Part shown: piece by piece, positions 1-64,000 of the stretch | Numbering within the stretch: the first letter of the stretch is position 1 | Layout of the letters: the number at the start of each line of letters is the position of its first letter | Assembly: GCF_022879575.1 (NCBI RefSeq) | Contig: NZ_CP084262.1 | Coordinates: forward strand, 186,001 to 250,000 | Length of the DNA stretch: 64,000 nucleotides | Source of the DNA: Caballeronia sp. SL2Y3 | GTDB lineage: Bacteria > Pseudomonadota > Gammaproteobacteria > Burkholderiales > Burkholderiaceae | Reading direction: 5' to 3' | Made by a program: the position numbers and the translations under genes | Notes under the pieces: model-generated | Told to the model about the DNA's origin: nothing | The model's database searches: none | What the model saw: the letters and a program-made list of their open reading frames with translations, nothing else

Positions 1-1379
1 AGCGAGACGACGACCTGCTTCAGTTCTGCGGGCGACAGGCCTTGCAGCGCATCGTTCGCAGGCAGCGTCAGCGTGCCGCCGGCGTGATGCATGGCCGCCG
101 ACACCTCGAACGGTCCGATCGTTCCCACGAAGCGGGCTTGCGCGCTCGGATCGGCGTCTCCGGCAGACGGCAAGTTGACGTACACGTTATAGAAGTAGCC
201 GCCTTGTTTGCCGAGCGACGTGACCATCATCGAGTCGAAGACGATGTTCACATACTTGGCCTGACCGGGCGCTGCCTGGGCGTTCGGGCTGGCGCTCGTG
301 GTCGCCGATGTGGCCGCCGAAGTGGCCGCCGAAGTGGCTGCGGTCGACGTCACCGCCGTTTGCAGAGCCGTCACATCCGACGATGCCAGCGTGACCGCCG
401 CGCTCACCGAGCGTTCAGTGAGCTTGAGATTCGCCACGCCGCCGAGCGAGCGGCGACCGTTCGCGATGGAGCGCGGCCCGGTCGCGCTGAAATTGCCGAT
501 GGTCGGACGGGTGCGGATCGGCGGAATCTGCGCCTGCACGCGGATGATTCTCCCCTCTTGCGCGCTGGGCGGCATCGACGTCGGCAACGCGTTGCTCGCG
601 TACGAATAACCCAGCGCCGAGGGCTGGTACGTCTTCGACTTGGATATCGTGAGTCCGGACGCGTATGTGAACGAGCCGCTCCAGTAGGAATCCGTCGGCG
701 CCGGGTAATTGGTTCGCGCGAGGCCCGCCCAACCGTCGAACAGGCGGTCGACGTTCGCATGGTGCAGGTAGAAGATCGGATCGGTCGGCGACTGCATGTC
801 GGCCATCCATCCACCGATAATGTCGTGTACCGGATTGTGCGGCGCATTCTCGAACGACGCTTCGTACGAATTGCTGGTGCCGCGCTGGAAGTTATTGACC
901 TGCGTCGAGAACGGCGCCATGGTCAGCGCGTTATAGACGTTCGAGTTCACGCGGCCGGACACGTATAACGGATTACCCGTCGCGCTATCGAGAAATTCGG
1001 TCGGAATCGTCGGATGCGCGTAGTAATCCCAATAAGGCAACGTGAGCGAACTGTCTCCACTGACGGTTCGCAGCTGCTGTTCGAAATAATACAGATAGCC
1101 TCGGTGCCACGCGAAGAAGTACGGCTTCATGTGCGGGCAGTAGTTCACATGCACGTTCACCCAGTACGCCCACGAAGTGGGCTTGCTTGCGTCGGTGACG
1201 GCCTTCATCAACTTGATGGCATTGAGAAACGACGCATATTGGGGCGTCGTTTTAAACGTTTGCCATTCGAGGCGGACATGGCCCGTGGTAGCCATGCTGG
1301 GAATGGGAAGCGACATCAACGCCGCAGCGGACGCAGAGCTCTTCAGGAAGGTCCGGCGACTATAGGGGTTCTTTGCCAT
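1..1379 (-). CDS. Tat-exported tyrosinase (type-3 copper oxidase), C-terminus cut by window edge
   Basis: Predicted binuclear copper monooxygenase that oxidises phenols to quinones, acting outside the cytoplasm. The N-terminus carries a twin-arginine signal (SRRTFLK) followed by an Ala/Ser-rich hydrophobic stretch, which fits export of a pre-folded copper enzyme. The CuA region is visible as HMKPYFFAWHRGYLYYFE and the CuB region as PHNPVHD...DPIFYLHHANVDRLFDGW, so the copper-binding histidines appear intact. After the catalytic domain comes an Ala/Thr/Ser linker encoded by a 12-bp tandem repeat, then a C-terminal domain that may shield the active site, as in other tyrosinases. The gene reads off the left edge, so the 3' end and downstream neighbours are unseen. 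Start: ATG at 1377-1379 after a GGAGAATCAAG leader. A palindromic operator-like site lies about 245 bp upstream. The family call is firm; the substrate is unknown. Confidence 0.9.
   Translation of the reverse strand, partial: MAKNPYSRRTFLKSSASAAALMSLPIPSMATTGHVRLEWQTFKTTPQYASFLNAIKLMKAVTDASKPTSWAYWVNVHVNYCPHMKPYFFAWHRGYLYYFEQQLRTVSGDSSLTLPYWDYYAHPTIPTEFLDSATGNPLYVSGRVNSNVYNALTMAPFSTQVNNFQRGTSNSYEASFENAPHNPVHDIIGGWMADMQSPTDPIFYLHHANVDRLFDGWAGLARTNYPAPTDSYWSGSFTYASGLTISKSKTYQPSALGYSYASNALPTSMPPSAQEGRIIRVQAQIPPIRTRPTIGNFSATGPRSIANGRRSLGGVANLKLTERSVSAAVTLASSDVTALQTAVTSTAATSAATSAATSATTSASPNAQAAPGQAKYVNIVFDSMMVTSLGKQGGYFYNVYVNLPSAGDADPSAQARFVGTIGPFEVSAAMHHAGGTLTLPANDALQGLSPAELKQVVVS
307..342 (-). 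repeat. 12-bp tandem repeat in the tyrosinase linker
   Basis: Three consecutive units of the pattern GA[A/T]GTGGC[C/T]GC[C/G] (plus strand) encode repeated Ala-Ala-Thr-Ser on the minus strand. The repeat lies between the copper domain and the C-terminal domain and is likely a length-variable flexible linker. Confidence 0.7.
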
Positions 1380-1620
1380 CTTGATTCTCCTGCGGCTAAA
1401 TCGATGTATTGTGCGCGGGCACGCGTTAGGGGCCGTGTGCACTGGCAGATGCACAAGGCGAGATCATGAGTGCGGTATCGGACCGACCGGACATACGATA
1501 CCCGTCATCGCGCGCGCGGTAAGCCGCAGTTGGCGCCGGAATGTGGCACGCCGCACAATGTTCGGTTGTGCGGGGCGGCGGGTGAAGGGGATTTGAAGGG
1601 AAGGGCCCGGACAGACGCGC

Positions 1621-1642
1621 AATCCGACCGGTCGGTCGGATT
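1621..1642. promoter_or_regulatory. Perfect palindrome, TetR-type operator candidate
   Basis: AATCCGACCG and CGGTCGGATT form a perfect 10-bp inverted repeat separated by GT, containing the fully symmetric core CCGACCGGTCGG. Length and GACCGGTC-like symmetry resemble operators of TetR-family repressors. The site lies in the non-coding region upstream of the tyrosinase gene. No tetR gene is visible in the window, so the binding protein is unknown. Confidence 0.5.
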
Positions 1643-1724
1643 AGTGTGCCGCGGCGCTCGCGCAACGCTTTGTACGTGTGCGCTTCGCTAATCCGCCACT
1701 TGGATTTGCAGATGAAAGACCCGC

Positions 1725-1769
1725 AGGCCCGCTCGGCTCTTGTATTCGTTCTGTTGAGCGGGCGGGCCT
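1725..1769 (-). terminator. Possible stem-loop after the exported-protein gene
   Basis: GCCCGCTC (1727-1734) pairs with GAGCGGGC (1756-1763) around a 21-nt loop; an alternative pairing uses AGGCCCGC (1725-1732) with GCGGGCCT (1762-1769). It sits just past the 3' end of the minus-strand gene ending at 1779. There is no T-tract, so it is only a candidate terminator. Confidence 0.3.
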
Positions 1770-1778
1770 TAGGCGGGA

Positions 1779-2471
1779 TCAATCGTTGTCAAGCTCGGCA
1801 TTCGCATCATTGCGCACGAAGCCGGTATCGTGTAGTTGGAAGGTATCGTGCGGTAGACGTTCACGATCGACCGCAGTCACGCGCCACACGACGCCCTGCG
1901 CGCCGGACCAGATCACGAGCGGCAAGCGGTCCTTCTCGCTCCAGCAGACGCGATGCGTCTCGCCCGCCTGCTCGATCCCATACCACCTGCATGTCGCCAG
2001 GGGCGCGTCGATCTTGGGCGGCGCCTCGGCCGGCACGATGCGGTACGCGCCGACCGGATGCCGCAATCCGTGCGACAGATCGAACCAGTCCGAGAAGCGC
2101 CCCAGACGCACGAGGTTGTTCCGGTCGATGCGCGTCGTGATGCGCTTGTCGTAGTCGACGACGATCATCTGATAATCGGTCGGGTCCGAAGCATCGCGAA
2201 TCACGTACGTGTCGACAGCATCGTCGGTGCGGCGGCGCAGGCGCGACTCGCCATCGCGCCAGACCTGCATCGTGTGCAGGCCGTCGCGCGCCGAATACTT
2301 CACCGTGAAGTGCAGCGTCGGCGGCTCGCCCTGCGCGGAAAACGCGGATTCGAAGGTCGGCGCATGCGCCTTTTTCGGCGCGGCGTGCGCGGAAGAACAG
2401 ATCAGAAACGCGCCGCACAGCGATGCGAGCATCGCCGCGCGGCCGCGCTTAATGGCGAATGGCCTTGGCAT
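1779..2471 (-). CDS. Small exported protein of unknown function
   Basis: A 230-residue protein starting with a basic stretch and a hydrophobic signal segment ending near AHA, so it is predicted to be periplasmic. The mature part is polar with several Trp, Tyr and Asp residues (for example YQMIVVDYDKRITTRIDRNN) and two cysteines in the C-terminal half that might form a disulfide. No named family is recognised. Its start overlaps the 3' end of the upstream phosphodiesterase-like gene by 23 bp, and no Shine-Dalgarno is visible, so translation is probably coupled and the two proteins may act together. An internal ATG at 2430-2432 would also leave a signal-like segment. Confidence 0.75.
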   Translation of the reverse strand: MPRPFAIKRGRAAMLASLCGAFLICSSAHAAPKKAHAPTFESAFSAQGEPPTLHFTVKYSARDGLHTMQVWRDGESRLRRRTDDAVDTYVIRDASDPTDYQMIVVDYDKRITTRIDRNNLVRLGRFSDWFDLSHGLRHPVGAYRIVPAEAPPKIDAPLATCRWYGIEQAGETHRVCWSEKDRLPLVIWSGAQGVVWRVTAVDRERLPHDTFQLHDTGFVRNDANAELDND

Positions 2472-4590
2472 AGTCGAAGTAGCGATAAGTCTTGTTGTCC
2501 ACGGTCAGATCCTTGACCGCGAGGTTGATCGTGTAGGTGCCCTGCGCGAGAGACGTGTCGGCGGTGGCGCCGGTCGGGTCCGTGGGCAGCTCGAAGCGCA
2601 AGCCCGTGGCGACCGAAGGCGGCGTGACCACCGACGCCGCCACGCTCGGCGTCGCGCTGCTCGCGGCATTTTTGAGCGATTCGTTGATGATGCGCCCGTC
2701 GGCCTGCGGCATCGACAGACCGAGCAGATAGGCGACCGTCGGCGCGACATCGACGTTGCCGGTCGGCGTGCTGACGACCGTCGACGGCTTGAACGACGGA
2801 CCGTTCGCGATCAGCGTGTTGTGCACGTCGTTGACGCCGAAGCTGCCGTGCATGCCGCGCTGTCCGCCCACGCTCTCGAACTCGATGCCGGGCATGCCTT
2901 GCACGCTCGTCTGGTCGTCCCACGTGAAGCTCGCGACCACGTCCGGCTGGCCGTTGTTCTGGCGCTGGGCGTTTTCGAGGTTCACCATCGACATCGGCAG
3001 GGTGCCCGGCAGGTTGCCGTAGCGGCTATCCACGAAGATCGCGCCGAACTCTTCGCGCTGTTGCAGCACTTGCACGAGCTTGCGAACGGTGGCGGGATCG
3101 TGGCCCGGCACGTAGAAGTAGTCGGAGCCGCCGTTCGCCGCAATGACGATGCCGTTCGCCGGCAAGCTGCCGACCGCCGGCACCTTGAAGCTCGCGACGG
3201 GCGTTGGCAGGTTGGCGCTGATCGCCTGATATTTCGTGTTGGCCGCGCCGCACAGCGTGCCGGTCGTATCGTTCTTCAGAGGCACCGTGGGCGTGCCGTT
3301 CGCCGTCAGACCGTACATGGCCGACGTGACGCAGCCCGAGCCGTCGTAGGCGTTGAAGCCGCGGAAGGTGAGGAGGTCGGCGGAGCGCACGTCGCCGGAA
3401 AACGAGTAGCCGTTCGCGTTGACGGCGCCGAGCGCGGCGGCGTCGGCGCCGCTCGTCGAGCCGTTGACGGGGCTGCCCGAAGGCGGCGTCGCGGACGGCG
3501 TGATGGCGCGCAGCGGATACAGCGCGAGCGGACCCGACACGCTCGAATGCCCGTGGTCCGATACGACGACGATATTGGTCGTCTCGTAGAGATTGTTGGC
3601 TTTCAGGCCTGCGATCAGCTCGCCGAGCCGCGCGTCTTGCGAACGCAGGCCGGCCTTCATGTTCGACGTGCCGGGACCATAGCCGTGCTCCACGTTATCC
3701 GGCGTGCGGAACCAGATGAGCGACAGCATGGGCTGCTTCTTCGGCAGGATGTACTGCGTGAAGACGGACATCATGTACTTGTTGGCCGCGTCTTCCGGCG
3801 CGCCTTGCGTCGTGTCGGCGCTGTCGCGCGCGGCGACCGTGAGCTTGCCTGCCGGGTCGTAGGCCGTGGTGTTGAACGTGACGTAGCCGGCGCGCGCGGT
3901 CGGATCGCCGTTGCTGGAAGCGAGCGTGACGGCGTCGTTGCCGGAATAGCCGAACACCGTATTCTTCGGCACGGCGATGTTCGCGGCCTGAAGTTCGGAG
4001 ACGAGGCTGCGCGGCTGCACGGTGTTTTCGTCGAGGAAGTAGCCGCCCTGATTCAGGTTCTGAATGTACGCCGCGCCGGATTTGCCGATGGCGGCCGTCA
4101 CGATGCCGGCGGCCTGCGCGGTGGCAAACAGGCTTTTGACGAGCAGCAACTGGCCGCCGTAGTAGTTATTGAGCGTGGTCAGGACTTGATAGTCCTCGGT
4201 GAACACGGGATCGACGTAATCCTGACTCGCGCCCGAAGCCGACTTGCCGACGGGGATCGTGTTCGACGCGCCTTGCGGCGGCGTCCAGAAGGTATTGCCG
4301 TAGAAGCCGCTCGTCTTCGGGAACGAGCCCGTCGCGAACGACGAGCCGTTCATCATCGTGAAGGTCGGATACGTCGAGTGATTGTCGGTGAAGTTGACGC
4401 CGGCCTGACGGAGCGCGTAGAGATTCGGCGTATCCGCTTGGGTGACCGAGTCAGGGCGCAGCCCGTCCCACACCATGATGACGGTGCGCGTGGCCTGCTG
4501 AGGGTTCGGATGCGACGCATCATGTCCGCCGCAACCGAGTAAAGACACACTGCCCACCAGGGCCATCGACCAGAAACGCAGGCTCGCCAT
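2449..4590 (-). CDS. Alkaline-phosphatase-superfamily lipoprotein (nucleotide pyrophosphatase/phosphodiesterase-like)
   Basis: Predicted metal-dependent phosphodiesterase or phosphatase, lipid-anchored in the envelope. The start at 4590 has a good GGAG ribosome site and gives a lipoprotein signal ending in LLGC. Superfamily landmarks are visible: the first metal Asp in VIMVWDGLRPDSVT, the nucleophile region NHSTYPTF followed by ATGSFPKTSGFYGN (nucleophile probably the Thr of STYP), and the late metal motif SDHGHSS. At about 713 residues it is longer than the minimal enzyme and has a C-terminal region after the catalytic core, as well as a Ser/Pro-rich stretch. It overlaps the following small exported-protein gene and forms a two-gene unit with it. 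The substrate (nucleotide, phospholipid or other phosphoester) cannot be read from sequence. Confidence 0.85.
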   Translation of the reverse strand: MASLRFWSMALVGSVSLLGCGGHDASHPNPQQATRTVIMVWDGLRPDSVTQADTPNLYALRQAGVNFTDNHSTYPTFTMMNGSSFATGSFPKTSGFYGNTFWTPPQGASNTIPVGKSASGASQDYVDPVFTEDYQVLTTLNNYYGGQLLLVKSLFATAQAAGIVTAAIGKSGAAYIQNLNQGGYFLDENTVQPRSLVSELQAANIAVPKNTVFGYSGNDAVTLASSNGDPTARAGYVTFNTTAYDPAGKLTVAARDSADTTQGAPEDAANKYMMSVFTQYILPKKQPMLSLIWFRTPDNVEHGYGPGTSNMKAGLRSQDARLGELIAGLKANNLYETTNIVVVSDHGHSSVSGPLALYPLRAITPSATPPSGSPVNGSTSGADAAALGAVNANGYSFSGDVRSADLLTFRGFNAYDGSGCVTSAMYGLTANGTPTVPLKNDTTGTLCGAANTKYQAISANLPTPVASFKVPAVGSLPANGIVIAANGGSDYFYVPGHDPATVRKLVQVLQQREEFGAIFVDSRYGNLPGTLPMSMVNLENAQRQNNGQPDVVASFTWDDQTSVQGMPGIEFESVGGQRGMHGSFGVNDVHNTLIANGPSFKPSTVVSTPTGNVDVAPTVAYLLGLSMPQADGRIINESLKNAASSATPSVAASVVTPPSVATGLRFELPTDPTGATADTSLAQGTYTINLAVKDLTVDNKTYRYFDYAKAIRH

Positions 4591-4837
4591 TCGATTTGCT
4601 CCGTTAGTCTTCAACATCGTTTAGAGCAGCGAGGCTAAAGACGCAGGATTACAAGGAAGTGACAATGCTTGCGATTGTCTACTTCGGGCGCTGGGGGGAT
4701 GGGAGCGATACGTTGAATGGACGCTGGAGGCGTCGAGTGCGATGCTTCGGGCGAAAGAGGAGTCGAGACTTAGCTCTTGCCTTTGTGTGTCTGTCCAGAT
4801 TGGACAGGATCAATGCTCAGTGCACGCGAACGCCCAG

Positions 4838-4993
4838 ATGGAACCGATGACCATTGCCATCGACCTGGCCAAGCGCTTTTTCCACATTCACTATGTTGAG
4901 CCTGAGACTGGCGCGATTTACCGCAAGCTGCTCAAACGCGCCCGAGTGAGACGCGCGGCAAATTGCTCTAGCCGCTGTGAGTTTGTCCGTTAG
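4838..4993 (+). pseudogene. IS110-family transposase N-terminal remnant
   Basis: The reading frame encodes MTIAIDLAKRFFHIHYVEPE and continues YRKLLKRARV before diverging and stopping. This matches the start of IS110-type DEDD transposases (first catalytic Asp in the IDLAK motif, then the H-x-V-D/E-x-E-T-G and LKRA segments). The full family protein is over 300 residues; here only about 35 recognisable residues remain, so it is a dead fragment. No partner fragment or intact IS end was found nearby. Confidence 0.75.
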
Positions 4994-5034
4994 AACGTCC
5001 CCGCCAGCGCTCGGATGCCGACGCACGTAGGCGC

Positions 5035-6216
5035 TTATGCAAGCGCCATTGCTGAACCCGTGTCGCTGAACCGATAACCTCCGCCGGCCCGCTTCGCTTC
5101 ATACATCGCCGCGTCGGCCCTCTTCAGAAGGCCCCCAAGTGACTCGCCCGCCGCCTCGCGCGTGGCGATTCCGATGCTCAAGCCGACCGGTAAGAAGTCA
5201 TCGGCCAGCGGCCGGACTGCGGAAAGAAGCCGGTTGCATAGATGGCCGATCTGCTGACGATTCTCGAGTCCGGGGGCGATAAGAACGAACTCGTCTCCGC
5301 CGACTCGGGCAAGGGTGTCCCCTGAGCGCGTGACATCCCTAAGCAGGTCGGCGACGCGGCGCAGGAGGGCGTCTCCGGTCGCATGGCCCAACTCGTCATT
5401 GACGGACTTGAAGCCATCGAGGTCGATAAATAGTGCGGTGACGGGACCGCCAGCGTCGCTCGGGCCGTCCTTCAATTGATCCAGCGTCCGGTCGAGCTCC
5501 CGCCGATTCGGCAGTCCGGTCAATGCGTCGCGGTACGCTGCGCGACTCATCCGCTCGGTGCCACGCACTACGCCCCGGAATGCCCTCCGTTGCATCCTGA
5601 AAGCGAAGGCGAGCAGTGCTGCGACGGCAACCAGTAGCCCGGCAAAAGCAAAGCCGGTCAACTCGACACGGACAGTCTCGTCAGCAAGCCCCGCAACTCT
5701 CCTGTCCTCACACTCGGCGGCAAGCTGGGCGATCTGCTCGCGTATCCGGTCCATGGATTCCTTGCCTGCATTGGTCCTCACGACGCGCATCGCATCGTTG
5801 TACCGCCCGTCTCTTTCAAGCTCGATCGTCAGCGTGAGCTCGTCCAACTTCTTCTTCAGATCCGCGCCAATGTCTTTCAGCGCCGCTTGCTGCTGCGCGC
5901 GCCGCAGTGACTGAGTCAATTCCTGCAGCGATGTCAATGCTTGAGCTTTGCCACTCTCGAACGGGTCGAGATAGAGTTGGCTGCCGGTCAAAAGATAACC
6001 ACGTTGACTGGTTTCTGCCCGCTCGACGCCGCTGAGCAGAGCGTTGCTTTGCTTGATAAGGGCCGAAGCGCGGTTCTCCAGGCGAACATCGTCGATGACC
6101 GCGCGCGCCTGAAACACCGATGCGATCGCGCAGGCTATGAGCACGGCGACGATGACCGCGTAGATCATCATGGAGCGCCGGTGCTCTACGGCGATGGTTT
6201 CTCGAATGTCAGTCAT
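5035..6216 (-). CDS. CHASE3-GGDEF diguanylate cyclase
   Basis: Predicted inner-membrane enzyme making cyclic di-GMP from two GTP. From the preferred start (ATG at 6214-6216, MTDIRETIAVEHRR) it has a transmembrane segment, a periplasmic helical region typical of CHASE3 (about residues 30-180, with the hallmark RGYLLTG), a second transmembrane helix, then a GGDEF domain beginning at YRDALTGLPNR. The catalytic motif GGDEF is intact, and an RxxD inhibitory site (RSGD) sits exactly five residues before it, so product feedback inhibition is expected. No EAL domain is present. It lies 18 kb from the c-di-GMP-dependent cellulose operon and could feed it, although that link is inference. A longer start at 6282 is possible but less likely. 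Confidence 0.92.
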   Translation of the reverse strand: MTDIRETIAVEHRRSMMIYAVIVAVLIACAIASVFQARAVIDDVRLENRASALIKQSNALLSGVERAETSQRGYLLTGSQLYLDPFESGKAQALTSLQELTQSLRRAQQQAALKDIGADLKKKLDELTLTIELERDGRYNDAMRVVRTNAGKESMDRIREQIAQLAAECEDRRVAGLADETVRVELTGFAFAGLLVAVAALLAFAFRMQRRAFRGVVRGTERMSRAAYRDALTGLPNRRELDRTLDQLKDGPSDAGGPVTALFIDLDGFKSVNDELGHATGDALLRRVADLLRDVTRSGDTLARVGGDEFVLIAPGLENRQQIGHLCNRLLSAVRPLADDFLPVGLSIGIATREAAGESLGGLLKRADAAMYEAKRAGGGYRFSDTGSAMALA

Positions 6217-6451
6217 TTTTGTCGGAAAGGACCCGCCACTGATTGCGCGCGACCATACCGATTTTACTGTCGGACCGCACAAACAGAAGGGCGAATAGGC
6301 AGGTTTTCCACTGTTTTCTCGCGACGCCGAGAGAGAATCAGGAAAGTGTTACCTTCTCAGTGGTTTTCGCCAGCTGACCGACACCGACTCGGGCTAACGG
6401 CAGTGCAAGCTGGCGCGCTCGAAACGGCGCGCGACGGCGAGGCGAAGTCAG

Positions 6452-6706
6452 CTACGCATGTCGAAATACTTTGCCGACCAAGCTGTCATAGTCGGCGGGT
6501 TCAGTTCGGACAATCGATACGATCATCTGTGCGAACGCGGTATCCGGCAGCAGCTCATTCGCCAATACGCGTGCGGTACGCAGCGAGACGACGTTGCGTA
6601 CGGGCTGCGGATTCATCTCGTCGCTAATGGAGAATATGAATCGGTGAAGCTCGCCTGAGTCCGATTCTGCGGCTTCGTGAGCGTGGATCGTCGCTTTGAC
6701 ATGCAT
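6452..6706 (-). CDS. Small hypothetical protein (84 residues)
   Basis: Starts at ATG 6704-6706 behind a strong ribosome site (AAGGAGAAGGAGTCACG). The 84-residue product has no signal peptide or transmembrane helix and no family was recognised; the middle part reads as an alternating beta/helix pattern (HRFIFSISDEMNPQPVRNVV). It is divergent from the lipoprotein gene at 6958, with 251 bp between them. The good ribosome site and codon use are the main reasons to call it a gene. Confidence 0.55.
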   Translation of the reverse strand: MHVKATIHAHEAAESDSGELHRFIFSISDEMNPQPVRNVVSLRTARVLANELLPDTAFAQMIVSIVRTEPADYDSLVGKVFRHA

Positions 6707-6957
6707 CGTGACTCCTTCTCCTTTCGTCGCGAACAACCTGATCAGTCTGAGCATAGACGATTCCTGGACGACGCGCGTTTTGGCCAAACGCCGGCGCGGT
6801 TCGCTCGCCCGCTATCCGCAACGTTGGCTGCATGACGCGCTTGGCGCAGCTCTTCTCCTCAAGGTTTCCGTCGTATTGCCGATATTCACGTGCCGACGAA
6901 GAGCGCCATCCGCGATTCGTCGCGCCCGATAACAGATAACAACACCGACGAGGGGTT

Positions 6958-7350
6958 ATGAAGAAGTTCGCATTCGCCGCTGCTATTGCCGCAGCCACTT
7001 TCGCACTGGCTGGCTGCGCCGGCACCGGTAACGATTCGCTGCGCTCGGAAACAGAGGCGACCGTGTCGACGAAAATCGTCGACGGCAAGACAACGAAGGA
7101 CGAGGTCCGCAGCATGTTCGGATCGCCCCTGAAAACTGAGTTCACCGACGGGGGATTGGAAATCTGGCACTATGAGCTGACCAAGCTGCATTCGGATGCA
7201 GTCAACTTCATTCCGGTCGTCAACCTCTTGGGCTCCAGCGCGAGCGGCAAGAAGAAAGAGTTGGTCGTTCTGTTCTCCACCGATAACATCGTGAAGCGCT
7301 ATTCGATGAGCGAATCAGTCGTCTCGCACAAGACCGGCATTTTCAATTAG
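6958..7350 (+). CDS. BamE/SmpA-like small outer-membrane lipoprotein
   Basis: A 130-residue lipoprotein with signal MKKFAFAAAIAAATFALAGC, where LAGC is the lipobox. The mature part contains IVDGKTTKDEVRSMFGSP, which matches the fold signature of SmpA/OmlA/BamE-like proteins (an I-x-G-x-T-x-x-E-V-x-x-x-F/L-G-x-P pattern). Family members often scaffold outer-membrane proteins, but this is a divergent paralogue and not the housekeeping BamE. The start is supported by GAGGGG upstream. It is followed by an entericidin-like gene after 170 bp. Confidence 0.75.
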   Translation: MKKFAFAAAIAAATFALAGCAGTGNDSLRSETEATVSTKIVDGKTTKDEVRSMFGSPLKTEFTDGGLEIWHYELTKLHSDAVNFIPVVNLLGSSASGKKKELVVLFSTDNIVKRYSMSESVVSHKTGIFN

Positions 7351-7520
7351 GAACAAGGCGCGAGACGCTAGGCGCCCGGAGCAGCCGCTCGCGCGGATAT
7401 TCTGGGCTGTCCGGCTTGGTTCGTTCGGTCCCGAGGGCGGAGTGCTTTGAAGCTGAAAGAATCCAACCACTGGTCCCGGGCGCGCGCAAAATCGACAACC
7501 ACTGCATAAGGAACAACGAA

Positions 7521-7652
7521 ATGCCCCGACGCTTTCTCACTCTGCTGATCATCGTCTCGGCGCTGGTCGGGTTGTCGGCTTGTAATACGGTCGCTGGTTT
7601 CGGGCGGGATGTCACTGATTCGGCGAACGCCGTTAAGCGCGTCGTTTTCTGA
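7521..7652 (+). CDS. Entericidin A/B-family small lipoprotein
   Basis: A 43-residue lipoprotein. The signal ends in LSAC, after which the mature peptide NTVAGFGRDVTDSANAVKR matches the entericidin pattern (CNTVxGxGxDV...AGxAI). Entericidins are stress-induced small cell-envelope lipoproteins; in enterobacteria the EcnA/EcnB pair acts as an antidote and toxin. Only one member is present here, so a toxin-antidote pair is not supported. The ribosome site is AAGGAA about 9 nt before ATG. Confidence 0.85.
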   Translation: MPRRFLTLLIIVSALVGLSACNTVAGFGRDVTDSANAVKRVVF

Positions 7653-7965
7653 ATCGCCGCCGCATTGCTTGCTGACGGCGGCGAGGGGACTGGACGGCGC
7701 TTCAGTGTGCTCGTGAACAACGTCTGATGCAGCGCGCAGCCTGGCGATGACGGCCATGGTTCTTCGAACGGGCCGGGTTCTGCACCGACTCAACGCCGTT
7801 TAGTCAAATACCGCGGCCAACTCCGGGTGACCGCATAGTCTCGACCCGGCCGGTAAGGTGGCCACCGGCGGGAAAACCCACCGTACGAGGTAACGCGAGC
7901 GATAGCTGCGTCATTAGCACGAGACAAGGCGCGAACCCCGACGCGCCGTCTCATAGTTAGGTATC
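7653..7965. other. Gene-free region between the entericidin gene and the Crp/Fnr gene
   Basis: About 310 bp between two convergent genes. It holds the stem-loop at 7655-7683 right after the entericidin gene. Nothing else was recognised. Confidence 0.5.
7655..7683 (+). terminator. GC-rich stem-loop after the entericidin gene
   Basis: CGCCGCCG (7655-7662) and CGGCGGCG (7676-7683) form a perfect 8-bp stem with a 13-nt loop three bases after the stop codon. It lacks a T-tract, so termination is plausible but unproven. Confidence 0.45.
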
Positions 7966-8700
7966 CTACGCAAGTGCATCCGCCTGACGCGTCCCCGGCA
8001 GCATCCGATCGAACTCGCGCTTGACGATGCCATAGCACTCGCACGAGCGCGCTTCGAGGGCCGTCCGGTCGAGCAGCTTGACGCATCCGCGCGTGTTATG
8101 GACAAGCCCCGCGTCGTGCAGCTTCCCGATCGCTTCGGTGACCCCTTCGCGACGCACACCGAGCATGTCGGCGATCGATTGCTGCGTGACTCGCATCTCG
8201 TCCGACCGTACACGGTCCGCTTGAATCAGGAGCCACCGGCACACTTGCTTGCTCAGCGCGTGATGGCGATTGCACGCGGCGGTCTGGGCCACTTGTGTGA
8301 GCAGCGCTTGCATATACAGAAGCGTGATGCGCCGGAGCAGGTCCGAGCGGCCGAAGTGCTCTCTGAGTGCGCTGGCGGTCATGCGGTACGCCGACCCTGC
8401 TACCTGTACCTGCACGCGCGCGGGCATGGTGTCCCCGCCGGTCAAAACCGGCACGCCAGTCATGCCTTCGCGTCCGATTGCCGCCACTTCGACGCTGCCG
8501 CCGTCTTCCATCGTGTGCAACATCGTGATGACTGCTGTCGTCGGGAAGTACACGTGGTGGATGCGTTTGCCCGAGTCGCAAATAAGCTGCCCCGCGCGCA
8601 GCTGAACGAGTTCGAGGTCTGCTGCTACGAGTTCCCATTCCAGCGAGGGAAGGGCGCCCAGCAAATGATTGCCGTGAAGGTCCGACTTGAATGTCAACAT
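7966..8700 (-). CDS. Crp/Fnr-family transcriptional regulator
   Basis: A 244-residue regulator with an N-terminal cyclic-nucleotide-type beta-roll (LRAGQLICDSGKRIHHVYFP, then EVAAIGREGMTGVPV) and a C-terminal winged helix (TQQSIADMLGVRREGVTEAIGKL). It lacks the N-terminal cysteine cluster of FNR, and the phosphate-binding cassette is not the classical CRP one, so its ligand is unknown. The preferred start is ATG 8698-8700 (MLTFKSDLHGN); the frame stays open upstream, but that part overlaps a promoter-like element. It is probably transcribed alone. Confidence 0.9.
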   Translation of the reverse strand: MLTFKSDLHGNHLLGALPSLEWELVAADLELVQLRAGQLICDSGKRIHHVYFPTTAVITMLHTMEDGGSVEVAAIGREGMTGVPVLTGGDTMPARVQVQVAGSAYRMTASALREHFGRSDLLRRITLLYMQALLTQVAQTAACNRHHALSKQVCRWLLIQADRVRSDEMRVTQQSIADMLGVRREGVTEAIGKLHDAGLVHNTRGCVKLLDRTALEARSCECYGIVKREFDRMLPGTRQADALA

Positions 8701-9347
8701 TTGGTCTCTCGTCTTGTCGCGCTGTACTTTATTTCGGCCGCGTTCCGTATTCGGATCGAGCGATTCGATCCGCCGAAGTCTTGCGGCCGACCCCGTAGCA
8801 CCGTCGCGCTGTCCGCTTTCGAACGGAACGCGCCATTTTTTATGTGCCTGCTCATACATAAGCGAGAGCCGTGCCAAAGCTCATACCAGGAGGGGATTAG
8901 GCCGACAGTCACCGGCGCGCTCCGGTCGCTGTGCGCGGTTTTGATTCATTCGTGATTCGTCGAAAAGGCACGCGATAGGGGCATCGCTCCGCGCTTTGCA
9001 CGATATGGTCGAGTTAAAACGTTTGCGGAACCTTGTTACTGCGGAAAATGGCGTGAGGAGGCGGGTAGGGAGGAACTTAATGAGGCGTTTAAGAACGTTG
9101 CAAGGACGGTGGCGATGTCCGGGCGCGAATAGCTACCTGTAAGCCTCGCGGCCCCGAGGCGTGCGATACGTGCATCGAGCAGAAATGTTGCATTCTTGCG
9201 CGATGCAGTCTCCTCGGCGACCGAGGGTGCTGATGCTCCTCGTTCGCGACGCGAAGGCGGCGTGCGCCTCGCGAGTCAAGACCGCTGGCGTGCGAGAACG
9301 CCAATCCTTCCCCGCACGCGGTACTAGAGGCGCGCCCTGCTGTCCGC
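8701..9347. other. Gene-free region between the Crp/Fnr gene and the first chemoreceptor gene
   Basis: About 650 bp without a convincing gene. It contains the sigma-54-like element at 8861-8876 facing the Crp/Fnr gene and a short perfect stem-loop, GCCTCG/CGAGGC, at 9143-9160. Purine-rich stretches around 9050-9090 carry several ribosome-site-like motifs but no credible reading frame follows them. Confidence 0.45.
8861..8876 (-). promoter_or_regulatory. Sigma-54-like promoter element upstream of the Crp/Fnr gene
   Basis: On the minus strand the sequence reads TGGCAC-GGCTC-TCGCT. The -24 box is perfect and the spacing is correct; the -12 box is TCGC instead of TTGC. It would give a leader of about 150 nt before the ATG at 8700. 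It is a single match found by eye. Confidence 0.3.
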
Positions 9348-10889
9348 TCAGGCGGCCGTCTTGAAGACGGACATCGTCGCGCGCAGTGTTTCGGCCTGAT
9401 CCTGAAGGGAACCGGCAGCGGCCGCCGCCTGTTCGACGAGCGCGGCGTTCTGCTGCGTGACCTCGTCCATCTGGCTGATGGCCTGGTTCACCTGCTCGAT
9501 GCCGCGGCTCTGCTCGTTCGATGCAGATGCGATCTCGTCCATGATGTCGGTCACCTTCTGAATCGCCGAGCCGATCTTTTGCATCGTCTCGCCCGCGCGG
9601 CCAACGAGTTCCGTACCGTTACGCACGCGCGAACTGGAGACTTCGATCAACTCGCGAATCTCCTTCGCCGCCGTAGAGGAGCGCTGCGCGAGGCTGCGCA
9701 CTTCGCCCGCGACCACAGCGAAGCCGCGGCCCTGCTCGCCGGCGCGCGCCGCTTCCACCGCAGCGTTCAGCGCGAGGATGTTCGTCTGGAAGGAAATCCC
9801 TTCGATCATGCCGATGATCTCGCCGATCTTGTGCGAGCTTTGCTCGATCTCGGCCATCGTCCCCACGACGTCGCCTACGATCGTCGCGCCTTCTTGCGCA
9901 ACGTCGCGGGCATTCCCCGCCAAGCCGCTGGCCTGACGCGCGTTTTCAGAGTTGTGCTTCACCGCCGCGGTCAGTTCCTCCATGCTCGCTGCGGTTTCTT
10001 CGAGCGATGCCGCCTGCTGCTCGGTGCGCGATGACAAGTCCGTGTTGCCGACAGCTATTTCACGGCTTGCGCTCGCAATGGCGTTCGCGGAGGTCTTCAC
10101 GCTGTCGACCGCGCCGAGCAGTTGAGCACGCATGCGAGCCATCGAATACATGAGGCTCGAGCGGTCGTCGGGCGCCGTAGCGACCTCGACCGCGAGATTG
10201 TTGTCCGCGATCTGGTTCGCGACTTCAGCGGCGTATGCCGGTTCACCGCCCATCGAGCGCAAAATGCCGCGATTCAGGCGCAACACGACAACGCTCAGCA
10301 CAACAGCCATCACCGCAAGCGCGCCGATGCTCCATTCGAGCGACGCGTAGAACGACGCATCGATGTCATCGATGTAGACACCGGTGAGAACGAACCAGTC
10401 CCACGGCTGATACACCGACACGTAGGACATCTTGGGCTGGACTGCATTGGTGCCGGGTTTCGCGAACGAATAGTACATGTAGCCTGCGCCCTGGCGCTTG
10501 CCCACATCGATAAGCTCGCGGTACACGTAGAGGCCGTTCGGGTCCTTGAAATCCATCATCGTCTTGCCGACGAAATCCGGCTTGAAAGGATGCACAAGCA
10601 CTTTGGCCTGTGAATCGAACACGGTGAAGTAGCCGTTGTCACCGAAGCGAATATCACGGATGGCGTTGAGCGCGCCTTGCTTCGCTTGATCCTGCGTGAT
10701 CGCGCCGCTACTGGCCTGCTGGGCGAATTCACGAATGATGCTGTTCGTGACTTCGGTGGCGTGCTTGATGTCTAGCTGCGTCTGTTCAGTGCGGATCGAG
10801 CGCATGCGCAATGCATCGGCAATCGAGACTCCGGCGAGGCATACGAGGCAAAGCAGCAGAGGAAGCCAGAGTTTTTTGGAGAAGGTCAT
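9348..10889 (-). CDS. Methyl-accepting chemotaxis protein with sCache sensor
   Basis: A 513-residue inner-membrane chemoreceptor. A first transmembrane helix ([21 protein letters not shown]) is followed by a periplasmic single-Cache domain ([10 protein letters not shown]...[14 protein letters not shown]...[15 protein letters not shown]), a second helix, a HAMP-like linker, and the signalling domain with the strongly conserved hairpin [25 protein letters not shown]. Cache sensors of this type often bind small organic acids; the ligand here is unknown. The C-terminus (SVFKTAA) lacks a CheR/CheB tether, unlike the receptor at 11749. Start ATG 10887-10889 lies 28 bp after the cheW stop, so it is co-transcribed with cheW. 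No clear Shine-Dalgarno is visible. Confidence 0.93.
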
Positions 10890-10917
10890 GTCGTTAGCGG
10901 GTGGGTTCGTTGGCGTG

Positions 10918-11405
10918 TCAGGCGGTAACACTTTCGATCAGCGACATTTCTTCGCTGGTCACGAGTTTCTCGATGTCCATCAGGATCAACATTCGGTTGT
11001 CGATCGTCCCGATGCCGGTGATGTAGTCGGTGTCGAGCGTCGAGTTGAAGCCCGGCGCAGGACGAATCTGCTCGGGCGTAAGCGTCTGCACGTCCGATAC
11101 GCCGTCAACGACGATGCCGACCACGCGGCCGGCCACGTTGAGCACGACGACAACCGTCTGTTCGTCATACGCGGCGCGCTCCAACTCGAATTTCAGGCGC
11201 ATATCGGCGATCGGCGCGATCACCCCGCGCAGGTTGATCACGCCCTTGATGAACACGGGTGCATTGGAAACGCGCGTCACCGCGTCGTATCCGCGAATTT
11301 CCTGGACCTTGAGAATGTCGATGCCGTACTGCTCCTGGCCCAGGTTGAAGATGAGAATTCCTGGCCGCCCGCTTCGGGCGCACCGTGTCTGTGATCGCTG
11401 TTCAT
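10918..11405 (-). pseudogene. cheW: cheW, coupling protein gene with an apparent 1-bp frameshift near the N-terminus
   Basis: CheW links chemoreceptors to the CheA kinase. Starting at ATG 11403-11405 the frame reads [17 protein letters not shown], a typical CheW N-terminus, then breaks at the GAATTC at 11355-11360. One frame over, it resumes as [19 protein letters not shown] and runs through the complete CheW fold ([28 protein letters not shown]) to the stop at 10918. Restoring one C after GAATTC would rejoin the two parts exactly. A longer open frame upstream of the break exists in the downstream frame but encodes Arg/Pro-rich sequence unlike CheW. So this is either a real frameshift mutation or a sequencing/assembly error. 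It sits directly upstream of the receptor gene at 9348-10889. Confidence 0.85.
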
Positions 11406-11748
11406 TTCCGCAAGTGCTGGTTCGAGGGTACTCGCGCACCCACACCCCAGGGCGGACGCGCGCCGTAGTTTCAGACAACGGCATCGTGGAAAGAAACTGA
11501 ACAGCGCGCCGCACGTTTCTAAGTTCTCCGGCTGGGTCGCAAACTTTGCGACTCCCGATCAGCCTGTCCAGCGGCAAGGACCACGAGATCTGTGGCGCAA
11601 AGGCTCGCGGCACGCACTGCGGCGTTGTTCCTGGCAATAGTTACCGCAGAACACCAATATATCGGGCGGCGGTGAACCGTTTGTCCTCGACTGTTGTGCG
11701 TGCGTTGCCGATAACCATTGAAATGCAATCGCCACTAAAGGAGCTCAC
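11406..11748. other. Divergent control region of the chemotaxis island
   Basis: About 340 bp between cheW (minus) and the second receptor (plus). It holds a sigma-28-like element facing the plus-strand unit at 11688-11714. No matching TTATCGGC box was seen facing cheW. Confidence 0.5.
11688..11714 (+). promoter_or_regulatory. Sigma-28 (FliA)-type promoter candidate
   Basis: GCCGATAA at 11707-11714 is a perfect match to the FliA -10 box. The region 11 nt upstream (11688-11695, CGACTGTT) is only a partial match to TAAAGTTT. It lies 34 bp before the ATG of the receptor gene. Receptor genes are classical late flagellar-regulon members, which supports the call. Confidence 0.5.
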
Positions 11749-13470
11749 ATGCAGTTCAGGAATATCCGCATCGCAGCCAAGCTCGGTATCGGCTTCGGCA
11801 TCGCCCTGTTGTCGCTGTGCTTGATCGGCGGCTTGGCTTTGCTTCAAGTCTCGCGGGTTTATCGAGGTACGGAAGACATCGCGCAGAACTGGTTACCCAG
11901 TGTGCAAACGCTAAGCGATATTCGCGCATCGGCGAACGCCGTCAGACGTGCGACGTTGGTGATGGTGCTGACGACCGATGCTCAGGAGAGGGAAAGACAA
12001 GTGCAGAAGCACACCGATGCTCTGCAAGCGCTCAACAGCGCGATCTCCAAATATCAGACGATGGTGTCCTCGTCGGAAGAGAAGCAGGTCTTCGACGATC
12101 TGAAGGCCGCGTTGTCGGTCTACCTGACGGCCGACGCAAAAATCGTTTCAATGGTACGCGACGGCGATGGCCACTTCGACGAAGTTCGCCTCCTTGCTGG
12201 AAATGAATCTTCTCTTCTCTTGGCACCGGTGATGGAGTTGATCGACAAGGATGTCGCGATCAACAGAAAGGGCGCCAACGATGCGGCCGACGCGGCCGCC
12301 AGTAATTATCACAGTACCTTTGTTGTGACGGCGATTTTGCTGGTGCTCGCCTTGCTCGGCAGCGTCGGCGCCGCCGTGCTGATCACGCGCTCCATCGTGG
12401 CGCCGATTCGTCGCTCGGTACAGGTGGCAGAGACTGTCGCCGAAGGCGATCTGACGTCCGTGATCGTCGACGACGCGAAAGACGAAACGGGCCAATTGTT
12501 GCGTGCACTTCGCAACATGAACGAGCGTCTGTCTGACCTCGTCGGTCAGGTCCGCACGGGAAGCCAGAGCATCGCCACCGCGTCTGCACAGATCGCAGCG
12601 GGCAACACTGACCTCAGCCAGCGAACCGAAGAGCAGGCCGCGTCGTTGGAAGAGACGGCCGCGAGCATGGAAGAACTGACCTCGGCGGTGAAGCAAAACA
12701 GCGAGAACGCCATGCAGGGCAACAAGCTCGCATCGAACGCGTCTGAGCTAGCGGAACGCGGGGGCGAGGTCGTTGGCCGTGTTGTCGAAACGATGAAGGA
12801 AATCAGCGCGAGTTCGTCCAAGGTGGCTGAGATCATCGCAGTGATCGAGGGCATCGCCTTTCAGACGAATATTCTTGCGCTGAACGCGGCTGTCGAAGCG
12901 GCTCGGGCAGGCGAGGAGGGGCGAGGCTTCGCCGTCGTAGCCGGTGAGGTGCGCACGCTGGCACAGCGAAGCGCAACGGCTGCAAAGGAAATCAAAGACC
13001 TGATCGGTGCATCGGTCGATAAGGTCAGCGTCGGCTCGCAGCTTGTCGAAGAGGCGGGCGAGACAATGACCGAGGTGGTGACGTCGGTGAAGCGCGTCGC
13101 GGACCTGATGGGCGCGATCTCCGCGGCTTCGACGGAGCAGCACGCGGGCATCGAACAAGTCAACGTAGCCGTCTCGCAGATGGACGAGGTCACGCAGCAG
13201 AACGCCGCGCTCGTTGAACAAGCCAGTGCCGCCGCGCAGTCGATGGCGCAGCAGTCCGGTGCCCTGCGCGATGTCGTCTCGATCTTCAAGGTCAACGACG
13301 CCAGCAGCTTCGAACAAAAGCCGGTGGCCGCACGCTCGGAACCGGTGTTGCCGGCGGCGAGCGCTAGCGCAAAGTTGGCTCGACGGTCGTCGTCGCCTTC
13401 CCAACGCCCCAAGGCGGCCGTTGCAGCGGAATTCGCATCCGCCGACAGTGGCGATTGGTCGACGTTCTGA
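11749..13470 (+). CDS. Methyl-accepting chemotaxis protein with 4-helix-bundle sensor and C-terminal tether
   Basis: A 573-residue chemoreceptor: transmembrane helix ([21 protein letters not shown]), a periplasmic four-helix-bundle ligand domain (about residues 35-185), a second helix ([19 protein letters not shown]), a HAMP domain ([20 protein letters not shown]) and a full signalling hairpin with [20 protein letters not shown]. The protein ends in DWSTF, which fits the xWxxF pentapeptide that tethers CheR and CheB to high-abundance receptors (NWETF in E. coli Tsr/Tar). A 50-residue flexible linker precedes it. Start: AAAGGAG before ATG. It leads a three-gene unit with a 123-residue unknown and cheY, behind a sigma-28-like promoter. 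Confidence 0.94.
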
Positions 13471-13485
13471 TCGCGGAGGCGCCTC

Positions 13486-13857
13486 ATGTCGCTAAAGACT
13501 GACGGCCCGAGGCCAGAGGCGCATTCTTCCCTGTTCCCGCCTTCCGACGAAGGACCGCAGAGGGATGTCGCGATTCGTCATGAGATGGGTGACATGGTCA
13601 AGCAACTGCATGAACTTCGTCGTCGGCTCGAGGAGATCGACGGCAAGCTTGCGCGGGACGCGGTCGAGGCGGTCATCAGGGCCTGCTTCCAACTAGACGA
13701 ATTTCTGCGGTCATCCGGCACTTCGCCCGGCGGCGGGGTCGAGACAGGCCTCGCCATACGTCCGCGCGCAACTACGCAGTTGACGCCGCGTCAGGCCGCG
13801 CTCGCGCAGTTGGAACGGGCGCACAAAGAGAAAGAAGCATCAACAGATAAGGAGTAA
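13486..13857 (+). CDS. 123-residue coiled-coil protein between a chemoreceptor and cheY
   Basis: Small soluble protein with a charged central helix likely to form a coiled coil (MVKQLHELRRRLEEIDGKLARDAVEAVIRACFQLDEFL) and a disordered, charged C-terminus. It has a clear CGGAGG ribosome site, and only 15 bp separate it from the receptor gene and 4 bp from cheY, so it is surely co-translated with a chemotaxis function. It is too short for CheZ and lacks a CheZ active-site motif that I can see. A role as receptor- or CheY-associated adaptor is inference from context. Confidence 0.75.
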   Translation: MSLKTDGPRPEAHSSLFPPSDEGPQRDVAIRHEMGDMVKQLHELRRRLEEIDGKLARDAVEAVIRACFQLDEFLRSSGTSPGGGVETGLAIRPRATTQLTPRQAALAQLERAHKEKEASTDKE

Positions 13858-13861
13858 GGAA

Positions 13862-14284
13862 ATGCGGTTGCTGGTAGTCGATGATCTGACCACGATGCGC
13901 AGCTTGATTCGGAAGATGCTGAAGACGATCGGTTACACCACCATCGAAGAAGCAGTCGATGGCATTCAGGCGCTCGACAGGCTGAAAGAGCAGCGCTTTG
14001 ACCTCGTCATTACTGACTGGAACATGCCCAATATGGACGGGTTGACCCTGCTGCAGGAAATTCGCAAGTCCGAGCATCACGGTGACGTACCGGTGCTGAT
14101 GGTGACTGCCGAAAAGAAAAGAGAGAACGTGCTGGCGGCAATTCAAGCCGGTGCTAGCGGCTATGTCGTGAAGCCCTTCTCCGAGGCTGCACTGGCCGAC
14201 AAGCTGGCGCAAATTGCGCCGCTTCCGAAAACCGATGCCGCCGAAGATCGCGGCTCAGCGGTCTTCGGTGCTGTCTTTATGTGA
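13862..14284 (+). CDS. cheY: CheY-type response regulator
   Basis: Stand-alone receiver domain of 140 residues. Acidic pocket D7/D8 (VVDD), phosphoacceptor D52 (VITDWNMPNMDG), T82 (MVTAE) and K104 (VVKPF) are all present, so it should be phosphorylated by CheA and act on the flagellar switch or as a phosphate sink. It has a C-terminal tail of about 20 residues beyond the usual CheY end. Its place in an operon with one receptor, away from cheA, suggests an accessory CheY; no cheA, cheR or cheB is in the window. Confidence 0.93.
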   Translation: MRLLVVDDLTTMRSLIRKMLKTIGYTTIEEAVDGIQALDRLKEQRFDLVITDWNMPNMDGLTLLQEIRKSEHHGDVPVLMVTAEKKRENVLAAIQAGASGYVVKPFSEAALADKLAQIAPLPKTDAAEDRGSAVFGAVFM

Positions 14285-14332
14285 CTACGTCGTCAGCGTA
14301 AGCCGGCATTCGTACGACACGAAGCTATGGCA

Positions 14333-14353
14333 CGGCGGACGGCGGACGGCGGA
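14333..14353. repeat. Three tandem copies of the heptamer CGGCGGA
   Basis: Exact triple repeat about 50 bp after cheY. The last copy runs into an imperfect inverted repeat (ACGGCGG...CCG with a bulge, then CCGT) that could act as a weak terminator. Confidence 0.6.
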
Positions 14354-14742
14354 GGCTCGCCGACCGTCGTTCGTTCAAAGGATGGCTGGTTTCGTTAGAT
14401 ACGCACGCCGCGGATAGCGGCGCGTCTGCGCGCGTCGTCGCATGAGACGGGGACCAGTCTGGCCTGCGGCATAAGGTGGCCGCTGATCTTGCGAATGATG
14501 CTGAAAATCCGTGACATCGCGCACCTCGAACGTTCGTTTCGGGAAGAAGCGGGCATTGGTGACCGCCTAATTGCGATGTCGGCCGCCCCATGCTGTTTCT
14601 TTAGAACTACCGACGGCTGTTAACCCTTACTTCCGCCGCCGCCGAGAAGGCCCCGGTTGCGCGGCCCGAGATCGACCAACGGCGGTTGCGGTCAATCGTC
14701 GTTGTTTTGGCGCATTGCTTTCATTTTCGGCGTCTGATTTTG

Positions 14743-14768
14743 CAGGCGCGTTCTGATAGCCGCGCCTG
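14743..14768. terminator. Strong stem-loop without T-tract
   Basis: CAGGCGCG (14743-14750) and CGCGCCTG (14761-14768) form a perfect 8-bp GC-rich stem with a 10-nt loop. It may terminate read-through from cheY or stabilise a transcript end; no U-run follows on either strand. Confidence 0.35.
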
Positions 14769-14905
14769 TCGCATCCCGACGAAACGGTGAAGAGCGTCCT
14801 GGCCTACGTCATCGCGTGTCCGCACACGAAATACAGGAATAAATCGCTGGGACGCGGTTTGCATCGACTATAAGCCCGCGTATCCGAATCCCGGCAAGAA
14901 CCGCG

Positions 14906-14933
14906 TTGTTATACCTTTGGGTTTTTGTATAGT
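14906..14933 (+). promoter_or_regulatory. Sigma-70-like promoter candidate for the adhesin gene
   Basis: TTGTTA and TATAGT are separated by 16 bp in a locally A/T-rich stretch. The -10 box matches consensus at five of six positions and the -35 box at four. It faces the adhesin gene 280 bp downstream. Confidence 0.4.
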
Positions 14934-15189
14934 AACCAGCGCGAGGCGAGGCGGCCGCGATTTACAGCGCATATGCCAAGACTGACCCTCGGGGCACGCC
15001 TTCGCCGTTTCAGTACAAGAGCGCACCTGGCAACGGCGCGCGCTGGTCTGGGACGGTCGTTCGCTAACGCTACGCTACTCGAAGCATCCGCGGCCCGGTA
15101 CTGGATGTAAGCGTTCTTTGTTAGTAGGCTATTAGAGGGCGGCGTCGCGCAAAGCCGCGCTTTTCGCCAATGCGCTTCGACGTTCCGCC

Positions 15190-15208
15190 CCGCAGGGGGC
15201 TGCGGAGG
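15190..15208 (+). promoter_or_regulatory. Hairpin covering the ribosome site of the adhesin gene
   Basis: CCGCAG (15190-15195) pairs with CTGCGG (15200-15205) around a GGGG loop. The Shine-Dalgarno GGAGG is at 15204-15208, so its first two bases lie in the stem, 5 nt before the ATG at 15213. This could damp translation initiation. Confidence 0.45.
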
Positions 15209-15212
15209 ATTT

Positions 15213-17606
15213 ATGCGCTTCAGTCGCTTGATGAGAAACGCGTACGTCGAACGGCAGCGCCGCCGTTTGCCGCCTTTCACCTCATCGCGGATGAGTACGG
15301 CGGTGCGGATCGCCTTCATCGCCGGCATCGCGAGCGCCGGCGCCCATGCGGCGCAGCCGCTGCCGGTCGGCGGGGCGTTCGTCGTCGGGACGGGCAACAT
15401 CGCGCAGAGCGGCAACGTCCTGACCGTCACGCAGTCGGGGTATCGGGGCATCATCGAGTGGAAGGGATTCTCGATTGCGCCGGGCCATACAGTGTCGATC
15501 GCAAACGGCTCCGGCGCGACGCTCAACCGGGTCATCGGCAACGATGTCTCCGCCATCTACGGCACGCTCAAGGCGACCGGCAGCGTGTGGCTCATCAATC
15601 CGCACGGCGTGCTCATCGGGCCGAGCGGCGTGGTGTCGACGGGCGGGCGCTTCGTCGCCTCGACGCTCGATGTCAGCAACGACGACTTCAACGTCTCTTA
15701 CCAGACCTTGTTCAAAGGCACGTCCAACGCGGATGTGGTCAACCTCGGCAAGATCAGTTCTTCCGGCGGCGACGTCTTTCTGATCTCGGCGCACAAGATC
15801 CTTAATGCAGGCACGATCGAGGCGCCCGCCGGCACGGCGGAAATGGCGGCGGGCCGCACGGTCAGTCTGGTGGACAGCACCTATGGCCCGCAGATCGGCG
15901 TCGCGGTCGGAAGCGGCGCGACCGTGACCGACTCCGGTCCGGTGCGGGCGGCGCTCATCAATCTGCAGGCGGCAGACGGCAATATCTTCGCGCTCGCCGG
16001 GCGATCCGGCGCATTGCGCGCCACGGCCACGGCCACGCGCGGCGGCCAGGTCTGGCTGGTCGCGGAAACCGGCACCGTGGATGCGCGCGGCGCGGCCATC
16101 AGCGCGCATGACGCGGACGGCACGGGCGGCGCGGTCAACGTGAGGGGCAGGAACGTGCGGATCGGCGGCGCGCAGATCGACACATCGAGGATAGAGCTCA
16201 CCACTGCGGACTTCGCGATCGACGCACCCACGGCGCAAACGCTCGGCGCGAGCCTGAGCGGCGGCGCATCCGTGACCGTGAACGCGGACGGCGCGGACGG
16301 CAAGTTCGGCGCGAACGGCGAGGGCAACATCGACGTGGGCTCGAGCCTTCGCTGGACCGGCGCCGCGCCGCTTCAGTTGCTGGCTGCGCACTCGCTGAGC
16401 ATCGCGCCGGGGGCGACGATCGCCAACGAGGGCAGCGCATCGCTCACGCTGAATGCGGATGCGCATGGCTTCGACAAAGGCGGCAGCGTGACCAATCGCG
16501 GGACCATCGACTGGTCGCGCAGCACAGGGATCGTATCGGCGTTATACGACATCAATGGCAGCTATACCGCAGGCACGGTCCGCACGAATGCGGCGTGGCG
16601 GCCCGCACCGTTCAGCGGCCTGCTCACGCAATACACCGCGTACAAGCTCGTCAATAGCGCCGCCGATCTCAGCGCGATAAAGAACGACCTCGCAGGCACG
16701 TATGCGCTCGGCAACAGCCTCTATGTTCCCAATGCAGGTGACGCCGCCAATATCGGCACGGCGGCCGCGCCTTTCGCCGGACAGTTCGACGGCATGGGAC
16801 ACGTACCGACGGTCGCGAACATGTCGGGCGGAACGACGACCGGCCTGTTCGGCGTGATCGGGCGGGGCGCCATCGTGCGCAACTTCACGCTTGCCGAAGC
16901 CAGCGCGAGTTCGGCGGGCGGCGCGGTCGGGCTGATCGCAGGCGAGAACGATGGGCGCATCGTGAACGTCGGCGCAACGGGCGAAGTCACCTCCACCGGT
17001 AGCGGCGGCCGCGCGGGCGGTCTGGTCGGCATCAATCGCGGCACCGTCGAGCAGGCCTGGACGGGCGTGACCATCGACGGCGCGGGCACGGTCGGCGGGC
17101 TGGCCGGACAGAACGACGGCACCGTGCGCCAGTCTTTCGCGGAAGGAAGGATGACGGCGGGCAATCAAGCGACGCTCGGCGGACTCGTCGGCCAGAACAA
17201 TGGCCACATCACGCAGTCTTACGCGGATGCGACGCTGTCCGGCGGCGCGGTTGTGGGCGCGGTTGTGGGCGGGCTGGTCGGCGCGAATCGCGGTGGCATC
17301 TGCCAGTCGTATTCGGAATCGACCTTCACGCCGCCGGCGGGCACGAAGGCGGGCGGGATTGCCGGCGGGATTGCCGGGACGAACAGCGGGCGAATCGCCG
17401 GGAACGTGTTCTGGAACAAGGACGCGTTCATCGCGGCGGCGGGCGTGGGATCGGGCAACGCGGTGCCGGCGTCGAGCGGGCTGACGAACGAGCAGATCGG
17501 ACAAACTTCCAGCTACGGCCCGAGCTGGAATTTCAGCGCCAATGGCGTCTGGTCCATGCCGAGTTCGTACACTGGACCGTATCTGCGCTGGTTCTTCGGA
17601 TCGTGA
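15213..17606 (+). CDS. TpsA-like exported adhesin with TPS domain and GLUG repeats
   Basis: A 797-residue predicted large surface/exoprotein of the filamentous-haemagglutinin type. A long N-terminal signal region ends near AHAA, then the two-partner-secretion domain follows (PVGGAFVVGTGNI..., GSVWLINPHGVLIGPSG near residue 129, the counterpart of the NPNG motif). The passenger is a Gly/Ala-rich beta-helix, and residues about 560-720 contain GLUG-type repeats (GGLVGINRGTVEQAW, GGLAGQNDGTVRQSF, GGLVGQNNGHITQSY, GGLVGANRGGICQSY). Such proteins are moved across the outer membrane by a TpsB/FhaB-partner channel; no tpsB gene is visible within the window, so the partner must lie elsewhere. It ends before a stem-loop and is convergent with the next gene. 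A role in adhesion or aggregation is inferred from the family. Confidence 0.88.
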   Translation: MRFSRLMRNAYVERQRRRLPPFTSSRMSTAVRIAFIAGIASAGAHAAQPLPVGGAFVVGTGNIAQSGNVLTVTQSGYRGIIEWKGFSIAPGHTVSIANGSGATLNRVIGNDVSAIYGTLKATGSVWLINPHGVLIGPSGVVSTGGRFVASTLDVSNDDFNVSYQTLFKGTSNADVVNLGKISSSGGDVFLISAHKILNAGTIEAPAGTAEMAAGRTVSLVDSTYGPQIGVAVGSGATVTDSGPVRAALINLQAADGNIFALAGRSGALRATATATRGGQVWLVAETGTVDARGAAISAHDADGTGGAVNVRGRNVRIGGAQIDTSRIELTTADFAIDAPTAQTLGASLSGGASVTVNADGADGKFGANGEGNIDVGSSLRWTGAAPLQLLAAHSLSIAPGATIANEGSASLTLNADAHGFDKGGSVTNRGTIDWSRSTGIVSALYDINGSYTAGTVRTNAAWRPAPFSGLLTQYTAYKLVNSAADLSAIKNDLAGTYALGNSLYVPNAGDAANIGTAAAPFAGQFDGMGHVPTVANMSGGTTTGLFGVIGRGAIVRNFTLAEASASSAGGAVGLIAGENDGRIVNVGATGEVTSTGSGGRAGGLVGINRGTVEQAWTGVTIDGAGTVGGLAGQNDGTVRQSFAEGRMTAGNQATLGGLVGQNNGHITQSYADATLSGGAVVGAVVGGLVGANRGGICQSYSESTFTPPAGTKAGGIAGGIAGTNSGRIAGNVFWNKDAFIAAAGVGSGNAVPASSGLTNEQIGQTSSYGPSWNFSANGVWSMPSSYTGPYLRWFFGS

Positions 17607-17712
17607 GTGCATCTGACCGGGGCCGTCGCTCGTTGCCGCCAGCAGCGGCGCCATCAGGTCGCTGACCGGCGTTGAGACTTGCGGATGCACCTCTGCTTTT
17701 TTATGACGGCTG

Positions 17713-17742
17713 CCGAGCGACGACGATGCACCCGTCGCTCGG
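17713..17742. terminator. Inverted repeat between convergent genes
   Basis: CCGAGCGACG (17713-17722) and CGTCGCTCGG (17733-17742) form a perfect 10-bp stem with a 10-nt loop between the adhesin gene (plus) and the NlpC/P60-like gene (minus). No T-tract follows on either strand; a T-run lies before it on the plus strand. It may serve as a bidirectional transcript-end structure. Confidence 0.5.
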
Positions 17743-17764
17743 GCTGGCCAGTCCCCGACGACTC

Positions 17765-19855
17765 TTACTGCGCTGCTACGGTGTTCGCAGAAACCGGCGG
17801 CGTACCCACGCGATAGCATGAAGGAATGGACTTCGCATCCGGACGCTGGTACACGAGCTTGTAGCCGTTTGTCCCACTGGCCCATGACGCCTTCGATGCG
17901 AAGGTCAGCACGGGACCCGCGCTGTTGCTCGAACTCGCCGTCCGCGTGATGACGAGCGGCGCGAGCACCGGATCGGCCTGCACCTTGTCGGCATCGATGA
18001 TACGGCGCACGTGCGAGAGGCTTGCCGCGTACCAGTCGGCTTTCATCGTCGCATTCTTGATGACGAAAGGGCGATACGCCGGTCCGGCATAGTGACTGTC
18101 GATGATCATCCAAGGGTCCGTGTCCGCCGATCCGCCTAGCTCGGATACCGGCACGGCCTTGCCATCGGGGGTCATCAGGTACGACGCGAGGTCAACGCCG
18201 AGACGCGATCCGACCTTGCCGAGCGTATCGAGGCCGAAGTGCGCCGGATCGCTCGCCCTGAGTTCGCTGTAATGCTTGCCGGTCCAGGTGATCACGTGCG
18301 AGACGTCGTAGCCGTCCGCCGTCGTGACCGTGCCGACGTCGGCCGAAACCGTCGCCTTCTGCGTGATATAGAGCAGGTCGCCCGGCTTGAGATAATCGAC
18401 CATGCTGGCGATGTTGCCCTGGTTGATGTCCAGCAACACGCCCGGCTCCTGCTGTCCCGAACTCACCAGCGGATCGTCGCCGGTGGAGCATGCCTGCGAA
18501 CCGATACCCGTTTCGAGGTTGTTCGTTGCCTGCGTCAGGCCGGCGAAGTTGTACACCCATGACGTGAAGTCGGAACAATCGACGCCTTCCCACTGAATCT
18601 CGTCGCTCTTCGTCAAACGCGCGAGGCTCTGCGATCCATCGGCGCGACGGTTCGCCGTGCAGGTCATCTTGGACGTGCTGCCACCGGAAGTACCGCCGGA
18701 AGAAAAGTTGCGGAACTTCCCGGGCGACGTCGGCGGCAGCCAGCCGGGAATGTGATGGTGGCAATAGTTGATGCCCTGATCGACCCAGTAGTTCTCCACG
18801 GCCATGACGAGCTCGCGCTGGAACGCGCCGACATCGCTGCCGCAGGCTGCGGCCGTGACCGGGCCGTAGCTCGCGGCGAACGGCCCCCACGTGCCGCCGT
18901 TGGCGAAGCTTTTCCAGTTCGCCACGGTGACGCCGTTTCCGAGCTGTGCCTGAACCTCGTTCTTTCGATTGGCGAAGAGCGTGCCGAGCTCGCTCAGGAG
19001 CTTGTCGCGATCCGTACACGCCGCGCTGCTGACGGACACCGAGGCCGCATGGCCCGGGATCACGTTCTTGAGCGCCGACAACGTCTTGATGCCGGACTTG
19101 TTGCGAGCGCCGCCGACGTAAGCGGCCGCGGCCGTGGTAATCGCGCAGTTGCCGCTGACCGGTGCGTCGAGCGAGCCGTCCGCATTGATGTTGCCCGCAC
19201 CCGCGTTGCATTGCGCGAGGGTGTCGCCGTTGCCCGCTTGCGCGACGATATTCTGCGTGCTGTCGACGACCGAAAGGCCGAGCGACGTGCGGCTTTGTGA
19301 TTCGGCGCCGAGCGCGAGGGCCATCTTCGCGCCGTCCGAAACATCCGTCGTGGCGCCGGTCGAGACGAACGTCGGCGCGGTCTCGCCCACGTCGATATCG
19401 CCCGCGAACGCGTTCACACGCGACATTGCCGACGCGATGTTGTCGGCCGTGAGGCCGCCCGCGGCGCGCGCGTCGGCGACGACGGCGTTCGAGTACATGG
19501 AGACCACCATCTGCGAGGGCGCGGTCAGATACACCGCGTCGAGTTCGCCGTTGAGTGTAGTCGTGACGCCCGTTGCTTCTTCCTCGTAAGAACCGCCGGT
19601 GACCCGGACGAACACCGGATAGTGCAGTGCCGATTTGAGCACGAAGGAGCCGTCGGCTGCGGTGGTCGTCGTCGTGACCGGCTTGTCGGACACGGTGCCG
19701 TCCGCCGCGAGCTCATGGACTTCGACCGTCGCGTGACTGAGCGGACCCATGTAGACACTGCCGGCGCTGGACGGCCCGGACCCGCCGCCGCACGCGACAA
19801 GGGCGGAGCATGAGAAGACGGCAAGCGCTGCGGTACTGATAAGGGTTGGCTTCAC
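17765..19855 (-). CDS. Lipoprotein with carboxypeptidase-regulatory-like domain and NlpC/P60-like domain
   Basis: Predicted envelope lipoprotein of about 696 residues. The GTG start at 19853-19855 places a lipoprotein signal at the N-terminus (ALVACGGG, lipobox VAC); an in-frame ATG at 19975 would add 40 residues before the signal and is less likely. After the anchor comes a beta-sandwich resembling the carboxypeptidase regulatory domain (ATVEVHELAADGTVSDKPV...TTTAADGSFVL). The C-terminal half has an NlpC/P60-type pattern: candidate catalytic Cys in EGVDCSDFTSWVYNFAG (near residue 427), YLKPGDLLYI, and His in YDVSHVITWTGKHY (near residue 519). This fits a peptidoglycan-cleaving or amidase function at the envelope. 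Several Cys residues suggest disulfides. The domain call is by motif; the substrate is unknown. Confidence 0.75.
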   Translation of the reverse strand: MKPTLISTAALAVFSCSALVACGGGSGPSSAGSVYMGPLSHATVEVHELAADGTVSDKPVTTTTTAADGSFVLKSALHYPVFVRVTGGSYEEEATGVTTTLNGELDAVYLTAPSQMVVSMYSNAVVADARAAGGLTADNIASAMSRVNAFAGDIDVGETAPTFVSTGATTDVSDGAKMALALGAESQSRTSLGLSVVDSTQNIVAQAGNGDTLAQCNAGAGNINADGSLDAPVSGNCAITTAAAAYVGGARNKSGIKTLSALKNVIPGHAASVSVSSAACTDRDKLLSELGTLFANRKNEVQAQLGNGVTVANWKSFANGGTWGPFAASYGPVTAAACGSDVGAFQRELVMAVENYWVDQGINYCHHHIPGWLPPTSPGKFRNFSSGGTSGGSTSKMTCTANRRADGSQSLARLTKSDEIQWEGVDCSDFTSWVYNFAGLTQATNNLETGIGSQACSTGDDPLVSSGQQEPGVLLDINQGNIASMVDYLKPGDLLYITQKATVSADVGTVTTADGYDVSHVITWTGKHYSELRASDPAHFGLDTLGKVGSRLGVDLASYLMTPDGKAVPVSELGGSADTDPWMIIDSHYAGPAYRPFVIKNATMKADWYAASLSHVRRIIDADKVQADPVLAPLVITRTASSSNSAGPVLTFASKASWASGTNGYKLVYQRPDAKSIPSCYRVGTPPVSANTVAAQ

Positions 19856-20073
19856 GATTTCAGAGCGATCATAAGTGGGTTGATTGAATGGCGATGCGCT
19901 CACGGTGCGCTCGCCAATTTCGTTTCCCTGATGAAGCGATCGCCTCTCCGATGCGCTTTTCAGTTTCCGAACCATGACGACCTTAACGGCGTGCGGATTA
20001 TCGACTTGAGGCTCGTGCGAACCGGTCCGGCACGATGTCGCTGGCGAAGGTGTAATTCTTTCCGGCGAACGCG

Positions 20074-21393
20074 TTACGGAAAGACTGCATCGGAGAACGC
20101 GTAATAGGCATTGCCCGACCCGCTGGAACCATCAGTCATCCGAACGAACACTTTGCGTCCGACGAAAAAGGGCATGCCCCAGACAAATGCGCGCGAGTCC
20201 TGGTTAGCGACCATGGCGACGTTTCTGAATGCGCCGTTGCCGCTGCGCACCAGACTGGCCGAATCGCCGACGCGGAACTTCGCGGTCGCATCCGTCGTTT
20301 GGCCCTTCAGCGTCGCGGAGAACTCTGCTTCGGGCGTTGCGCACCAGTGGGAGCCGCACTCGCGCGCTTCAGCCGGCGAAGTGGCGAAGTAATATTCTTC
20401 GGTGCCGGTATCGAAGTAGCTTGCGGAATAGGACTGCCCGTTCCAGACCGTGGTGAAGGTTCCATCCGGCGCGAGATCGACCACGTTGGTCACGTCGAGC
20501 GCATTGTTCGAGCGCGTTCCAATGCCGAGCGTAAGCGTTCCCGGCGTGGCGATGGCGCCTGACGCTGGAACGGGCTGGACGTCGAGCACGTAGCCATTGT
20601 TGTCGGAGGGAAGTGCCGCGATCGGATGAACAACACGGAAAGTCGCCGGCACCGGCTTCGCAATGGGCGTGCATCCATCCACGGTGCACTCGTAATATCG
20701 CGGTGTCCTGAGCGAAATGAAGCATGGGTCCTTGCAGTCATTCAGGGAGACCGCAGCGATGCCGAGTGTTCCGTTCGACGTCGGCTTGCCGCCATTCAAA
20801 CAGGAGTCGGGGCGTGGATGATCCGCATATGATGCGCTTGCTTCATCGACGATCTGGATCGGAACACTGGATGCCTGCATCGCAGCCAATCTGAGATCCA
20901 CGCGCGTGACGACTCCCCACGCAGCCGAGGACACGAAGCGATAGCATTCCGCCAGCGCATGAGCGTCGGGTCCTGCCGTCGCGGGGAAGAGTTCAGGATG
21001 CTTGAGCGCCGAGCGCTGCAATCTCAAGCCGACGGAGCCCGTGTCCACCATCACGTTATCCACCGTCTCGCACACGGACGTGCCGGGCACGCAGACTGTC
21101 ACGCTGATCAAGGCCCGGTTGATGTCGTAGTTCGGCGTCTGCACGCTCAACGGTATGACGTTGTCGGCAAGAGCGGTCGCAGCGTTGGACGAATTCGTCG
21201 CGACGATGGTCGGGCCGGGTCGACCGGTGGCGGCTGCCGCCGGACCCGATGCACCCGCAGCAGATGTCGCCCCCGTCGAGGAGGTCGCGTTGGCCGCCGC
21301 AGCGTTCTCGTTCGACGGCGTAGCCGAGCTTGCTCCGCACGATACGAGAAAGGGAAGCGCGAGAATAACGAGGGTGCCGAGGAAACGTCGCAT
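20074..21393 (-). CDS. DUF3443 family lipoprotein
   Basis: A 439-residue lipoprotein (signal ending LVSC) with a low-complexity Ala/Ser/Thr-rich spacer, then a DUF3443 domain. Visible landmarks are DNVMVDTGSVGLRL, resembling an aspartic-protease-type DTG loop, and a second SYFDTGTEEYYF. Many conserved cysteines (CVPGTSVCE, CKDPCF, CTVDGC) suggest a disulfide-rich extracytoplasmic protein. The two D-T-G motifs invite comparison with bilobal aspartic peptidases, but activity has not been established for this family as far as I know. The gene lies upstream of the NlpC/P60-like lipoprotein gene on the same strand with about 220 bp between them. Confidence 0.85.
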   Translation of the reverse strand: MRRFLGTLVILALPFLVSCGASSATPSNENAAAANATSSTGATSAAGASGPAAAATGRPGPTIVATNSSNAATALADNVIPLSVQTPNYDINRALISVTVCVPGTSVCETVDNVMVDTGSVGLRLQRSALKHPELFPATAGPDAHALAECYRFVSSAAWGVVTRVDLRLAAMQASSVPIQIVDEASASYADHPRPDSCLNGGKPTSNGTLGIAAVSLNDCKDPCFISLRTPRYYECTVDGCTPIAKPVPATFRVVHPIAALPSDNNGYVLDVQPVPASGAIATPGTLTLGIGTRSNNALDVTNVVDLAPDGTFTTVWNGQSYSASYFDTGTEEYYFATSPAEARECGSHWCATPEAEFSATLKGQTTDATAKFRVGDSASLVRSGNGAFRNVAMVANQDSRAFVWGMPFFVGRKVFVRMTDGSSGSGNAYYAFSDAVFP

Positions 21394-21621
21394 GTCTGTT
21401 CATGTCCGGAATGATGGCTGCGCCCCGGGCACGGACCGGGCGGTTCGTGCCGTCCGTGACATCGGTTGCAGTGCCGCGCATATCGTCGGAAGAACGTGCG
21501 CCGCTTCGATGCTTCGGGAGATTGTCCAAAGCCTTCCCGGTATAACGGCCGCGCGCACGGTGGCTTGAGCTGGTGCGCGAGGTGCCGCGCATCGCCAGGT
21601 CGCTTCGCGGCGCACCGGCGG

Positions 21622-22956
21622 TCAGGCATGGACAGGACGTTCTATCCTGGCGCCAAGTCGTGTCCTCACCAGGACGACGTGTTCCCGCAAGATATAGAGC
21701 GCATCGGCGTAGGCAAGCGGAAGCCGTATTGCGTCCAGCGACCGTTCGATGGAGACCAGTTCCGCAAGCAGCGCCTCGCGGCTGTGCTCAGCGGGCAGCG
21801 CGAGCGCCTTGCGCTCGACCGCCAGCAGACACCCGTAGAACCGGTAGATACGTGATCGGATCCGCCAGCGGTATAGCGCGGGAACGAGCCGAAGCGCCGG
21901 AACGATGAGCACCATGAGCGGCAGAAGCAGCAGCAGCGCGCGATCCGTCGCACTTGCGAGCCAGAAGGGCAGCGTGCGATACAGGTAGCTCTTTCCGGAA
22001 CGGTAGTAGCGAGTCGCCTCTTCGCTGATAGGAAAATCACGCGCGATCGGGTTCGGGAACTGTCCTGCACGCTGCATGATCGTCGATTTTCCATGGACTT
22101 CCTGTGCCGCCTCGATGAGCAGATCGGACAGCGCCGGATGCAGCCCCTTGCGCGCCACGAGTTCGACCGTCGGCGCGATGAGGTGCACCGTCTGCGACGG
22201 AACGCGCCGGCCGAGATCGAGTATGCCGGGCGGCAGGTCCACCTCGTCGAGATAAGAAAAGCGCCGCGTGTATGCGGGTGCTTCGGCGAAATCCATCAGG
22301 GAGATGCCCGGAACCTTGTACAGACGCAGCATCAGCGCGCGCGTGGCCGAATCTCCGCTCAGGATCACGGCATCGGCTTCGCCATCGACGAGCTGAGTGG
22401 CGGCCTGAAGCCCGTCGGTCGAGAGCAGGGTCGTGTCGGCGCCGGGCGTTACGCCGTTCGCCGCCAGCAGTCTGAGCGACAGCTCGCGCGTGCCGCTGCC
22501 TTCACGGCCGATGGCGATGCGCTTTCCGCTCAGTTGCGACAACGACGTCATGAGATTGCCGCGATAGAACACCAGCAACGGCACATAGGTCACGCTGCCG
22601 AGCGACATGAGTTCGGCCGCCTGCTGGTCCCGGGCGACGCCGCTCTGAACCAGCGCCACGTCGACTTGCTGGGCCGGATCGAGCAGACGTTCGAGGTTCT
22701 CGCGTGAACCGTCGGAAGGCACGACATTGAGCGTGATGCCGTAGCGCGCGAGAACTTTGGCGTATTGCTTGCCCATCCAGAACAGCGAACTGTCGGGCTG
22801 ACCGGTACTGATGGTGATGCTGCGCGGAACCGCCGGTCTCAACAACCAGCAGACGAGCATCATCGTGACGACGACCGACAAGATGCCAAGCGCGATCTTG
22901 CCCGGAAGGCTGTGCGCAATCGTTTTCCCGGAGCGCCATAGGTTGAGAGCACGCAT
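21622..22956 (-). CDS. TAXI-family TRAP-type solute-binding protein, membrane-anchored
   Basis: A 444-residue protein with an uncleaved N-terminal transmembrane helix (IALGILSVVVTMMLVCWLL), a periplasmic binding domain of the TAXI type (ITISTGQPDSSLFWMGKQYAKVL...VDVALVQSGV...GKRIAIGREGSGT) and, unusually, a second C-terminal transmembrane helix (ALLLLLPLMVLIVPALRLVPALY) followed by a cytoplasmic helical tail. Classical TAXI proteins are soluble binding proteins for TRAP transporters. No TRAP permease gene is present, so this double-anchored form may be a sensor or scaffold. ATG at 22954-22956 is preferred over the adjacent GTG. Confidence 0.85.
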   Translation of the reverse strand: MRALNLWRSGKTIAHSLPGKIALGILSVVVTMMLVCWLLRPAVPRSITISTGQPDSSLFWMGKQYAKVLARYGITLNVVPSDGSRENLERLLDPAQQVDVALVQSGVARDQQAAELMSLGSVTYVPLLVFYRGNLMTSLSQLSGKRIAIGREGSGTRELSLRLLAANGVTPGADTTLLSTDGLQAATQLVDGEADAVILSGDSATRALMLRLYKVPGISLMDFAEAPAYTRRFSYLDEVDLPPGILDLGRRVPSQTVHLIAPTVELVARKGLHPALSDLLIEAAQEVHGKSTIMQRAGQFPNPIARDFPISEEATRYYRSGKSYLYRTLPFWLASATDRALLLLLPLMVLIVPALRLVPALYRWRIRSRIYRFYGCLLAVERKALALPAEHSREALLAELVSIERSLDAIRLPLAYADALYILREHVVLVRTRLGARIERPVHA

Positions 22957-23484
22957 CACGTCACGTCTTGCGTCGGCCAGGTGGCGGACAGGCTGATGAT
23001 CTGGCTTCGGTGAGGATGTGGGCGATCATGGCGTCGGAACCGGTTCTCGGGTGGCTGTCACAACGACAGCGGTTCCCTCGTCTCCGAGGCGGCCATCTGG
23101 CATGACAAGTTCATCGGGAGAGCTTAAGGCACTCGTCGCCCCGGCGATGTGCCGAACAGGCGCGGAAAAGTGTCGTTGATTGCGCATTCTCCGGTCGCGG
23201 GCCGCCGCAGCGACCGCGCCGCAGGCGCCGAGGCGGTAGACGCAAACTGATCAGCGGAGCGGCGCAGGGCGCCTCAGGATCTGCGTGCAGCGCGCGCCAC
23301 CTGCCGGCAATACATCGATACAGCGAGAGCAGCAGCCGACGGCTCCCAATGCCTCGCTCCTCCGACATCCGTTCCCGAACGCCAGATTACAAAATCAGCG
23401 CTATCGCTCCACGAAGTTTTGCGACCGATCTCAAGTTTTGCGACCTCCCGCCGAAATACAGACATCTATCCGGCCACGTGGGAA
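22957..23484. other. Gene-free region between the TAXI gene and dgkA
   Basis: About 530 bp. It contains two neighbouring small stem-loops, GCTGTC/GACAGC (23054-23070) and CCTCG/CGAGG (23076-23089), and a 13-bp direct repeat at 23414-23445. No convincing gene was seen. Confidence 0.5.
23414..23445. repeat. Two 13-bp direct repeats with a 19-bp period
   Basis: AAGTTTTGCGACC occurs at 23414-23426 and 23433-23445. On the minus strand this is GGTCGCAAAACTT twice. Such short spaced repeats occur as multi-copy terminal repeats of IS21-like elements or as paired protein-binding sites; neither is proven. Confidence 0.6.
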
Positions 23485-23925
23485 TCACAGATGGGTCCTT
23501 ATCCATCGCCACACCGCCGGACCGCAGATCAGAGCCCAGGTCATCGCGCTGATTGCGATTGACAACGTGACCGCCGCGCTGCCGCAGTCTTTCGCCCGCC
23601 CCGACAGCTCGTGCCGTTCGAGCGAGATGCGGTCGATCGCCGCCTCGATGCTCGAATTGATCAGCTCGACGAGCAGTACCAGCAGCACGGACGACGCGAG
23701 CAGCACGCGCTCCGTGGTGGCGACAGGAACGAGAAACGCAATGGGCAGCAGCACGATGGCCACGCACACTTCCTGACGGAAGGCGCTTTCCTCGCGCCAG
23801 GTGACGGCAATGCCGTCCCACGAATGACGCAGCGCGAACAGCCCGCGCAGCAGCCCGCGGCGTTTGACGATGGCGCCTTCGCTGGCGGATGACGACGAGT
23901 GGGTGGAAGAAGTTGGCCGGACCAT
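23485..23925 (-). CDS. dgkA: Diacylglycerol kinase (prokaryotic DgkA type)
   Basis: Small inner-membrane enzyme that phosphorylates diacylglycerol to phosphatidic acid, recycling lipid released during osmoregulated glucan or similar synthesis. Key motifs are present: W-x-EESAFRQE, and VELINSSIEAAIDRISLERHELSGRAKDCGSAAV, with three hydrophobic helices. From the preferred start (ATG 23923-23925) the protein has 146 residues, somewhat longer than E. coli DgkA owing to a Ser-rich N-terminal tail. It is divergent from bcsB with 220 bp between. Confidence 0.9.
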   Translation of the reverse strand: MVRPTSSTHSSSSASEGAIVKRRGLLRGLFALRHSWDGIAVTWREESAFRQEVCVAIVLLPIAFLVPVATTERVLLASSVLLVLLVELINSSIEAAIDRISLERHELSGRAKDCGSAAVTLSIAISAMTWALICGPAVWRWIRTHL

Positions 23926-24145
23926 GACGCGACGTGGCGGTTGTTTGTTCGAAGGATGTTTCAAGGATGCCCGAGTTGAACCGAACTGTCCGACATTATG
24001 CGTTTGTTTCGCCCGCTCTTTCGCAGCACCGGCGAGGAAATCCATTCACGACGCCTCGCGCGGCCGCCATCGCGCCCGCACCCGTCGCCACGACGCCGAA
24101 CAACGGCCGCGCGGCGCGCGCCCGAGACATCTTCCCGATTTGCCG

Positions 24146-26377
24146 ATGAAATCCGTTGTCCGCTTATGCCTGTCGCTGGCGCTGGCCGCCTGCGCGCTCG
24201 ATGCCGCTGCCATTGCTCCCGCGCCCGTCGCGAGCGCCAGTGAAAACGTCGGCGCCACGACCGCCCACATCCCGTTCTCCGCTCTCGGCGCGTGGCAGGC
24301 GCTGCAGTTGCGCGGCATCGAAGACGCGCGCTCGGTATCGCTCGGCGTGCGGCTCGATCGCGTCGTGACGGGCGCGCATCTGCGGCTGCGCTACACCTAT
24401 TCGCCGGCGCTGGTGTTCCCGCTGTCGCACGTGAAGGTGTCGGTCAACAACGAAGTCATTGCCACAGTGCCGTTCGACAAGGAGCACGCCGGGTCGATGG
24501 TCACACAGGACATCCCGCTCGATCCGCGCCTTTTCACGGATTACAACCAGTTCGGGCTGCGCTTCATCGGCCATTACACGATCGACCACTGCGAAGATCC
24601 GGCCAACACGGCGCTCTGGGTCGACGTGAGCCCGACGAGCCAATTCGTGCTCGATACCGCGCCGATCAAGCTGCCGAACGACCTCGCATTGCTGCCCGCG
24701 CCGTTTTTCGATGCCCGCGATGTCAGTCGCCTCACGCTGCCGTTCGTGCTGCCCGCGTCCGCCGACAGCGCGACGCTCAGAAGCGCGGGCGTGCTCGCGT
24801 CGTGGTTCGGCGCGCTCGCCGATTACCGGCAGGCGCGCTTCCCGGCGCTGAACGCATTGCCCGCCAACGAACATGCGGTCGTCATCGGCACGCGCGATCG
24901 CTTGCCGGCGGGCGTCGAGTTGCCGCGCATCGACGGGCCGACCATTCTCGTCGCCGATAACCCGGCCTCCGCCGATCGCAAGCTGCTCGTCGTGACGGGC
25001 CGCAATGCAGCCGAAGTCGATGACGCCGTCTACGCCCTCGTGCTCGGCCGCGCGGCCATGTCCGGCGCGTCGGCGAAAGTGGCGCGCGTCGACATCGGCA
25101 AGCCGCGCGAGCCCTACGACGCGCCGCGCTGGATGCCGACGAATCGCCCGGTCAGCTTCAAGGAACTCGTCGGCGATGCGTCGCAACTGCAAGTGTCGGG
25201 AAGCACGCCCGACGCAATCCGCCTGAACCTGCGCGTGCCCGCCGACCTGTTCTCGTGGAACGCCGCAGGCGTGCCGCTGAACTTGAAGTATCGCTATACG
25301 GCGCCGACGGTGCAGAACAACTCGTCGCTGGCCGTGGATATCAACGATCAGCTCGTCAAGTCGTTCCGCCTGCCCGTCGCCAAAGCCGACGACAGCGAGG
25401 GCCGCATCCAGTTGCCGCTGATGTCCGGCGCGAACAGCGGCGCGGCGAACGCGCTCGACATTCCGGCGTTCCGCGTCGGCAGCTCGAACCAGCTGCAACT
25501 GCGATTCGCCCTCGATTCGCAGAAGACGGGCCTCTGCGCGAGCGTGGCGACCAATCCGGCGCGCGCGGCAGTCGATCCGGATTCGACCATCGACTTTTCC
25601 GGCTTCGTGCATTACGCGCGCATGCCGAATCTCGCGTACTTCGCCAACAGCGGCTTCCCGTTCACGCGATACGCGGATCTCTCGCAGACGGCCATCGTGA
25701 TTCCCGACCGTCCATCGCCCGCCGAACTCGAAGCCATGCTCACGATGCTCGGCCACATGGGCCAGTGGACCGGCTTGCCGAGCCTGCGGGTGACGATCGC
25801 GCGTCCCGGCGACCTGCCCGGCGTCGCGCAAAAGGATCTGCTCGTGATCGGCGGCGCGCCGTCGTCGCCGGTGCTCGCGCGCTGGCGCGATGCGCTGCCG
25901 CTCTCCATCGCCGATTCCGCGCCGAAGAACGACGGCGTCACGCGGGCGTCGTTCTCGGTCCGGGAGCAGTGGCGTGACGGCAAGCGTGTGACGAACGGCG
26001 GCGCGTCGCTCGATCAGAGCGGACCGCTCGCCGCGCTCATGGGCTTCCAGTTGCCGGGCGAAAAAGGGCGCAGCGTGATCGCGCTGGCCGCGACCGAACA
26101 GGGCCGTCTCGACGATCTGCTGGACGTATTCGAACGTTCCGAGCGCATCACGCAGGTGCAGGGCGACGTGTCGCTCGTGCGGCGCGGCGGCGTCGATAGC
26201 ATGCGCGTGGGCGACACCTATGTCGTCGGCTATGTGCCCTGGTACGCGAAGCTATGGAGCCACGCAGTCGGGCATCCGGTGCTGCTCGGCCTTCTCGGTG
26301 CGGTCTCGGGCCTGCTGCTCGCCGTCGCCGCGTTCGCCGCGCTGCAGGAACTGGCCTCCCGCCGCAAGGGACTTTGA
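24146..26377 (+). CDS. bcsB: Cellulose synthase periplasmic subunit BcsB
   Basis: BcsB forms the periplasmic partner of the BcsA synthase and guides the glucan chain. This 743-residue protein has an N-terminal signal region (MKSVVRLCLSLALAACALDA), jelly-roll carbohydrate-binding-like repeats (LRLRYTYSPALVFPLSHVKVSVNNE, and again LNLKYRYTAPTVQNNSSLAVDINDQ), alternating flavodoxin-like regions, and a C-terminal membrane anchor (LLGLLGAVSGLLLAVAAFAAL), as in known BcsB. It is the first gene of the operon, contrary to the usual bcsA-bcsB order; its promoter should lie in 23926-24145, where no strong sigma-70 pair was seen. The start has no clear Shine-Dalgarno, but the signal peptide supports ATG 24146. 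bcsZ follows 3 bp later. Confidence 0.93.
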   Translation: MKSVVRLCLSLALAACALDAAAIAPAPVASASENVGATTAHIPFSALGAWQALQLRGIEDARSVSLGVRLDRVVTGAHLRLRYTYSPALVFPLSHVKVSVNNEVIATVPFDKEHAGSMVTQDIPLDPRLFTDYNQFGLRFIGHYTIDHCEDPANTALWVDVSPTSQFVLDTAPIKLPNDLALLPAPFFDARDVSRLTLPFVLPASADSATLRSAGVLASWFGALADYRQARFPALNALPANEHAVVIGTRDRLPAGVELPRIDGPTILVADNPASADRKLLVVTGRNAAEVDDAVYALVLGRAAMSGASAKVARVDIGKPREPYDAPRWMPTNRPVSFKELVGDASQLQVSGSTPDAIRLNLRVPADLFSWNAAGVPLNLKYRYTAPTVQNNSSLAVDINDQLVKSFRLPVAKADDSEGRIQLPLMSGANSGAANALDIPAFRVGSSNQLQLRFALDSQKTGLCASVATNPARAAVDPDSTIDFSGFVHYARMPNLAYFANSGFPFTRYADLSQTAIVIPDRPSPAELEAMLTMLGHMGQWTGLPSLRVTIARPGDLPGVAQKDLLVIGGAPSSPVLARWRDALPLSIADSAPKNDGVTRASFSVREQWRDGKRVTNGGASLDQSGPLAALMGFQLPGEKGRSVIALAATEQGRLDDLLDVFERSERITQVQGDVSLVRRGGVDSMRVGDTYVVGYVPWYAKLWSHAVGHPVLLGLLGAVSGLLLAVAAFAALQELASRRKGL

Positions 26378-26380
26378 GCG

Positions 26381-27565
26381 ATGACGCGCGTTTTTCGACG
26401 TCTGCGACGCGCGGTCGCGATCGCGGTGGCGGCGCTTTGCGCCAGCGCCGGCGCGACCGCCAGCCCGACCGCCAGCCCGACCGACAGCGCCGCGCCGCTT
26501 GCCTGCCAGCCGTCGTGGCCGCGCTGGGAAGCGTTCAAGAGCGGCTTCGTCTCGAAAGACGGCCGCGTGACCGACGTCGGCTCGGCCGATGAGCGGACGG
26601 TGTCGGAAGGGCAGTCGTACGGGCTCTTTTTCGCGCTCGTCGCCAATGATCGCGCGAGCTTCGACAGGATTCTCCACTGGACGGAAGACAACCTCGCCGC
26701 CGGCGACCTCACCGCCCGCCTGCCCGCGTGGCTGTGGGGCCGCGACGCATCCGGCACGTTCGGCGTGCTCGACGCGAACGCCGCATCGGACGCCGATCTG
26801 TGGATCGCCTACGCGCTGCTCGAGGCGGGCCGCGCGTGGGGCGAGCGCAGCTACACGGCGCGCGGCGCATCGCTCGCGCGGCGCGTGCTGGACGAGGAAA
26901 GCGCGATGCTGCCCGGGCTCGGCCTCACCGTGTTGCCCGGCCCGACCGGGTTTCATCCGTCCGCGGATTCGTGGCGCGTGAATCCGAGCTACGTTCCGCT
27001 GCAAGTCATTCGCGGCATCGGCGCGCGTCTTGCCGACGACGCCCGCTGGCCGCGTCTTGCCGCCTCGTCGGCGCGGATGCTGGCCGAGACCGCGCCGCGC
27101 GGATTCTCGCCCGACTGGGCGCTGTACCGGGCGCATGACGGTTTCCAGCCCGACGACGACACGCACGCCGAGAGCGCCTACAACGCGATTCGCGTCTATC
27201 TGTGGGCTGGCATGCTGGCATCGTCGGACGATGCGCGCGCCGCGCTGCTGCAACGGTTCACGCCGTTCGCCGCTTACATCGGCGAGCATGGCGCGCCGCC
27301 CGAACGTGTCGATACGCGCACCGGCCGCGCCGGTCCGAACGACGGCAACGCGGGCTTCTCCGCCGCCGCCGTGCCGCTGCTCACGGCGCTCGGCGAGACG
27401 GGCGTCGCGGACGCGCAAGCCGCCCGGGCGGAACAAGAAGCCGCGCCCGGCTACTACACGAGCGTGTTGACGCTGTTCGGCCTCGGCTGGCGCGAGGGAC
27501 GTTATCGCTTTACGGCGCAAGGCGCGTTGCAAACGGCGGCTTCGCAGTGCGGAGGCACTCGCTGA
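26381..27565 (+). CDS. bcsZ: Periplasmic endo-beta-1,4-glucanase BcsZ (GH8)
   Basis: Hydrolyses beta-1,4-glucan in the periplasm and is needed for normal cellulose production. The 394-residue protein has a signal peptide, a short Pro/Thr/Ser repeat, then a GH8 (alpha/alpha)6 domain. The general acid is E76 in RTVSEGQSYGLFFAL (E55 in E. coli numbering), and the subsite Asp is in NAASDADLWIAYALLEAG. In the segment that I align with the E. coli base D243 (YDAIR), this protein reads AYNAIRVYLW, with Asn at 268; see findings. The stop overlaps the bcsC start as TGATG. Confidence 0.93.
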   Translation: MTRVFRRLRRAVAIAVAALCASAGATASPTASPTDSAAPLACQPSWPRWEAFKSGFVSKDGRVTDVGSADERTVSEGQSYGLFFALVANDRASFDRILHWTEDNLAAGDLTARLPAWLWGRDASGTFGVLDANAASDADLWIAYALLEAGRAWGERSYTARGASLARRVLDEESAMLPGLGLTVLPGPTGFHPSADSWRVNPSYVPLQVIRGIGARLADDARWPRLAASSARMLAETAPRGFSPDWALYRAHDGFQPDDDTHAESAYNAIRVYLWAGMLASSDDARAALLQRFTPFAAYIGEHGAPPERVDTRTGRAGPNDGNAGFSAAAVPLLTALGETGVADAQAARAEQEAAPGYYTSVLTLFGLGWREGRYRFTAQGALQTAASQCGGTR

Positions 27566-30500
27566 TGCGCGCGCTTCCCACCACCTCTCGCACCCCGCTT
27601 CGCACCCGACCGGGCCTGCTGCCCGCCGCGCTGATGTCGGCGAGCGTCGTGTGCGCGGTGCAGCTGCCCGCGACGAGCGCCCATGCTGCCATCCCCGCCG
27701 CCATCCCCGCTGCCGGTCGCGTTGCCGGTCACGATGACACCACGCGAGCCGATGCGCTTGCGCTGCCGCCGCTGGCCGGACGCCTCTACGGCACCGCGCG
27801 CGCGTGGGCGAACCGCCATCGCGACGATCTCGCGTTGCAGGCCGTCGACAAGGCATTGCTGATCGCGCCGGACGACCCGCGCCTCTTGGCCGAGCGCGTG
27901 CGCGTCCAGTTGCGGCTCGGCCAGGCGCAGAAAGCGCAGGCGACGCTCGCGCGCATGAAAAACGCTGCGCCCGAGGCGCGCCTCACGCGGCAGGTCGACG
28001 ACGAATATCGCGTCGCGGTCAGCGGACGCGCGGAGTTGGCGACCATCCGGCTGTTGTCGCGAAGCGGCCAGTCGGAAGAAGCCGCGCGCCGCCTCGTCGC
28101 GCTCTTTCCGAACGGCGCGCCCTCCGGGGCGCTCGGCGCGGAGTATTACCAGATGATCGCCGCGACGCCCGCGCGCCGCAGCGAGGCGCTCGATGCGCTG
28201 CATCGCCGGGTCGCGGCCGATCCCGATGACGTCGACGCCGCGCTGACGCTCGCGCGCCTTTTGAACGCCAGCGACGCGACGCGCGCCGAGGCGAACCGCA
28301 TCGCCTGGAAACTGGCGACGCGCACCGACACCGACCGCAACGCCGCGCTCGACGTCTGGCGTCACGTCTTGCAGTCGGCGGGCGCGGACACCGCGTATCT
28401 GCCGGCGCTGCGCGCGTATCTCGTCGTGGTTCCCGACGACACCGAGTTCAGGGACCGCGCCGATCTGCTCGACGCGCGCATCGAAGCGCAGCGAAAGCTG
28501 GAGCGCGATCCCGATTACATCGCGCAGCAGCGCGGCCTCGCTGCCCTCGAACGCGGCGATCTCGCTGCGGCCGAGCCTTTGCTCGCGCGCGCGGCGGCGG
28601 CCCGTCCGGGCGATGCGCAAGCCGTCGGCGGTCTCGGTCTCGTGAGGATGCGCGCGGGCCAGCGCGACGAGGCGCGCGCACTATTCGAACGCGCCGCCAC
28701 GCTCGCGCCCGACAATCGCGGGAAATGGCAGGCGCTCGCCCGCACGGCGCAGTTCTGGGGCACGCTCGCGCACGCGCGCGACGCCGCCGGCGCCGGCAAG
28801 CCGGCCGATGCGGCACGCTACGCGCGCGAGGCGCTCGCGATGCAGCCGGGCAACGCCGACGCAGAGCTTCTGCTCGCCGATGCGCTTCTCGCGCAGGGCG
28901 ACTGGCGCGCCGCCGAACCGATGCTGCGCGCGCAAGTCGATGGTCCCGCGCCGAGCCTGTCGGCGCTGCGGAGCATGCGCACGCTCCTCGAAGCCACCGG
29001 TCGCGGCGATCAGGTCGGCCCGCTCATCGAGGCGCTGCAGAGCCGCTTCGCCGCTGCCGACGATCGCCAGAGCCTGGTCGCGATGCGCGCCGATCTCGTT
29101 GCGGCAAGCGCCCAACGCTTCGCGGAACGCGGCCTCAACGGTCCGGCGGCGCAGCAGTACGAAGCCTCGCTGCGGCTCGAACCGAATCAGCCGTGGACGC
29201 GCTTCGCGCTCGCCCGCATCTATCGGGATCTCGGCTTGCCGCAACTGGGCCGCGCCGTGATGGACGACGGCCTCGCGCTCGATGCCGCAACGCCGATGCG
29301 TTACGCGAGCGCGCTGTATCGCAATTCGACGGACGATCTCGCCGGCGCGCAAGCCGTGCTCGCGCTCGTGCCGGATGCCGAGCGCAACGACGCAATGCGC
29401 GCGCTCGCCCGCAATCTCGACGCGCAACAGGCGTTGATCGACGCCCGCGCCGCGTACGCGCGCAACGATGCGCGCGCGGCTCGGGCGGCGCTCGCGCGCG
29501 CGCAATCGGAGGCAAGCGACGATCCGAACATGCTCGCGTCGATCGGCTCGGTGTATATCGATCGCGGCGAGACGGCGCGCGGTCTCGCGCTGCTGCGCGA
29601 CTGGATGGCCGCGCATCCGCAGGAAACCGACATCGATGTGCGTCTGCGCTACGGCGATCTGCTGGGTGCTGCGCGGCGTGAATCCGAACTCGCCGACGTG
29701 CTCGCGCACGTTCGCCGCGCCGGCACGCTGACGCCGCGCCAGTCGGAACGGCTCGAGGACCAGTCGCTGCGCATGGCGCTGCGTCAGACCGACGACGCCA
29801 TCGCGAGAGCCGACTATGTGCGCGCTCGCGCGCTGCTCGCGGCCGTGAGCGACGCGGGCCGCCGCGACCGGCGCTACGCATTCGAGCTCGCCGACCTTGC
29901 ACGCGCGCAAGGCGACTACGCGGCGGCGCGCGCGGCGCTCGCGCCCGTGCTGGCGGCAGCGCCGGACGATGCCGAGACGCAGCTCGCGCTCGCTCGCGTG
30001 CTCGGCGACAGCGGCCGCAGCGGCGAGCGCCGCGATGCGCTCGCTCTCGTGCGCCGCGTGGTCGATGCCGCGCCGCCCGACGATATCGACACGCGCCTGT
30101 CCGCCGCACGCCGGCTGTCGGCGCTGCGCCGCCCGCAGGACGCGCAGGGCATCGTGCAGCCGCTGCGCGTCGCTTATCCGGCGCGGCCGGACGTCACGTT
30201 GCAGGCGGGACGCGTCGCCGAAGACCTCGGCGATTACGCGGATGCGGCGTCGCTGTATCGGCTGTCGATGGATCAGGAGCGCGCGTCGGGCAGCGCGTCG
30301 GGGAGCACGACTTCCTTCGGCACGCCCGCCGGCGCAATCCGCCTGACGCCCGCGCAGGAGGCGTTCGACGATCTCGGCCAGCGCCGCAATCCGGAAGTGG
30401 AGACCGGCTGGATTCCCGCCTACAAGTCCGGCGATGCCGGCGTGTCGGAGTATCACGCGCAACAGGTGCCGGTCTACGCGCAGATTCCGTATGGCTATGA

Positions 30501-31575
30501 CGGGCATTTTTTTGTTCATGCCGATGCGGTGCATCTGGATGCGGGGACGCTCGATGTCAGCGGCCGCGGCGGGTCGACCATACCGTACGTCGTCAACACG
30601 TTCGGCACGACGGCGGGCTTTTTCACCGACGCGGCGGCGCTGCGCAGTTATGCGGCGGGCGCCGTCACCTCCGGCGACCTGCACCAGCACGCGAACGGTC
30701 TCGGCGGCGGCGTCGGCTATCTCTCCGACAAGTGGCGCTTCGACCTCGGCTCGACGCCGCTCGGCTTTCCCGTGCATTACCTCGTCGGCGGCGCGCGTTA
30801 CCGGTTCGATGCCGGCCCCGCGAGCTTCTCCGTGTCGGCGTCGCGCCGCCCGGTGACGAGCAGCGAACTCGCCTACGCGGGACTCACCGATCCGCTCACG
30901 CACGCGGTCTGGGGCGGCGTGCGGCGCGACGGCGTCGATCTCCATGTGGGCGCGGATATCGGCCGGATCGAAACCTTCGCGGATCTCGGCGTCGGCGCGC
31001 TGACCGGGCGCAATGTCGCGAGCAATCAGGAATTCACGCTGCGCACGGGCTTCAGCGTGCCGGTGTATCAGCGCGCGACGATGCGCGTGCTGACCGGTCT
31101 CGTTGCCAATGCGTGGCATTACACGGACAACCTGCGCTACTACACGTTCGGGCAGGGCGGCTACTACAGCCCGCAGCGGTATCTGTCGCTCGGCGTGCCG
31201 CTCGAATTCATGGGCAAGCGCAACGGCTTCATGTGGGACGTCACGGTGACGGGCGGCGTGTCGAATTCGTACGAAAAAGATTCGCCGTACTTCCCGAACG
31301 GGCTTCCGTCCGTGGCGGGTCTGTCGCCGGTGGATGTCAGCCAGCTCAAGTTCAGCGGCGGGTCTACGCAGGGCGTGAGCTTCTCCTATGGCGTCGCGGC
31401 GACCGTCGAATATCGCGTGAATCCGCAACTGGCCATCGGCGCTCGCGTGAGCATCGATCATTCGCATGACTACGCGCCGAGTTCCGGCATGGTCTACGCG
31501 CGCTTCGCCTTCTCGGCGCGCAAGGACGATTACCGCATCAGCCCGCAGCCGGTGCGGCTGTATTCGAGCTATTGA
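27565..31575 (+). CDS. bcsC: Cellulose export channel protein BcsC
   Basis: A 1336-residue outer-membrane secretin-like porin for cellulose. After a signal peptide with an AAIPAAIPAAG repeat there are about 1000 residues of tetratricopeptide-like helical repeats that span the periplasm, then a C-terminal beta-barrel of about 340 residues (from around VETGWIPAYKSGDAGVSEYH to RISPQPVRLYSSY), the BCSC_C domain. The repeat region is very rich in Ala and Arg, as expected from the high GC. The start ATG overlaps the bcsZ stop and has GGAGG 10 nt upstream. Confidence 0.95.
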   Translation: MRALPTTSRTPLRTRPGLLPAALMSASVVCAVQLPATSAHAAIPAAIPAAGRVAGHDDTTRADALALPPLAGRLYGTARAWANRHRDDLALQAVDKALLIAPDDPRLLAERVRVQLRLGQAQKAQATLARMKNAAPEARLTRQVDDEYRVAVSGRAELATIRLLSRSGQSEEAARRLVALFPNGAPSGALGAEYYQMIAATPARRSEALDALHRRVAADPDDVDAALTLARLLNASDATRAEANRIAWKLATRTDTDRNAALDVWRHVLQSAGADTAYLPALRAYLVVVPDDTEFRDRADLLDARIEAQRKLERDPDYIAQQRGLAALERGDLAAAEPLLARAAAARPGDAQAVGGLGLVRMRAGQRDEARALFERAATLAPDNRGKWQALARTAQFWGTLAHARDAAGAGKPADAARYAREALAMQPGNADAELLLADALLAQGDWRAAEPMLRAQVDGPAPSLSALRSMRTLLEATGRGDQVGPLIEALQSRFAAADDRQSLVAMRADLVAASAQRFAERGLNGPAAQQYEASLRLEPNQPWTRFALARIYRDLGLPQLGRAVMDDGLALDAATPMRYASALYRNSTDDLAGAQAVLALVPDAERNDAMRALARNLDAQQALIDARAAYARNDARAARAALARAQSEASDDPNMLASIGSVYIDRGETARGLALLRDWMAAHPQETDIDVRLRYGDLLGAARRESELADVLAHVRRAGTLTPRQSERLEDQSLRMALRQTDDAIARADYVRARALLAAVSDAGRRDRRYAFELADLARAQGDYAAARAALAPVLAAAPDDAETQLALARVLGDSGRSGERRDALALVRRVVDAAPPDDIDTRLSAARRLSALRRPQDAQGIVQPLRVAYPARPDVTLQAGRVAEDLGDYADAASLYRLSMDQERASGSASGSTTSFGTPAGAIRLTPAQEAFDDLGQRRNPEVETGWIPAYKSGDAGVSEYHAQQVPVYAQIPYGYDGHFFVHADAVHLDAGTLDVSGRGGSTIPYVVNTFGTTAGFFTDAAALRSYAAGAVTSGDLHQHANGLGGGVGYLSDKWRFDLGSTPLGFPVHYLVGGARYRFDAGPASFSVSASRRPVTSSELAYAGLTDPLTHAVWGGVRRDGVDLHVGADIGRIETFADLGVGALTGRNVASNQEFTLRTGFSVPVYQRATMRVLTGLVANAWHYTDNLRYYTFGQGGYYSPQRYLSLGVPLEFMGKRNGFMWDVTVTGGVSNSYEKDSPYFPNGLPSVAGLSPVDVSQLKFSGGSTQGVSFSYGVAATVEYRVNPQLAIGARVSIDHSHDYAPSSGMVYARFAFSARKDDYRISPQPVRLYSSY

Positions 31576-31593
31576 CCGGCGCTGGAGGAACGG

Positions 31594-33492
31594 ATGAACA
31601 CCGATCTGAATCGATCCACGGGCGCAACCGGGAAAGCGGGCGCTGCATCGCCGCGTGCGCCCGGCGTGCTGTCGGCGCTCGCGCAGTTCGCGCGCTCGCG
31701 CTTGTTCCGCGATGACGACACGACCTGCCGCGTCGGCATAGACGCGCTGCCCGACGATCTCGCGACGCTCGAGCGCGGCGCGCTGTACGCGGTGCAGGCC
31801 GCGCCGCGTTCACCGGAATGCGATGCGCTCATCTGGGAAACGGTGCGCTCGGCAGGCCCACGACCGACGACCGTCGTGCTCGCGCGCGAACGTGGCGACG
31901 CTGCGGCGCGCCTTCGCGAACTGGGCTTTGCGGGCTCGGCGACCGCAGGGTGGCCGCGCCGGCTCGATGTGCTCGCCATGCCCGACGAGCACGAGGATAG
32001 CGCCGCGCAGACGCAGGCGCACACGCAGACGCCGCAGGCGCTCGCGCGTCTCATCGGCGGCTTGCTTGCGCTCAGGCGCTTCGGCACGCGGCGCAATGCG
32101 CTTTACATCGTCGAAGGCGCGCAACGCTGGTTCACCTGGAGCGATACGGCGGCGCTCGCGCGCGAGGGGCGCCTGCTCGCGGACTGGTGCGCGACGCGCG
32201 GCGTCACGATGCTCCTCCTGCTCGGCGACGATGCCGCCGCGCCCGGATCCGATACCTCGCCCGATTTCGACGAGGCCGCCGACAAACGGAGCGGACGCGA
32301 GCTGAACGGCGCGTGCGCGGGCGTGGCGCGCGTGCAGCGAGCGAACGGCGAACTGCTCTGGCAGGTCGACTTCTGGCGCGCCGGCAAGTCGCTCGTGACG
32401 GGCGACGTTCGCGCGTTGCGCTTCACCGGCGATGGCCGGCTGAGCGTCGCGCCGGCGGACACGCAAGGGGGGGCGATGCGGATCGCGCACGACGAAGACC
32501 GCGTCGTCGTGTGCCGGGCCGTGACCGGCGACGAGCCGTGGGTGCCGCGCAACTGGGAAGTGCTCGACGACCGCGATGCCGTCGTGGCGGCCTGCCGTGA
32601 CGCGCGCGCCGCGACGGTCGTGCTTGCGCATCGCAACGGCGCGCAACTGGAGCAACTGTGCGAAGCCGTGCATGTGCTCAGGCGCCGCAGCGGCCGCGCG
32701 CTAAAGATCGTCGTGGTAGAGCGCGGCGAGGTGTTGCGTCACCAGTACGAACTGCTGATGCTCAGCCTCGGCGCGAACGCGGTCGTCGCCCGCGACACGC
32801 CGTTTTCGCGGCTCGAATCGATATTGCAGTCGGTGCAGGGCCAGCTTTATACGCGTGCGCTGATGCCGGACTACCGCGCGGCGCTCGCCGCATCGCTCGC
32901 CGATGCCGCGCTCGGTTATCTGAACGCCGCCGCGTTCTGCGCGCAGGCGCAGGCGGCCCTGACACGCGGCGCGATCCTGCGTCTGCCTCACGTGCTGGCG
33001 AAGCTCGCGCTGCCGCCGTCGCTCGCCCACGTCGATGCGCTCGGTCATTGCCGTCCGCGCCGCGCTGGCGACGTTTTCACCGCCGATGCCACGCATGTCT
33101 ACGTCTTTCTCTTCGGCTGCCGGCTGTCCGATGCCGACAACGCGCTCGCGCGCATCTTCACCGCGCCGGTGGCAGGCATCGCGGAAAAAGTGACGTATTT
33201 CTCGAACGACGGCATTGCCGCCGAACTGGATGCGCTCGACGCGGCCAACCGGCGCGCGCCGCTCGCGGACTACAGCGATCTGTTTGCGAGCGCGGCGCCT
33301 GCCGGCCAGCCCGCCGCGGCCGTGGAACCCGAGGCCGTGCGCCGCGCCCGCGCCGAACTCGACGCGCTGCATGAAGTGCTGGAGCACGAAGCGCGCAGGC
33401 AGCGCGCGGACCTGGCCGTCGATAGCAAAACCGCGACGCACGCGCGTCGGGCCGTGCCGGCCCGCATGCCCCTCGTCGAACCGGGAAAGTGA
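31594..33492 (+). CDS. bcsE: c-di-GMP-binding cellulose regulator BcsE
   Basis: BcsE is a cytoplasmic GGDEF I-site-like (GIL) protein that binds c-di-GMP and, with BcsF, enhances cellulose synthesis. The 632-residue protein matches the family in its N-terminal NTPase-like and receiver-like regions (ALYIVEGAQRWFTW, LKIVVVERGEVLRHQYELLMLSLGANAVVARDTPFSR) and has a candidate RxxD c-di-GMP site, RAGD, near residue 490 (genomic about 33060). It lies 18 bp after bcsC and 1 bp before bcsF. In E. coli bcsE starts a separate operon; here it is internal to the synthase operon. Confidence 0.88.
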   Translation: MNTDLNRSTGATGKAGAASPRAPGVLSALAQFARSRLFRDDDTTCRVGIDALPDDLATLERGALYAVQAAPRSPECDALIWETVRSAGPRPTTVVLARERGDAAARLRELGFAGSATAGWPRRLDVLAMPDEHEDSAAQTQAHTQTPQALARLIGGLLALRRFGTRRNALYIVEGAQRWFTWSDTAALAREGRLLADWCATRGVTMLLLLGDDAAAPGSDTSPDFDEAADKRSGRELNGACAGVARVQRANGELLWQVDFWRAGKSLVTGDVRALRFTGDGRLSVAPADTQGGAMRIAHDEDRVVVCRAVTGDEPWVPRNWEVLDDRDAVVAACRDARAATVVLAHRNGAQLEQLCEAVHVLRRRSGRALKIVVVERGEVLRHQYELLMLSLGANAVVARDTPFSRLESILQSVQGQLYTRALMPDYRAALAASLADAALGYLNAAAFCAQAQAALTRGAILRLPHVLAKLALPPSLAHVDALGHCRPRRAGDVFTADATHVYVFLFGCRLSDADNALARIFTAPVAGIAEKVTYFSNDGIAAELDALDAANRRAPLADYSDLFASAAPAGQPAAAVEPEAVRRARAELDALHEVLEHEARRQRADLAVDSKTATHARRAVPARMPLVEPGK

Positions 33493-33493
33493 T

Positions 33494-33703
33494 ATGGGAA
33501 CCTTGCTGCTTTTCGCCGCCATCGGTGCGCTCGCGGGCGCGCCGCTCTGGTTTGTCTGGCAACGGCGCGGCGCGCGCGGCGGCCTGATCGCCGCGCGTCA
33601 TTTCGATCCGCGCGACGCGGCGCCGTGCCGCATCGAAGCCGTCGCGCTCAATGGGCGGCTGCTGCCCGATGCCGATGGCGCCCGCCCCGAGGCGAAAGCA
33701 TGA
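33494..33703 (+). CDS. bcsF: BcsF-like small membrane protein
   Basis: A 69-residue protein with a single N-terminal transmembrane helix (LLLFAAIGALAGAPLWFVW) and a basic cytoplasmic tail. Position between bcsE and bcsQ, size and topology fit BcsF, which recruits BcsE to the synthase at the membrane. Sequence similarity to the E. coli protein is weak, so the name rests mainly on context. The stop overlaps the bcsQ start (ATGA). Confidence 0.75.
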   Translation: MGTLLLFAAIGALAGAPLWFVWQRRGARGGLIAARHFDPRDAAPCRIEAVALNGRLLPDADGARPEAKA

Positions 33704-34491
33704 AGACCATCGCCGTAGTCTCCACCACGGGCGGCGCGGGCCGCACGACGGTCGCCGCCACGCTCGCGGTGCTGCTCGCGCGGCGTGGCCGCGATGTCGT
33801 CGCGATCGACTTCGATTGGCAGAACATGCTCGGCGCGTGGCTCGGGCTCGATGCGTTAGCGCCGCGCGGCATCGGGGAGGCGCTTTTGTGCGCATCGGAC
33901 ACATCGGGTACATCGGACACATCGGGCGCCTGGGAACACACCTGGCGCAACGACGACGGCGTGCTCTTCGTGCCGCACGGCCAGCTCACGCTCGATGAGG
34001 CCGCCGCCTGCGATGCGCGTCTCGCCGCGCATCCGCAATGGCTCCGTCACGCCATCGCGCAGATCGCGCTGCCGGCGAGCGGCGTCGCGGTGATCGACAC
34101 GCCGCGTTATCCGTCGCGTCAGGCGCAACAGGCCGCGTGCGCCGCCGATCTCGTGCTGTGCGTGTGTCCGCCCGATCCCGCCGCCTGCGCGACGTTCGTC
34201 GCCCATCTGCCCGCGTTGCTCGATGCGTGCCGCGATGTGCGCATCGTCGTGAATCGCCTGAATCCGGCGCGCGAAATGCAGCGTGATGTCCTCGCGATGC
34301 TGCGCGCGGCGGCGGGCGGCGTGCCGGTGGCGCAGCGCATCCACATGGAAGCGGCGCTGCCCGAGGCGTTCGCGCGCGGAGCGTGGCTGATGGACGAAGC
34401 GCCGCATACGCAGGCGTCGCACGATCTGCACGGCCTCGCGCATCACGTCGATGCGTGGCTCCCCGCGCTCGAAGCGAGTATCGCGGCATGA
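33700..34491 (+). CDS. bcsQ: MinD/ParA-like cellulose biosynthesis protein BcsQ
   Basis: SIMIBI-class ATPase that with BcsR stabilises and polarises the cellulose synthase complex. The 263-residue protein starts MKTIAVVSTTGGAGRTTVAA; in the position of the deviant Walker A (KGGxGKT/S) it reads TGGAGRTT, so both lysines are replaced (by Thr and Arg). Walker A' DFDWQN and Walker B GVAVIDTPR are recognisable. E. coli BcsQ is also divergent at this loop, so this need not mean loss of function. An 18-bp tandem repeat (33893-33926) inserts SDTSG twice. It overlaps bcsF upstream and bcsA downstream by ATGA. Confidence 0.9.
   Translation: MKTIAVVSTTGGAGRTTVAATLAVLLARRGRDVVAIDFDWQNMLGAWLGLDALAPRGIGEALLCASDTSGTSDTSGAWEHTWRNDDGVLFVPHGQLTLDEAAACDARLAAHPQWLRHAIAQIALPASGVAVIDTPRYPSRQAQQAACAADLVLCVCPPDPAACATFVAHLPALLDACRDVRIVVNRLNPAREMQRDVLAMLRAAAGGVPVAQRIHMEAALPEAFARGAWLMDEAPHTQASHDLHGLAHHVDAWLPALEASIAA
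33893..33926 (+). repeat. 18-bp tandem repeat inside bcsQ
   Basis: CATCGGACACATCGGG occurs at 33893-33908 and 33911-33926 and encodes the residues SDTSG twice in a surface-loop-like stretch. The period of 18 keeps the frame, so copy-number change would alter loop length only. Confidence 0.75.
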
Positions 34492-37016
34492 GTGCGACCA
34501 ACGTGAAGACGCGCCGCGAGCGCGCCGTCGACTGGATCGCGCAGGGGCTCGGCTTGCCCGCGCAACGCTCGCCGCTCGACTGGTGCGTGCGCCTTTTCTT
34601 CAAGCCGCCGCGCGATTCCCGCCGCGACGTGGCCCGCGAGTGGATGCGCGCGTTCGTGCTCGCGTGGGCGCGCGAGTGGGGCGTCATCGACGTGCGCGAT
34701 CCGTGGGCGTGGTGCATGCGCGCGTTCGTTCGCGCGCCGCGCGAACGCGGCCGGCCGATGACCGCGCGCGCGGCGCGCGTTCTCGATGCGGTGGAACGAA
34801 TGCTGACGCCGTTCGTCGTCGCGATCATCACCGCGAGACGCGCCATCGACGCGCGCATCGACCGCCTGCCGTGGGCACGCGTCGGCGCGCGCCTCGAAGG
34901 CGGCGCGACACGCATCGGGCGTGTGCGCTGGGCGCTTCCCGCCATCACCACGCTCGGCGGGCTGATCTGGCTGACCGTCGGCACGTCGCCGCTCGGGGCG
35001 GGCGGCCAGTTCGCGTTCTTCGCGGTGCTCGCGGGCTTCGCGCTGATCGTTCGCCGGCTGCCGGGACGCATGCCCGTGCTGATCCTCGCGGCGCTCGCGA
35101 TGCTCGTGACGGCGCGCTACATCTGGTGGCGCACCACGCAGACGCTCGACTTCCGCACGCCGATGGAGGGCATCGTCGGTTATGCGCTGTACGGGGCCGA
35201 AGCCTATACGTGGATCGTGCTGCTGTTCGGTTTCGTGCAGACCGCGTGGCCGCTCGAACGGCCGGCCACGAGGCTGCCGGACGATCCTGCCGACTGGCCG
35301 AGCGTCGATGTCTATATTCCGACGTACAACGAGCCGCTCGCCGTCGTGAAGCCGACGCTTTTCGCCGCGCAGGGCATCGACTGGCCCGCGGACAAGCTGC
35401 GCGTGTATCTGCTCGACGACGGGCATCGCCCGGAATTCGAGGCGCTGGCGCGCGCGGCGGGCATCGGCTACATCACGCGCGACGACAACAAGCACGCGAA
35501 GGCGGGCAACATCAACCGGGCGCTCGCGAAGACAACGGGCGAATACATCGCCATTTTCGACTGCGATCACGTCCCGACGCGCTCGTTTCTGCAGGCGACG
35601 ATGGGCACCTTCTTCGCCGATCCGAAATGCGCGATGGTGCAGACGCCGCATCACTTCTTCTCGCCCGATCCGTTCGAGCGCAACCTCGGCACGTTCCGCC
35701 GCGTGCCGAACGAAGGCAACCTGTTCTATGGCCTCGTGCAGGCCGGCAACGACCTGTGGAACGCCACGTTCTTCTGCGGATCGTGCGCGGTCATCAAGCG
35801 TGCGCCGCTTGAAGAAATTGGCGGGATTGCGGTGGAAACCGTGACCGAGGATGCACATACGGCGCTCAAGCTGCACCGGCGCGGCTACACGACGGCGTAT
35901 CTGCCGACCGTGCAGGCGGCCGGTCTCGCCACCGAAAGTCTCGCGAGCCACATCAAGCAGCGCACGCGCTGGGCGCGCGGCATGGCGCAAATCTTTCGCA
36001 TCGACAATCCGTTTCTCGGGCGCGGGCTCAACTTCTTTCAGCGCCTCTGCTACGGCAACGCGATGCTGCATTTCTTCTACGGCATTCCGCGTCTCGTCTT
36101 TCTGACGATGCCCATGTGGTACCTGTTCTTCCAGATGTACTTCATCAATGCGGCGGCCACGACCATCGCCAGCTTCGTGCTGCCGTACATCGTGATTGCG
36201 AACATCGCGAATTCGCGGATGCAGGGCAAGTTCCGCCATTCGTTCTGGGCGGAAGTGTATGAGTCGGTGCTCGCGTGGTACATCGCGCTGCCGACGACCG
36301 TCGCGTTCATCAGCCCGAAGCATGGCAAGTTCAACGTGACGGACAAGGGCGGGCGCATCGACGAGACGTACATCGACTGGGCGATGAGCAAGCCGTATCT
36401 GTTCCTGCTGGCGCTCAATGCCGTGGCGATGTCGGTGGGCGTCGTGCGCCTCGTCTGCGGCGCAGGCGACGAAGCCGCGACCATCCTGATGAACGTCTTC
36501 TGGACGCTCTACAACCTCGTGATGCTCGGCGCGGCAGTGAGCGTGGCGCGCGAGGCGAAGCAGGTGCGCGTGACGCATCGCATCGCGATGACGATGCCTG
36601 CGACCCTCGTGCTCAACGACGGCAGCATGATCGCGTGCGCGACGAGCGACTATTCGACGGGCGGGCTCGGGCTCGTCGTGCCGCCGGACAGTCTGACGCT
36701 GAAGACCGGGGATGCGCTGGGCGTCATCGTGAGCCGGGGCGAGCGGCAGTTCCATTTTCCGGTACGCGTGACGCGGCTGGCCGGCGCGCATCTGGGCCTG
36801 AGCTTCGAAAAACTCACGCTCGAAGAGGAGCGTCGGCTCATGCAATGCACGTTCGGCCGCGCGGATGCGTGGGTCGAATGGGGCGAGCGCGCCGAGCCGG
36901 ACGCGCCGCTCCGCGGGCTGAAGGAAGTGCTGCTGATGGGCGTGGAAGGCTATGCGCGTCTTTTCGACGGCGCGCGCCGGGCGCTGATTTCCGGACTGAC
37001 GCCCGAGCGGCGCTAA
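34488..37016 (+). CDS. bcsA: Cellulose synthase catalytic subunit BcsA
   Basis: Inner-membrane family-2 glycosyltransferase polymerising UDP-glucose to beta-1,4-glucan while extruding it. The 842-residue protein has an N-terminal cytoplasmic extension of about 150 residues, transmembrane helices, and the GT-A domain with its acidic residues (LLDDGHRPEF near 309, FDCDHVP near 358, VTEDAHTAL near 452) and QRTRW near 491, then more helices and a C-terminal PilZ domain with RVTHR (RxxxR, near 693) and SDYSTGGLGL (DxSxxG, near 720). The c-di-GMP-binding residues are complete, so allosteric activation is expected. It starts inside the bcsQ stop (ATGA). Confidence 0.97.
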   Translation: MSATNVKTRRERAVDWIAQGLGLPAQRSPLDWCVRLFFKPPRDSRRDVAREWMRAFVLAWAREWGVIDVRDPWAWCMRAFVRAPRERGRPMTARAARVLDAVERMLTPFVVAIITARRAIDARIDRLPWARVGARLEGGATRIGRVRWALPAITTLGGLIWLTVGTSPLGAGGQFAFFAVLAGFALIVRRLPGRMPVLILAALAMLVTARYIWWRTTQTLDFRTPMEGIVGYALYGAEAYTWIVLLFGFVQTAWPLERPATRLPDDPADWPSVDVYIPTYNEPLAVVKPTLFAAQGIDWPADKLRVYLLDDGHRPEFEALARAAGIGYITRDDNKHAKAGNINRALAKTTGEYIAIFDCDHVPTRSFLQATMGTFFADPKCAMVQTPHHFFSPDPFERNLGTFRRVPNEGNLFYGLVQAGNDLWNATFFCGSCAVIKRAPLEEIGGIAVETVTEDAHTALKLHRRGYTTAYLPTVQAAGLATESLASHIKQRTRWARGMAQIFRIDNPFLGRGLNFFQRLCYGNAMLHFFYGIPRLVFLTMPMWYLFFQMYFINAAATTIASFVLPYIVIANIANSRMQGKFRHSFWAEVYESVLAWYIALPTTVAFISPKHGKFNVTDKGGRIDETYIDWAMSKPYLFLLALNAVAMSVGVVRLVCGAGDEAATILMNVFWTLYNLVMLGAAVSVAREAKQVRVTHRIAMTMPATLVLNDGSMIACATSDYSTGGLGLVVPPDSLTLKTGDALGVIVSRGERQFHFPVRVTRLAGAHLGLSFEKLTLEEERRLMQCTFGRADAWVEWGERAEPDAPLRGLKEVLLMGVEGYARLFDGARRALISGLTPERR

Positions 37017-37071
37017 AGGTTTGTCGCTCGGAAGCCGTAGATGAGGCAGCGATCGCATACTCTCAAACACG

Positions 37072-38628
37072 ATGACGTTCTGGAACCTCTATTTCATCAG
37101 CAAGCTGGCGTTGTTCTCGACCGGCCATCTGAAGCCGCTGTGGCTCGCGAACATGGCGTTCGCGCTGGCGCTCGCGATGAGCGCGCCGCTGCGTGTGCGG
37201 TCGTGGCGCGCGGTGCGGCTCATCGCGGGACTGGCGGTCGGCTTGCCGCTGATGTATCGGGAGGCGAACGTGCCGCCGTTCGGGCGCATCGTCGAAGAGT
37301 TCGGCAATCTCAGCACGTTCAGCTTCGGCTACTGGCTCGAATTGTTGCCGCGCTTTCTGCCGCCGATGTTGGTCGGCATCGCGCTGTGCGGGCTCGTCGT
37401 CTATCTGATCGTCAATCGATGGCTGCGCGTCGCGACCTTCGTGATGCTCGCGCTCTTCGTGTTGCCGGCGTGGCAGGGCGCGAGCGAGGTTCTCGCCCGT
37501 ATTCACGCCGCGCCGACGCAACCCAGCGTGGTCGCAACTAACGGTCCTTCCGCTCAACCCCTGGACTACAACGCGACGCTCGCGGCGTTCCGGGCGAAGG
37601 AATCGCAACGACAGGTGAGCTTCGGGCATCTGTCGTCCAACGCGAGCGAGCAGTTCGACGTCATCGTGCTGCATATCTGCTCGCTGTCGTGGGACGACCT
37701 CGATGTGGCGAAGGCGCGCAACCATCCGTTCCTGTCGCACTTCGATTATCTGTTCACGAACTTCAGCACGGCGGCGAGCTACAGCGGCCCGGCGGCGATT
37801 CGCGTGCTGCGCGCTTCATGCGGTCAGGAAGCCCACGCGGACCTGTACAAGGACGCGCCGGCGCAATGTCATCTGATGGCCGATCTCGCGCAGGCGGGTT
37901 ACACGCCGCAGGTCACGTTCAATCACGATGGCCACTTCGACAACTTCACCCAGCTCGTGAAGGACAACCTGGGCGTGCCTAATGTGCCGTTCGTTTCCAA
38001 CGCCGCCGCGCCCGTCGCGATGCACGCGTTCGACGGCTCGCCGATCGCCGACGACTACGGCACGCTCGCAAACTGGTATGCGCAGCGCGCGCAGACGCCG
38101 GGGCCGGTCGCGCTGTACTACAACACGATCAGCCTGCACGACGGCAACCGCCTGCCCAACAACAAGCTGTCGAGCCTCGAGTCCTATCCGTTGCGCGTGA
38201 ACAAGCTGATGAGCGATTTCGACAAGTTCGCGGACCTCATCGCGCAGTCGGGGCGCCGCGCGGTAATCGTCTTCGTGCCGGAGCACGGCGCGGCGCTTCG
38301 CGGCGACAACAATCAGGTCGCGGGCCTTCGCGAGATCCCGACGCCGAGCGTGATCCACGGGCCGGTCGGCGTGCGGCTCGTCGGCTTCTCGGGCAATCAT
38401 GGGCCGACGACGGTCATCGATCAGCCGACGGGGCATCTCGCTGTGGCGCAGCTGTTGGCCAACCTCGTGTCGGACAGTCCGTTCAAGCCGGGCGTGACGC
38501 TGTCGCAATACGCGTCGAAACTGCCGGAGACGCCGATGATCGGCGAAAACGAGGAGACCGTGACCATGAAGACGGCCACGGGTTATGTCGTGAAGACGCC
38601 GGATGGCGTGTGGGTCGAGCAGAAATGA
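37072..38628 (+). CDS. bcsG: Cellulose phosphoethanolamine transferase BcsG
   Basis: Membrane enzyme that adds phosphoethanolamine from phosphatidylethanolamine to nascent cellulose. The 518-residue protein has an N-terminal multi-helix membrane part and a periplasmic alkaline-phosphatase-like domain. Conserved parts include HICSLSWDD (C203), the nucleophile in SYSGPAAIRVLRASCGQ (S238) and the zinc motif PEHGAALRGD, all intact. So the polymer is likely pEtN-cellulose, not plain cellulose. It begins 55 bp after bcsA, the longest gap in the operon, and overlaps bcsR by ATGA. Confidence 0.95.
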   Translation: MTFWNLYFISKLALFSTGHLKPLWLANMAFALALAMSAPLRVRSWRAVRLIAGLAVGLPLMYREANVPPFGRIVEEFGNLSTFSFGYWLELLPRFLPPMLVGIALCGLVVYLIVNRWLRVATFVMLALFVLPAWQGASEVLARIHAAPTQPSVVATNGPSAQPLDYNATLAAFRAKESQRQVSFGHLSSNASEQFDVIVLHICSLSWDDLDVAKARNHPFLSHFDYLFTNFSTAASYSGPAAIRVLRASCGQEAHADLYKDAPAQCHLMADLAQAGYTPQVTFNHDGHFDNFTQLVKDNLGVPNVPFVSNAAAPVAMHAFDGSPIADDYGTLANWYAQRAQTPGPVALYYNTISLHDGNRLPNNKLSSLESYPLRVNKLMSDFDKFADLIAQSGRRAVIVFVPEHGAALRGDNNQVAGLREIPTPSVIHGPVGVRLVGFSGNHGPTTVIDQPTGHLAVAQLLANLVSDSPFKPGVTLSQYASKLPETPMIGENEETVTMKTATGYVVKTPDGVWVEQK

Positions 38629-38864
38629 ACGACAAGGTAACTGCGGTTCCCGCGATAGCCGTCCGCGCCGTCCACGATGTCGACGCGCTCGCGCAGAAGC
38701 TGCCCGGGCTGGACCCGGCGCGCTATTTCGACTCGCAAGCGGACGAGGAATATCGCGCCGCGCTCACGCGATGGCCGGTGATGGCGCGGTTGATGAAGCT
38801 CGTTCCAACGGCGACGACGGCTTCCGACGAGATGGCGCGACTGGTGAGCGACGAGGCCGGCTAA
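38625..38864 (+). CDS. bcsR: BcsR-like small cellulose biosynthesis protein
   Basis: A 79-residue soluble protein. The segment LPGLDPARYFDSQADEEYRAAL followed by TRWPVMARLMKL matches the BcsR pattern (LPxxDYxDIxxxExLxxALxRWPLLAEF). BcsR partners BcsQ in E. coli, where it is the first gene of the operon; here it is the last, separated from bcsQ by bcsA and bcsG. The start overlaps the bcsG stop as ATGA. Confidence 0.78.
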   Translation: MNDKVTAVPAIAVRAVHDVDALAQKLPGLDPARYFDSQADEEYRAALTRWPVMARLMKLVPTATTASDEMARLVSDEAG

Positions 38865-38965
38865 CGCAAGCCCTCATCGCGGCCCAAAGGCTGGTTGCCG
38901 CTCTCCTCCGTGAAAGTTGGCGTGCTCTGCCACGTCAGATAGTGCGAACATCGCGCTTCTTCGGT

Positions 38966-39430
38966 TCAAACCGTCTTCGTCACCATCAGCCAGAAGATCG
39001 CGAGAAACGCGACGAAGGCGAGCACGCCGAGCATCGTCCAGATTGCCATGAGCCGCCAGAAGCGCCGCGACAGCTTCGCTTTCGATGCCGCGCAGTTCCG
39101 GGCTTCGGCTGCGATCAGGACCTGCAGCCATACGACCGGCAGCCAGCACGCAATCGCGAACACATAGAGCCCGATAGACCAGGCGAGCCACGGCGTTCGC
39201 ATCGGAAAGCCGACGAGCCGCATCATCAAGTAGCCGGTAAGCGGCTGGATGACAGCCGTCGGCGTCGTGAACAGCCAGTCCGCCAGAACAACGAGACGGC
39301 TGACACGCGCCACCGTGCGCGCATCCCGCGCGAGGCTCGTGCTTAGAAGGAAAAACGCCGAGCCTATTCCAGTGCCGAACAGGACAGTGGACGACAGGAC
39401 GTGCAGCCACTTGATCGTGAGGTATGTCAC
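38966..39430 (-). CDS. DUF2269 family membrane protein
   Basis: A 154-residue integral membrane protein with four hydrophobic helices; the start MTYLTIKWLHVLSSTVLFGTGIG is characteristic of DUF2269 proteins, which carry conserved His and aromatic residues near the first helix. Function is unknown. It overlaps the upstream NAD(P)-binding fusion protein gene by ATGA and is surely its operon partner. It is convergent with the bcs operon, with about 100 bp between. Confidence 0.85.
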   Translation of the reverse strand: MTYLTIKWLHVLSSTVLFGTGIGSAFFLLSTSLARDARTVARVSRLVVLADWLFTTPTAVIQPLTGYLMMRLVGFPMRTPWLAWSIGLYVFAIACWLPVVWLQVLIAAEARNCAASKAKLSRRFWRLMAIWTMLGVLAFVAFLAIFWLMVTKTV

Positions 39431-40722
39431 TTTCGATTCCTGCGATCCAGTTGCACCAGAAGGACGAGGGCCGCCAGCATCGGCAGGTTCTTCGAGAGCG
39501 GGCCATACGGATGCAGCCAGAACTCAGGCAGGCGCCAGCTAATGAGGACAGTGTAAAGAATGATCAATGCAATCTGGCAGTGCCACAGGCGCGTGCGCGG
39601 ACCCAGACGCCGGGGCCACCACAGCGACAGGCAGCCGAGCAGCAAATCGAACAACGCAGCGGAGTAGAGCAGGAACACTCGCGTGCCGGCCGGTGCCCCG
39701 ACCCTCTGAAGAAGATGGAGACTTTCCGCTCGCGGGTAAAGCCATGCCGAGACGATCGCCGTCCAGATCCAGACCGCCGCAACCGACGCGATCAGCAACG
39801 GAATAAGCCATGTCAGTTTCGCCCGTACGCCAAGGCTCTCCGGCATTGCCCGCAGTTGCGAGAGGGGTCGAGGGGGCCTGCCGAGCCATCGCGTCATGCC
39901 GTCGGCGGATGCAGTATTGCCACGTTCGAGCATGCCGATCGAATCGCTACTGACGAACCCGCCCGGTAGCCGTTCGCCGATTCGCGCGCTTATTCGCACG
40001 AGAGACATCGGCAAGGAGACGAAGCGCGGCGCGCTTGCGCCCGCGAGTCTCGCGAGCACCGCGAGGTAGCTTCGCATCGTCATCGGTTCAGGGCCTACGG
40101 CGGCGACCGTTTCGCTGACGGCATCGGTTGCAAGGGCGCCTCTCATCACCAGCTCGACGACGTCATCGACGTGTACGGGTTGAATGCGCTGCAAGCCACG
40201 CCCCGGCAGCGGGACGACCGGCAGCGTCGACCATGCGCTGAGGAACGTGGTGCTGGCTCCCTCGGGCGCAAACACAAGGGACGGCTGCACGATCAGCGAT
40301 GAGACCGGCGACGCGCGCAATGCGTCGTCGGCTGCGCGCTTGGTGAGGTGGTAGCTGCTTACGGCATGCTCGTCCGCGCCGAGGGCCGATATCTGCACGA
40401 TCCGCCGCACTCCGGCGCGCACCGAGGCGTCGAAGAGCAGGGCAGGGGCGTCCGCATGCAGACGTTGGAAATCGTGGCCCGTGCGATCGCTGAATATGCC
40501 GACTGCATTGATCACCACATCGACGCCTTCGAGAAGCGGTATCAAAGTTGCTTGATCGTGGACGTGGGCGAAGTCGAGCGTGACGAACCGGAATCCTTCG
40601 TTCGCACGTGCGTCCGCTGGCGGGCGCCTCGCGCAGCAGATGACCGAATGCCCGCCCGCGCGCAAGGCCATTGCGATGCGCGAACCGAGAAGGCCGGTAG
40701 AACCGGTAAGGAATATAACCAT
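39427..40722 (-). CDS. NAD(P)-binding NmrA-like / DoxX-like membrane fusion protein
   Basis: The N-terminal 280 residues form an atypical SDR/NmrA Rossmann domain: MVIFLTGSTGLLGS glycine motif, DVVINAVGIF, and YHLTKRAADDALR in place of the YxxxK motif. The C-terminal 130 residues have four membrane helices resembling DoxX-like or DUF4166-type domains. Proteins of this architecture are likely redox or quinone-linked membrane reductases; the substrate is unknown. ATG 40720-40722 gives the best start for the Rossmann fold; ATGs at 40734 and 40755 are in-frame alternatives. Any of them overlaps the start of the divergent gene at 40721. Confidence 0.82.
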   Translation of the reverse strand: MVIFLTGSTGLLGSRIAMALRAGGHSVICCARRPPADARANEGFRFVTLDFAHVHDQATLIPLLEGVDVVINAVGIFSDRTGHDFQRLHADAPALLFDASVRAGVRRIVQISALGADEHAVSSYHLTKRAADDALRASPVSSLIVQPSLVFAPEGASTTFLSAWSTLPVVPLPGRGLQRIQPVHVDDVVELVMRGALATDAVSETVAAVGPEPMTMRSYLAVLARLAGASAPRFVSLPMSLVRISARIGERLPGGFVSSDSIGMLERGNTASADGMTRWLGRPPRPLSQLRAMPESLGVRAKLTWLIPLLIASVAAVWIWTAIVSAWLYPRAESLHLLQRVGAPAGTRVFLLYSAALFDLLLGCLSLWWPRRLGPRTRLWHCQIALIILYTVLISWRLPEFWLHPYGPLSKNLPMLAALVLLVQLDRRNRK

Positions 40723-41224
40723 GACGCTGGGCATCGATCCGAAGAGAGACATCTTGTGGCCCGGCATTATGGCCGGGCTGCTGTCGACGGCGGCGCTCGC
40801 CGCGTGCGGGCGCCTGCACGGCACGCGCGCCGCGGCCCCGGTGAGCGCCGTCAGTCACTGGGTCTGGCCGCAAGAAGTGAACCAAACGGCGCGCCCCGAG
40901 CCGAGGCACTTCCTTACCGGTCTGGCTATCCATCAGATCATGTCCATAGGATGGGCAGCCGGGAACGCGCTCGCCTTCGCAGCGGTGCGCCGTTCGCTGG
41001 GCCATAGGCAAGCGCAAGCGCACCGCCGACGGATTGCCTTGGCGGCCGCTACAACGCTCGCGGCGGCGGCTAGCGACTACGTGGTCATGCCCAAGCGTTT
41101 CACGCCCGGGTTCGAATATCACTTGCCGGTTGCGCATATCGCGGCGGTGTACGTCGCCTTTGGAGCCGGGCTCGTCGGACCTTTTCTGTTCTCGCGCGCG
41201 TCTCGCGCTTCGTCTGCTGTTTAG
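40721..41224 (+). CDS. Small membrane protein of unknown function
   Basis: A 167-residue protein with several hydrophobic stretches (ILWPGIMAGLLSTAALAACG, FLTGLAIHQIMSIGWAAGNALAFAAV, IAAVYVAFGAGLVGPFLF), so probably three or four membrane helices. The start ATG 40721 has AAGGAA nearby. No named family was recognised. Its start codon overlaps the start of the divergent reductase gene on the other strand, and its 3' end overlaps the convergent LysR gene by 125 bp, so it is wedged between two minus-strand genes. Confidence 0.65.
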   Translation: MTLGIDPKRDILWPGIMAGLLSTAALAACGRLHGTRAAAPVSAVSHWVWPQEVNQTARPEPRHFLTGLAIHQIMSIGWAAGNALAFAAVRRSLGHRQAQAHRRRIALAAATTLAAAASDYVVMPKRFTPGFEYHLPVAHIAAVYVAFGAGLVGPFLFSRASRASSAV

Positions 41225-42224
41225 CCAGCGCATACGCGCAGCTTCCCCGCAGAGGGGCGAAGTCCGCGCGTATTTCTCCGAGGACGCGCCACATGCGATC
41301 GTTTTCCTTCAGCCAGTCGATGAACGCGCGCAGCGGCGCGGGCACGTGCCGGCGTCCCGGATAGTACAGAAACGGCCCGGGAAACGGCTGTCTCCAGTCG
41401 TCGAGTATCGGCACGAGCGCGCCGCTTTCAACGTGCGGCTGCAACATCTCCGCGAACAGATGGATGATGCCGAGCCCCTCGATCGCTGCGTCGATCATCA
41501 GGCCCAGTGCCGCGCCGGGGCGCACCACGAGACGCGACGGCGGATCGATGCGCACGACTTCGCCATTGCGTTCGAACTGCCACGCGGGCCGCGCGCCACT
41601 CGAGAACTGGCCGCGCACACTGCTATGCGCGAGCAGATCGCGCGGATGTCCGGGCGTGCCGTGCGCCTTCAGATAGCCGGGCGAAGCGGCGGTCGTGAAG
41701 TGCTGGATGCGCGGGCCGATCGGCATCGCGATCATGTCTTGTTCGAGCTTGTCGTCGTAGCGGATGCCAGCATCGCAGCCGATCGACAGGACATCGACGA
41801 AGCCGTCTTCCACCATCACTTCCACGCGAATGTCGGGATATGCCTGCATGAACCCGGCAAGCAGCGCCGGCAGTAGCGTGCGCGCAGCGCTCGCGGGCAC
41901 GTTGAGCTTCAGCGTGCCGCTCGGCGAATCGCGATAGCCGTTCAGCACATCGAGCGCTCTTTCCATCTCGCCGAACAACGGCGACAGCGTGTCGATCAAG
42001 CGCTGACCCGCCTCCGTCGGCGACACGCTGCGCGTCGTGCGGTTCAACAAGCGCAATCCGAGCTTGGTTTCGAGCCTGCGCACCGCGATGGAGAGAGACG
42101 ACGCCGATACCCCATTGGTGCGGGCCGCGTCGCGAAAGCCGCCTGCGCGGGCGACGGACACAAAGGCAGTGAGATCGTTCAAATCCACATCAGGACCGTT
42201 TCGTTTTTTGAACAACCCGTGCAC
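41100..42224 (-). CDS. LysR-family transcriptional regulator with extended C-terminus
   Basis: A 374-residue LTTR with winged helix VDLNDLTAFVSVARAGGFRD...VSASSLSIAVRRLETKLGLRLLNRTTRSV and a LysR substrate domain (LKLNVPASAARTLLPALLAGFM...IRVEVMVEDGFVDVL). It is most like the subgroup that pairs with oxidoreductase genes. The family usually ends at the IDWLKENDRMW region; here about 60 basic residues follow, and this tail overlaps the 3' end of the convergent membrane protein gene. It is divergent from the aldo/keto reductase gene and probably controls it. Confidence 0.9.
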   Translation of the reverse strand: MHGLFKKRNGPDVDLNDLTAFVSVARAGGFRDAARTNGVSASSLSIAVRRLETKLGLRLLNRTTRSVSPTEAGQRLIDTLSPLFGEMERALDVLNGYRDSPSGTLKLNVPASAARTLLPALLAGFMQAYPDIRVEVMVEDGFVDVLSIGCDAGIRYDDKLEQDMIAMPIGPRIQHFTTAASPGYLKAHGTPGHPRDLLAHSSVRGQFSSGARPAWQFERNGEVVRIDPPSRLVVRPGAALGLMIDAAIEGLGIIHLFAEMLQPHVESGALVPILDDWRQPFPGPFLYYPGRRHVPAPLRAFIDWLKENDRMWRVLGEIRADFAPLRGSCAYALAKQQTKRETRARTEKVRRARLQRRRTPPRYAQPASDIRTRA

Positions 42225-42261
42225 GTTAGCCCGATTTATTCAACGCCACAAGCTGGAGATA

Positions 42262-42300
42262 ATGAGCGCCATCAAACCAGCCACCGGAGCGATGCAATGA
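42262..42300 (+). CDS. 12-residue leader ORF coupled to the aldo/keto reductase
   Basis: ATG 42262 behind GGAG encodes MSAIKPATGAMQ and stops at TGA 42298-42300, overlapping the ATG of the reductase (ATGA). The arrangement suggests translational coupling by a short upstream ORF. It could also be chance. Confidence 0.35.
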   Translation: MSAIKPATGAMQ

Positions 42301-43166
42301 AAAAGACCTATGAGTTTGCGGGACGCGAAGTGAATCGAATGGGTTACGGCGCGATGCAGCTTGCAGGACCGGGCGTCTTCGGCCCGCCGAAGGATCGCGC
42401 GGCCGCGATCGCCGTGTTGAGAGAAGCCGTTGCTGCGGGCGTGAATCATATCGATACCAGCGATTTCTACGGCCGGCACGTCACCAACCAGATCATCCGC
42501 GAGGCGCTGCATCCGTATCCGTCGAATCTGACGATCGTGACTAAAGTCGGCGCCATGCGTGACGACAAGGGCGGCTGGCTGCCCGCGTTCGAACCCGACG
42601 ATCTGCGCCGGGGCGTCGAAGACAATCTTCGCAACCTCGGCGTCGATGCCATCGACGTGGTCAATCTTCGCATCATGGGCGACATTCACCGGCCGACGGA
42701 AGGCTCGATCGAACCGCAGATGCATGCACTCGCCGCGATGCAGCAGGAGGGCATGATCCGCCACATCGGCTTGTCGAATGCCACGTCGACGCAGGTGCGC
42801 GACGCGCGAAACATTGCGCCGATCGTATGCGTTCAAAATCACTATAACCTCGTGAATCGCGATGACGACGCGCTCGTCGATGAACTGGCGCGGGAACACA
42901 TCGCGTATGTGCCGTTCTTTCCGCTCGGCGGCTTCTCGCCGATCCAATCGGATGCGCTGTCGCATATCGCAGCGCGTCTGAACGCCACCGCGATGCAGAT
43001 TGCGCTTGCGTGGCTGCTGCATCGATCCCCGAACATGCTGCTCATTCCGGGCACGTCGTCGGTGACGCATTTGCGCGAGAACCTGAAAGCCGCCGATATC
43101 GCGTTGAGTGACGAGGTGTTGAGGGAACTGGACGCGATAGGGGGCGCTGACGCGCGTTCGGCATAA
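42297..43166 (+). CDS. Aldo/keto reductase
   Basis: A 289-residue NADPH-dependent (beta/alpha)8 reductase. The catalytic Asp and Tyr sit in NHIDTSDFYGRHVTN, the lysine in LTIVTKVG, and the cofactor region in LIPGTSSVTHLRENLKA. It resembles the oxidoreductases often found next to a divergent LysR gene in Burkholderia. The substrate is unknown. Ribosome site GGAG is 10 nt before ATG 42297. Confidence 0.92.
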   Translation: MKKTYEFAGREVNRMGYGAMQLAGPGVFGPPKDRAAAIAVLREAVAAGVNHIDTSDFYGRHVTNQIIREALHPYPSNLTIVTKVGAMRDDKGGWLPAFEPDDLRRGVEDNLRNLGVDAIDVVNLRIMGDIHRPTEGSIEPQMHALAAMQQEGMIRHIGLSNATSTQVRDARNIAPIVCVQNHYNLVNRDDDALVDELAREHIAYVPFFPLGGFSPIQSDALSHIAARLNATAMQIALAWLLHRSPNMLLIPGTSSVTHLRENLKAADIALSDEVLRELDAIGGADARSA

Positions 43167-43476
43167 ACGACGTGCTCAACTCGCAAGACGATTCGGCTGC
43201 CGCGCGCGCGAAGCACTTCGAGCGGATGTGTGGACGCGCGTGGCTTCGTAGAGGACATTGCATACCGGCGAACCCATGCAGTGACGTGCCCACACGGGGT
43301 TTAGTTGCGTATACCGGGGTGCCCTAGTGTAGCTTGTATATCTTCAAGGCCCATTCAAAGGAGGCGTGATGACCGCTACCGATGTCCTGTTTCGTCCTTT
43401 CCGTATCGGCGCGATGAAGCTGGCGAACCGCATGGACATGGCACCTGTTTGTCATTTGCAGTAAATGTGAGGACAT
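43167..43476. other. Short-gene region before the SDR gene
   Basis: About 310 bp holding only the ene-reductase remnant at 43369-43464. The first 200 bp show no gene or clear regulatory element. Confidence 0.5.
43369..43464 (+). pseudogene. Old-yellow-enzyme (ene-reductase) N-terminal remnant
   Basis: A 31-codon frame with a near-perfect ribosome site (AAAGGAGG) encodes MTATDVLFRPFRIGAMKLAN followed by RMDMAPVCHLQ and a stop. The LFxPFxIGxxxLxNRxxMAP signature is the start of NADH:flavin oxidoreductases of the old-yellow-enzyme family, normally about 360 residues. Only the first strand remains; a deletion has joined it to the sequence 12 bp before the SDR gene. Its promoter and ribosome site may now serve the SDR. 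Confidence 0.75.
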
Positions 43477-44202
43477 ATGAGCAACCTTCATGGAAAGATC
43501 GCCGTTGTGGTCGGCGGCAGTGGCGGCATCGGTGGAGCAATCGCAGAGCGGTTCGCGGCGGACGGCGCCACAGTGTACGCCAGCAGTCGTCGCGTCGAAG
43601 AGAGAGAGGTCGCGCTCGGGGCCGGAAGGCTGCGTACGCGCCGCGCCGATGCATCCGATCTGACGTCGCTCGCTGCCTTCTTTGACGCGGTGAGGAGCGA
43701 GGCCGGACGAGTGGACGTGCTCGCCGTCAACGCCGGCATCTCAGAGTTCGCGACTCTCGAAGACATCAGCGAAGAACATTTCGACCGGACCTTCGACGTC
43801 AACGTCCGCGCGCTGCTGTTCGCCGTGAAGGCGGCGACGGCGATCATGCCGGACGGTGGCTCGATCGTGCTCGTAGGCTCCATCGCGGATGAGCTCGGCA
43901 CCAAGGGCTACGGCGTCTACGGGGCAACCAAGGCTGCTGTCCGCTCGTTCGCGCGGACCATGGCCAATGAGCTGGCGCACCGCAACATCCGCGTCAACGT
44001 CGTAGCACCAGGACCAATCGACACCGCGATGATGGCTGCGGTGTCCGACGACGTGCGCAAGACGCTGATGGAACGGATTCCGCTTGCGCGTTTGGGTCGT
44101 GCCGAGGAAGTCGCATCGGCGGCGTTGTTCCTCGCCAGCGACCAAAGCAGCTTTATCACTGGAGCCGAGCTACCGGTCGATGGCGGCATGGCGCAGGTTT
44201 GA
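43477..44202 (+). CDS. Short-chain dehydrogenase/reductase (first of a pair)
   Basis: A 241-residue classical SDR: coenzyme motif GGSGGIG, VNAGIS (NAG motif), catalytic Ser in IVLVGSIAD and YGATKAAVR (YxxxK), and the C-terminal ELPVDGGMAQV. It shares order and ending with the SDR at 44959. It follows the ene-reductase remnant by 12 bp. The substrate cannot be predicted. A weak GTGAGG ribosome site precedes ATG 43477. Confidence 0.92.
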   Translation: MSNLHGKIAVVVGGSGGIGGAIAERFAADGATVYASSRRVEEREVALGAGRLRTRRADASDLTSLAAFFDAVRSEAGRVDVLAVNAGISEFATLEDISEEHFDRTFDVNVRALLFAVKAATAIMPDGGSIVLVGSIADELGTKGYGVYGATKAAVRSFARTMANELAHRNIRVNVVAPGPIDTAMMAAVSDDVRKTLMERIPLARLGRAEEVASAALFLASDQSSFITGAELPVDGGMAQV

Positions 44203-44339
44203 GCTGCGCCGCTTTCCGAAGGACATGGCGCTGCCACTCAACAGCGAGCAGCTTCGTCGCCGATCGAGCCGGACGGCAGAGCGCGCGTCTCAACTCGCAA
44301 AAAGGCACTATATGGTCTTCAGATATCGACACGCACACC

Positions 44340-44732
44340 ATGTCCAAAGACGTTCTCGACCTGCCGCTCGATGTCACCGCGACTCGGCCCATCCTGGAAC
44401 ATATCGCCAACAAGTGGACGGTGCTGATTCTGAGCGTCCTCTGCACGCAGCCGGCACGGTTCAACGACCTCAAGCGCCGCCTGGACGGCATCACGCCCAA
44501 GGCCTTGTCCGAGGCATTGAGGCGTTTGGAGCGCAACGGCCTTATCTATCGCAAAGTCCTGCCGACGCAGCCGATCGGTGTCGAGTACACGATCTCCGCT
44601 CTAGGCTGCTCGCTACGCGAACCCTTTGCTGCACTTTACAACTGGTCGCTGGCCAATGGCTCCGCACTGAAAAGAGCACAGTGTACCTATGACGCTTCCA
44701 GCAGGAACGAAGAGTTAAGGAAGAAGATTTAG
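44340..44732 (+). CDS. HxlR-family transcriptional regulator
   Basis: A 130-residue winged-helix protein of the HxlR type: RPILEHIANKWTVLILSVL, then FNDLKRRLDGITPKALSEALRRLERNGLIYRKV, and the typical YTISALGCSL ending. HxlR regulators often respond to aldehydes, quinones or hypochlorous acid and control nearby oxidoreductases. Cysteines at C36-type and CSL positions exist here. It lies between two SDR genes on the same strand and likely controls one or both. Confidence 0.9.
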   Translation: MSKDVLDLPLDVTATRPILEHIANKWTVLILSVLCTQPARFNDLKRRLDGITPKALSEALRRLERNGLIYRKVLPTQPIGVEYTISALGCSLREPFAALYNWSLANGSALKRAQCTYDASSRNEELRKKI

Positions 44733-44958
44733 AACATGCTTGTCGTCCCGTACGCGGGACGGCAACGCGCATCGAGCCGTCCTCAACTGATGCGCCGTTC
44801 ATTCCCCGGCGTCATATCGATAGCATCATCTGGATTATTCGTTTGAGCCGAGGAGTGTGTTCGTCGCCACCTACTATCTCTCGCGATGCACCGCCCCTAT
44901 AGTCGCTTCAACATCACGCAACCCATGTTGACGGTCGAACATCCAATCAAGGACTGAT

Positions 44959-45708
44959 ATGACGAAGCTACCGGGAAAGATCGCCGTAATCACGGGCGGA
45001 AACAGCGGCATGGGCTTGGCGACGGCCCGACTCTTCGCTAAGGAAGGAGCGAAGGTCATCATCACAGGGCGCCGCCAGAAGGAGCTCGACGAAGCGGTGA
45101 AGAGCATCGGTGCCGACGCGGAAGGCGTGCTGGGCGATGTCTCCAAGCTGTCGGATCTGGACAAGCTTCACGATCACGTGAAAGCCAAATACGGCCGCGT
45201 GGACATCATCTTCGCGAACGCGGGTCTGGGTTCGTTCGCACCGATCGATCACGTTACGGAAGCGCACTTCGATGAAACATTCAACGTCAACGTGAAGGGT
45301 ACTTACTTCACGGTGCAGAAGCTTCTTCCGCTGGTGCCGGACGGTGGAACGATCATTCTGAACGCGTCGATTGCATCGTCCACCGGTATGGAAGCGTTCA
45401 GCGTTTATTCGGCCACTAAAGCTGCGGTGCGTTCGTTGGCGCGCACGTTGACGGCGGATCTCAAGGCACGCAAGATTCGTGTGAATGCGATCAGCCCAGG
45501 TCCTATAGATACACCGATCTTCGGCAAGGCCGGCCTAACCGACGAACAGATCGAAGGCTTCAAATCGGGGATTGCTGCGCAGGTGCCACTGGGCCGCATT
45601 GGTCTCTCGGAAGAAATCGCCAAGCCGGCGTTGTTCCTGGCATCCGACGATAGCAGCTATATCTCGGGCATCGAACTCACCGTCGATGGCGGGATGGCAC
45701 AAGTCTAA
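44959..45708 (+). CDS. Short-chain dehydrogenase/reductase (second of a pair)
   Basis: A 249-residue classical SDR with GGNSGMG, FANAGLG, ILNASIAS, YSATKAAVR and the terminal ELTVDGGMAQV. It resembles the SDR at 43477 and is probably its paralogue, separated by the HxlR gene. It has its own 226-bp upstream region, suggesting a separate promoter, a possible HxlR target. The nearby ribosome site AAGGACTGAT is acceptable. Confidence 0.92.
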   Translation: MTKLPGKIAVITGGNSGMGLATARLFAKEGAKVIITGRRQKELDEAVKSIGADAEGVLGDVSKLSDLDKLHDHVKAKYGRVDIIFANAGLGSFAPIDHVTEAHFDETFNVNVKGTYFTVQKLLPLVPDGGTIILNASIASSTGMEAFSVYSATKAAVRSLARTLTADLKARKIRVNAISPGPIDTPIFGKAGLTDEQIEGFKSGIAAQVPLGRIGLSEEIAKPALFLASDDSSYISGIELTVDGGMAQV

Positions 45709-45808
45709 GAGAACGCGGCAGGTGCGCGGCATCGGGCGTTCCCCAACGGAGCAGTCACGAGTCGACAGTGCGCACTGGCATGTTCGACGTCACGCGACGG
45801 CAATTCCA

Positions 45809-47434
45809 TCACTCGCGGCGCTGAATAGTCGCCGTCGCAATTCCCGCTCCGGCGAACGCGCACGCAGCCGCGACCAGCGCGACGGCGCGTAGCGCGTCAG
45901 CAATGGCGTCGGCGTCGGCGCGTGCGACCGGTAGCGCATGTCCACCGCCCGTTGCTGTCGCAGACTCGATTCCAGACTGCAACGACGTCGCAGTCACCCG
46001 TGCATTCTGCGGCACGTGCAACGCGTCGAGCCGTGCCGACAACGCCGCGTGGTGCGACCAGACGAACACAATGCCGAGCACGGCAATCGCCAGCAGGCTA
46101 GCCACGCGCGCAACAGCGTTGTTGATGCCCGACGCAATGCCCGCACGGTCGGCCGGCACCGAATCCATGACGGTCGTGGTCAACGGCGCGACCGTGATGG
46201 TCATCCCGAGCCCAAGCACGGTCAGCGCAGGGAAGAATCCGGCCCAATAGCTGATGCCCGCAGATGGCAGCGCCAGCAGTGCGAAACCGATTCCGGCGAC
46301 GCTCGGCCCGGCCGTCAGCAGCAAGCGCGAGCCAAAGCGGCTCGTCAGTCCGCCGGTAAATCGCGAGAGCAGACCGATGATGACGGGCGCCGGAAGCAGC
46401 GCGGCACCCGCTTGCGTCGCCGTGTAGTCATGTGCGCGGATCAGCGTGAACGGCAGGAAGAAAAATACGCCACCCAAGCCGAAGTAAAGCAGCAGTGTCA
46501 CAAGATTGGCGCCTGCGAAATCTCGCGAGCGAAAGACGTCGAGCGGCATCATCGGGTGACGGCTTTTCGCCTCGATCCGCACGAATACGGCCAGCACGAC
46601 GAGACCGGCGCCGATTGCGGACAGTACGAACGGATCGGCGAACCGATGCGCGGCCGCGTCGGTGAGGCCGTATGTGAGCGCGCCAAGTCCTGCTGCCGCG
46701 CAGAGCGCGCCGGGCCAGTCGACTTGTCGAGGCCCATCGAGCCTGCGGCTATCGGGCACTGACAAGATGGCGAGCGCAATCGTCAGCGCTGCAAGCGGCA
46801 CGTTGAGGAAGAAGATCGCTCGCCACGACAACGCATCGACGAGCCAGCCGCCTGCTACCGGCCCCACCGCCGATGTAATCGCGCCCGCGCCGGCCCAAGT
46901 GCCGATTGCACGCCCGCGGGCTTCGCCTTCGAATACGGCGCCTATGATCGCAAGACTGCTCGGCACGAGCATTGCGGCGCCGATGCCCTGAAACGCGCGC
47001 GCGGCGATCAGCGCATGGACGGTCGGCGCCAACCCGCAAGCGGCCGACGCGAGCGTGAACAGCGAGATGCCCGCAATGAAGATCGTGCGGCGGCCGAAGT
47101 GATCGCCCATTGATCCGCCCACCAGCACGAGCGCCCCGAGAAAAAGCAGGTATGCATTCACCACCCACTGCACCGCCTGGACGCTCGCGCGGAAGTCAGT
47201 CTGAATGGCGGGCAGCGCGACATTGACGACGGACCCGTCGATGAACGCCATGCTCGACCCGAGGATCGTCGCGGCGAGCGCGAGACGCGTGCGACGGCAG
47301 GGACGGTCCACTCTCGTTGGCTGCGAGCGAATGAAAAGCTCGTCGCACGGGGTTCCCTGCGCAGGCACGGCGCACGGCTTTCTCGGCTCGCTGTCGAGTA
47401 AATCCCGGTTGACCAAGTTAGCCCCCGCTCTCAT
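45809..47434 (-). CDS. MFS drug exporter of the DHA2 (EmrB/QacA) type
   Basis: A 541-residue transporter with about 14 hydrophobic helices. Visible motifs: AFIDGSVVNVALPAI (motif D1 of DHA2), GDHFGRRTIFIAG (motif A), and GPVAGGWLVDALSWRAIFFLNVPL (motif C). It probably exports toxic compounds by proton antiport. The N-terminus before the first helix is about 48 residues, so the true start could be internal. Convergent with the second SDR. No repressor gene is adjacent apart from the HxlR gene 1 kb away. Confidence 0.9.
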   Translation of the reverse strand: MRAGANLVNRDLLDSEPRKPCAVPAQGTPCDELFIRSQPTRVDRPCRRTRLALAATILGSSMAFIDGSVVNVALPAIQTDFRASVQAVQWVVNAYLLFLGALVLVGGSMGDHFGRRTIFIAGISLFTLASAACGLAPTVHALIAARAFQGIGAAMLVPSSLAIIGAVFEGEARGRAIGTWAGAGAITSAVGPVAGGWLVDALSWRAIFFLNVPLAALTIALAILSVPDSRRLDGPRQVDWPGALCAAAGLGALTYGLTDAAAHRFADPFVLSAIGAGLVVLAVFVRIEAKSRHPMMPLDVFRSRDFAGANLVTLLLYFGLGGVFFFLPFTLIRAHDYTATQAGAALLPAPVIIGLLSRFTGGLTSRFGSRLLLTAGPSVAGIGFALLALPSAGISYWAGFFPALTVLGLGMTITVAPLTTTVMDSVPADRAGIASGINNAVARVASLLAIAVLGIVFVWSHHAALSARLDALHVPQNARVTATSLQSGIESATATGGGHALPVARADADAIADALRAVALVAAACAFAGAGIATATIQRRE

Positions 47435-47531
47435 CGATGCTCAGTAGCATAACAATGCAAGGCGACGCGAAGCAGCAGTTCTTAACCTCCGACTCCAACT
47501 GCAACTCGTAAGAAAGCCCGGGGCAGGCCAT

Positions 47532-49178
47532 TCATTCAAGCGTTATGCCATCGAACCGATGGCCGCCGAGCGGACTGATCAAGTATCCGTGCACCCGCTT
47601 GGAGATGGGCTGGAACGTGTTAGCGTGCGCGATCGGCGTGTAAGGGACCTGGTCCTTGAACACGACCTGCGCTTCTTCGTAGAGCTTCGTGCGCGCGCTC
47701 TGATCGGTGATGAGCCGGGCTTTCGAGAGCAGATCGTCGAATTGCTTGTTGCACCATTTCGCCATGTTGCTGCCGTGCACGGCGTCGCAGCCGAGCGTCG
47801 TGCCGAGCCAGTTGTCGGGATCGCCATTGTCACCGAGCCAGCCGTAGAGGATGGCGTCATGCTCGCCATTGGTCTTCGCGCGCTTGTTGTACTCGGCCCA
47901 TTCGTAAGTCACGATGTTCGCCTTCACGCCGATCTTCGCCCAGTCGGACTGGATGAGTTGCGCCATCAGCCGCGCGTTCGGGTTGTAGCCGCGCTGCACA
48001 GGCATGGCCCAGAGCGTGATGGCGAAGCCGTCGGGAAAGCCTGCCTCTTTCAGTAACGCTCGCGCGCGTGCCGGATCATAAGGCGCGTCCTTCAACGCCT
48101 TGTTATACGACCATTGCGATGGCGGCATCGGGTTGGTGGCGACCGTCGCGGCGCCTTCGTACACGGACTTGATGATCGCTTGTTTGTCGATAGCCATGTC
48201 GAGCGCGCGACGCACCTGCACGTTGTCGAGCGGCTTGTGCGTTGTGTTGTATCCGACGTAAGCGACGTTGAAGCCCACGCCCGACAGCACCGCGAGATTC
48301 GGCTTCTTCTTCGCGCTCGCAATATCGGCCGGCCGTGCGAAAGACGTGACCTGGCATTCGCCGCTCTCGAGTTTCTGTTCGCGCACGGCGGCGTCCGGTG
48401 TGATGGAGAAGACGAGCTTGTCGATGTGCACGTCCTTCCGGTTCCAGAAGGTCGGATTGGCGTCGTAGCGAATCGTCGAGTCTTTCTGATAATCGCGGAA
48501 AACAAACGCGCCCGTGCCAACGGGCTTTTGGTTGAAGTCCTCCACGTTGCCCGACTTGAGCAGTTGCGCGGCATATTCCGCCGACACGATGGATGCAAAC
48601 TCCATCGCCACATTGCGCACGAACACGACGTCCGGCGTCCTGAGCGTAAAGCGCACCGTGTACTCGTCCAGCTTGTCGACAGACGCGATGTTCTTGTCGT
48701 AGCCGAGGTCGGTCAGATACGGAAAGCTGACCGGATGCGCTTTCTGAAAAGGCTCATTCGGGTCGATCATGCGCCTGAACGTGAACACGACATCGTCCGC
48801 ATTGAAGTCGCGCGTCGGCTTGAAGTAGGACGTCGATTGAAACTTCACGCCATGACGCAGATGGAACGTGAACGTCTTCGCATCCGGTGACGCGTCCCAA
48901 GTCTCGGCGAGACCCGGCGTGAGATCCAGCGTGCCGCGCTTGAACTCGACGAGTGTGTCGAAGACGGCGTGCGCGCCGGCATCGAAGTCCGTGCTGGTCG
49001 TGTATTGCGCGGAATCGAATCCGGCGGGACTGCCTTCGGAGCAGAACACGAGCGTCTTGCTTGCTGCTTGCGCGGATTGCGGCGCGCACGTGAATGCAGC
49101 GAGGGCGGTAAGCGCGGAGAGGGCGACGGAACGCATCGGCGCGGCCCATGCACTGCGTGTTGCGGCGATTGTTGTCAT
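47532..49178 (-). CDS. Dipeptide ABC transporter substrate-binding protein (DppA type)
   Basis: Periplasmic peptide-binding protein of 548 residues with a signal peptide and the DppA hallmark start of the mature chain, KTLVFCSEGSPAGFDSAQYT. The binding-protein family 5 pattern continues (GLAETWDAS, PVGTGAFVFRDYQ, VRRALDMAIDKQAI). No permease or ATPase gene follows on its strand, so it is an orphan dppA, which may use the peptide importer encoded at 49783-54977 or one elsewhere. Start ATG 49176-49178 is chosen because the signal peptide follows it. Confidence 0.92.
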   Translation of the reverse strand: MTTIAATRSAWAAPMRSVALSALTALAAFTCAPQSAQAASKTLVFCSEGSPAGFDSAQYTTSTDFDAGAHAVFDTLVEFKRGTLDLTPGLAETWDASPDAKTFTFHLRHGVKFQSTSYFKPTRDFNADDVVFTFRRMIDPNEPFQKAHPVSFPYLTDLGYDKNIASVDKLDEYTVRFTLRTPDVVFVRNVAMEFASIVSAEYAAQLLKSGNVEDFNQKPVGTGAFVFRDYQKDSTIRYDANPTFWNRKDVHIDKLVFSITPDAAVREQKLESGECQVTSFARPADIASAKKKPNLAVLSGVGFNVAYVGYNTTHKPLDNVQVRRALDMAIDKQAIIKSVYEGAATVATNPMPPSQWSYNKALKDAPYDPARARALLKEAGFPDGFAITLWAMPVQRGYNPNARLMAQLIQSDWAKIGVKANIVTYEWAEYNKRAKTNGEHDAILYGWLGDNGDPDNWLGTTLGCDAVHGSNMAKWCNKQFDDLLSKARLITDQSARTKLYEEAQVVFKDQVPYTPIAHANTFQPISKRVHGYLISPLGGHRFDGITLE

Positions 49179-49782
49179 TGTCGCTTTGGCACGAGAAGGG
49201 TTGTCATCCCGCGTGAGAGCGGGGTCGATCGCGTACTTTACCAACAGAAGCAATTACGCACATACTCCGCCGCTGCAAAAGAGGTAGATGTGTGGATTCC
49301 CAACGATCATCAACGCAGACATGGATCGTCAACGCGATAACCGGCGTCGGCGATAGCAGCGATCGTTCGATAGCCGGTGCCGACGCGTGTCGATGCGTCG
49401 CCCGCGGCAAGCTGATAGACGCCCGACAGATACACGTCGGTACGCTTCGACAATGCGTAATCGACGCCCAGCGTGAACTGATGCCAGCGCGGCTTGAGCG
49501 TCGCGCCGTTCGTGCCCGCAAGGCGCGCGTGATATCGATATGAAACCTCATTGGTTATCGCTTGACAAAGGCTGCACTAGAATGGGCCGCCGAATCTTGC
49601 CGACAAGTTGCAAGGCTAGGCGTCGACTATGTTTATGAACTTTGCTTCGTTGCCTCAAATGTCATGTCGACCGTAAGCTTTTCGATCTATCGCGATGCCG
49701 CCCGCCTGTCTGCACGCTGCGCCGGACGACGCTAAGGGCTGCGCGCATCGCGTCTTTTTGTCTGCTCGGGGAATTCCATTCG
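49179..49782. other. Region between the orphan dppA gene and the peptide importer operon
   Basis: About 600 bp between divergent genes. It holds the porin remnant (49310-49550, minus strand). The promoter for the importer operon should lie in 49560-49782; a TTGACA box at 49562 has a TAGAAT only 10 bp away, so that pair is not a valid sigma-70 promoter. Confidence 0.5.
49310..49550 (-). pseudogene. C-terminal fragment of a Gram-negative porin
   Basis: The frame ending at TGA 49310-49312 encodes WHQFTLGVDYALSKRTDVYL then SGVYQLAAGD, the penultimate strands of Burkholderia-type general porins (OmpC family). After GYRTIAAIADAGY it loses the expected terminal sequence (normally ending NQVAVRVGLRHKF). 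An in-frame stop precedes the fragment. So only about 70 residues of a roughly 370-residue porin remain. Confidence 0.8.
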
Positions 49783-51450
49783 ATGAACGTAAAGCGACCA
49801 GCGCTCACACGCGCTTTGGCCCTAGTCATGACGATCGCTTCAACCGCGGCGATCACCGCGTGCAGCAAATCGGAGTCCGCCACATCCGCGCATGCGGCCG
49901 CAAAACAACCGGCGACCGGCGGCGATCTCATCTGGGGCGTGACGACCGAACCCGCTTGCTTCGATCCGCATCGTTCATCGCAGCAAAACTCGTTCTGGGT
50001 CATCCGCAATTACATCGATTCCCTCGTCTCGAAGCGTACCGACGGCACCTACGCGCCGTGGCTCGCGAAGTCGTGGAGCATTGCCGACGACGGCAAGAGC
50101 TACACATTCCAGCTGCGCGACGACGTGAAGTTCACTGACGGCTCGCCGTTCAATGCTGAAGCGGTGAAGGCCAACTTCGACTACATCCTGAAGAACGTCA
50201 GCACGACATCGGCGTCGGCGTCGCTGCTCGTCGCGTTCGATCACGTCGAAGTGGTGTCGCCTTACGTCGCCAGGCTCGTCATGAAGCAGGCCGATTCCAC
50301 GACGCTCGAATCGCTCTCCAGCGTGAAGCTCGGCTTCATCTCGCCGAAGGCGCTCGCCGAGAACAAGAACCTGTGCGGCGGGGGACCAGGTATCGTCGGG
50401 ACAGGGCCTTTCGTGTTCAAGTCATATCAGCGTGGACAGCAGGCGACCTTCGAACGCAATCCCGATTATCGATGGGCGCCCGACAATGCGGCGCATCGCG
50501 GACCGGCCTATCTCGATCGCGTCACTTATCGGTTCTTGCCTGAGGCGGCCGTGCGAACCGGCGCGCTGAGTTCGGGGCAGGTCGATCTGATCGAAGGCGT
50601 GCAGCCCACAGACATCGCCGTATTCGACAAGGTCGATGGCTTCCAGTACGTGCACGGTCCGTCCGCGACGACGTCGTTCACGCTGAACATCAACTACACG
50701 GTGCCGCCTGCCAACGACGTCCGCGTGCGGCGCGCGCTGCGCGACGGCTTCGACCTCGACGCCATCGTCAAGAGCGTGTATCTCGGCACGGTGCGGCGCG
50801 CGTGGTCGAACATCGGTCCCGACAATCCGGACTACGCGAAACAACTCGAAGGTTCATGGGGCAACAAGATCGCCGACGCGAACCGTCTGCTCGACGAAGC
50901 CGGATGGACCGCGCGCGACAAGGACGGGTTTCGCACCAAGGACGGAAAGCGGCTAACGATCGAAGTCGGCTATCCCCAACCCTACGTCCGCGACAGCCGT
51001 GACGTGCTTATCCGTGCAGTGCAGTCGGCGCTGCGGCAGAACATCGGGCTCAATCTGGACCTGCGCATCACGACTGCAGGCGACTTCGCCAATCAGAAGG
51101 CGACCGGCGTGTGGTTCATCTATCCGAACACGGACAATCCGTCCGATGTCGCGATGGAACTGTGGGACATGCTCGGCGACAAGGGCTTCCTCTATAGCGC
51201 CATTCCTGCCTCCGACAAGAAGATCACCGGCGACATCGACCGCGCGCGCCTGATGCCGATCGGCGATGAACGGCGCAAGCTGCTCGGCGAGATTCAGGCA
51301 CGCGCCGTCGATCAGGCGTTCATCGTGCCGCTGTTCGCGCCGGTGTATCACCTCGCGTCGAAGTCGAACGTGCATGGCATCGGTTTCGAGCCGCAACTCG
51401 ACGGCCCGGCGAGCGCTTACGACATCTGGATCGACAAACAGGGAGCGTGA
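49783..51450 (+). CDS. Peptide ABC transporter substrate-binding lipoprotein
   Basis: A 555-residue family-5 extracytoplasmic binding protein, lipid-anchored through the lipobox ITAC after MNVKRPALTRALALVMTIAS. Binding-domain pattern: GGDLIWGVTTEPACFDPHRS, LAKSWSIADDGKSYTFQLRDDVKFTDGSPFNA, GTGPFVFKSYQRGQ. It delivers oligopeptides, opines or similar solutes to the permeases encoded directly downstream. Start ATG 49783 is selected for the signal peptide. First gene of a four-gene operon. Confidence 0.93.
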   Translation: MNVKRPALTRALALVMTIASTAAITACSKSESATSAHAAAKQPATGGDLIWGVTTEPACFDPHRSSQQNSFWVIRNYIDSLVSKRTDGTYAPWLAKSWSIADDGKSYTFQLRDDVKFTDGSPFNAEAVKANFDYILKNVSTTSASASLLVAFDHVEVVSPYVARLVMKQADSTTLESLSSVKLGFISPKALAENKNLCGGGPGIVGTGPFVFKSYQRGQQATFERNPDYRWAPDNAAHRGPAYLDRVTYRFLPEAAVRTGALSSGQVDLIEGVQPTDIAVFDKVDGFQYVHGPSATTSFTLNINYTVPPANDVRVRRALRDGFDLDAIVKSVYLGTVRRAWSNIGPDNPDYAKQLEGSWGNKIADANRLLDEAGWTARDKDGFRTKDGKRLTIEVGYPQPYVRDSRDVLIRAVQSALRQNIGLNLDLRITTAGDFANQKATGVWFIYPNTDNPSDVAMELWDMLGDKGFLYSAIPASDKKITGDIDRARLMPIGDERRKLLGEIQARAVDQAFIVPLFAPVYHLASKSNVHGIGFEPQLDGPASAYDIWIDKQGA

Positions 51451-51451
51451 G

Positions 51452-52390
51452 ATGCGCAGACAGATTGCGACGCGCCTGATGACAGGATTGCTCGTGCTGT
51501 GGCTCGCGGCGTCGGTGGCTTTCGTCGCGATACATGCGCTGCCGGGACGCATCGAGGACGTGCTCGCGGGCGATCTCGCGTATCCCGGCTTGCGCGAGGC
51601 GATCGCCGCGCAATGGGGCCTCGATCACAGTCTGCCGTGGCAATACGGGCAATTCCTGCTGCGGCTCGCGCATGGCGACCTGGGCACGTCGTTCGTGATG
51701 CAGCAGCCGGTGCTCGATCTTCTGCGCAGCCAGCTTTGGCCGACGATGCAACTCGCGTTGTCTGCCGGCGCGCTCGCGCTCGTGCTCGCCATTGTCGTGG
51801 CGACGGTGACGGCGGGCGGGGAGGGCACGCGCGGGGCGTGGGGCGCGCTCGGTGCGCGATGCGCGTCGCTGATCGAGCTCACGTTCACGTCGACGCCGGT
51901 GTTCTGGCTCGGCATGTTGCTGCTGATCGCGTTCTCCTTCCAGTTGCGGCTCTTTCCCGTATCGGGCGCGAACGGCTGGCGCGCGCTCGTCCTGCCCGCC
52001 GTGACGCTGGCGTTGCCGACCGCCGGGATTCTTTCGCAGGTGATGCGTGAATCGATTGAAGCGGCACTGGCGAAACCATTCGTCACGACGATACGCGCGC
52101 GCGGCGTGTCCGAACTCGTTCTGCGCGCGCGCCATGTGCTGCGCCATGCGTTGCTGCCGGTCGTGACGCTCGGCGGCTGGCTGATCGGCAGCCTGCTCGG
52201 CGGCGCGGTCATCACCGAGAAAATGTTCGGCAGGCCTGGCATCGGCAGCGTGACGCTCAACGCGGTGACATCGCAAGACGTTCCGGTGGTGTTGGCCGTC
52301 GTGCTGATCGCGGCGTTCGTGCACGTCGTCATTTCGACGTTGCTCGACATCGCCTATCTCTTCATCGATCCGAGGTTGCGCAGCCAATGA
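51452..52390 (+). CDS. Peptide ABC transporter permease (DppB-like)
   Basis: A 312-residue inner-membrane permease with the DppB/OppB N-terminal helix (MTGLLVLWLAASVAFVAIHALPG) and the conserved EAA-type loop (MRESIEAALAKPFVTTIRARGVSELVLRARHVLRHALLP). The ATG overlaps the end of the binding-protein gene at the TGA-G-ATG junction, and the stop overlaps the second permease by ATGA. Confidence 0.93.
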   Translation: MRRQIATRLMTGLLVLWLAASVAFVAIHALPGRIEDVLAGDLAYPGLREAIAAQWGLDHSLPWQYGQFLLRLAHGDLGTSFVMQQPVLDLLRSQLWPTMQLALSAGALALVLAIVVATVTAGGEGTRGAWGALGARCASLIELTFTSTPVFWLGMLLLIAFSFQLRLFPVSGANGWRALVLPAVTLALPTAGILSQVMRESIEAALAKPFVTTIRARGVSELVLRARHVLRHALLPVVTLGGWLIGSLLGGAVITEKMFGRPGIGSVTLNAVTSQDVPVVLAVVLIAAFVHVVISTLLDIAYLFIDPRLRSQ

Positions 52391-53229
52391 GCACCGTGAT
52401 ACGTACCGCATTCGCGCGGGGGCACGCACCGCTACCCGCGAGCGTGATGATCGCCGTTGCGTTTCTCGTCGCGCTCGGCATGGCGATGGCCTTTCCGCGC
52501 ATCGTGACGCCGTTCGATCCGCTCGCGAGCGACGTCGCCGCGACGCTGCAGCCGCCCGACGCGCAGCACTGGTTCGGCACCGATCGCATCGGGCGCGACG
52601 TACTTTCCCGCGTGATACACGGCGCGCGCTATTCGTTGCTGATCGGACTCGCGAGCATGATCGTGAGCCTTGCGATCGGGCTCGTCGTCGGCCTCTTTGC
52701 GGGCTTGTCGAACCGTCTCGCCGATGAAGCCGCGTCGCGCGTCTTCGACGTGCTTTCCGCGTTTCCGCCAATCCTGTTGTCGCTCTTCGTCGTGACCTTC
52801 CTCGGACAGGGCATCGTCAATATCGCCATTGCCGTGGGCATCGCGGGCATTCCGAAGTTCGGGCGCGTGCTGCGTTCGCAGGCGCTCGTCGTGCGCCACG
52901 CGGATTACGTCACGCACGCGGTGAGCTTCGGTCTGTCGCGCATGCAGATTTTCTTTCGCCATGTGCTGCCGAACGTGCTCGTCGCGGTGCCGGTCATCGC
53001 GACGATCGATATCGGCAGCGCAATCATCGCCGTGTCAGGGCTGAGCTTTCTCGGGCTGGGTCCGCAACCGCCGACGCCCGAGTGGGGCGTGATGCTCGCC
53101 GAAGGACGCGACGTGTTGCGCGTCGCGTGGTGGCCGAGCGTGTTTCCGGGCATGGCGATCACGTTGACCGTCTTGTCGTTCGCGGTCATCGGCCGCTTCC
53201 TGCAACGCAAGTTCGAGGTACGCGCATGA
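52387..53229 (+). CDS. Peptide ABC transporter permease (DppC-like)
   Basis: A 280-residue permease of the DppC/OppC type: N-terminal FDPLASDVAATLQPPDAQHWFGTDRIGRDVLSRVIHGARYSLLIG is the family signature and SQALVVRHADYVTHAVSFGLSRMQIFFRHVLPN is the EAA loop contacting the ATPase. It overlaps its neighbours by ATGA on both sides, showing strong translational coupling. Confidence 0.94.
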   Translation: MSTVIRTAFARGHAPLPASVMIAVAFLVALGMAMAFPRIVTPFDPLASDVAATLQPPDAQHWFGTDRIGRDVLSRVIHGARYSLLIGLASMIVSLAIGLVVGLFAGLSNRLADEAASRVFDVLSAFPPILLSLFVVTFLGQGIVNIAIAVGIAGIPKFGRVLRSQALVVRHADYVTHAVSFGLSRMQIFFRHVLPNVLVAVPVIATIDIGSAIIAVSGLSFLGLGPQPPTPEWGVMLAEGRDVLRVAWWPSVFPGMAITLTVLSFAVIGRFLQRKFEVRA

Positions 53230-54977
53230 ACGCGCAGGCATCGGTGACGGATCGGCCGCTGGTGGAGATTCGCGGGCTGTCCATCGGTTTCGCGAATGCG
53301 CACGGCGGCACGCCGCTCGTGCAGGGCGTCGATCTGACGATCCGGCCCGGCGAATGCGTCGCGCTCGTCGGCGAGTCCGGCTCGGGCAAGAGTCTCACGG
53401 CGCGCAGTCTGATCGGTCTGGCGGGGCGCGGGGCGCGGATTATCGCGGAACGCTTCGAGATCGCCGGACGCGATGCGCTCGCGTTCACCGAGCGCGACTG
53501 GCGTGGCTTGCGGGGTCCGTTCGCAGGACTGGTGATGCAGGATGCGCTCGTCTCGCTCGATCCGCTGCGCACGATCGGCGCGGAGATCGAGGAGGTGCTC
53601 GCGCATCATCGCGTGCTGCGCTCGCGCGCCGAAAGACGTGCGCGGGTGCAGGACGTGATGACGGATGTGGGCATTCCCGAACCGGCGATGCGTGCCCGGC
53701 AATACGCGCACGAACTCTCGGGCGGCCTGCGACAGCGCGCGCTGATCGCGTCGGCGATCGCGGCCGGCCCGGCGCTCGTCATCGCGGACGAACCGACCAC
53801 CGCGCTCGATGTGACCGTGCAGGCGCAAGTGCTCACGGTGCTCGGCGAGCGTCTCGCGCAGGGCGTCGGCGTCTTGCTCATCAGCCACAATCTTGCGGTG
53901 GTCGCGGGCATCGCGGATCGCGTGCTCGTGATGCACGGCGGCAAGGTCGTCGACAGCGGCGCGACGCGCGACGTGCTGCAGCATCCGTCGCACGACTACA
54001 CGCGGCAGTTGCTGGCCGCGCAGCCATCGCTTGCGTCGCGCGGGCATCGGCTGAGTTCGGCGCGCATGGCGGTCGCGACGCGCACAGCGATGCCGGCGAT
54101 TGTGCGCGATCAGCTGCCGCCTCGCACGGCCCCGTCTGACCGCGCGGTGCTCGATGTGGCGGGCATCGGCAAGACCTATGGACGGCGCGGCGGGGGGCGC
54201 GACCAACGCTTCACCGCGCTCGACGATGTGTCGTTTCGCGTGCGCGAGGGCGAGGTGCTTGGCATCATCGGCGAATCGGGATCGGGCAAGAGCACGTGCG
54301 GGAATATCGTGCTGGGGCTGCTTACGCCGGATCGCGGGGCCGTGCGTTTTCTGGGGCGTGAATGGAACGGCGCCGGTATCGGCGAGACGGCGCGTAGCGC
54401 GCTGCGCTCGCGCATGCAATATATCCCGCAGGATCCGTTGAGTTCGTTCGATCCGCGGCATGCCGTGCGCGAATTGCTGTTCGAGGGGCTGCATTCGCGA
54501 GGTCTTTCGAAGGCCGCGGTCCTCGATCGCAGCGTCGAATTGCTGGAGCAGGTCGGGCTGAGTGCGGCGTATCTGGACCGACGGCCGGCGTCGCTTTCTG
54601 GCGGGCAGCGGCAGCGCGTGGCGATCGCGCGGGCGCTTGCGCCGGAGCCGGCGCTGATCGTCTGCGACGAGCCGGTTTCTGCGCTCGATGTCTATGTGCA
54701 GGCGCAGGTGCTCGATCTGCTGGTGTCCCTGCAAGCCCGGCATGCGACCGCGCTGCTCTTTATCTCGCATGACCTCGATGTCGTGGGCCATCTGTGCGAT
54801 CGAGTGCTCGTCCTCAAGTCCGGGCGCGTCGTGGAGGAAGGCGACGTGGAGGCGGTGTTCGCGCATCCACGGCACGCCTATACACGATTGCTGACGGCAT
54901 CGGCGCCGACTTTGCGGCATGAGCGTGATGAAACACACGATGAGGCCGTATCCCTCGCGCGAGAACCGATTCCTTGA
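53226..54977 (+). CDS. Fused double ATPase of a peptide ABC transporter (DppD-DppF type)
   Basis: A 583-residue protein joining two ATP-binding domains. Domain 1 (about residues 10-265): Walker A GESGSGKS, Q-loop MQDALVSLDPL, signature LSGGLRQR, Walker B VIADEPTTALD, H-loop ISHNL. Domain 2 (about 300-560): Walker A GESGSGKST, Q-loop IPQDPLSSFDPRH, signature LSGGQRQR, Walker B IVCDEPVSALD, ISHDL. A 35-residue linker connects them. Both nucleotide sites look complete. It powers import by the two upstream permeases. The start overlaps the DppC-like gene by ATGA. Confidence 0.95.
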   Translation: MNAQASVTDRPLVEIRGLSIGFANAHGGTPLVQGVDLTIRPGECVALVGESGSGKSLTARSLIGLAGRGARIIAERFEIAGRDALAFTERDWRGLRGPFAGLVMQDALVSLDPLRTIGAEIEEVLAHHRVLRSRAERRARVQDVMTDVGIPEPAMRARQYAHELSGGLRQRALIASAIAAGPALVIADEPTTALDVTVQAQVLTVLGERLAQGVGVLLISHNLAVVAGIADRVLVMHGGKVVDSGATRDVLQHPSHDYTRQLLAAQPSLASRGHRLSSARMAVATRTAMPAIVRDQLPPRTAPSDRAVLDVAGIGKTYGRRGGGRDQRFTALDDVSFRVREGEVLGIIGESGSGKSTCGNIVLGLLTPDRGAVRFLGREWNGAGIGETARSALRSRMQYIPQDPLSSFDPRHAVRELLFEGLHSRGLSKAAVLDRSVELLEQVGLSAAYLDRRPASLSGGQRQRVAIARALAPEPALIVCDEPVSALDVYVQAQVLDLLVSLQARHATALLFISHDLDVVGHLCDRVLVLKSGRVVEEGDVEAVFAHPRHAYTRLLTASAPTLRHERDETHDEAVSLAREPIP

Positions 54978-54989
54978 CGCGGGGCGTCA
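54975..54989 (+). terminator. Small hairpin at the stop codon of the peptide importer operon
   Basis: TGACGC (54975-54980) and GCGTCA (54984-54989) form a 6-bp stem with a GGG loop; the stem includes the TGA stop. No clear T-run follows, so it is a weak terminator candidate. Confidence 0.35.
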
Positions 54990-55599
54990 TGGGTGGCGCG
55001 TTTCAATCACGGTTTCGACAATCGGGCCGGAACTACGAACGGCCAGGTCTAGTCGGGATTGGGTGGTGCCATCCGAAATCCGCCTACCGGAAAACGGTCA
55101 TTCGCCGGGAGCAGGCAGCTCTGACAACGTACAGCCGACGCAGGCGGCTGGGGTTCGAAGCGATGTACACACAGACGCGTGCCAACGCGTGGACCTCGTC
55201 AGCACGAGAGGCAGAAGGCGCTCTGTCAGCGCACCGGTAGGTCCGCGCTCGTCCGTCGACCTAATCCGACAAGATAATTAGCATAACGAACGAACCAACA
55301 ATCGCCACGTCTATGTAGCCTACATGGCCGCGCGGCGGTGACCGAGACGCCGGCCGCGCAGCTTGTGGTGCTCAAGTCGGGCATGTATTCGCAGGCCGGT
55401 GTTCGTGCGCATCTTGGGCTGGCTCGTCCAGTGCGATAGCCGTGGCGATGAGTTCCAACTACGGGCTCTTGACGTTCGAAAGTCTAACGCGGTCGGCGTA
55501 TTCGCCGGACTCGAAAGCCGAGAAATGAGCCGAGAGTACACGGAATAAGTTTGCCCCGTCGGATGTTCTGAATGTGCCATCTGAACGGAGGAACGCGAA
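54978..55599. other. Gene-free region before the T6SS-linked genes
   Basis: About 620 bp without a convincing gene. It has an A/T-rich stretch (55268-55310) and a short palindrome ATGTAG-C-CTACAT at 55313-55325. A frame through 55340-55440 gives a short plausible peptide end (LVVLKSGMYSQAGVRAHLG) that I cannot assign to any family; it may be a decayed gene. Confidence 0.45.
55313..55325. promoter_or_regulatory. Short palindrome, possible operator
   Basis: ATGTAG (55313-55318) and CTACAT (55320-55325) form a perfect 6-bp inverted repeat around one C in a non-coding region upstream of the putative effector gene. It could bind a dimeric regulator. Confidence 0.3.
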
Positions 55600-56613
55600 T
55601 TGACCGATGAGAAGCGTAACGCCACGCCCGCTGACATAAGCCCCGATTCCCTTGACCGATTCGCCAGAAAGACCGCTTCCGCATTGCGCGCACGAGTCGC
55701 CGAGAAACCGCAGCGGGGCATGTTCGGCAACGGTGAACTCTGGCGCAGACATGAAAGGGACAATGGACAGATCGAGTCCATCGACAAGCTCTCCCGCGCG
55801 AATCTCGCTCGCCTACGCGCCAACCTGAAAAGGCTCAGCCCGCTCGAGCACGACTTCGTTACGAAGTTCGACAAGCGGCCGTTCTACGCGACCCACTTCA
55901 CACCTGCGGAGCGTGACAGCGGCGGGGAAACGACGTTGTATTCGCGCAAGAAGCTGATCGAACAGCGCATCACGTTCGACCTGGCACATTCGCAGGCAGC
56001 CGATCTCGCCCAGGCGGCCAACGACGACTACGTGTTCTTCTCGCTCGAATGTGGCCGCACGCCCAAGAAGGCGAGCAGCCGGTTCGGAGACGTGCTGTAC
56101 CGTTTCGATCTTGCATCCTCGCGGGTCGGCTCGCGCTTCGAACATGCGTGGCTGAGCCTCAACGACATGGTCGCACCACCCGACAACGGTCTCCGGCGCC
56201 GCGTTCCCGGACTCCCTGAGAGCGATTACCGGACGGTCAATAACGCAGTCGACCTTTACAACAAGCCGACCTATGTCTTCTCGGGCGGCTCGATGATGGT
56301 GGGCGTGGCGTTATCGATCGTGGAACTCACGCGCGACTTGAGCGTGGATTCGCAGCGCAAGCTCCTTTCCGCGCTATCCGACGATGACACCGACAAAACC
56401 CTGAACGGCCTGTTCAGGCCGGAACTCAAGCTGGCGCGGTTCCTCATCACCGACGAGTTCGAAAAGCATCTGGATGAGACCGGCGGCGCCGCACCGCCGT
56501 CGCCTTCGTCGCCTCCCGCATCGCCGACCTACATGGACATTCTGGACGCGTACCACGGTGGGCGCAGTCCCGGCTCGGATTCGGACTCGGCCTCGAATTA
56601 CAGCCAGGATTAG
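55600..56613 (+). CDS. Unknown protein, possible ADP-ribosyltransferase-fold effector next to the T6SS
   Basis: A 337-residue protein starting at TTG 55600, supported by a perfectly placed CGGAGG ribosome site. There is no signal peptide and no membrane helix. The middle contains RPFYATHFT, TLYSRKKL, DDYVFFSLECG, FGDVLYRF and near the end FRPELKLARFLI. The order H-F-T, then Y/F-F-S, then a late E in a beta strand recalls the H-Y-E pattern of PARP-like ADP-ribosyltransferases, but this is only a pattern. The C-terminus is a Pro/Ser-rich tail (GAAPPSPSSPPASP) ending in an acidic region, and the N-terminal 100 residues are basic and helical. The gene is upstream of the T6SS cluster on the same strand, so a role as secreted effector is possible. 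A stand-alone unknown protein is equally possible. Confidence 0.6.
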   Translation: MTDEKRNATPADISPDSLDRFARKTASALRARVAEKPQRGMFGNGELWRRHERDNGQIESIDKLSRANLARLRANLKRLSPLEHDFVTKFDKRPFYATHFTPAERDSGGETTLYSRKKLIEQRITFDLAHSQAADLAQAANDDYVFFSLECGRTPKKASSRFGDVLYRFDLASSRVGSRFEHAWLSLNDMVAPPDNGLRRRVPGLPESDYRTVNNAVDLYNKPTYVFSGGSMMVGVALSIVELTRDLSVDSQRKLLSALSDDDTDKTLNGLFRPELKLARFLITDEFEKHLDETGGAAPPSPSSPPASPTYMDILDAYHGGRSPGSDSDSASNYSQD

Positions 56614-56707
56614 ATGGAATAGCCTTCGGGGCTCGGGTGTTATGAAAGGGCCAGCGCAAGTCCCACACGCGTGGCGGCTTCCAAACAGGGATTCAGGAGA
56701 GCACGAG

Positions 56708-57211
56708 ATGAACGGTCTGTCACGCACCATGCACGCCTTGAGCGGCGTCACTTTCATGATCGTCGCGTGCGGCCCGGGCGCACAGGCGGCGTCGATCGAT
56801 TTGCCCGATGCCCAGCCGCTGTTGCGAACGACTGCGTCGGGCGAGCAGATCTACTCATGTGAATATGACGCGGACCGCGTGCTCGGCTGGCTTTTCAAGG
56901 TGCCGCGCGCCACGCTTTCCGATGAGAGCGGCGCACCCGTCGTCGAGCATGGGGCGGGACCGTCCTGGCAAGCCGGGGATGGCAGCCGGATCGAAGGCCG
57001 CGTGCTGGCGCAGCGTCCGAGCAAGACGCCGAACAGCGTCCCCGAACTGCTGCTCGAAACGCGCTCGACGGGCACGCCGGGATTGCTTGCTTCGGTACGT
57101 CGCGTGCAGCGCGTCGATACGATCGGGGGCGCGAAGCCGCAAACATCGTGCACGCAGGAGCACGAGTTGGCCGGTTCTCCTTATACGGCCACCTACATCT
57201 TCTATCGATAG
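56708..57211 (+). CDS. DUF3455 family exported protein
   Basis: A 167-residue protein with a signal peptide (VTFMIVACGPGAQA) and the DUF3455 pattern: GEQIYSCEYD, WLFKVPRATLSDESGAPVVEHGAGPSWQAGDGSRIEGRV, LLASVRRVQRVDTIGGAKPQTSC. Two cysteines are likely to form a disulfide. DUF3455 proteins are common in Burkholderia and have no established function that I know of. GGAGAG precedes ATG 56708. It lies between the putative effector gene and tssA. A periplasmic partner role is conceivable but not shown. Confidence 0.85.
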   Translation: MNGLSRTMHALSGVTFMIVACGPGAQAASIDLPDAQPLLRTTASGEQIYSCEYDADRVLGWLFKVPRATLSDESGAPVVEHGAGPSWQAGDGSRIEGRVLAQRPSKTPNSVPELLLETRSTGTPGLLASVRRVQRVDTIGGAKPQTSCTQEHELAGSPYTATYIFYR

Positions 57212-57239
57212 AGCATCCCGTCGAACCTGCATCGGAATA

Positions 57240-57257
57240 AATCGTTATTAGACGATT
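57240..57257. promoter_or_regulatory. Inverted repeat upstream of tssA
   Basis: AATCGT (57240-57245) and ACGATT (57252-57257) with a 6-nt spacer, 38 bp before the tssA ATG, in a short A/T-rich stretch. It may be a binding site for a T6SS regulator; no ribosome site is obvious for tssA. Confidence 0.35.
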
Positions 57258-57294
57258 AGGACAACGTACTGAACGATCGCATCCCAAAGCTGAC

Positions 57295-58317
57295 ATGAAC
57301 ACCGAGCTCATTACCCATCAGAGCTGGAATCGCTGGCTCGCACCGCTCACGGACGCTGCCCCCTGCGGGCCCGACCTCGAGTACGACCCTCAGTTTCGCG
57401 AGTTCGAAGAGGCGATCGAGGGCCGTCCGGAAGCAGAGTATGGCGCGACGCTCGTCGCCGCAGTGCCGCCCGACTGGACCGTCGTGGACTCACTCGGCAC
57501 GGCGCTGATGGAGCGCACACGGGACCTGCGTGTGATCGTGCCGCTGGTGCGTGCCCGTCTGGCTCGCCAGGGCGTCGAAGGACTGAGCGATGGCCTCGCG
57601 CTCACGGTCGCGCTGCTCGAACAGCAATGGCAGCACGTGCATCCTCAACTCGATGCAGGCGACGCCGACGATCCCACCGCGCGCGTCAATGCGCTTGCCG
57701 CATGCGTCGATCCCGCTGGCTTGCTGGCCGAACTGGCGGACACGCCGCTGTCGGGCCAGGGGCAGCCGGTCACGCTGCGCGAATGGGCATACGCCAGCGG
57801 CGATGCCCACGCACCCGATGGTCGCGCGGTGCGCACCGCGTCGGAGATCGAGGCGGCGATCGCGGCTACACCTGAAACATCGCTGCGCGCGAAGGCTGCA
57901 TTCGATGCCGCGGCCGCTCACGTCGAGGCCATCGAAGCGCTTCTGTCGGCGCGTGTCGATGCGGCACGGACGCTCGATCTCGCTCCGTTGAAGACGCTAT
58001 TGGAGCGGGCAAGAGCGCTTTTCGCCGGGTGTCTCGGGAATCGCGCGGATGCACCCGTGCCGGGCGAGGGCGTATCAATGGCGGCCGGCGCGGGCGATGT
58101 CATCAACAGCCGCGCCGACGTGGCGGCGACGCTCACGCGCCTGTGCGAGTACTACGCGCGTCAGGAGCCCGCGAGCCCCGTGCCGCTGCTGCTCGGGCGC
58201 GCCATCACGCTGATCGACAAATCGTTTGTCGATCTGATGAAGGACCTCGCGCCGGAAGGGCTGGCGCAACTCATCCAAGTGGTCGGCGTATCGGCAGTCG
58301 AGTCGTTGGACGACTGA
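57295..58317 (+). CDS. tssA: T6SS baseplate/sheath-cap protein TssA
   Basis: TssA organises the baseplate and sheath polymerisation. The 340-residue protein has the ImpA_N domain near the N-terminus (GPDLEYDPQFREFEEAIEGRPEAEYG, then DLRVIVPLVRARLARQGVEGLSDGLAL) and a helical C-terminus ending SPVPLLLGRAITLIDKSFVDLMKDLAPEGL, typical of shorter TssA forms. It leads the visible tss run, with tssB 37 bp downstream. Confidence 0.93.
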   Translation: MNTELITHQSWNRWLAPLTDAAPCGPDLEYDPQFREFEEAIEGRPEAEYGATLVAAVPPDWTVVDSLGTALMERTRDLRVIVPLVRARLARQGVEGLSDGLALTVALLEQQWQHVHPQLDAGDADDPTARVNALAACVDPAGLLAELADTPLSGQGQPVTLREWAYASGDAHAPDGRAVRTASEIEAAIAATPETSLRAKAAFDAAAAHVEAIEALLSARVDAARTLDLAPLKTLLERARALFAGCLGNRADAPVPGEGVSMAAGAGDVINSRADVAATLTRLCEYYARQEPASPVPLLLGRAITLIDKSFVDLMKDLAPEGLAQLIQVVGVSAVESLDD

Positions 58318-58354
58318 GCCTCACGCCGCGCTTTTCAACCAGGAGCACTGACAG

Positions 58355-58879
58355 ATGGCCAAAGAGAGCAGTCAGAAATTCATCGCGCGCAATCGCGCGC
58401 CGCGTGTGCAGATCGAGTACGACGTCGAAGTGTACGGCTCGCAGAAGAAAGTCAATCTTCCTTTCGTGATGGGCGTGCTGTCCGACTTGTCGGGGCAGCC
58501 GCAGGAGGACCTGCCGCCTGTCGCGGAGCGCAAGTTCTTCGAGATCGATATCGACAACTTCGATGAACGCCTGCGTTCGATGAAGCCCCGCGTCGCCATG
58601 CAGGTCGACAACACGCTGACGGGCGAAGGGAAGATCGGCGTCGACATGACCTTCGAGAGCATGAACGACTTCGAGCCCGCCGCGATCGCCCGCAAGGTGG
58701 AACCGCTCGCGAGGCTGCTCGAAGCACGCAGTCAGTTGCGCAACCTGCTGACCTACATGGACGGCAAGACCGACGCCGAGAACCTCGTCGCGCGGCTGCT
58801 CGAAGACCCGGCGCTCATGAGTTCGCTGGCCGCCTTACCCAAGCCCGGCGAGCATGCCGAAACCCAGGATACCGAATAA
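58355..58879 (+). CDS. tssB: T6SS contractile sheath small subunit TssB
   Basis: A 174-residue sheath protein (VipA type). Characteristic parts: SQKFIARNRAPRVQIEYDVEVYGSQKKVNLPFVMGVLSDLSG and the conserved FEIDIDNFDERLRSMKPRVAMQVDN. It pairs with TssC to form the contractile tube. AGGAG ribosome site; tssC begins 10 bp after its stop. Confidence 0.97.
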   Translation: MAKESSQKFIARNRAPRVQIEYDVEVYGSQKKVNLPFVMGVLSDLSGQPQEDLPPVAERKFFEIDIDNFDERLRSMKPRVAMQVDNTLTGEGKIGVDMTFESMNDFEPAAIARKVEPLARLLEARSQLRNLLTYMDGKTDAENLVARLLEDPALMSSLAALPKPGEHAETQDTE

Positions 58880-58889
58880 GGGAACGACG

Positions 58890-60407
58890 ATGGCAGAAAC
58901 CAACTTCGATCAATCCGTCGAGCGCGATGGGCAACCAGCCTACGAAACCGGCGACGCAAGCCCGTCCGGCGAGTTCCAGCAACTCCTGCAGAAGGCGTTC
59001 CGTCCTCGCTCGGACAAGGCCCGCGAAGCGGTCGAAAGCTCGGTGCGCACGCTTGCCGAGCAGGCGCTGCTCGACACGCAGCGCGTGTCCGACGATGCGC
59101 TCGCGACCATCGAAGCGCTGATTGCGCGTATCGACGAAAAGCTGAGCGCGCAGATCAACGTGATCCTGCATGCGGAGCCTTTTCAGAAGCTCGAAAGCGC
59201 ATGGCGTGGCCTTCACTACCTCGTCACCAACACCGAAAGCGACGAGAGTCTCAAGCTGCGCGTGATGAACGTCTCGAAGGAAGACCTGCACCGTTCGTTG
59301 CGCAAGTACAAGGGCGTGGCATGGGATCAGAGTCCGCTCTTCAAGCGGCTCTACGAAGAGGAATACGGCCAGTTCGGCGGCGAGCCGTACGGTGCGCTCG
59401 TGGCCGACTATTACTTCGACAACAGCGGCCCCGACGTCGATTTCCTCACGCAGATCGGCAAGGTGTCGGCGGCGGCGCACGCACCGTTCATCGCCGGTGC
59501 GGATCCTGCCGTCATGCTGATGGATTCGTGGCAGGAGCTTGCGAACCCGCGCGATCTCACCAAGATCTTTCACACGCCCGAGCACGCCGCATGGCGGTCG
59601 CTGCGCGATTCCGAGGACTCGCGCTACATCGGCCTCGCCATGCCGCGCTTCCTCGCGCGCACGCCCTATGGCGCGAAGACGAGTCCGGTCGACGCGTTCG
59701 ATTTCGAGGAAGACACGGCGGGCACGGATGCATCGAAATACGCGTGGGCGAATGCCGCCTATGCCATGGCCGCCAACATCAACCGCTCGTTCAAGACGTG
59801 GGGATGGTGCTCGCGCATTCGCGGCATCGAGTCCGGTGGCGCGGTCGAGAACCTGCCGGTCCATGCGTTCCCGACCGACGACGGCGGCGTGGACATGAAG
59901 TGCCCGACCGAGATCGCCATCAGCGACCGCCGCGAGGCCGAACTCGCGAAGAACGGTTTCATGCCGCTCGTGCACCGGAAGAATTCCGACTTCGCGGCAT
60001 TCATCGGTGCCCAGTCGCTCAACAAGCCGATCGAGTACGAAGACCCCGACGCCACCGCGAACGCGAATCTGGCGGCGCGTCTGCCGTATCTGTTCGCGTG
60101 CGGCCGCTTTGCGCATTACCTGAAGTGCATCGCGCGCGACAAGGTGGGCAGCTTCAAGGAGAAGGACGAGATGCAGCGCTGGCTGCAGGACTGGATTCTT
60201 CAGTACGTGGACGGCGATCCCGCGAACTCGTCGGAAGAGACCAAAGCGCGCCGGCCCCTGGCCGCGGCGGAAGTCGTCGTCGAGGAAGTGGAGGGCAATC
60301 CGGGCTACTACACGTCCAAGTTCTTCCTGCGGCCGCACTACCAGCTCGAAGGCCTGACGGTGTCGTTGCGGCTCGTCTCGAAGCTGCCTTCCGCAAAAGC
60401 CGCCTGA
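58890..60407 (+). CDS. tssC: T6SS contractile sheath large subunit TssC
   Basis: A 505-residue sheath protein (VipB type). The conserved segments include ESAWRGLHYLVTNTES, YGALVADYYFDNSGPDVDFL, RFLARTPYG, and the C-terminal YYTSKFFLRPHYQLEGLTVSLRLVSKLPSAK. Start ATG 58890 is backed by AAGGGA. Full length for the family. Confidence 0.97.
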   Translation: MAETNFDQSVERDGQPAYETGDASPSGEFQQLLQKAFRPRSDKAREAVESSVRTLAEQALLDTQRVSDDALATIEALIARIDEKLSAQINVILHAEPFQKLESAWRGLHYLVTNTESDESLKLRVMNVSKEDLHRSLRKYKGVAWDQSPLFKRLYEEEYGQFGGEPYGALVADYYFDNSGPDVDFLTQIGKVSAAAHAPFIAGADPAVMLMDSWQELANPRDLTKIFHTPEHAAWRSLRDSEDSRYIGLAMPRFLARTPYGAKTSPVDAFDFEEDTAGTDASKYAWANAAYAMAANINRSFKTWGWCSRIRGIESGGAVENLPVHAFPTDDGGVDMKCPTEIAISDRREAELAKNGFMPLVHRKNSDFAAFIGAQSLNKPIEYEDPDATANANLAARLPYLFACGRFAHYLKCIARDKVGSFKEKDEMQRWLQDWILQYVDGDPANSSEETKARRPLAAAEVVVEEVEGNPGYYTSKFFLRPHYQLEGLTVSLRLVSKLPSAKAA

Positions 60408-60457
60408 ACGGCACGCACTCTTTAGCGCAGTCAATCAATTCTCGATAAGGAAACCTC

Positions 60458-60949
60458 ATGGCAGTCGATATTTTTTTGAAGCTGGACACGGTCAAGGGCG
60501 AATCGCTGGATTCGAAACACAAAGACGAGATCGACGTGCTCTCGTGGAGCTGGGGCCTGTCGCAATCGGGGACCATGCACCTCGGCACGGGCGGCGGCGG
60601 CGGCAAGGTCGCGGTGCAGGACCTGACCATCACGAAATACACCGACCGCGGCACGCCGTCGATCATCTCCGCCTGCGCCACCGGCAAGCACTTCCCGACC
60701 GGCAAGCTCACGGTGCGCAAGGCGGGCGGCACCAAGCCACTCGAGTACTACACCATCGAGCTCGAAAAGATCATCGTGACGAACTACGCGACCGGGGGCT
60801 CGGACGCCGAAGATCGCTTCACGGAGACGGTGACGCTCAACTTCGAGAAGTTTCACGTGACCTATCAGCAACAGGACCCGAGCACCGGGTCGGCGCAGGG
60901 CGGCGTGGTGGAGAGCAAGTGGAACATTCCCGCCAACGCGACCGCGTAA
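60458..60949 (+). CDS. hcp: Hcp tube protein (TssD)
   Basis: A 163-residue Hcp that forms the inner tube and is a classical T6SS secretion marker. Key motifs: AVDIFLKLDTVKGESLDSKHKDEIDVLSWSWG, TKYTDRGTPSIISACATGKHFPTGKLTVRKAGG and NFEKFHVTYQQQD. Good AAGGAA ribosome site. It lies between tssC and tssE, the usual order in several proteobacterial T6SS loci. Confidence 0.97.
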   Translation: MAVDIFLKLDTVKGESLDSKHKDEIDVLSWSWGLSQSGTMHLGTGGGGGKVAVQDLTITKYTDRGTPSIISACATGKHFPTGKLTVRKAGGTKPLEYYTIELEKIIVTNYATGGSDAEDRFTETVTLNFEKFHVTYQQQDPSTGSAQGGVVESKWNIPANATA

Positions 60950-60962
60950 GCGAGGCATCCGC

Positions 60963-61466
60963 ATGAGAAACGCGGACAGAGTGCGGCCGTCGCTGCTCGA
61001 CCGTCTGACCGATCATGCGCCCGGCGCATCACGCGAAGGGCGCGAGCACCGGGCCAGTTCGGCGCGCGCGCAACGCCTGAGCGTGATGCGCGATATCGGC
61101 TGGCTGCTCAACGCGCAGGGTATCGCGTCGGCGCAGGATATCGCGCGTTTTCCGGAAGTCGCCGCATCGGTGCTCAACTTCGGGTTCGCGGACCTGGCCG
61201 GCAAGAGCGCGTCGAACGTCGATGTCGGACGCATCGAACGGCTGATGAGCGACGCCATCAGCGCGTTCGAGCCGCGCATCGTGCCCGGCACGCTGCGGGT
61301 GCGCGCCATGCAGTCGGACGACGCGGCCATCCAGCACAACGCGCTGGCCTTCCTCGTGGAAGCGGATCTGCATGCGCATCCCGTGCCGGAGCGCCTCTAT
61401 TTGCGCACGGAGCTGGATCTGGAAGCAGGCAAGGCCAAGGTATTCGAAGGAGCCATCGAGCGATGA
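60963..61466 (+). CDS. tssE: T6SS baseplate protein TssE (gp25-like)
   Basis: A 167-residue gp25-like baseplate wedge protein: RPSLLDRLTD at the N-terminus, SVLNFGFADLAGKS, and the GPW/gp25 core IERLMSDAISAFEPRIVPGTLRVRAM. Start 13 bp after hcp; the stop overlaps tssF by ATGA. Confidence 0.95.
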   Translation: MRNADRVRPSLLDRLTDHAPGASREGREHRASSARAQRLSVMRDIGWLLNAQGIASAQDIARFPEVAASVLNFGFADLAGKSASNVDVGRIERLMSDAISAFEPRIVPGTLRVRAMQSDDAAIQHNALAFLVEADLHAHPVPERLYLRTELDLEAGKAKVFEGAIER

Positions 61467-63325
61467 ACCCCGACCTCATCCAGTACTACAGCCGCGAACT
61501 GCAGCATATCCGCGAAATGGGCGGGGAATTCGCGCAGGCGTTTCCGAAGATCGCGGGACGGCTGGGCCTCGAAGGCTTCGAATGCGCCGACCCTTACGTC
61601 GAGCGTCTGCTGGAAGGTTTTGGCTTTCTCGCCGCCCGCGTCCAGATGAAGATCGACGCGGAGTTTCCACGCTTCACGCAGCATCTCGCGGAACTGGTCT
61701 ATCCGCACTATCTCGCGCCGACGCCGGCGATGACCGTCGTGAACGTGCAGCCTGACTTGACGCATCCCGCTCTCGCCGAGGGCGTGTCCGTGCCGCGCGG
61801 CACCGCCTTGCACGGCCGGCTCGACGGTGAACGCGCGACGCGTTGCGAATTCCGCACCGCGCATGGGTTGACGCTGTGGCCCGTCGAACTCTCGGCGGCG
61901 CGCCTCTTCACGCATACCGGCGCGATGCCGGGCATCGAAGCGCGCCTGCCTCGCGGCGTGAAGGCGGGCCTGCGTCTGACCTTGCGCGCGGCCGGCGGGC
62001 GCAAGCTGCGCGACCTGGCGATCGAGCGTCTGCCCATTTATTTGCGCGGCAACGATGGCGTTGCCGCGAAGCTCTACGAGTTGCTGATTGGCTCGACGCT
62101 CGGCGTCGTGGCGGGCGATGCCGTGCTGCCGGCCTCCGCGCTGCGCCCGCTCGGTTTCGGTGACGAGGAAGCGTTGCTGCCGGTGAGCGAGCAATCGTTT
62201 CCGGGCTATCGGCTGCTGCAGGAGTATTTCGCCTGCCCGCAGCGTTTCATGTTCGTCGGTATCGAGGGACTGCGTGCTCGACTGGCGCGTTGCGACAAGA
62301 GCGAGATGGAACTGATCGTGCTGCTGTCGCGCGCGGACACCGCGCTGGAACAGGTCGTCGATCAGGCGAATTTCGCGCTGCATTGCACGCCCGCGATCAA
62401 TCTGTTCCCGCGCCGCGCCGATCGCATCGCCGCGACGGGCGAGCAGTTCGAATATCACGTGGTCGTCGATCGCACGCGGCCGCGCGACTTTGAGGTCTTC
62501 CGCATTCAGGGCGTGACGGGATACCGTGCGGGCGGCGGCGAGATCGCATTCCAGCCGTTCTACCGCATGCGCGATCTCGGTATCGACGATCCCGATGCCG
62601 CGTTCTTTCAGGTGCGTCGCGAGAAGCGTCTGCCGTCGGCGCGCGAGAACGAGCGCGGCGTCCGGCCTGCGGCGCGTTCCTCCTATGCGGGCAGCGAAAC
62701 GTGGATTGCGCTCGTGGACACGCGTGAGTCGCCTTATCCCGCCGATCTTCATCAGCTCGGCATCAGCGTGCTGTGCACCAACCGCGATCTCACGCTGACC
62801 ATGCCCCTCGGACGCGGCGAGACCGATTTCACGCTGGAACTCGAAGCGCCCGTCGCGGCCGTGCGCTGCGTGGCCGCGCCGAGCCGTCCGTTGCCTTCGT
62901 ACGCGCAGGGCGCGGTCGCATGGCGGCTGCTGAGCCATCTGTCGCTGAACCACGGCTCCCTCGTGGACGATGCCGACGGCAGCGGCGCGCGCGCCATGCG
63001 CGATCTGCTCGCGCTCTACGCGCCCGAAGGCGACAGCGCGGCCGCGCGTCAGATCGATGCACTGCGCTCGATTCGCTCGAACGCAGTCACGCGCCGGTTG
63101 CCCTCGCGCGGCCCGATCGTATTCGGGCGCGGCCTCTCGCTCGACGTGCTGCTCGACGAGAGCGGATTCGAAGGTGCGAGCGCGTTTCTGTTCGGCGCGG
63201 TGCTCGCGCGCTTCTTCGAGCAATACGCCTCGTTGAACGCCTTTACGGAAACCATCGTGTCGTCGGTGACGCGCGGTGAAATCATGCGCTGGGCGCCGGA
63301 GAGCGGACGATGCCGGACGCTGTGA
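61463..63325 (+). CDS. tssF: T6SS baseplate protein TssF
   Basis: A 620-residue baseplate component (VasA/ImpG type) beginning MNPDLIQYYSRELQHIREMG, with GFECADPYVERLLEGFGFLAARVQMKIDAEFPRFTQHLAELVYPHYLAPTPAM and, near the end, FGRGLSLDVLLDESGFEGASAFLFGAVLARFFEQYASLNAFTETIV. Full length. It overlaps tssG by 16 bp. Confidence 0.97.
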   Translation: MNPDLIQYYSRELQHIREMGGEFAQAFPKIAGRLGLEGFECADPYVERLLEGFGFLAARVQMKIDAEFPRFTQHLAELVYPHYLAPTPAMTVVNVQPDLTHPALAEGVSVPRGTALHGRLDGERATRCEFRTAHGLTLWPVELSAARLFTHTGAMPGIEARLPRGVKAGLRLTLRAAGGRKLRDLAIERLPIYLRGNDGVAAKLYELLIGSTLGVVAGDAVLPASALRPLGFGDEEALLPVSEQSFPGYRLLQEYFACPQRFMFVGIEGLRARLARCDKSEMELIVLLSRADTALEQVVDQANFALHCTPAINLFPRRADRIAATGEQFEYHVVVDRTRPRDFEVFRIQGVTGYRAGGGEIAFQPFYRMRDLGIDDPDAAFFQVRREKRLPSARENERGVRPAARSSYAGSETWIALVDTRESPYPADLHQLGISVLCTNRDLTLTMPLGRGETDFTLELEAPVAAVRCVAAPSRPLPSYAQGAVAWRLLSHLSLNHGSLVDDADGSGARAMRDLLALYAPEGDSAAARQIDALRSIRSNAVTRRLPSRGPIVFGRGLSLDVLLDESGFEGASAFLFGAVLARFFEQYASLNAFTETIVSSVTRGEIMRWAPESGRCRTL

Positions 63326-64000
63326 CCTTGTTCGAACGCTTCGCCGCCGATGCGAACCGCTTCGATTTCTTTCAGGCGGTTAGGCTCATCGACGCGGCTC
63401 ATCCGGCCTGCCCGCGCACCGGCGCGTCCCTGCGTCCGCGCGACGATGCGGTGCGCTTCGGCCAGGAACCGGAGTTGATCTTCTTTCCGACCACGCTGAA
63501 GCAATTCGTCGGCATGCAGGCGCAGCCGCCCAGGCTCGTCGTCAACTTCTTCGGCCTGCTCGGACCGAACGGCCCGATGCCCACGCATCTGACCGAATAC
63601 GCGCGCGATCGCGCGCGCAATGCCGGCGATCCGACCTTTGCGCGCTTTCTCGATGTGTTTCATCACCGCATGACGTCGCTGTTCTATCGCGCATGGGCGG
63701 CCGCCCAGCCGGTCGTCAGTCTGGATCGCCGCGACGACGATCGCTTTTCGTCCTACGTCGGCACGGTGTTCGGGCTCAATCAGCCGTCGCTGCGCAACCG
63801 CGACTCGGTGCACGACTTCGCCAGGCTGCATTTCGCCGGGCTGCTGGCGGGGCCGACGCGCCATGCCGCCGGCTTGCGGCTGGTGCTGTCGCGTTATTTC
63901 GGGCTGCCGGTGCAGGTGACGCAGAACGTCGGTCACTGGCTGAAGCTGCCCGACGAGGCACGCTCGCGGCTCGGCGCGCCCGACGACGCCGCGCGCATGG
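63310..64000 (+). CDS. tssG: T6SS baseplate protein TssG, cut by the window edge
   Basis: The first 230 residues of a VasB/ImpH-type protein: MPDAVTLFERFAADANRFDF, FQAVRLIDAAHP, VNFFGLLGPNGPMPTHLTEYA and FLDVFHHRMTSLFYRAW. It begins inside the 3' end of tssF. The C-terminus and the rest of the T6SS (tssH, J, K, L, M, vgrG) are beyond the right edge. Confidence 0.96.
   Translation, partial: MPDAVTLFERFAADANRFDFFQAVRLIDAAHPACPRTGASLRPRDDAVRFGQEPELIFFPTTLKQFVGMQAQPPRLVVNFFGLLGPNGPMPTHLTEYARDRARNAGDPTFARFLDVFHHRMTSLFYRAWAAAQPVVSLDRRDDDRFSSYVGTVFGLNQPSLRNRDSVHDFARLHFAGLLAGPTRHAAGLRLVLSRYFGLPVQVTQNVGHWLKLPDEARSRLGAPDDAARM

Follow-up and report, generated by a model that had tools for sequence, protein, structure and literature searches.

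The window, a stretch of 64,000 nucleotides of Caballeronia sp. SL2Y3 (G000:C3:186001-250000, in a genome of 5.5 Mb and five contigs that we call G000), carries a gene for the chemotaxis coupling protein CheW, here named cheW2, between two chemoreceptor genes. Directly 3' of cheW2, on the same minus strand, lies a methyl-accepting chemotaxis protein gene with an sCache_2 sensor (9348..10889; Pfam MCPsignal and sCache_2), and upstream of cheW2 a divergent chemoreceptor gene occupies the plus strand (11749..13470; Pfam 4HB_MCP_1, HAMP and MCPsignal). The latter is followed on the plus strand by a single-domain response regulator (13862..14284; Pfam Response_reg, 112.1 bits), with a 123-aa ORF in between (13486-13857) that had no Pfam match at 0.001. 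The order of receptor and cheW recurs in plasmid p3 of C. zhejiangensis, where both an intact cheW and a receptor are annotated; the window resembles this plasmid in that its cheW adjoins a receptor gene. A plasmid DNA search with a 5.5-kb query returned 23 records, none of which reached 80% query coverage, and the adjoining receptor, used as a protein query, had no match above 88% identity among the 120 matches listed.

Elsewhere in the window, positions 1-4723 match two other genomes of the genus at 92% (G078:C4 and G073:C36); these matches stop near 4.7 kb (4692 and 4723), and the chemotaxis genes lie beyond that point. The 797-aa product of an open reading frame at 15213-17606 combines a TPS secretion domain with a GLUG motif, and type VI secretion genes are found at 57295-63325, with Pfam matches to a VipA-type sheath protein at 58355 and to Hcp at 60458; the genes around these two are presumably further parts of the same secretion system.

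A frame break between tail and fold

Translation of cheW2 from its conserved ATG at 11405 yields 17 normal CheW N-terminal residues followed by 25 shifted ones, which begin SSSTWAR, and a stop at 11279-11277 (11277..11405, minus strand, 42 codons in all), and no Pfam match was obtained for this frame. The CheW domain itself lies in a shifted frame (10918..11358, minus strand, 146 codons and a stop), whose 146-aa translation (11358-10921) matches Pfam CheW with 134.2 bits against a cut-off of 23.5 and covers profile positions 2-137 of 138. An unbroken ORF that opens at the conserved start codon and spans the domain is absent, as the frame of ATG 11405 stops after 42 codons. The domain frame also matches the solved structures 2ho9 and 8c5v (E. 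coli CheW; cryo-EM, NMR), in both cases starting at the same phenylalanine-leucine strand (from residue 5 of 8c5v_E and residue 16 of 2ho9), and the break (11355..11361, minus strand) therefore falls where the N-terminal tail meets the first strand of the fold. The gene resembles CheW as known from Pfam (PF01584) and from E. coli in that its complete domain lies within a single frame and, in the structural alignment, is about 65% identical to E. coli CheW; unlike in CheW coupling proteins generally, the usual start codon is out of frame with that domain.

The comparison with relatives locates the shift precisely. A tblastn comparison over loci L001-L118 gave 113 rows that score above 200 bits and represent 94 distinct sequences. 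In each of the 111 that come from other loci, a glutamate-phenylalanine pair stands in frame directly before the leucine of LIF or LVF; the remaining two both show the place in the window itself and carry glycine-isoleucine. With nine cheW2 loci aligned as DNA, the window is one base short at the junction of tail and fold. The best protein match in a search of 5.8 billion sequences, P0001 (162 aa), agrees with the ATG frame throughout its first 17 residues and with the domain frame in 144 of its last 145, the sole difference in that part being V64 of P0001, which is alanine in the window. The 11 other cheW2 proteins compared differ from P0001 at 12-25 positions across the same 145 residues. 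As 111 of 111 rows run in frame and a nearly identical intact protein exists, we conclude from these alignments that the assembly lacks one base relative to its orthologues and that the change is recent, the distance of the other cheW2 proteins from P0001 arguing for the latter; the frame break relative to relatives is, on the same alignments, far beyond chance. A preliminary description of this DNA had proposed a recent single-base frameshift that splits cheW at the GAATTC of 11360-11355, and translation, tblastn, the nine-locus alignment and P0001 all bear out both the event and its place. The possibility that relatives have a CheW that starts in the downstream frame was rejected, with the glutamate-phenylalanine pair in frame in every row from another locus.

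The part of the gene beyond the break is well preserved, as had also been proposed. Over 141 codons, dN/dS was 0.053-0.104 in the eight pairs that include the window and 0.037-0.096 in 27 of the 28 pairs that do not, the outlier (L119-L042, 0.473) resting on five differences. The window pairs are slightly above the others, not clearly so, and at otherwise constant positions the window has three private residues, compared with 0-7 in the other sequences. The gene is in this respect like recent single-base frameshift pseudogenes, being one base short relative to intact relatives and showing little further decay.

Mutation or assembly error

In P. aeruginosa, a survey covering 4,699 strains counted on average 237 annotated pseudogenes in each and cautioned that frameshifts are difficult to distinguish from sequencing errors (PMC10580986). 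Among the matches listed in a literature search for frameshifts or pseudogenes of cheW, no title or abstract opening was about cheW. We weighed the reading that the true gene is intact and that the consensus sequence has missed one base. The existence of P0001, intact and otherwise nearly identical, speaks for such an error, and the low dN/dS of cheW2 counts in the same direction; should P0001 come from the same strain, assembled a second time, this reading would gain weight.

As a control, we compared 400 kb of the G000 chromosome with G078, the closest relative found (98% over the cheA-cheW region). The alignment, of 370,113 columns, held 125 one-base gaps that were missing bases in G000 and 117 that were missing bases in G078, and inside ORF interiors the numbers were 10 and 11. 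A screen for split ORFs with a coding filter and an 80% identity floor found that 4 of 302 coding-like G078 ORFs appear split in G000 and 10 of 297 in the other direction, several of these apparent splits being over-long 5' ends; the corresponding figures in a smaller coding-filtered screen were 1 of 144 and 2 of 140. An unfiltered version (10 of 135 and 11 of 131 splits) was set aside, because high-GC DNA gives long antisense ORFs, which it had included. Two of the four ORFs that appear split in G000, both on C1, are explained by a single base missing in G000, the same kind of change as the break in cheW2, which speaks for an error. The balance of gaps between the two genomes and the small number of ORFs split in G000 compared with the other direction speak against it, as does the break site, which is no long homopolymer. 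G000 is thus no richer in one-base gaps than its relative, and errors could be present in both genomes. Because the one-base gaps are balanced, we lean towards a real mutation, which we regard as probable; an assembly or sequencing error is less likely, but it is the main rival explanation.

Upstream starts and a possible re-tailed product

If the base is truly missing, the question arises of what the gene can still produce. The preliminary description held that the protein would then either be inactive or depend on frameshifting for its synthesis. Ribosomal frameshifting, whether programmed or spontaneous, would give the full protein and would fit the preservation of both halves of the gene. 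However, a search of the 42-codon frame for a slippery heptamer of the form XXXYYYZ before the shift found none, and no relative has a shift at the same place, all 111 rows from other loci being in frame. We rejected frameshifting for want of the slippery site and consider it extremely improbable.

Upstream of the gene, a conserved element reading TTCAGTTT-N11-GCCGTTGT is present on the minus strand at 11475..11501, about 70-96 bases upstream of the ATG. The first half, TTCAGTTT, was found in all nine cheW2 loci, 89-101 bases upstream of the ATG, and in the DNA alignment it is followed by a GCCGTT block in all nine. The exact pattern has a single match in the window and a single match in the genome. 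With up to one mismatch, the genome holds three matches, one of them exact, and one of the three, on C2, precedes another CheW-domain match by 140 bp. We take the element at 11501-11475 to resemble the sigma-28 (FliA) consensus; the label is tentative, since a reversed control pattern gives two matches in the genome against these three.

The CheW frame is open far upstream of the break, and two GTG codons, at 11445 and 11439, lie in it between the sigma-28-like element and ATG 11405. A candidate alternative product (10918..11445, minus strand) would start at GTG 11445 (175 aa) or GTG 11439 (173 aa) and join a new tail to a complete CheW domain. The 175-aa form matches Pfam CheW with 133.8 bits over residues 30-165 (profile positions 2-137 of 138). 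A first AlphaFold2 model of it from 14 close sequences was uninformative (pLDDT 37.8); with 50 sequences, the mean pLDDT was 81.2 and the first strand comprised residues 29-35. The best Foldseek match of this model was E. coli CheW (8c5v_E, E 2.1e-18, TM 0.74 by query), and the CheW fold of two beta-barrel subdomains is accordingly a prediction for the 175-aa form only. As an in-frame GTG start would yield a protein of 173-175 residues for which a whole CheW fold is predicted, the two outcomes named in the preliminary description form an incomplete list: a start at GTG 11439 or 11445, which would keep the domain, belongs beside inactivity, and the frameshifting part is unsupported.

Taken to its full extent, this would mean that the deletion only moves the start, so that the gene is re-tailed rather than silenced: from the same flagellar-type promoter and on the same transcript, a candidate GTG in the former leader would give an intact fold behind an unrelated, arginine-rich tail of 27-29 residues in place of the acidic-polar one. 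Both GTGs are downstream of the conserved element and in frame with the fold, the product would keep Pfam CheW positions 2-137, and the N-terminal tails of CheW differ widely among relatives. The Shine-Dalgarno score of GTG 11439 is better than that of the native ATG (-6.0 vs -3.5), but that of GTG 11445 is poor (-2.0), and promoter and start sites are predictions. In the corresponding frame of the eight other loci, moreover, a start before the first stop is found in three (L123, L119 and L042) and in none of the other five, and a GTG at these two positions in none of the eight. Because five of eight loci are without any start in that frame, the upstream open frame of the window looks fortuitous, and we judge re-tailing to be improbable, well behind an assembly error. 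If it were true, a single base loss would have made a leader into coding sequence.

The gene may nevertheless still be alive, since the CheW frame has been preserved in full and stays open a long way upstream. Here cheW2 differs from recent frameshift pseudogenes, in that its domain is still open to upstream starts, which leaves its loss of function uncertain. In Sodalis glossinidius, frameshift-shortened ORFs are described that may retain domains and transcription signals (PMC7067036). The protein-yielding pseudogenes of that species are similar to cheW2 in being shortened by a frameshift.

Other CheW copies and proposed consequences

An intact cheW elsewhere in the genome had been suggested as a point to look for, and one was found at G000:C1:121132-121542 (136.8 bits). 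This main cheW follows a CheW-domain match in a 789-aa open frame, which we take to be cheA. A further locus, G000:C4:25240-26481 (L006-L008), holds a 641-aa minus-strand open frame with three tandem CheW-domain matches. Of 57 other genomes of the genus, five (G005, G010, G020, G036 and G065) had, among the matches listed, a DNA match at the level of cheW2 (79-85%), and none was listed for the nearest genomes G078, G073, G076 and G077. By this distribution, cheW2 is an accessory copy that is patchy in the genus.

One other accessory cheW, at locus L041 (C. grimmiae R27 contig60, 3951-4438), is also one base short, elsewhere in the tail, and its CheW frame offers no start codon ahead of the fold. 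The usual receptor was not found among the ORFs that follow it, as presumptively identified from their sequences. The copy at L039 of the same strain is intact. The shift at L041 may itself be a draft assembly error; as its tail carries a separate shift of one base, this locus suggests that such loss arises more than once. Of the 489 bases, both shifts hit the first 51, which has a naive chance of 0.011; this is a figure for two cases and a pattern noticed afterwards, and we draw no conclusion from it.

Bringing these observations together, we consider it reasonably likely that the accessory cheW2 is a frameshifted allele, arisen by a recent mutation in this strain, which reduces the normal product or removes it altogether, and that the main CheW would keep chemotaxis working. 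Translation from ATG 11405 would end after 42 codons and give nothing useful, and the receptors, including the one encoded next door, would couple to CheA via the main CheW. The untranslated remainder of cheW2 may also lower expression of the downstream receptor gene, and some residual re-tailed CheW2 could possibly be made from the candidate GTG 11439 or 11445. As the intact main cheW would likely cover for the accessory copy, the mutation is probably mostly harmless. For Azospirillum brasilense, paralogues of different chemotaxis systems are reported to join one array (PMC6759762); mixed arrays as reported there make it plausible that another CheW would cover for cheW2.

Should the missing base be an error, the finding would be relevant solely to the annotation of the assembly. 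Were re-tailing true, the separate tail shift of L041 would mark the CheW tail as a place tolerant of frameshifts. If the mutation is real, cheW2 would provide a small case in which one strain has lost or altered an accessory coupling protein but kept the adjoining receptor intact, and would bear on the dispensability of extra CheW copies beside a main CheW.
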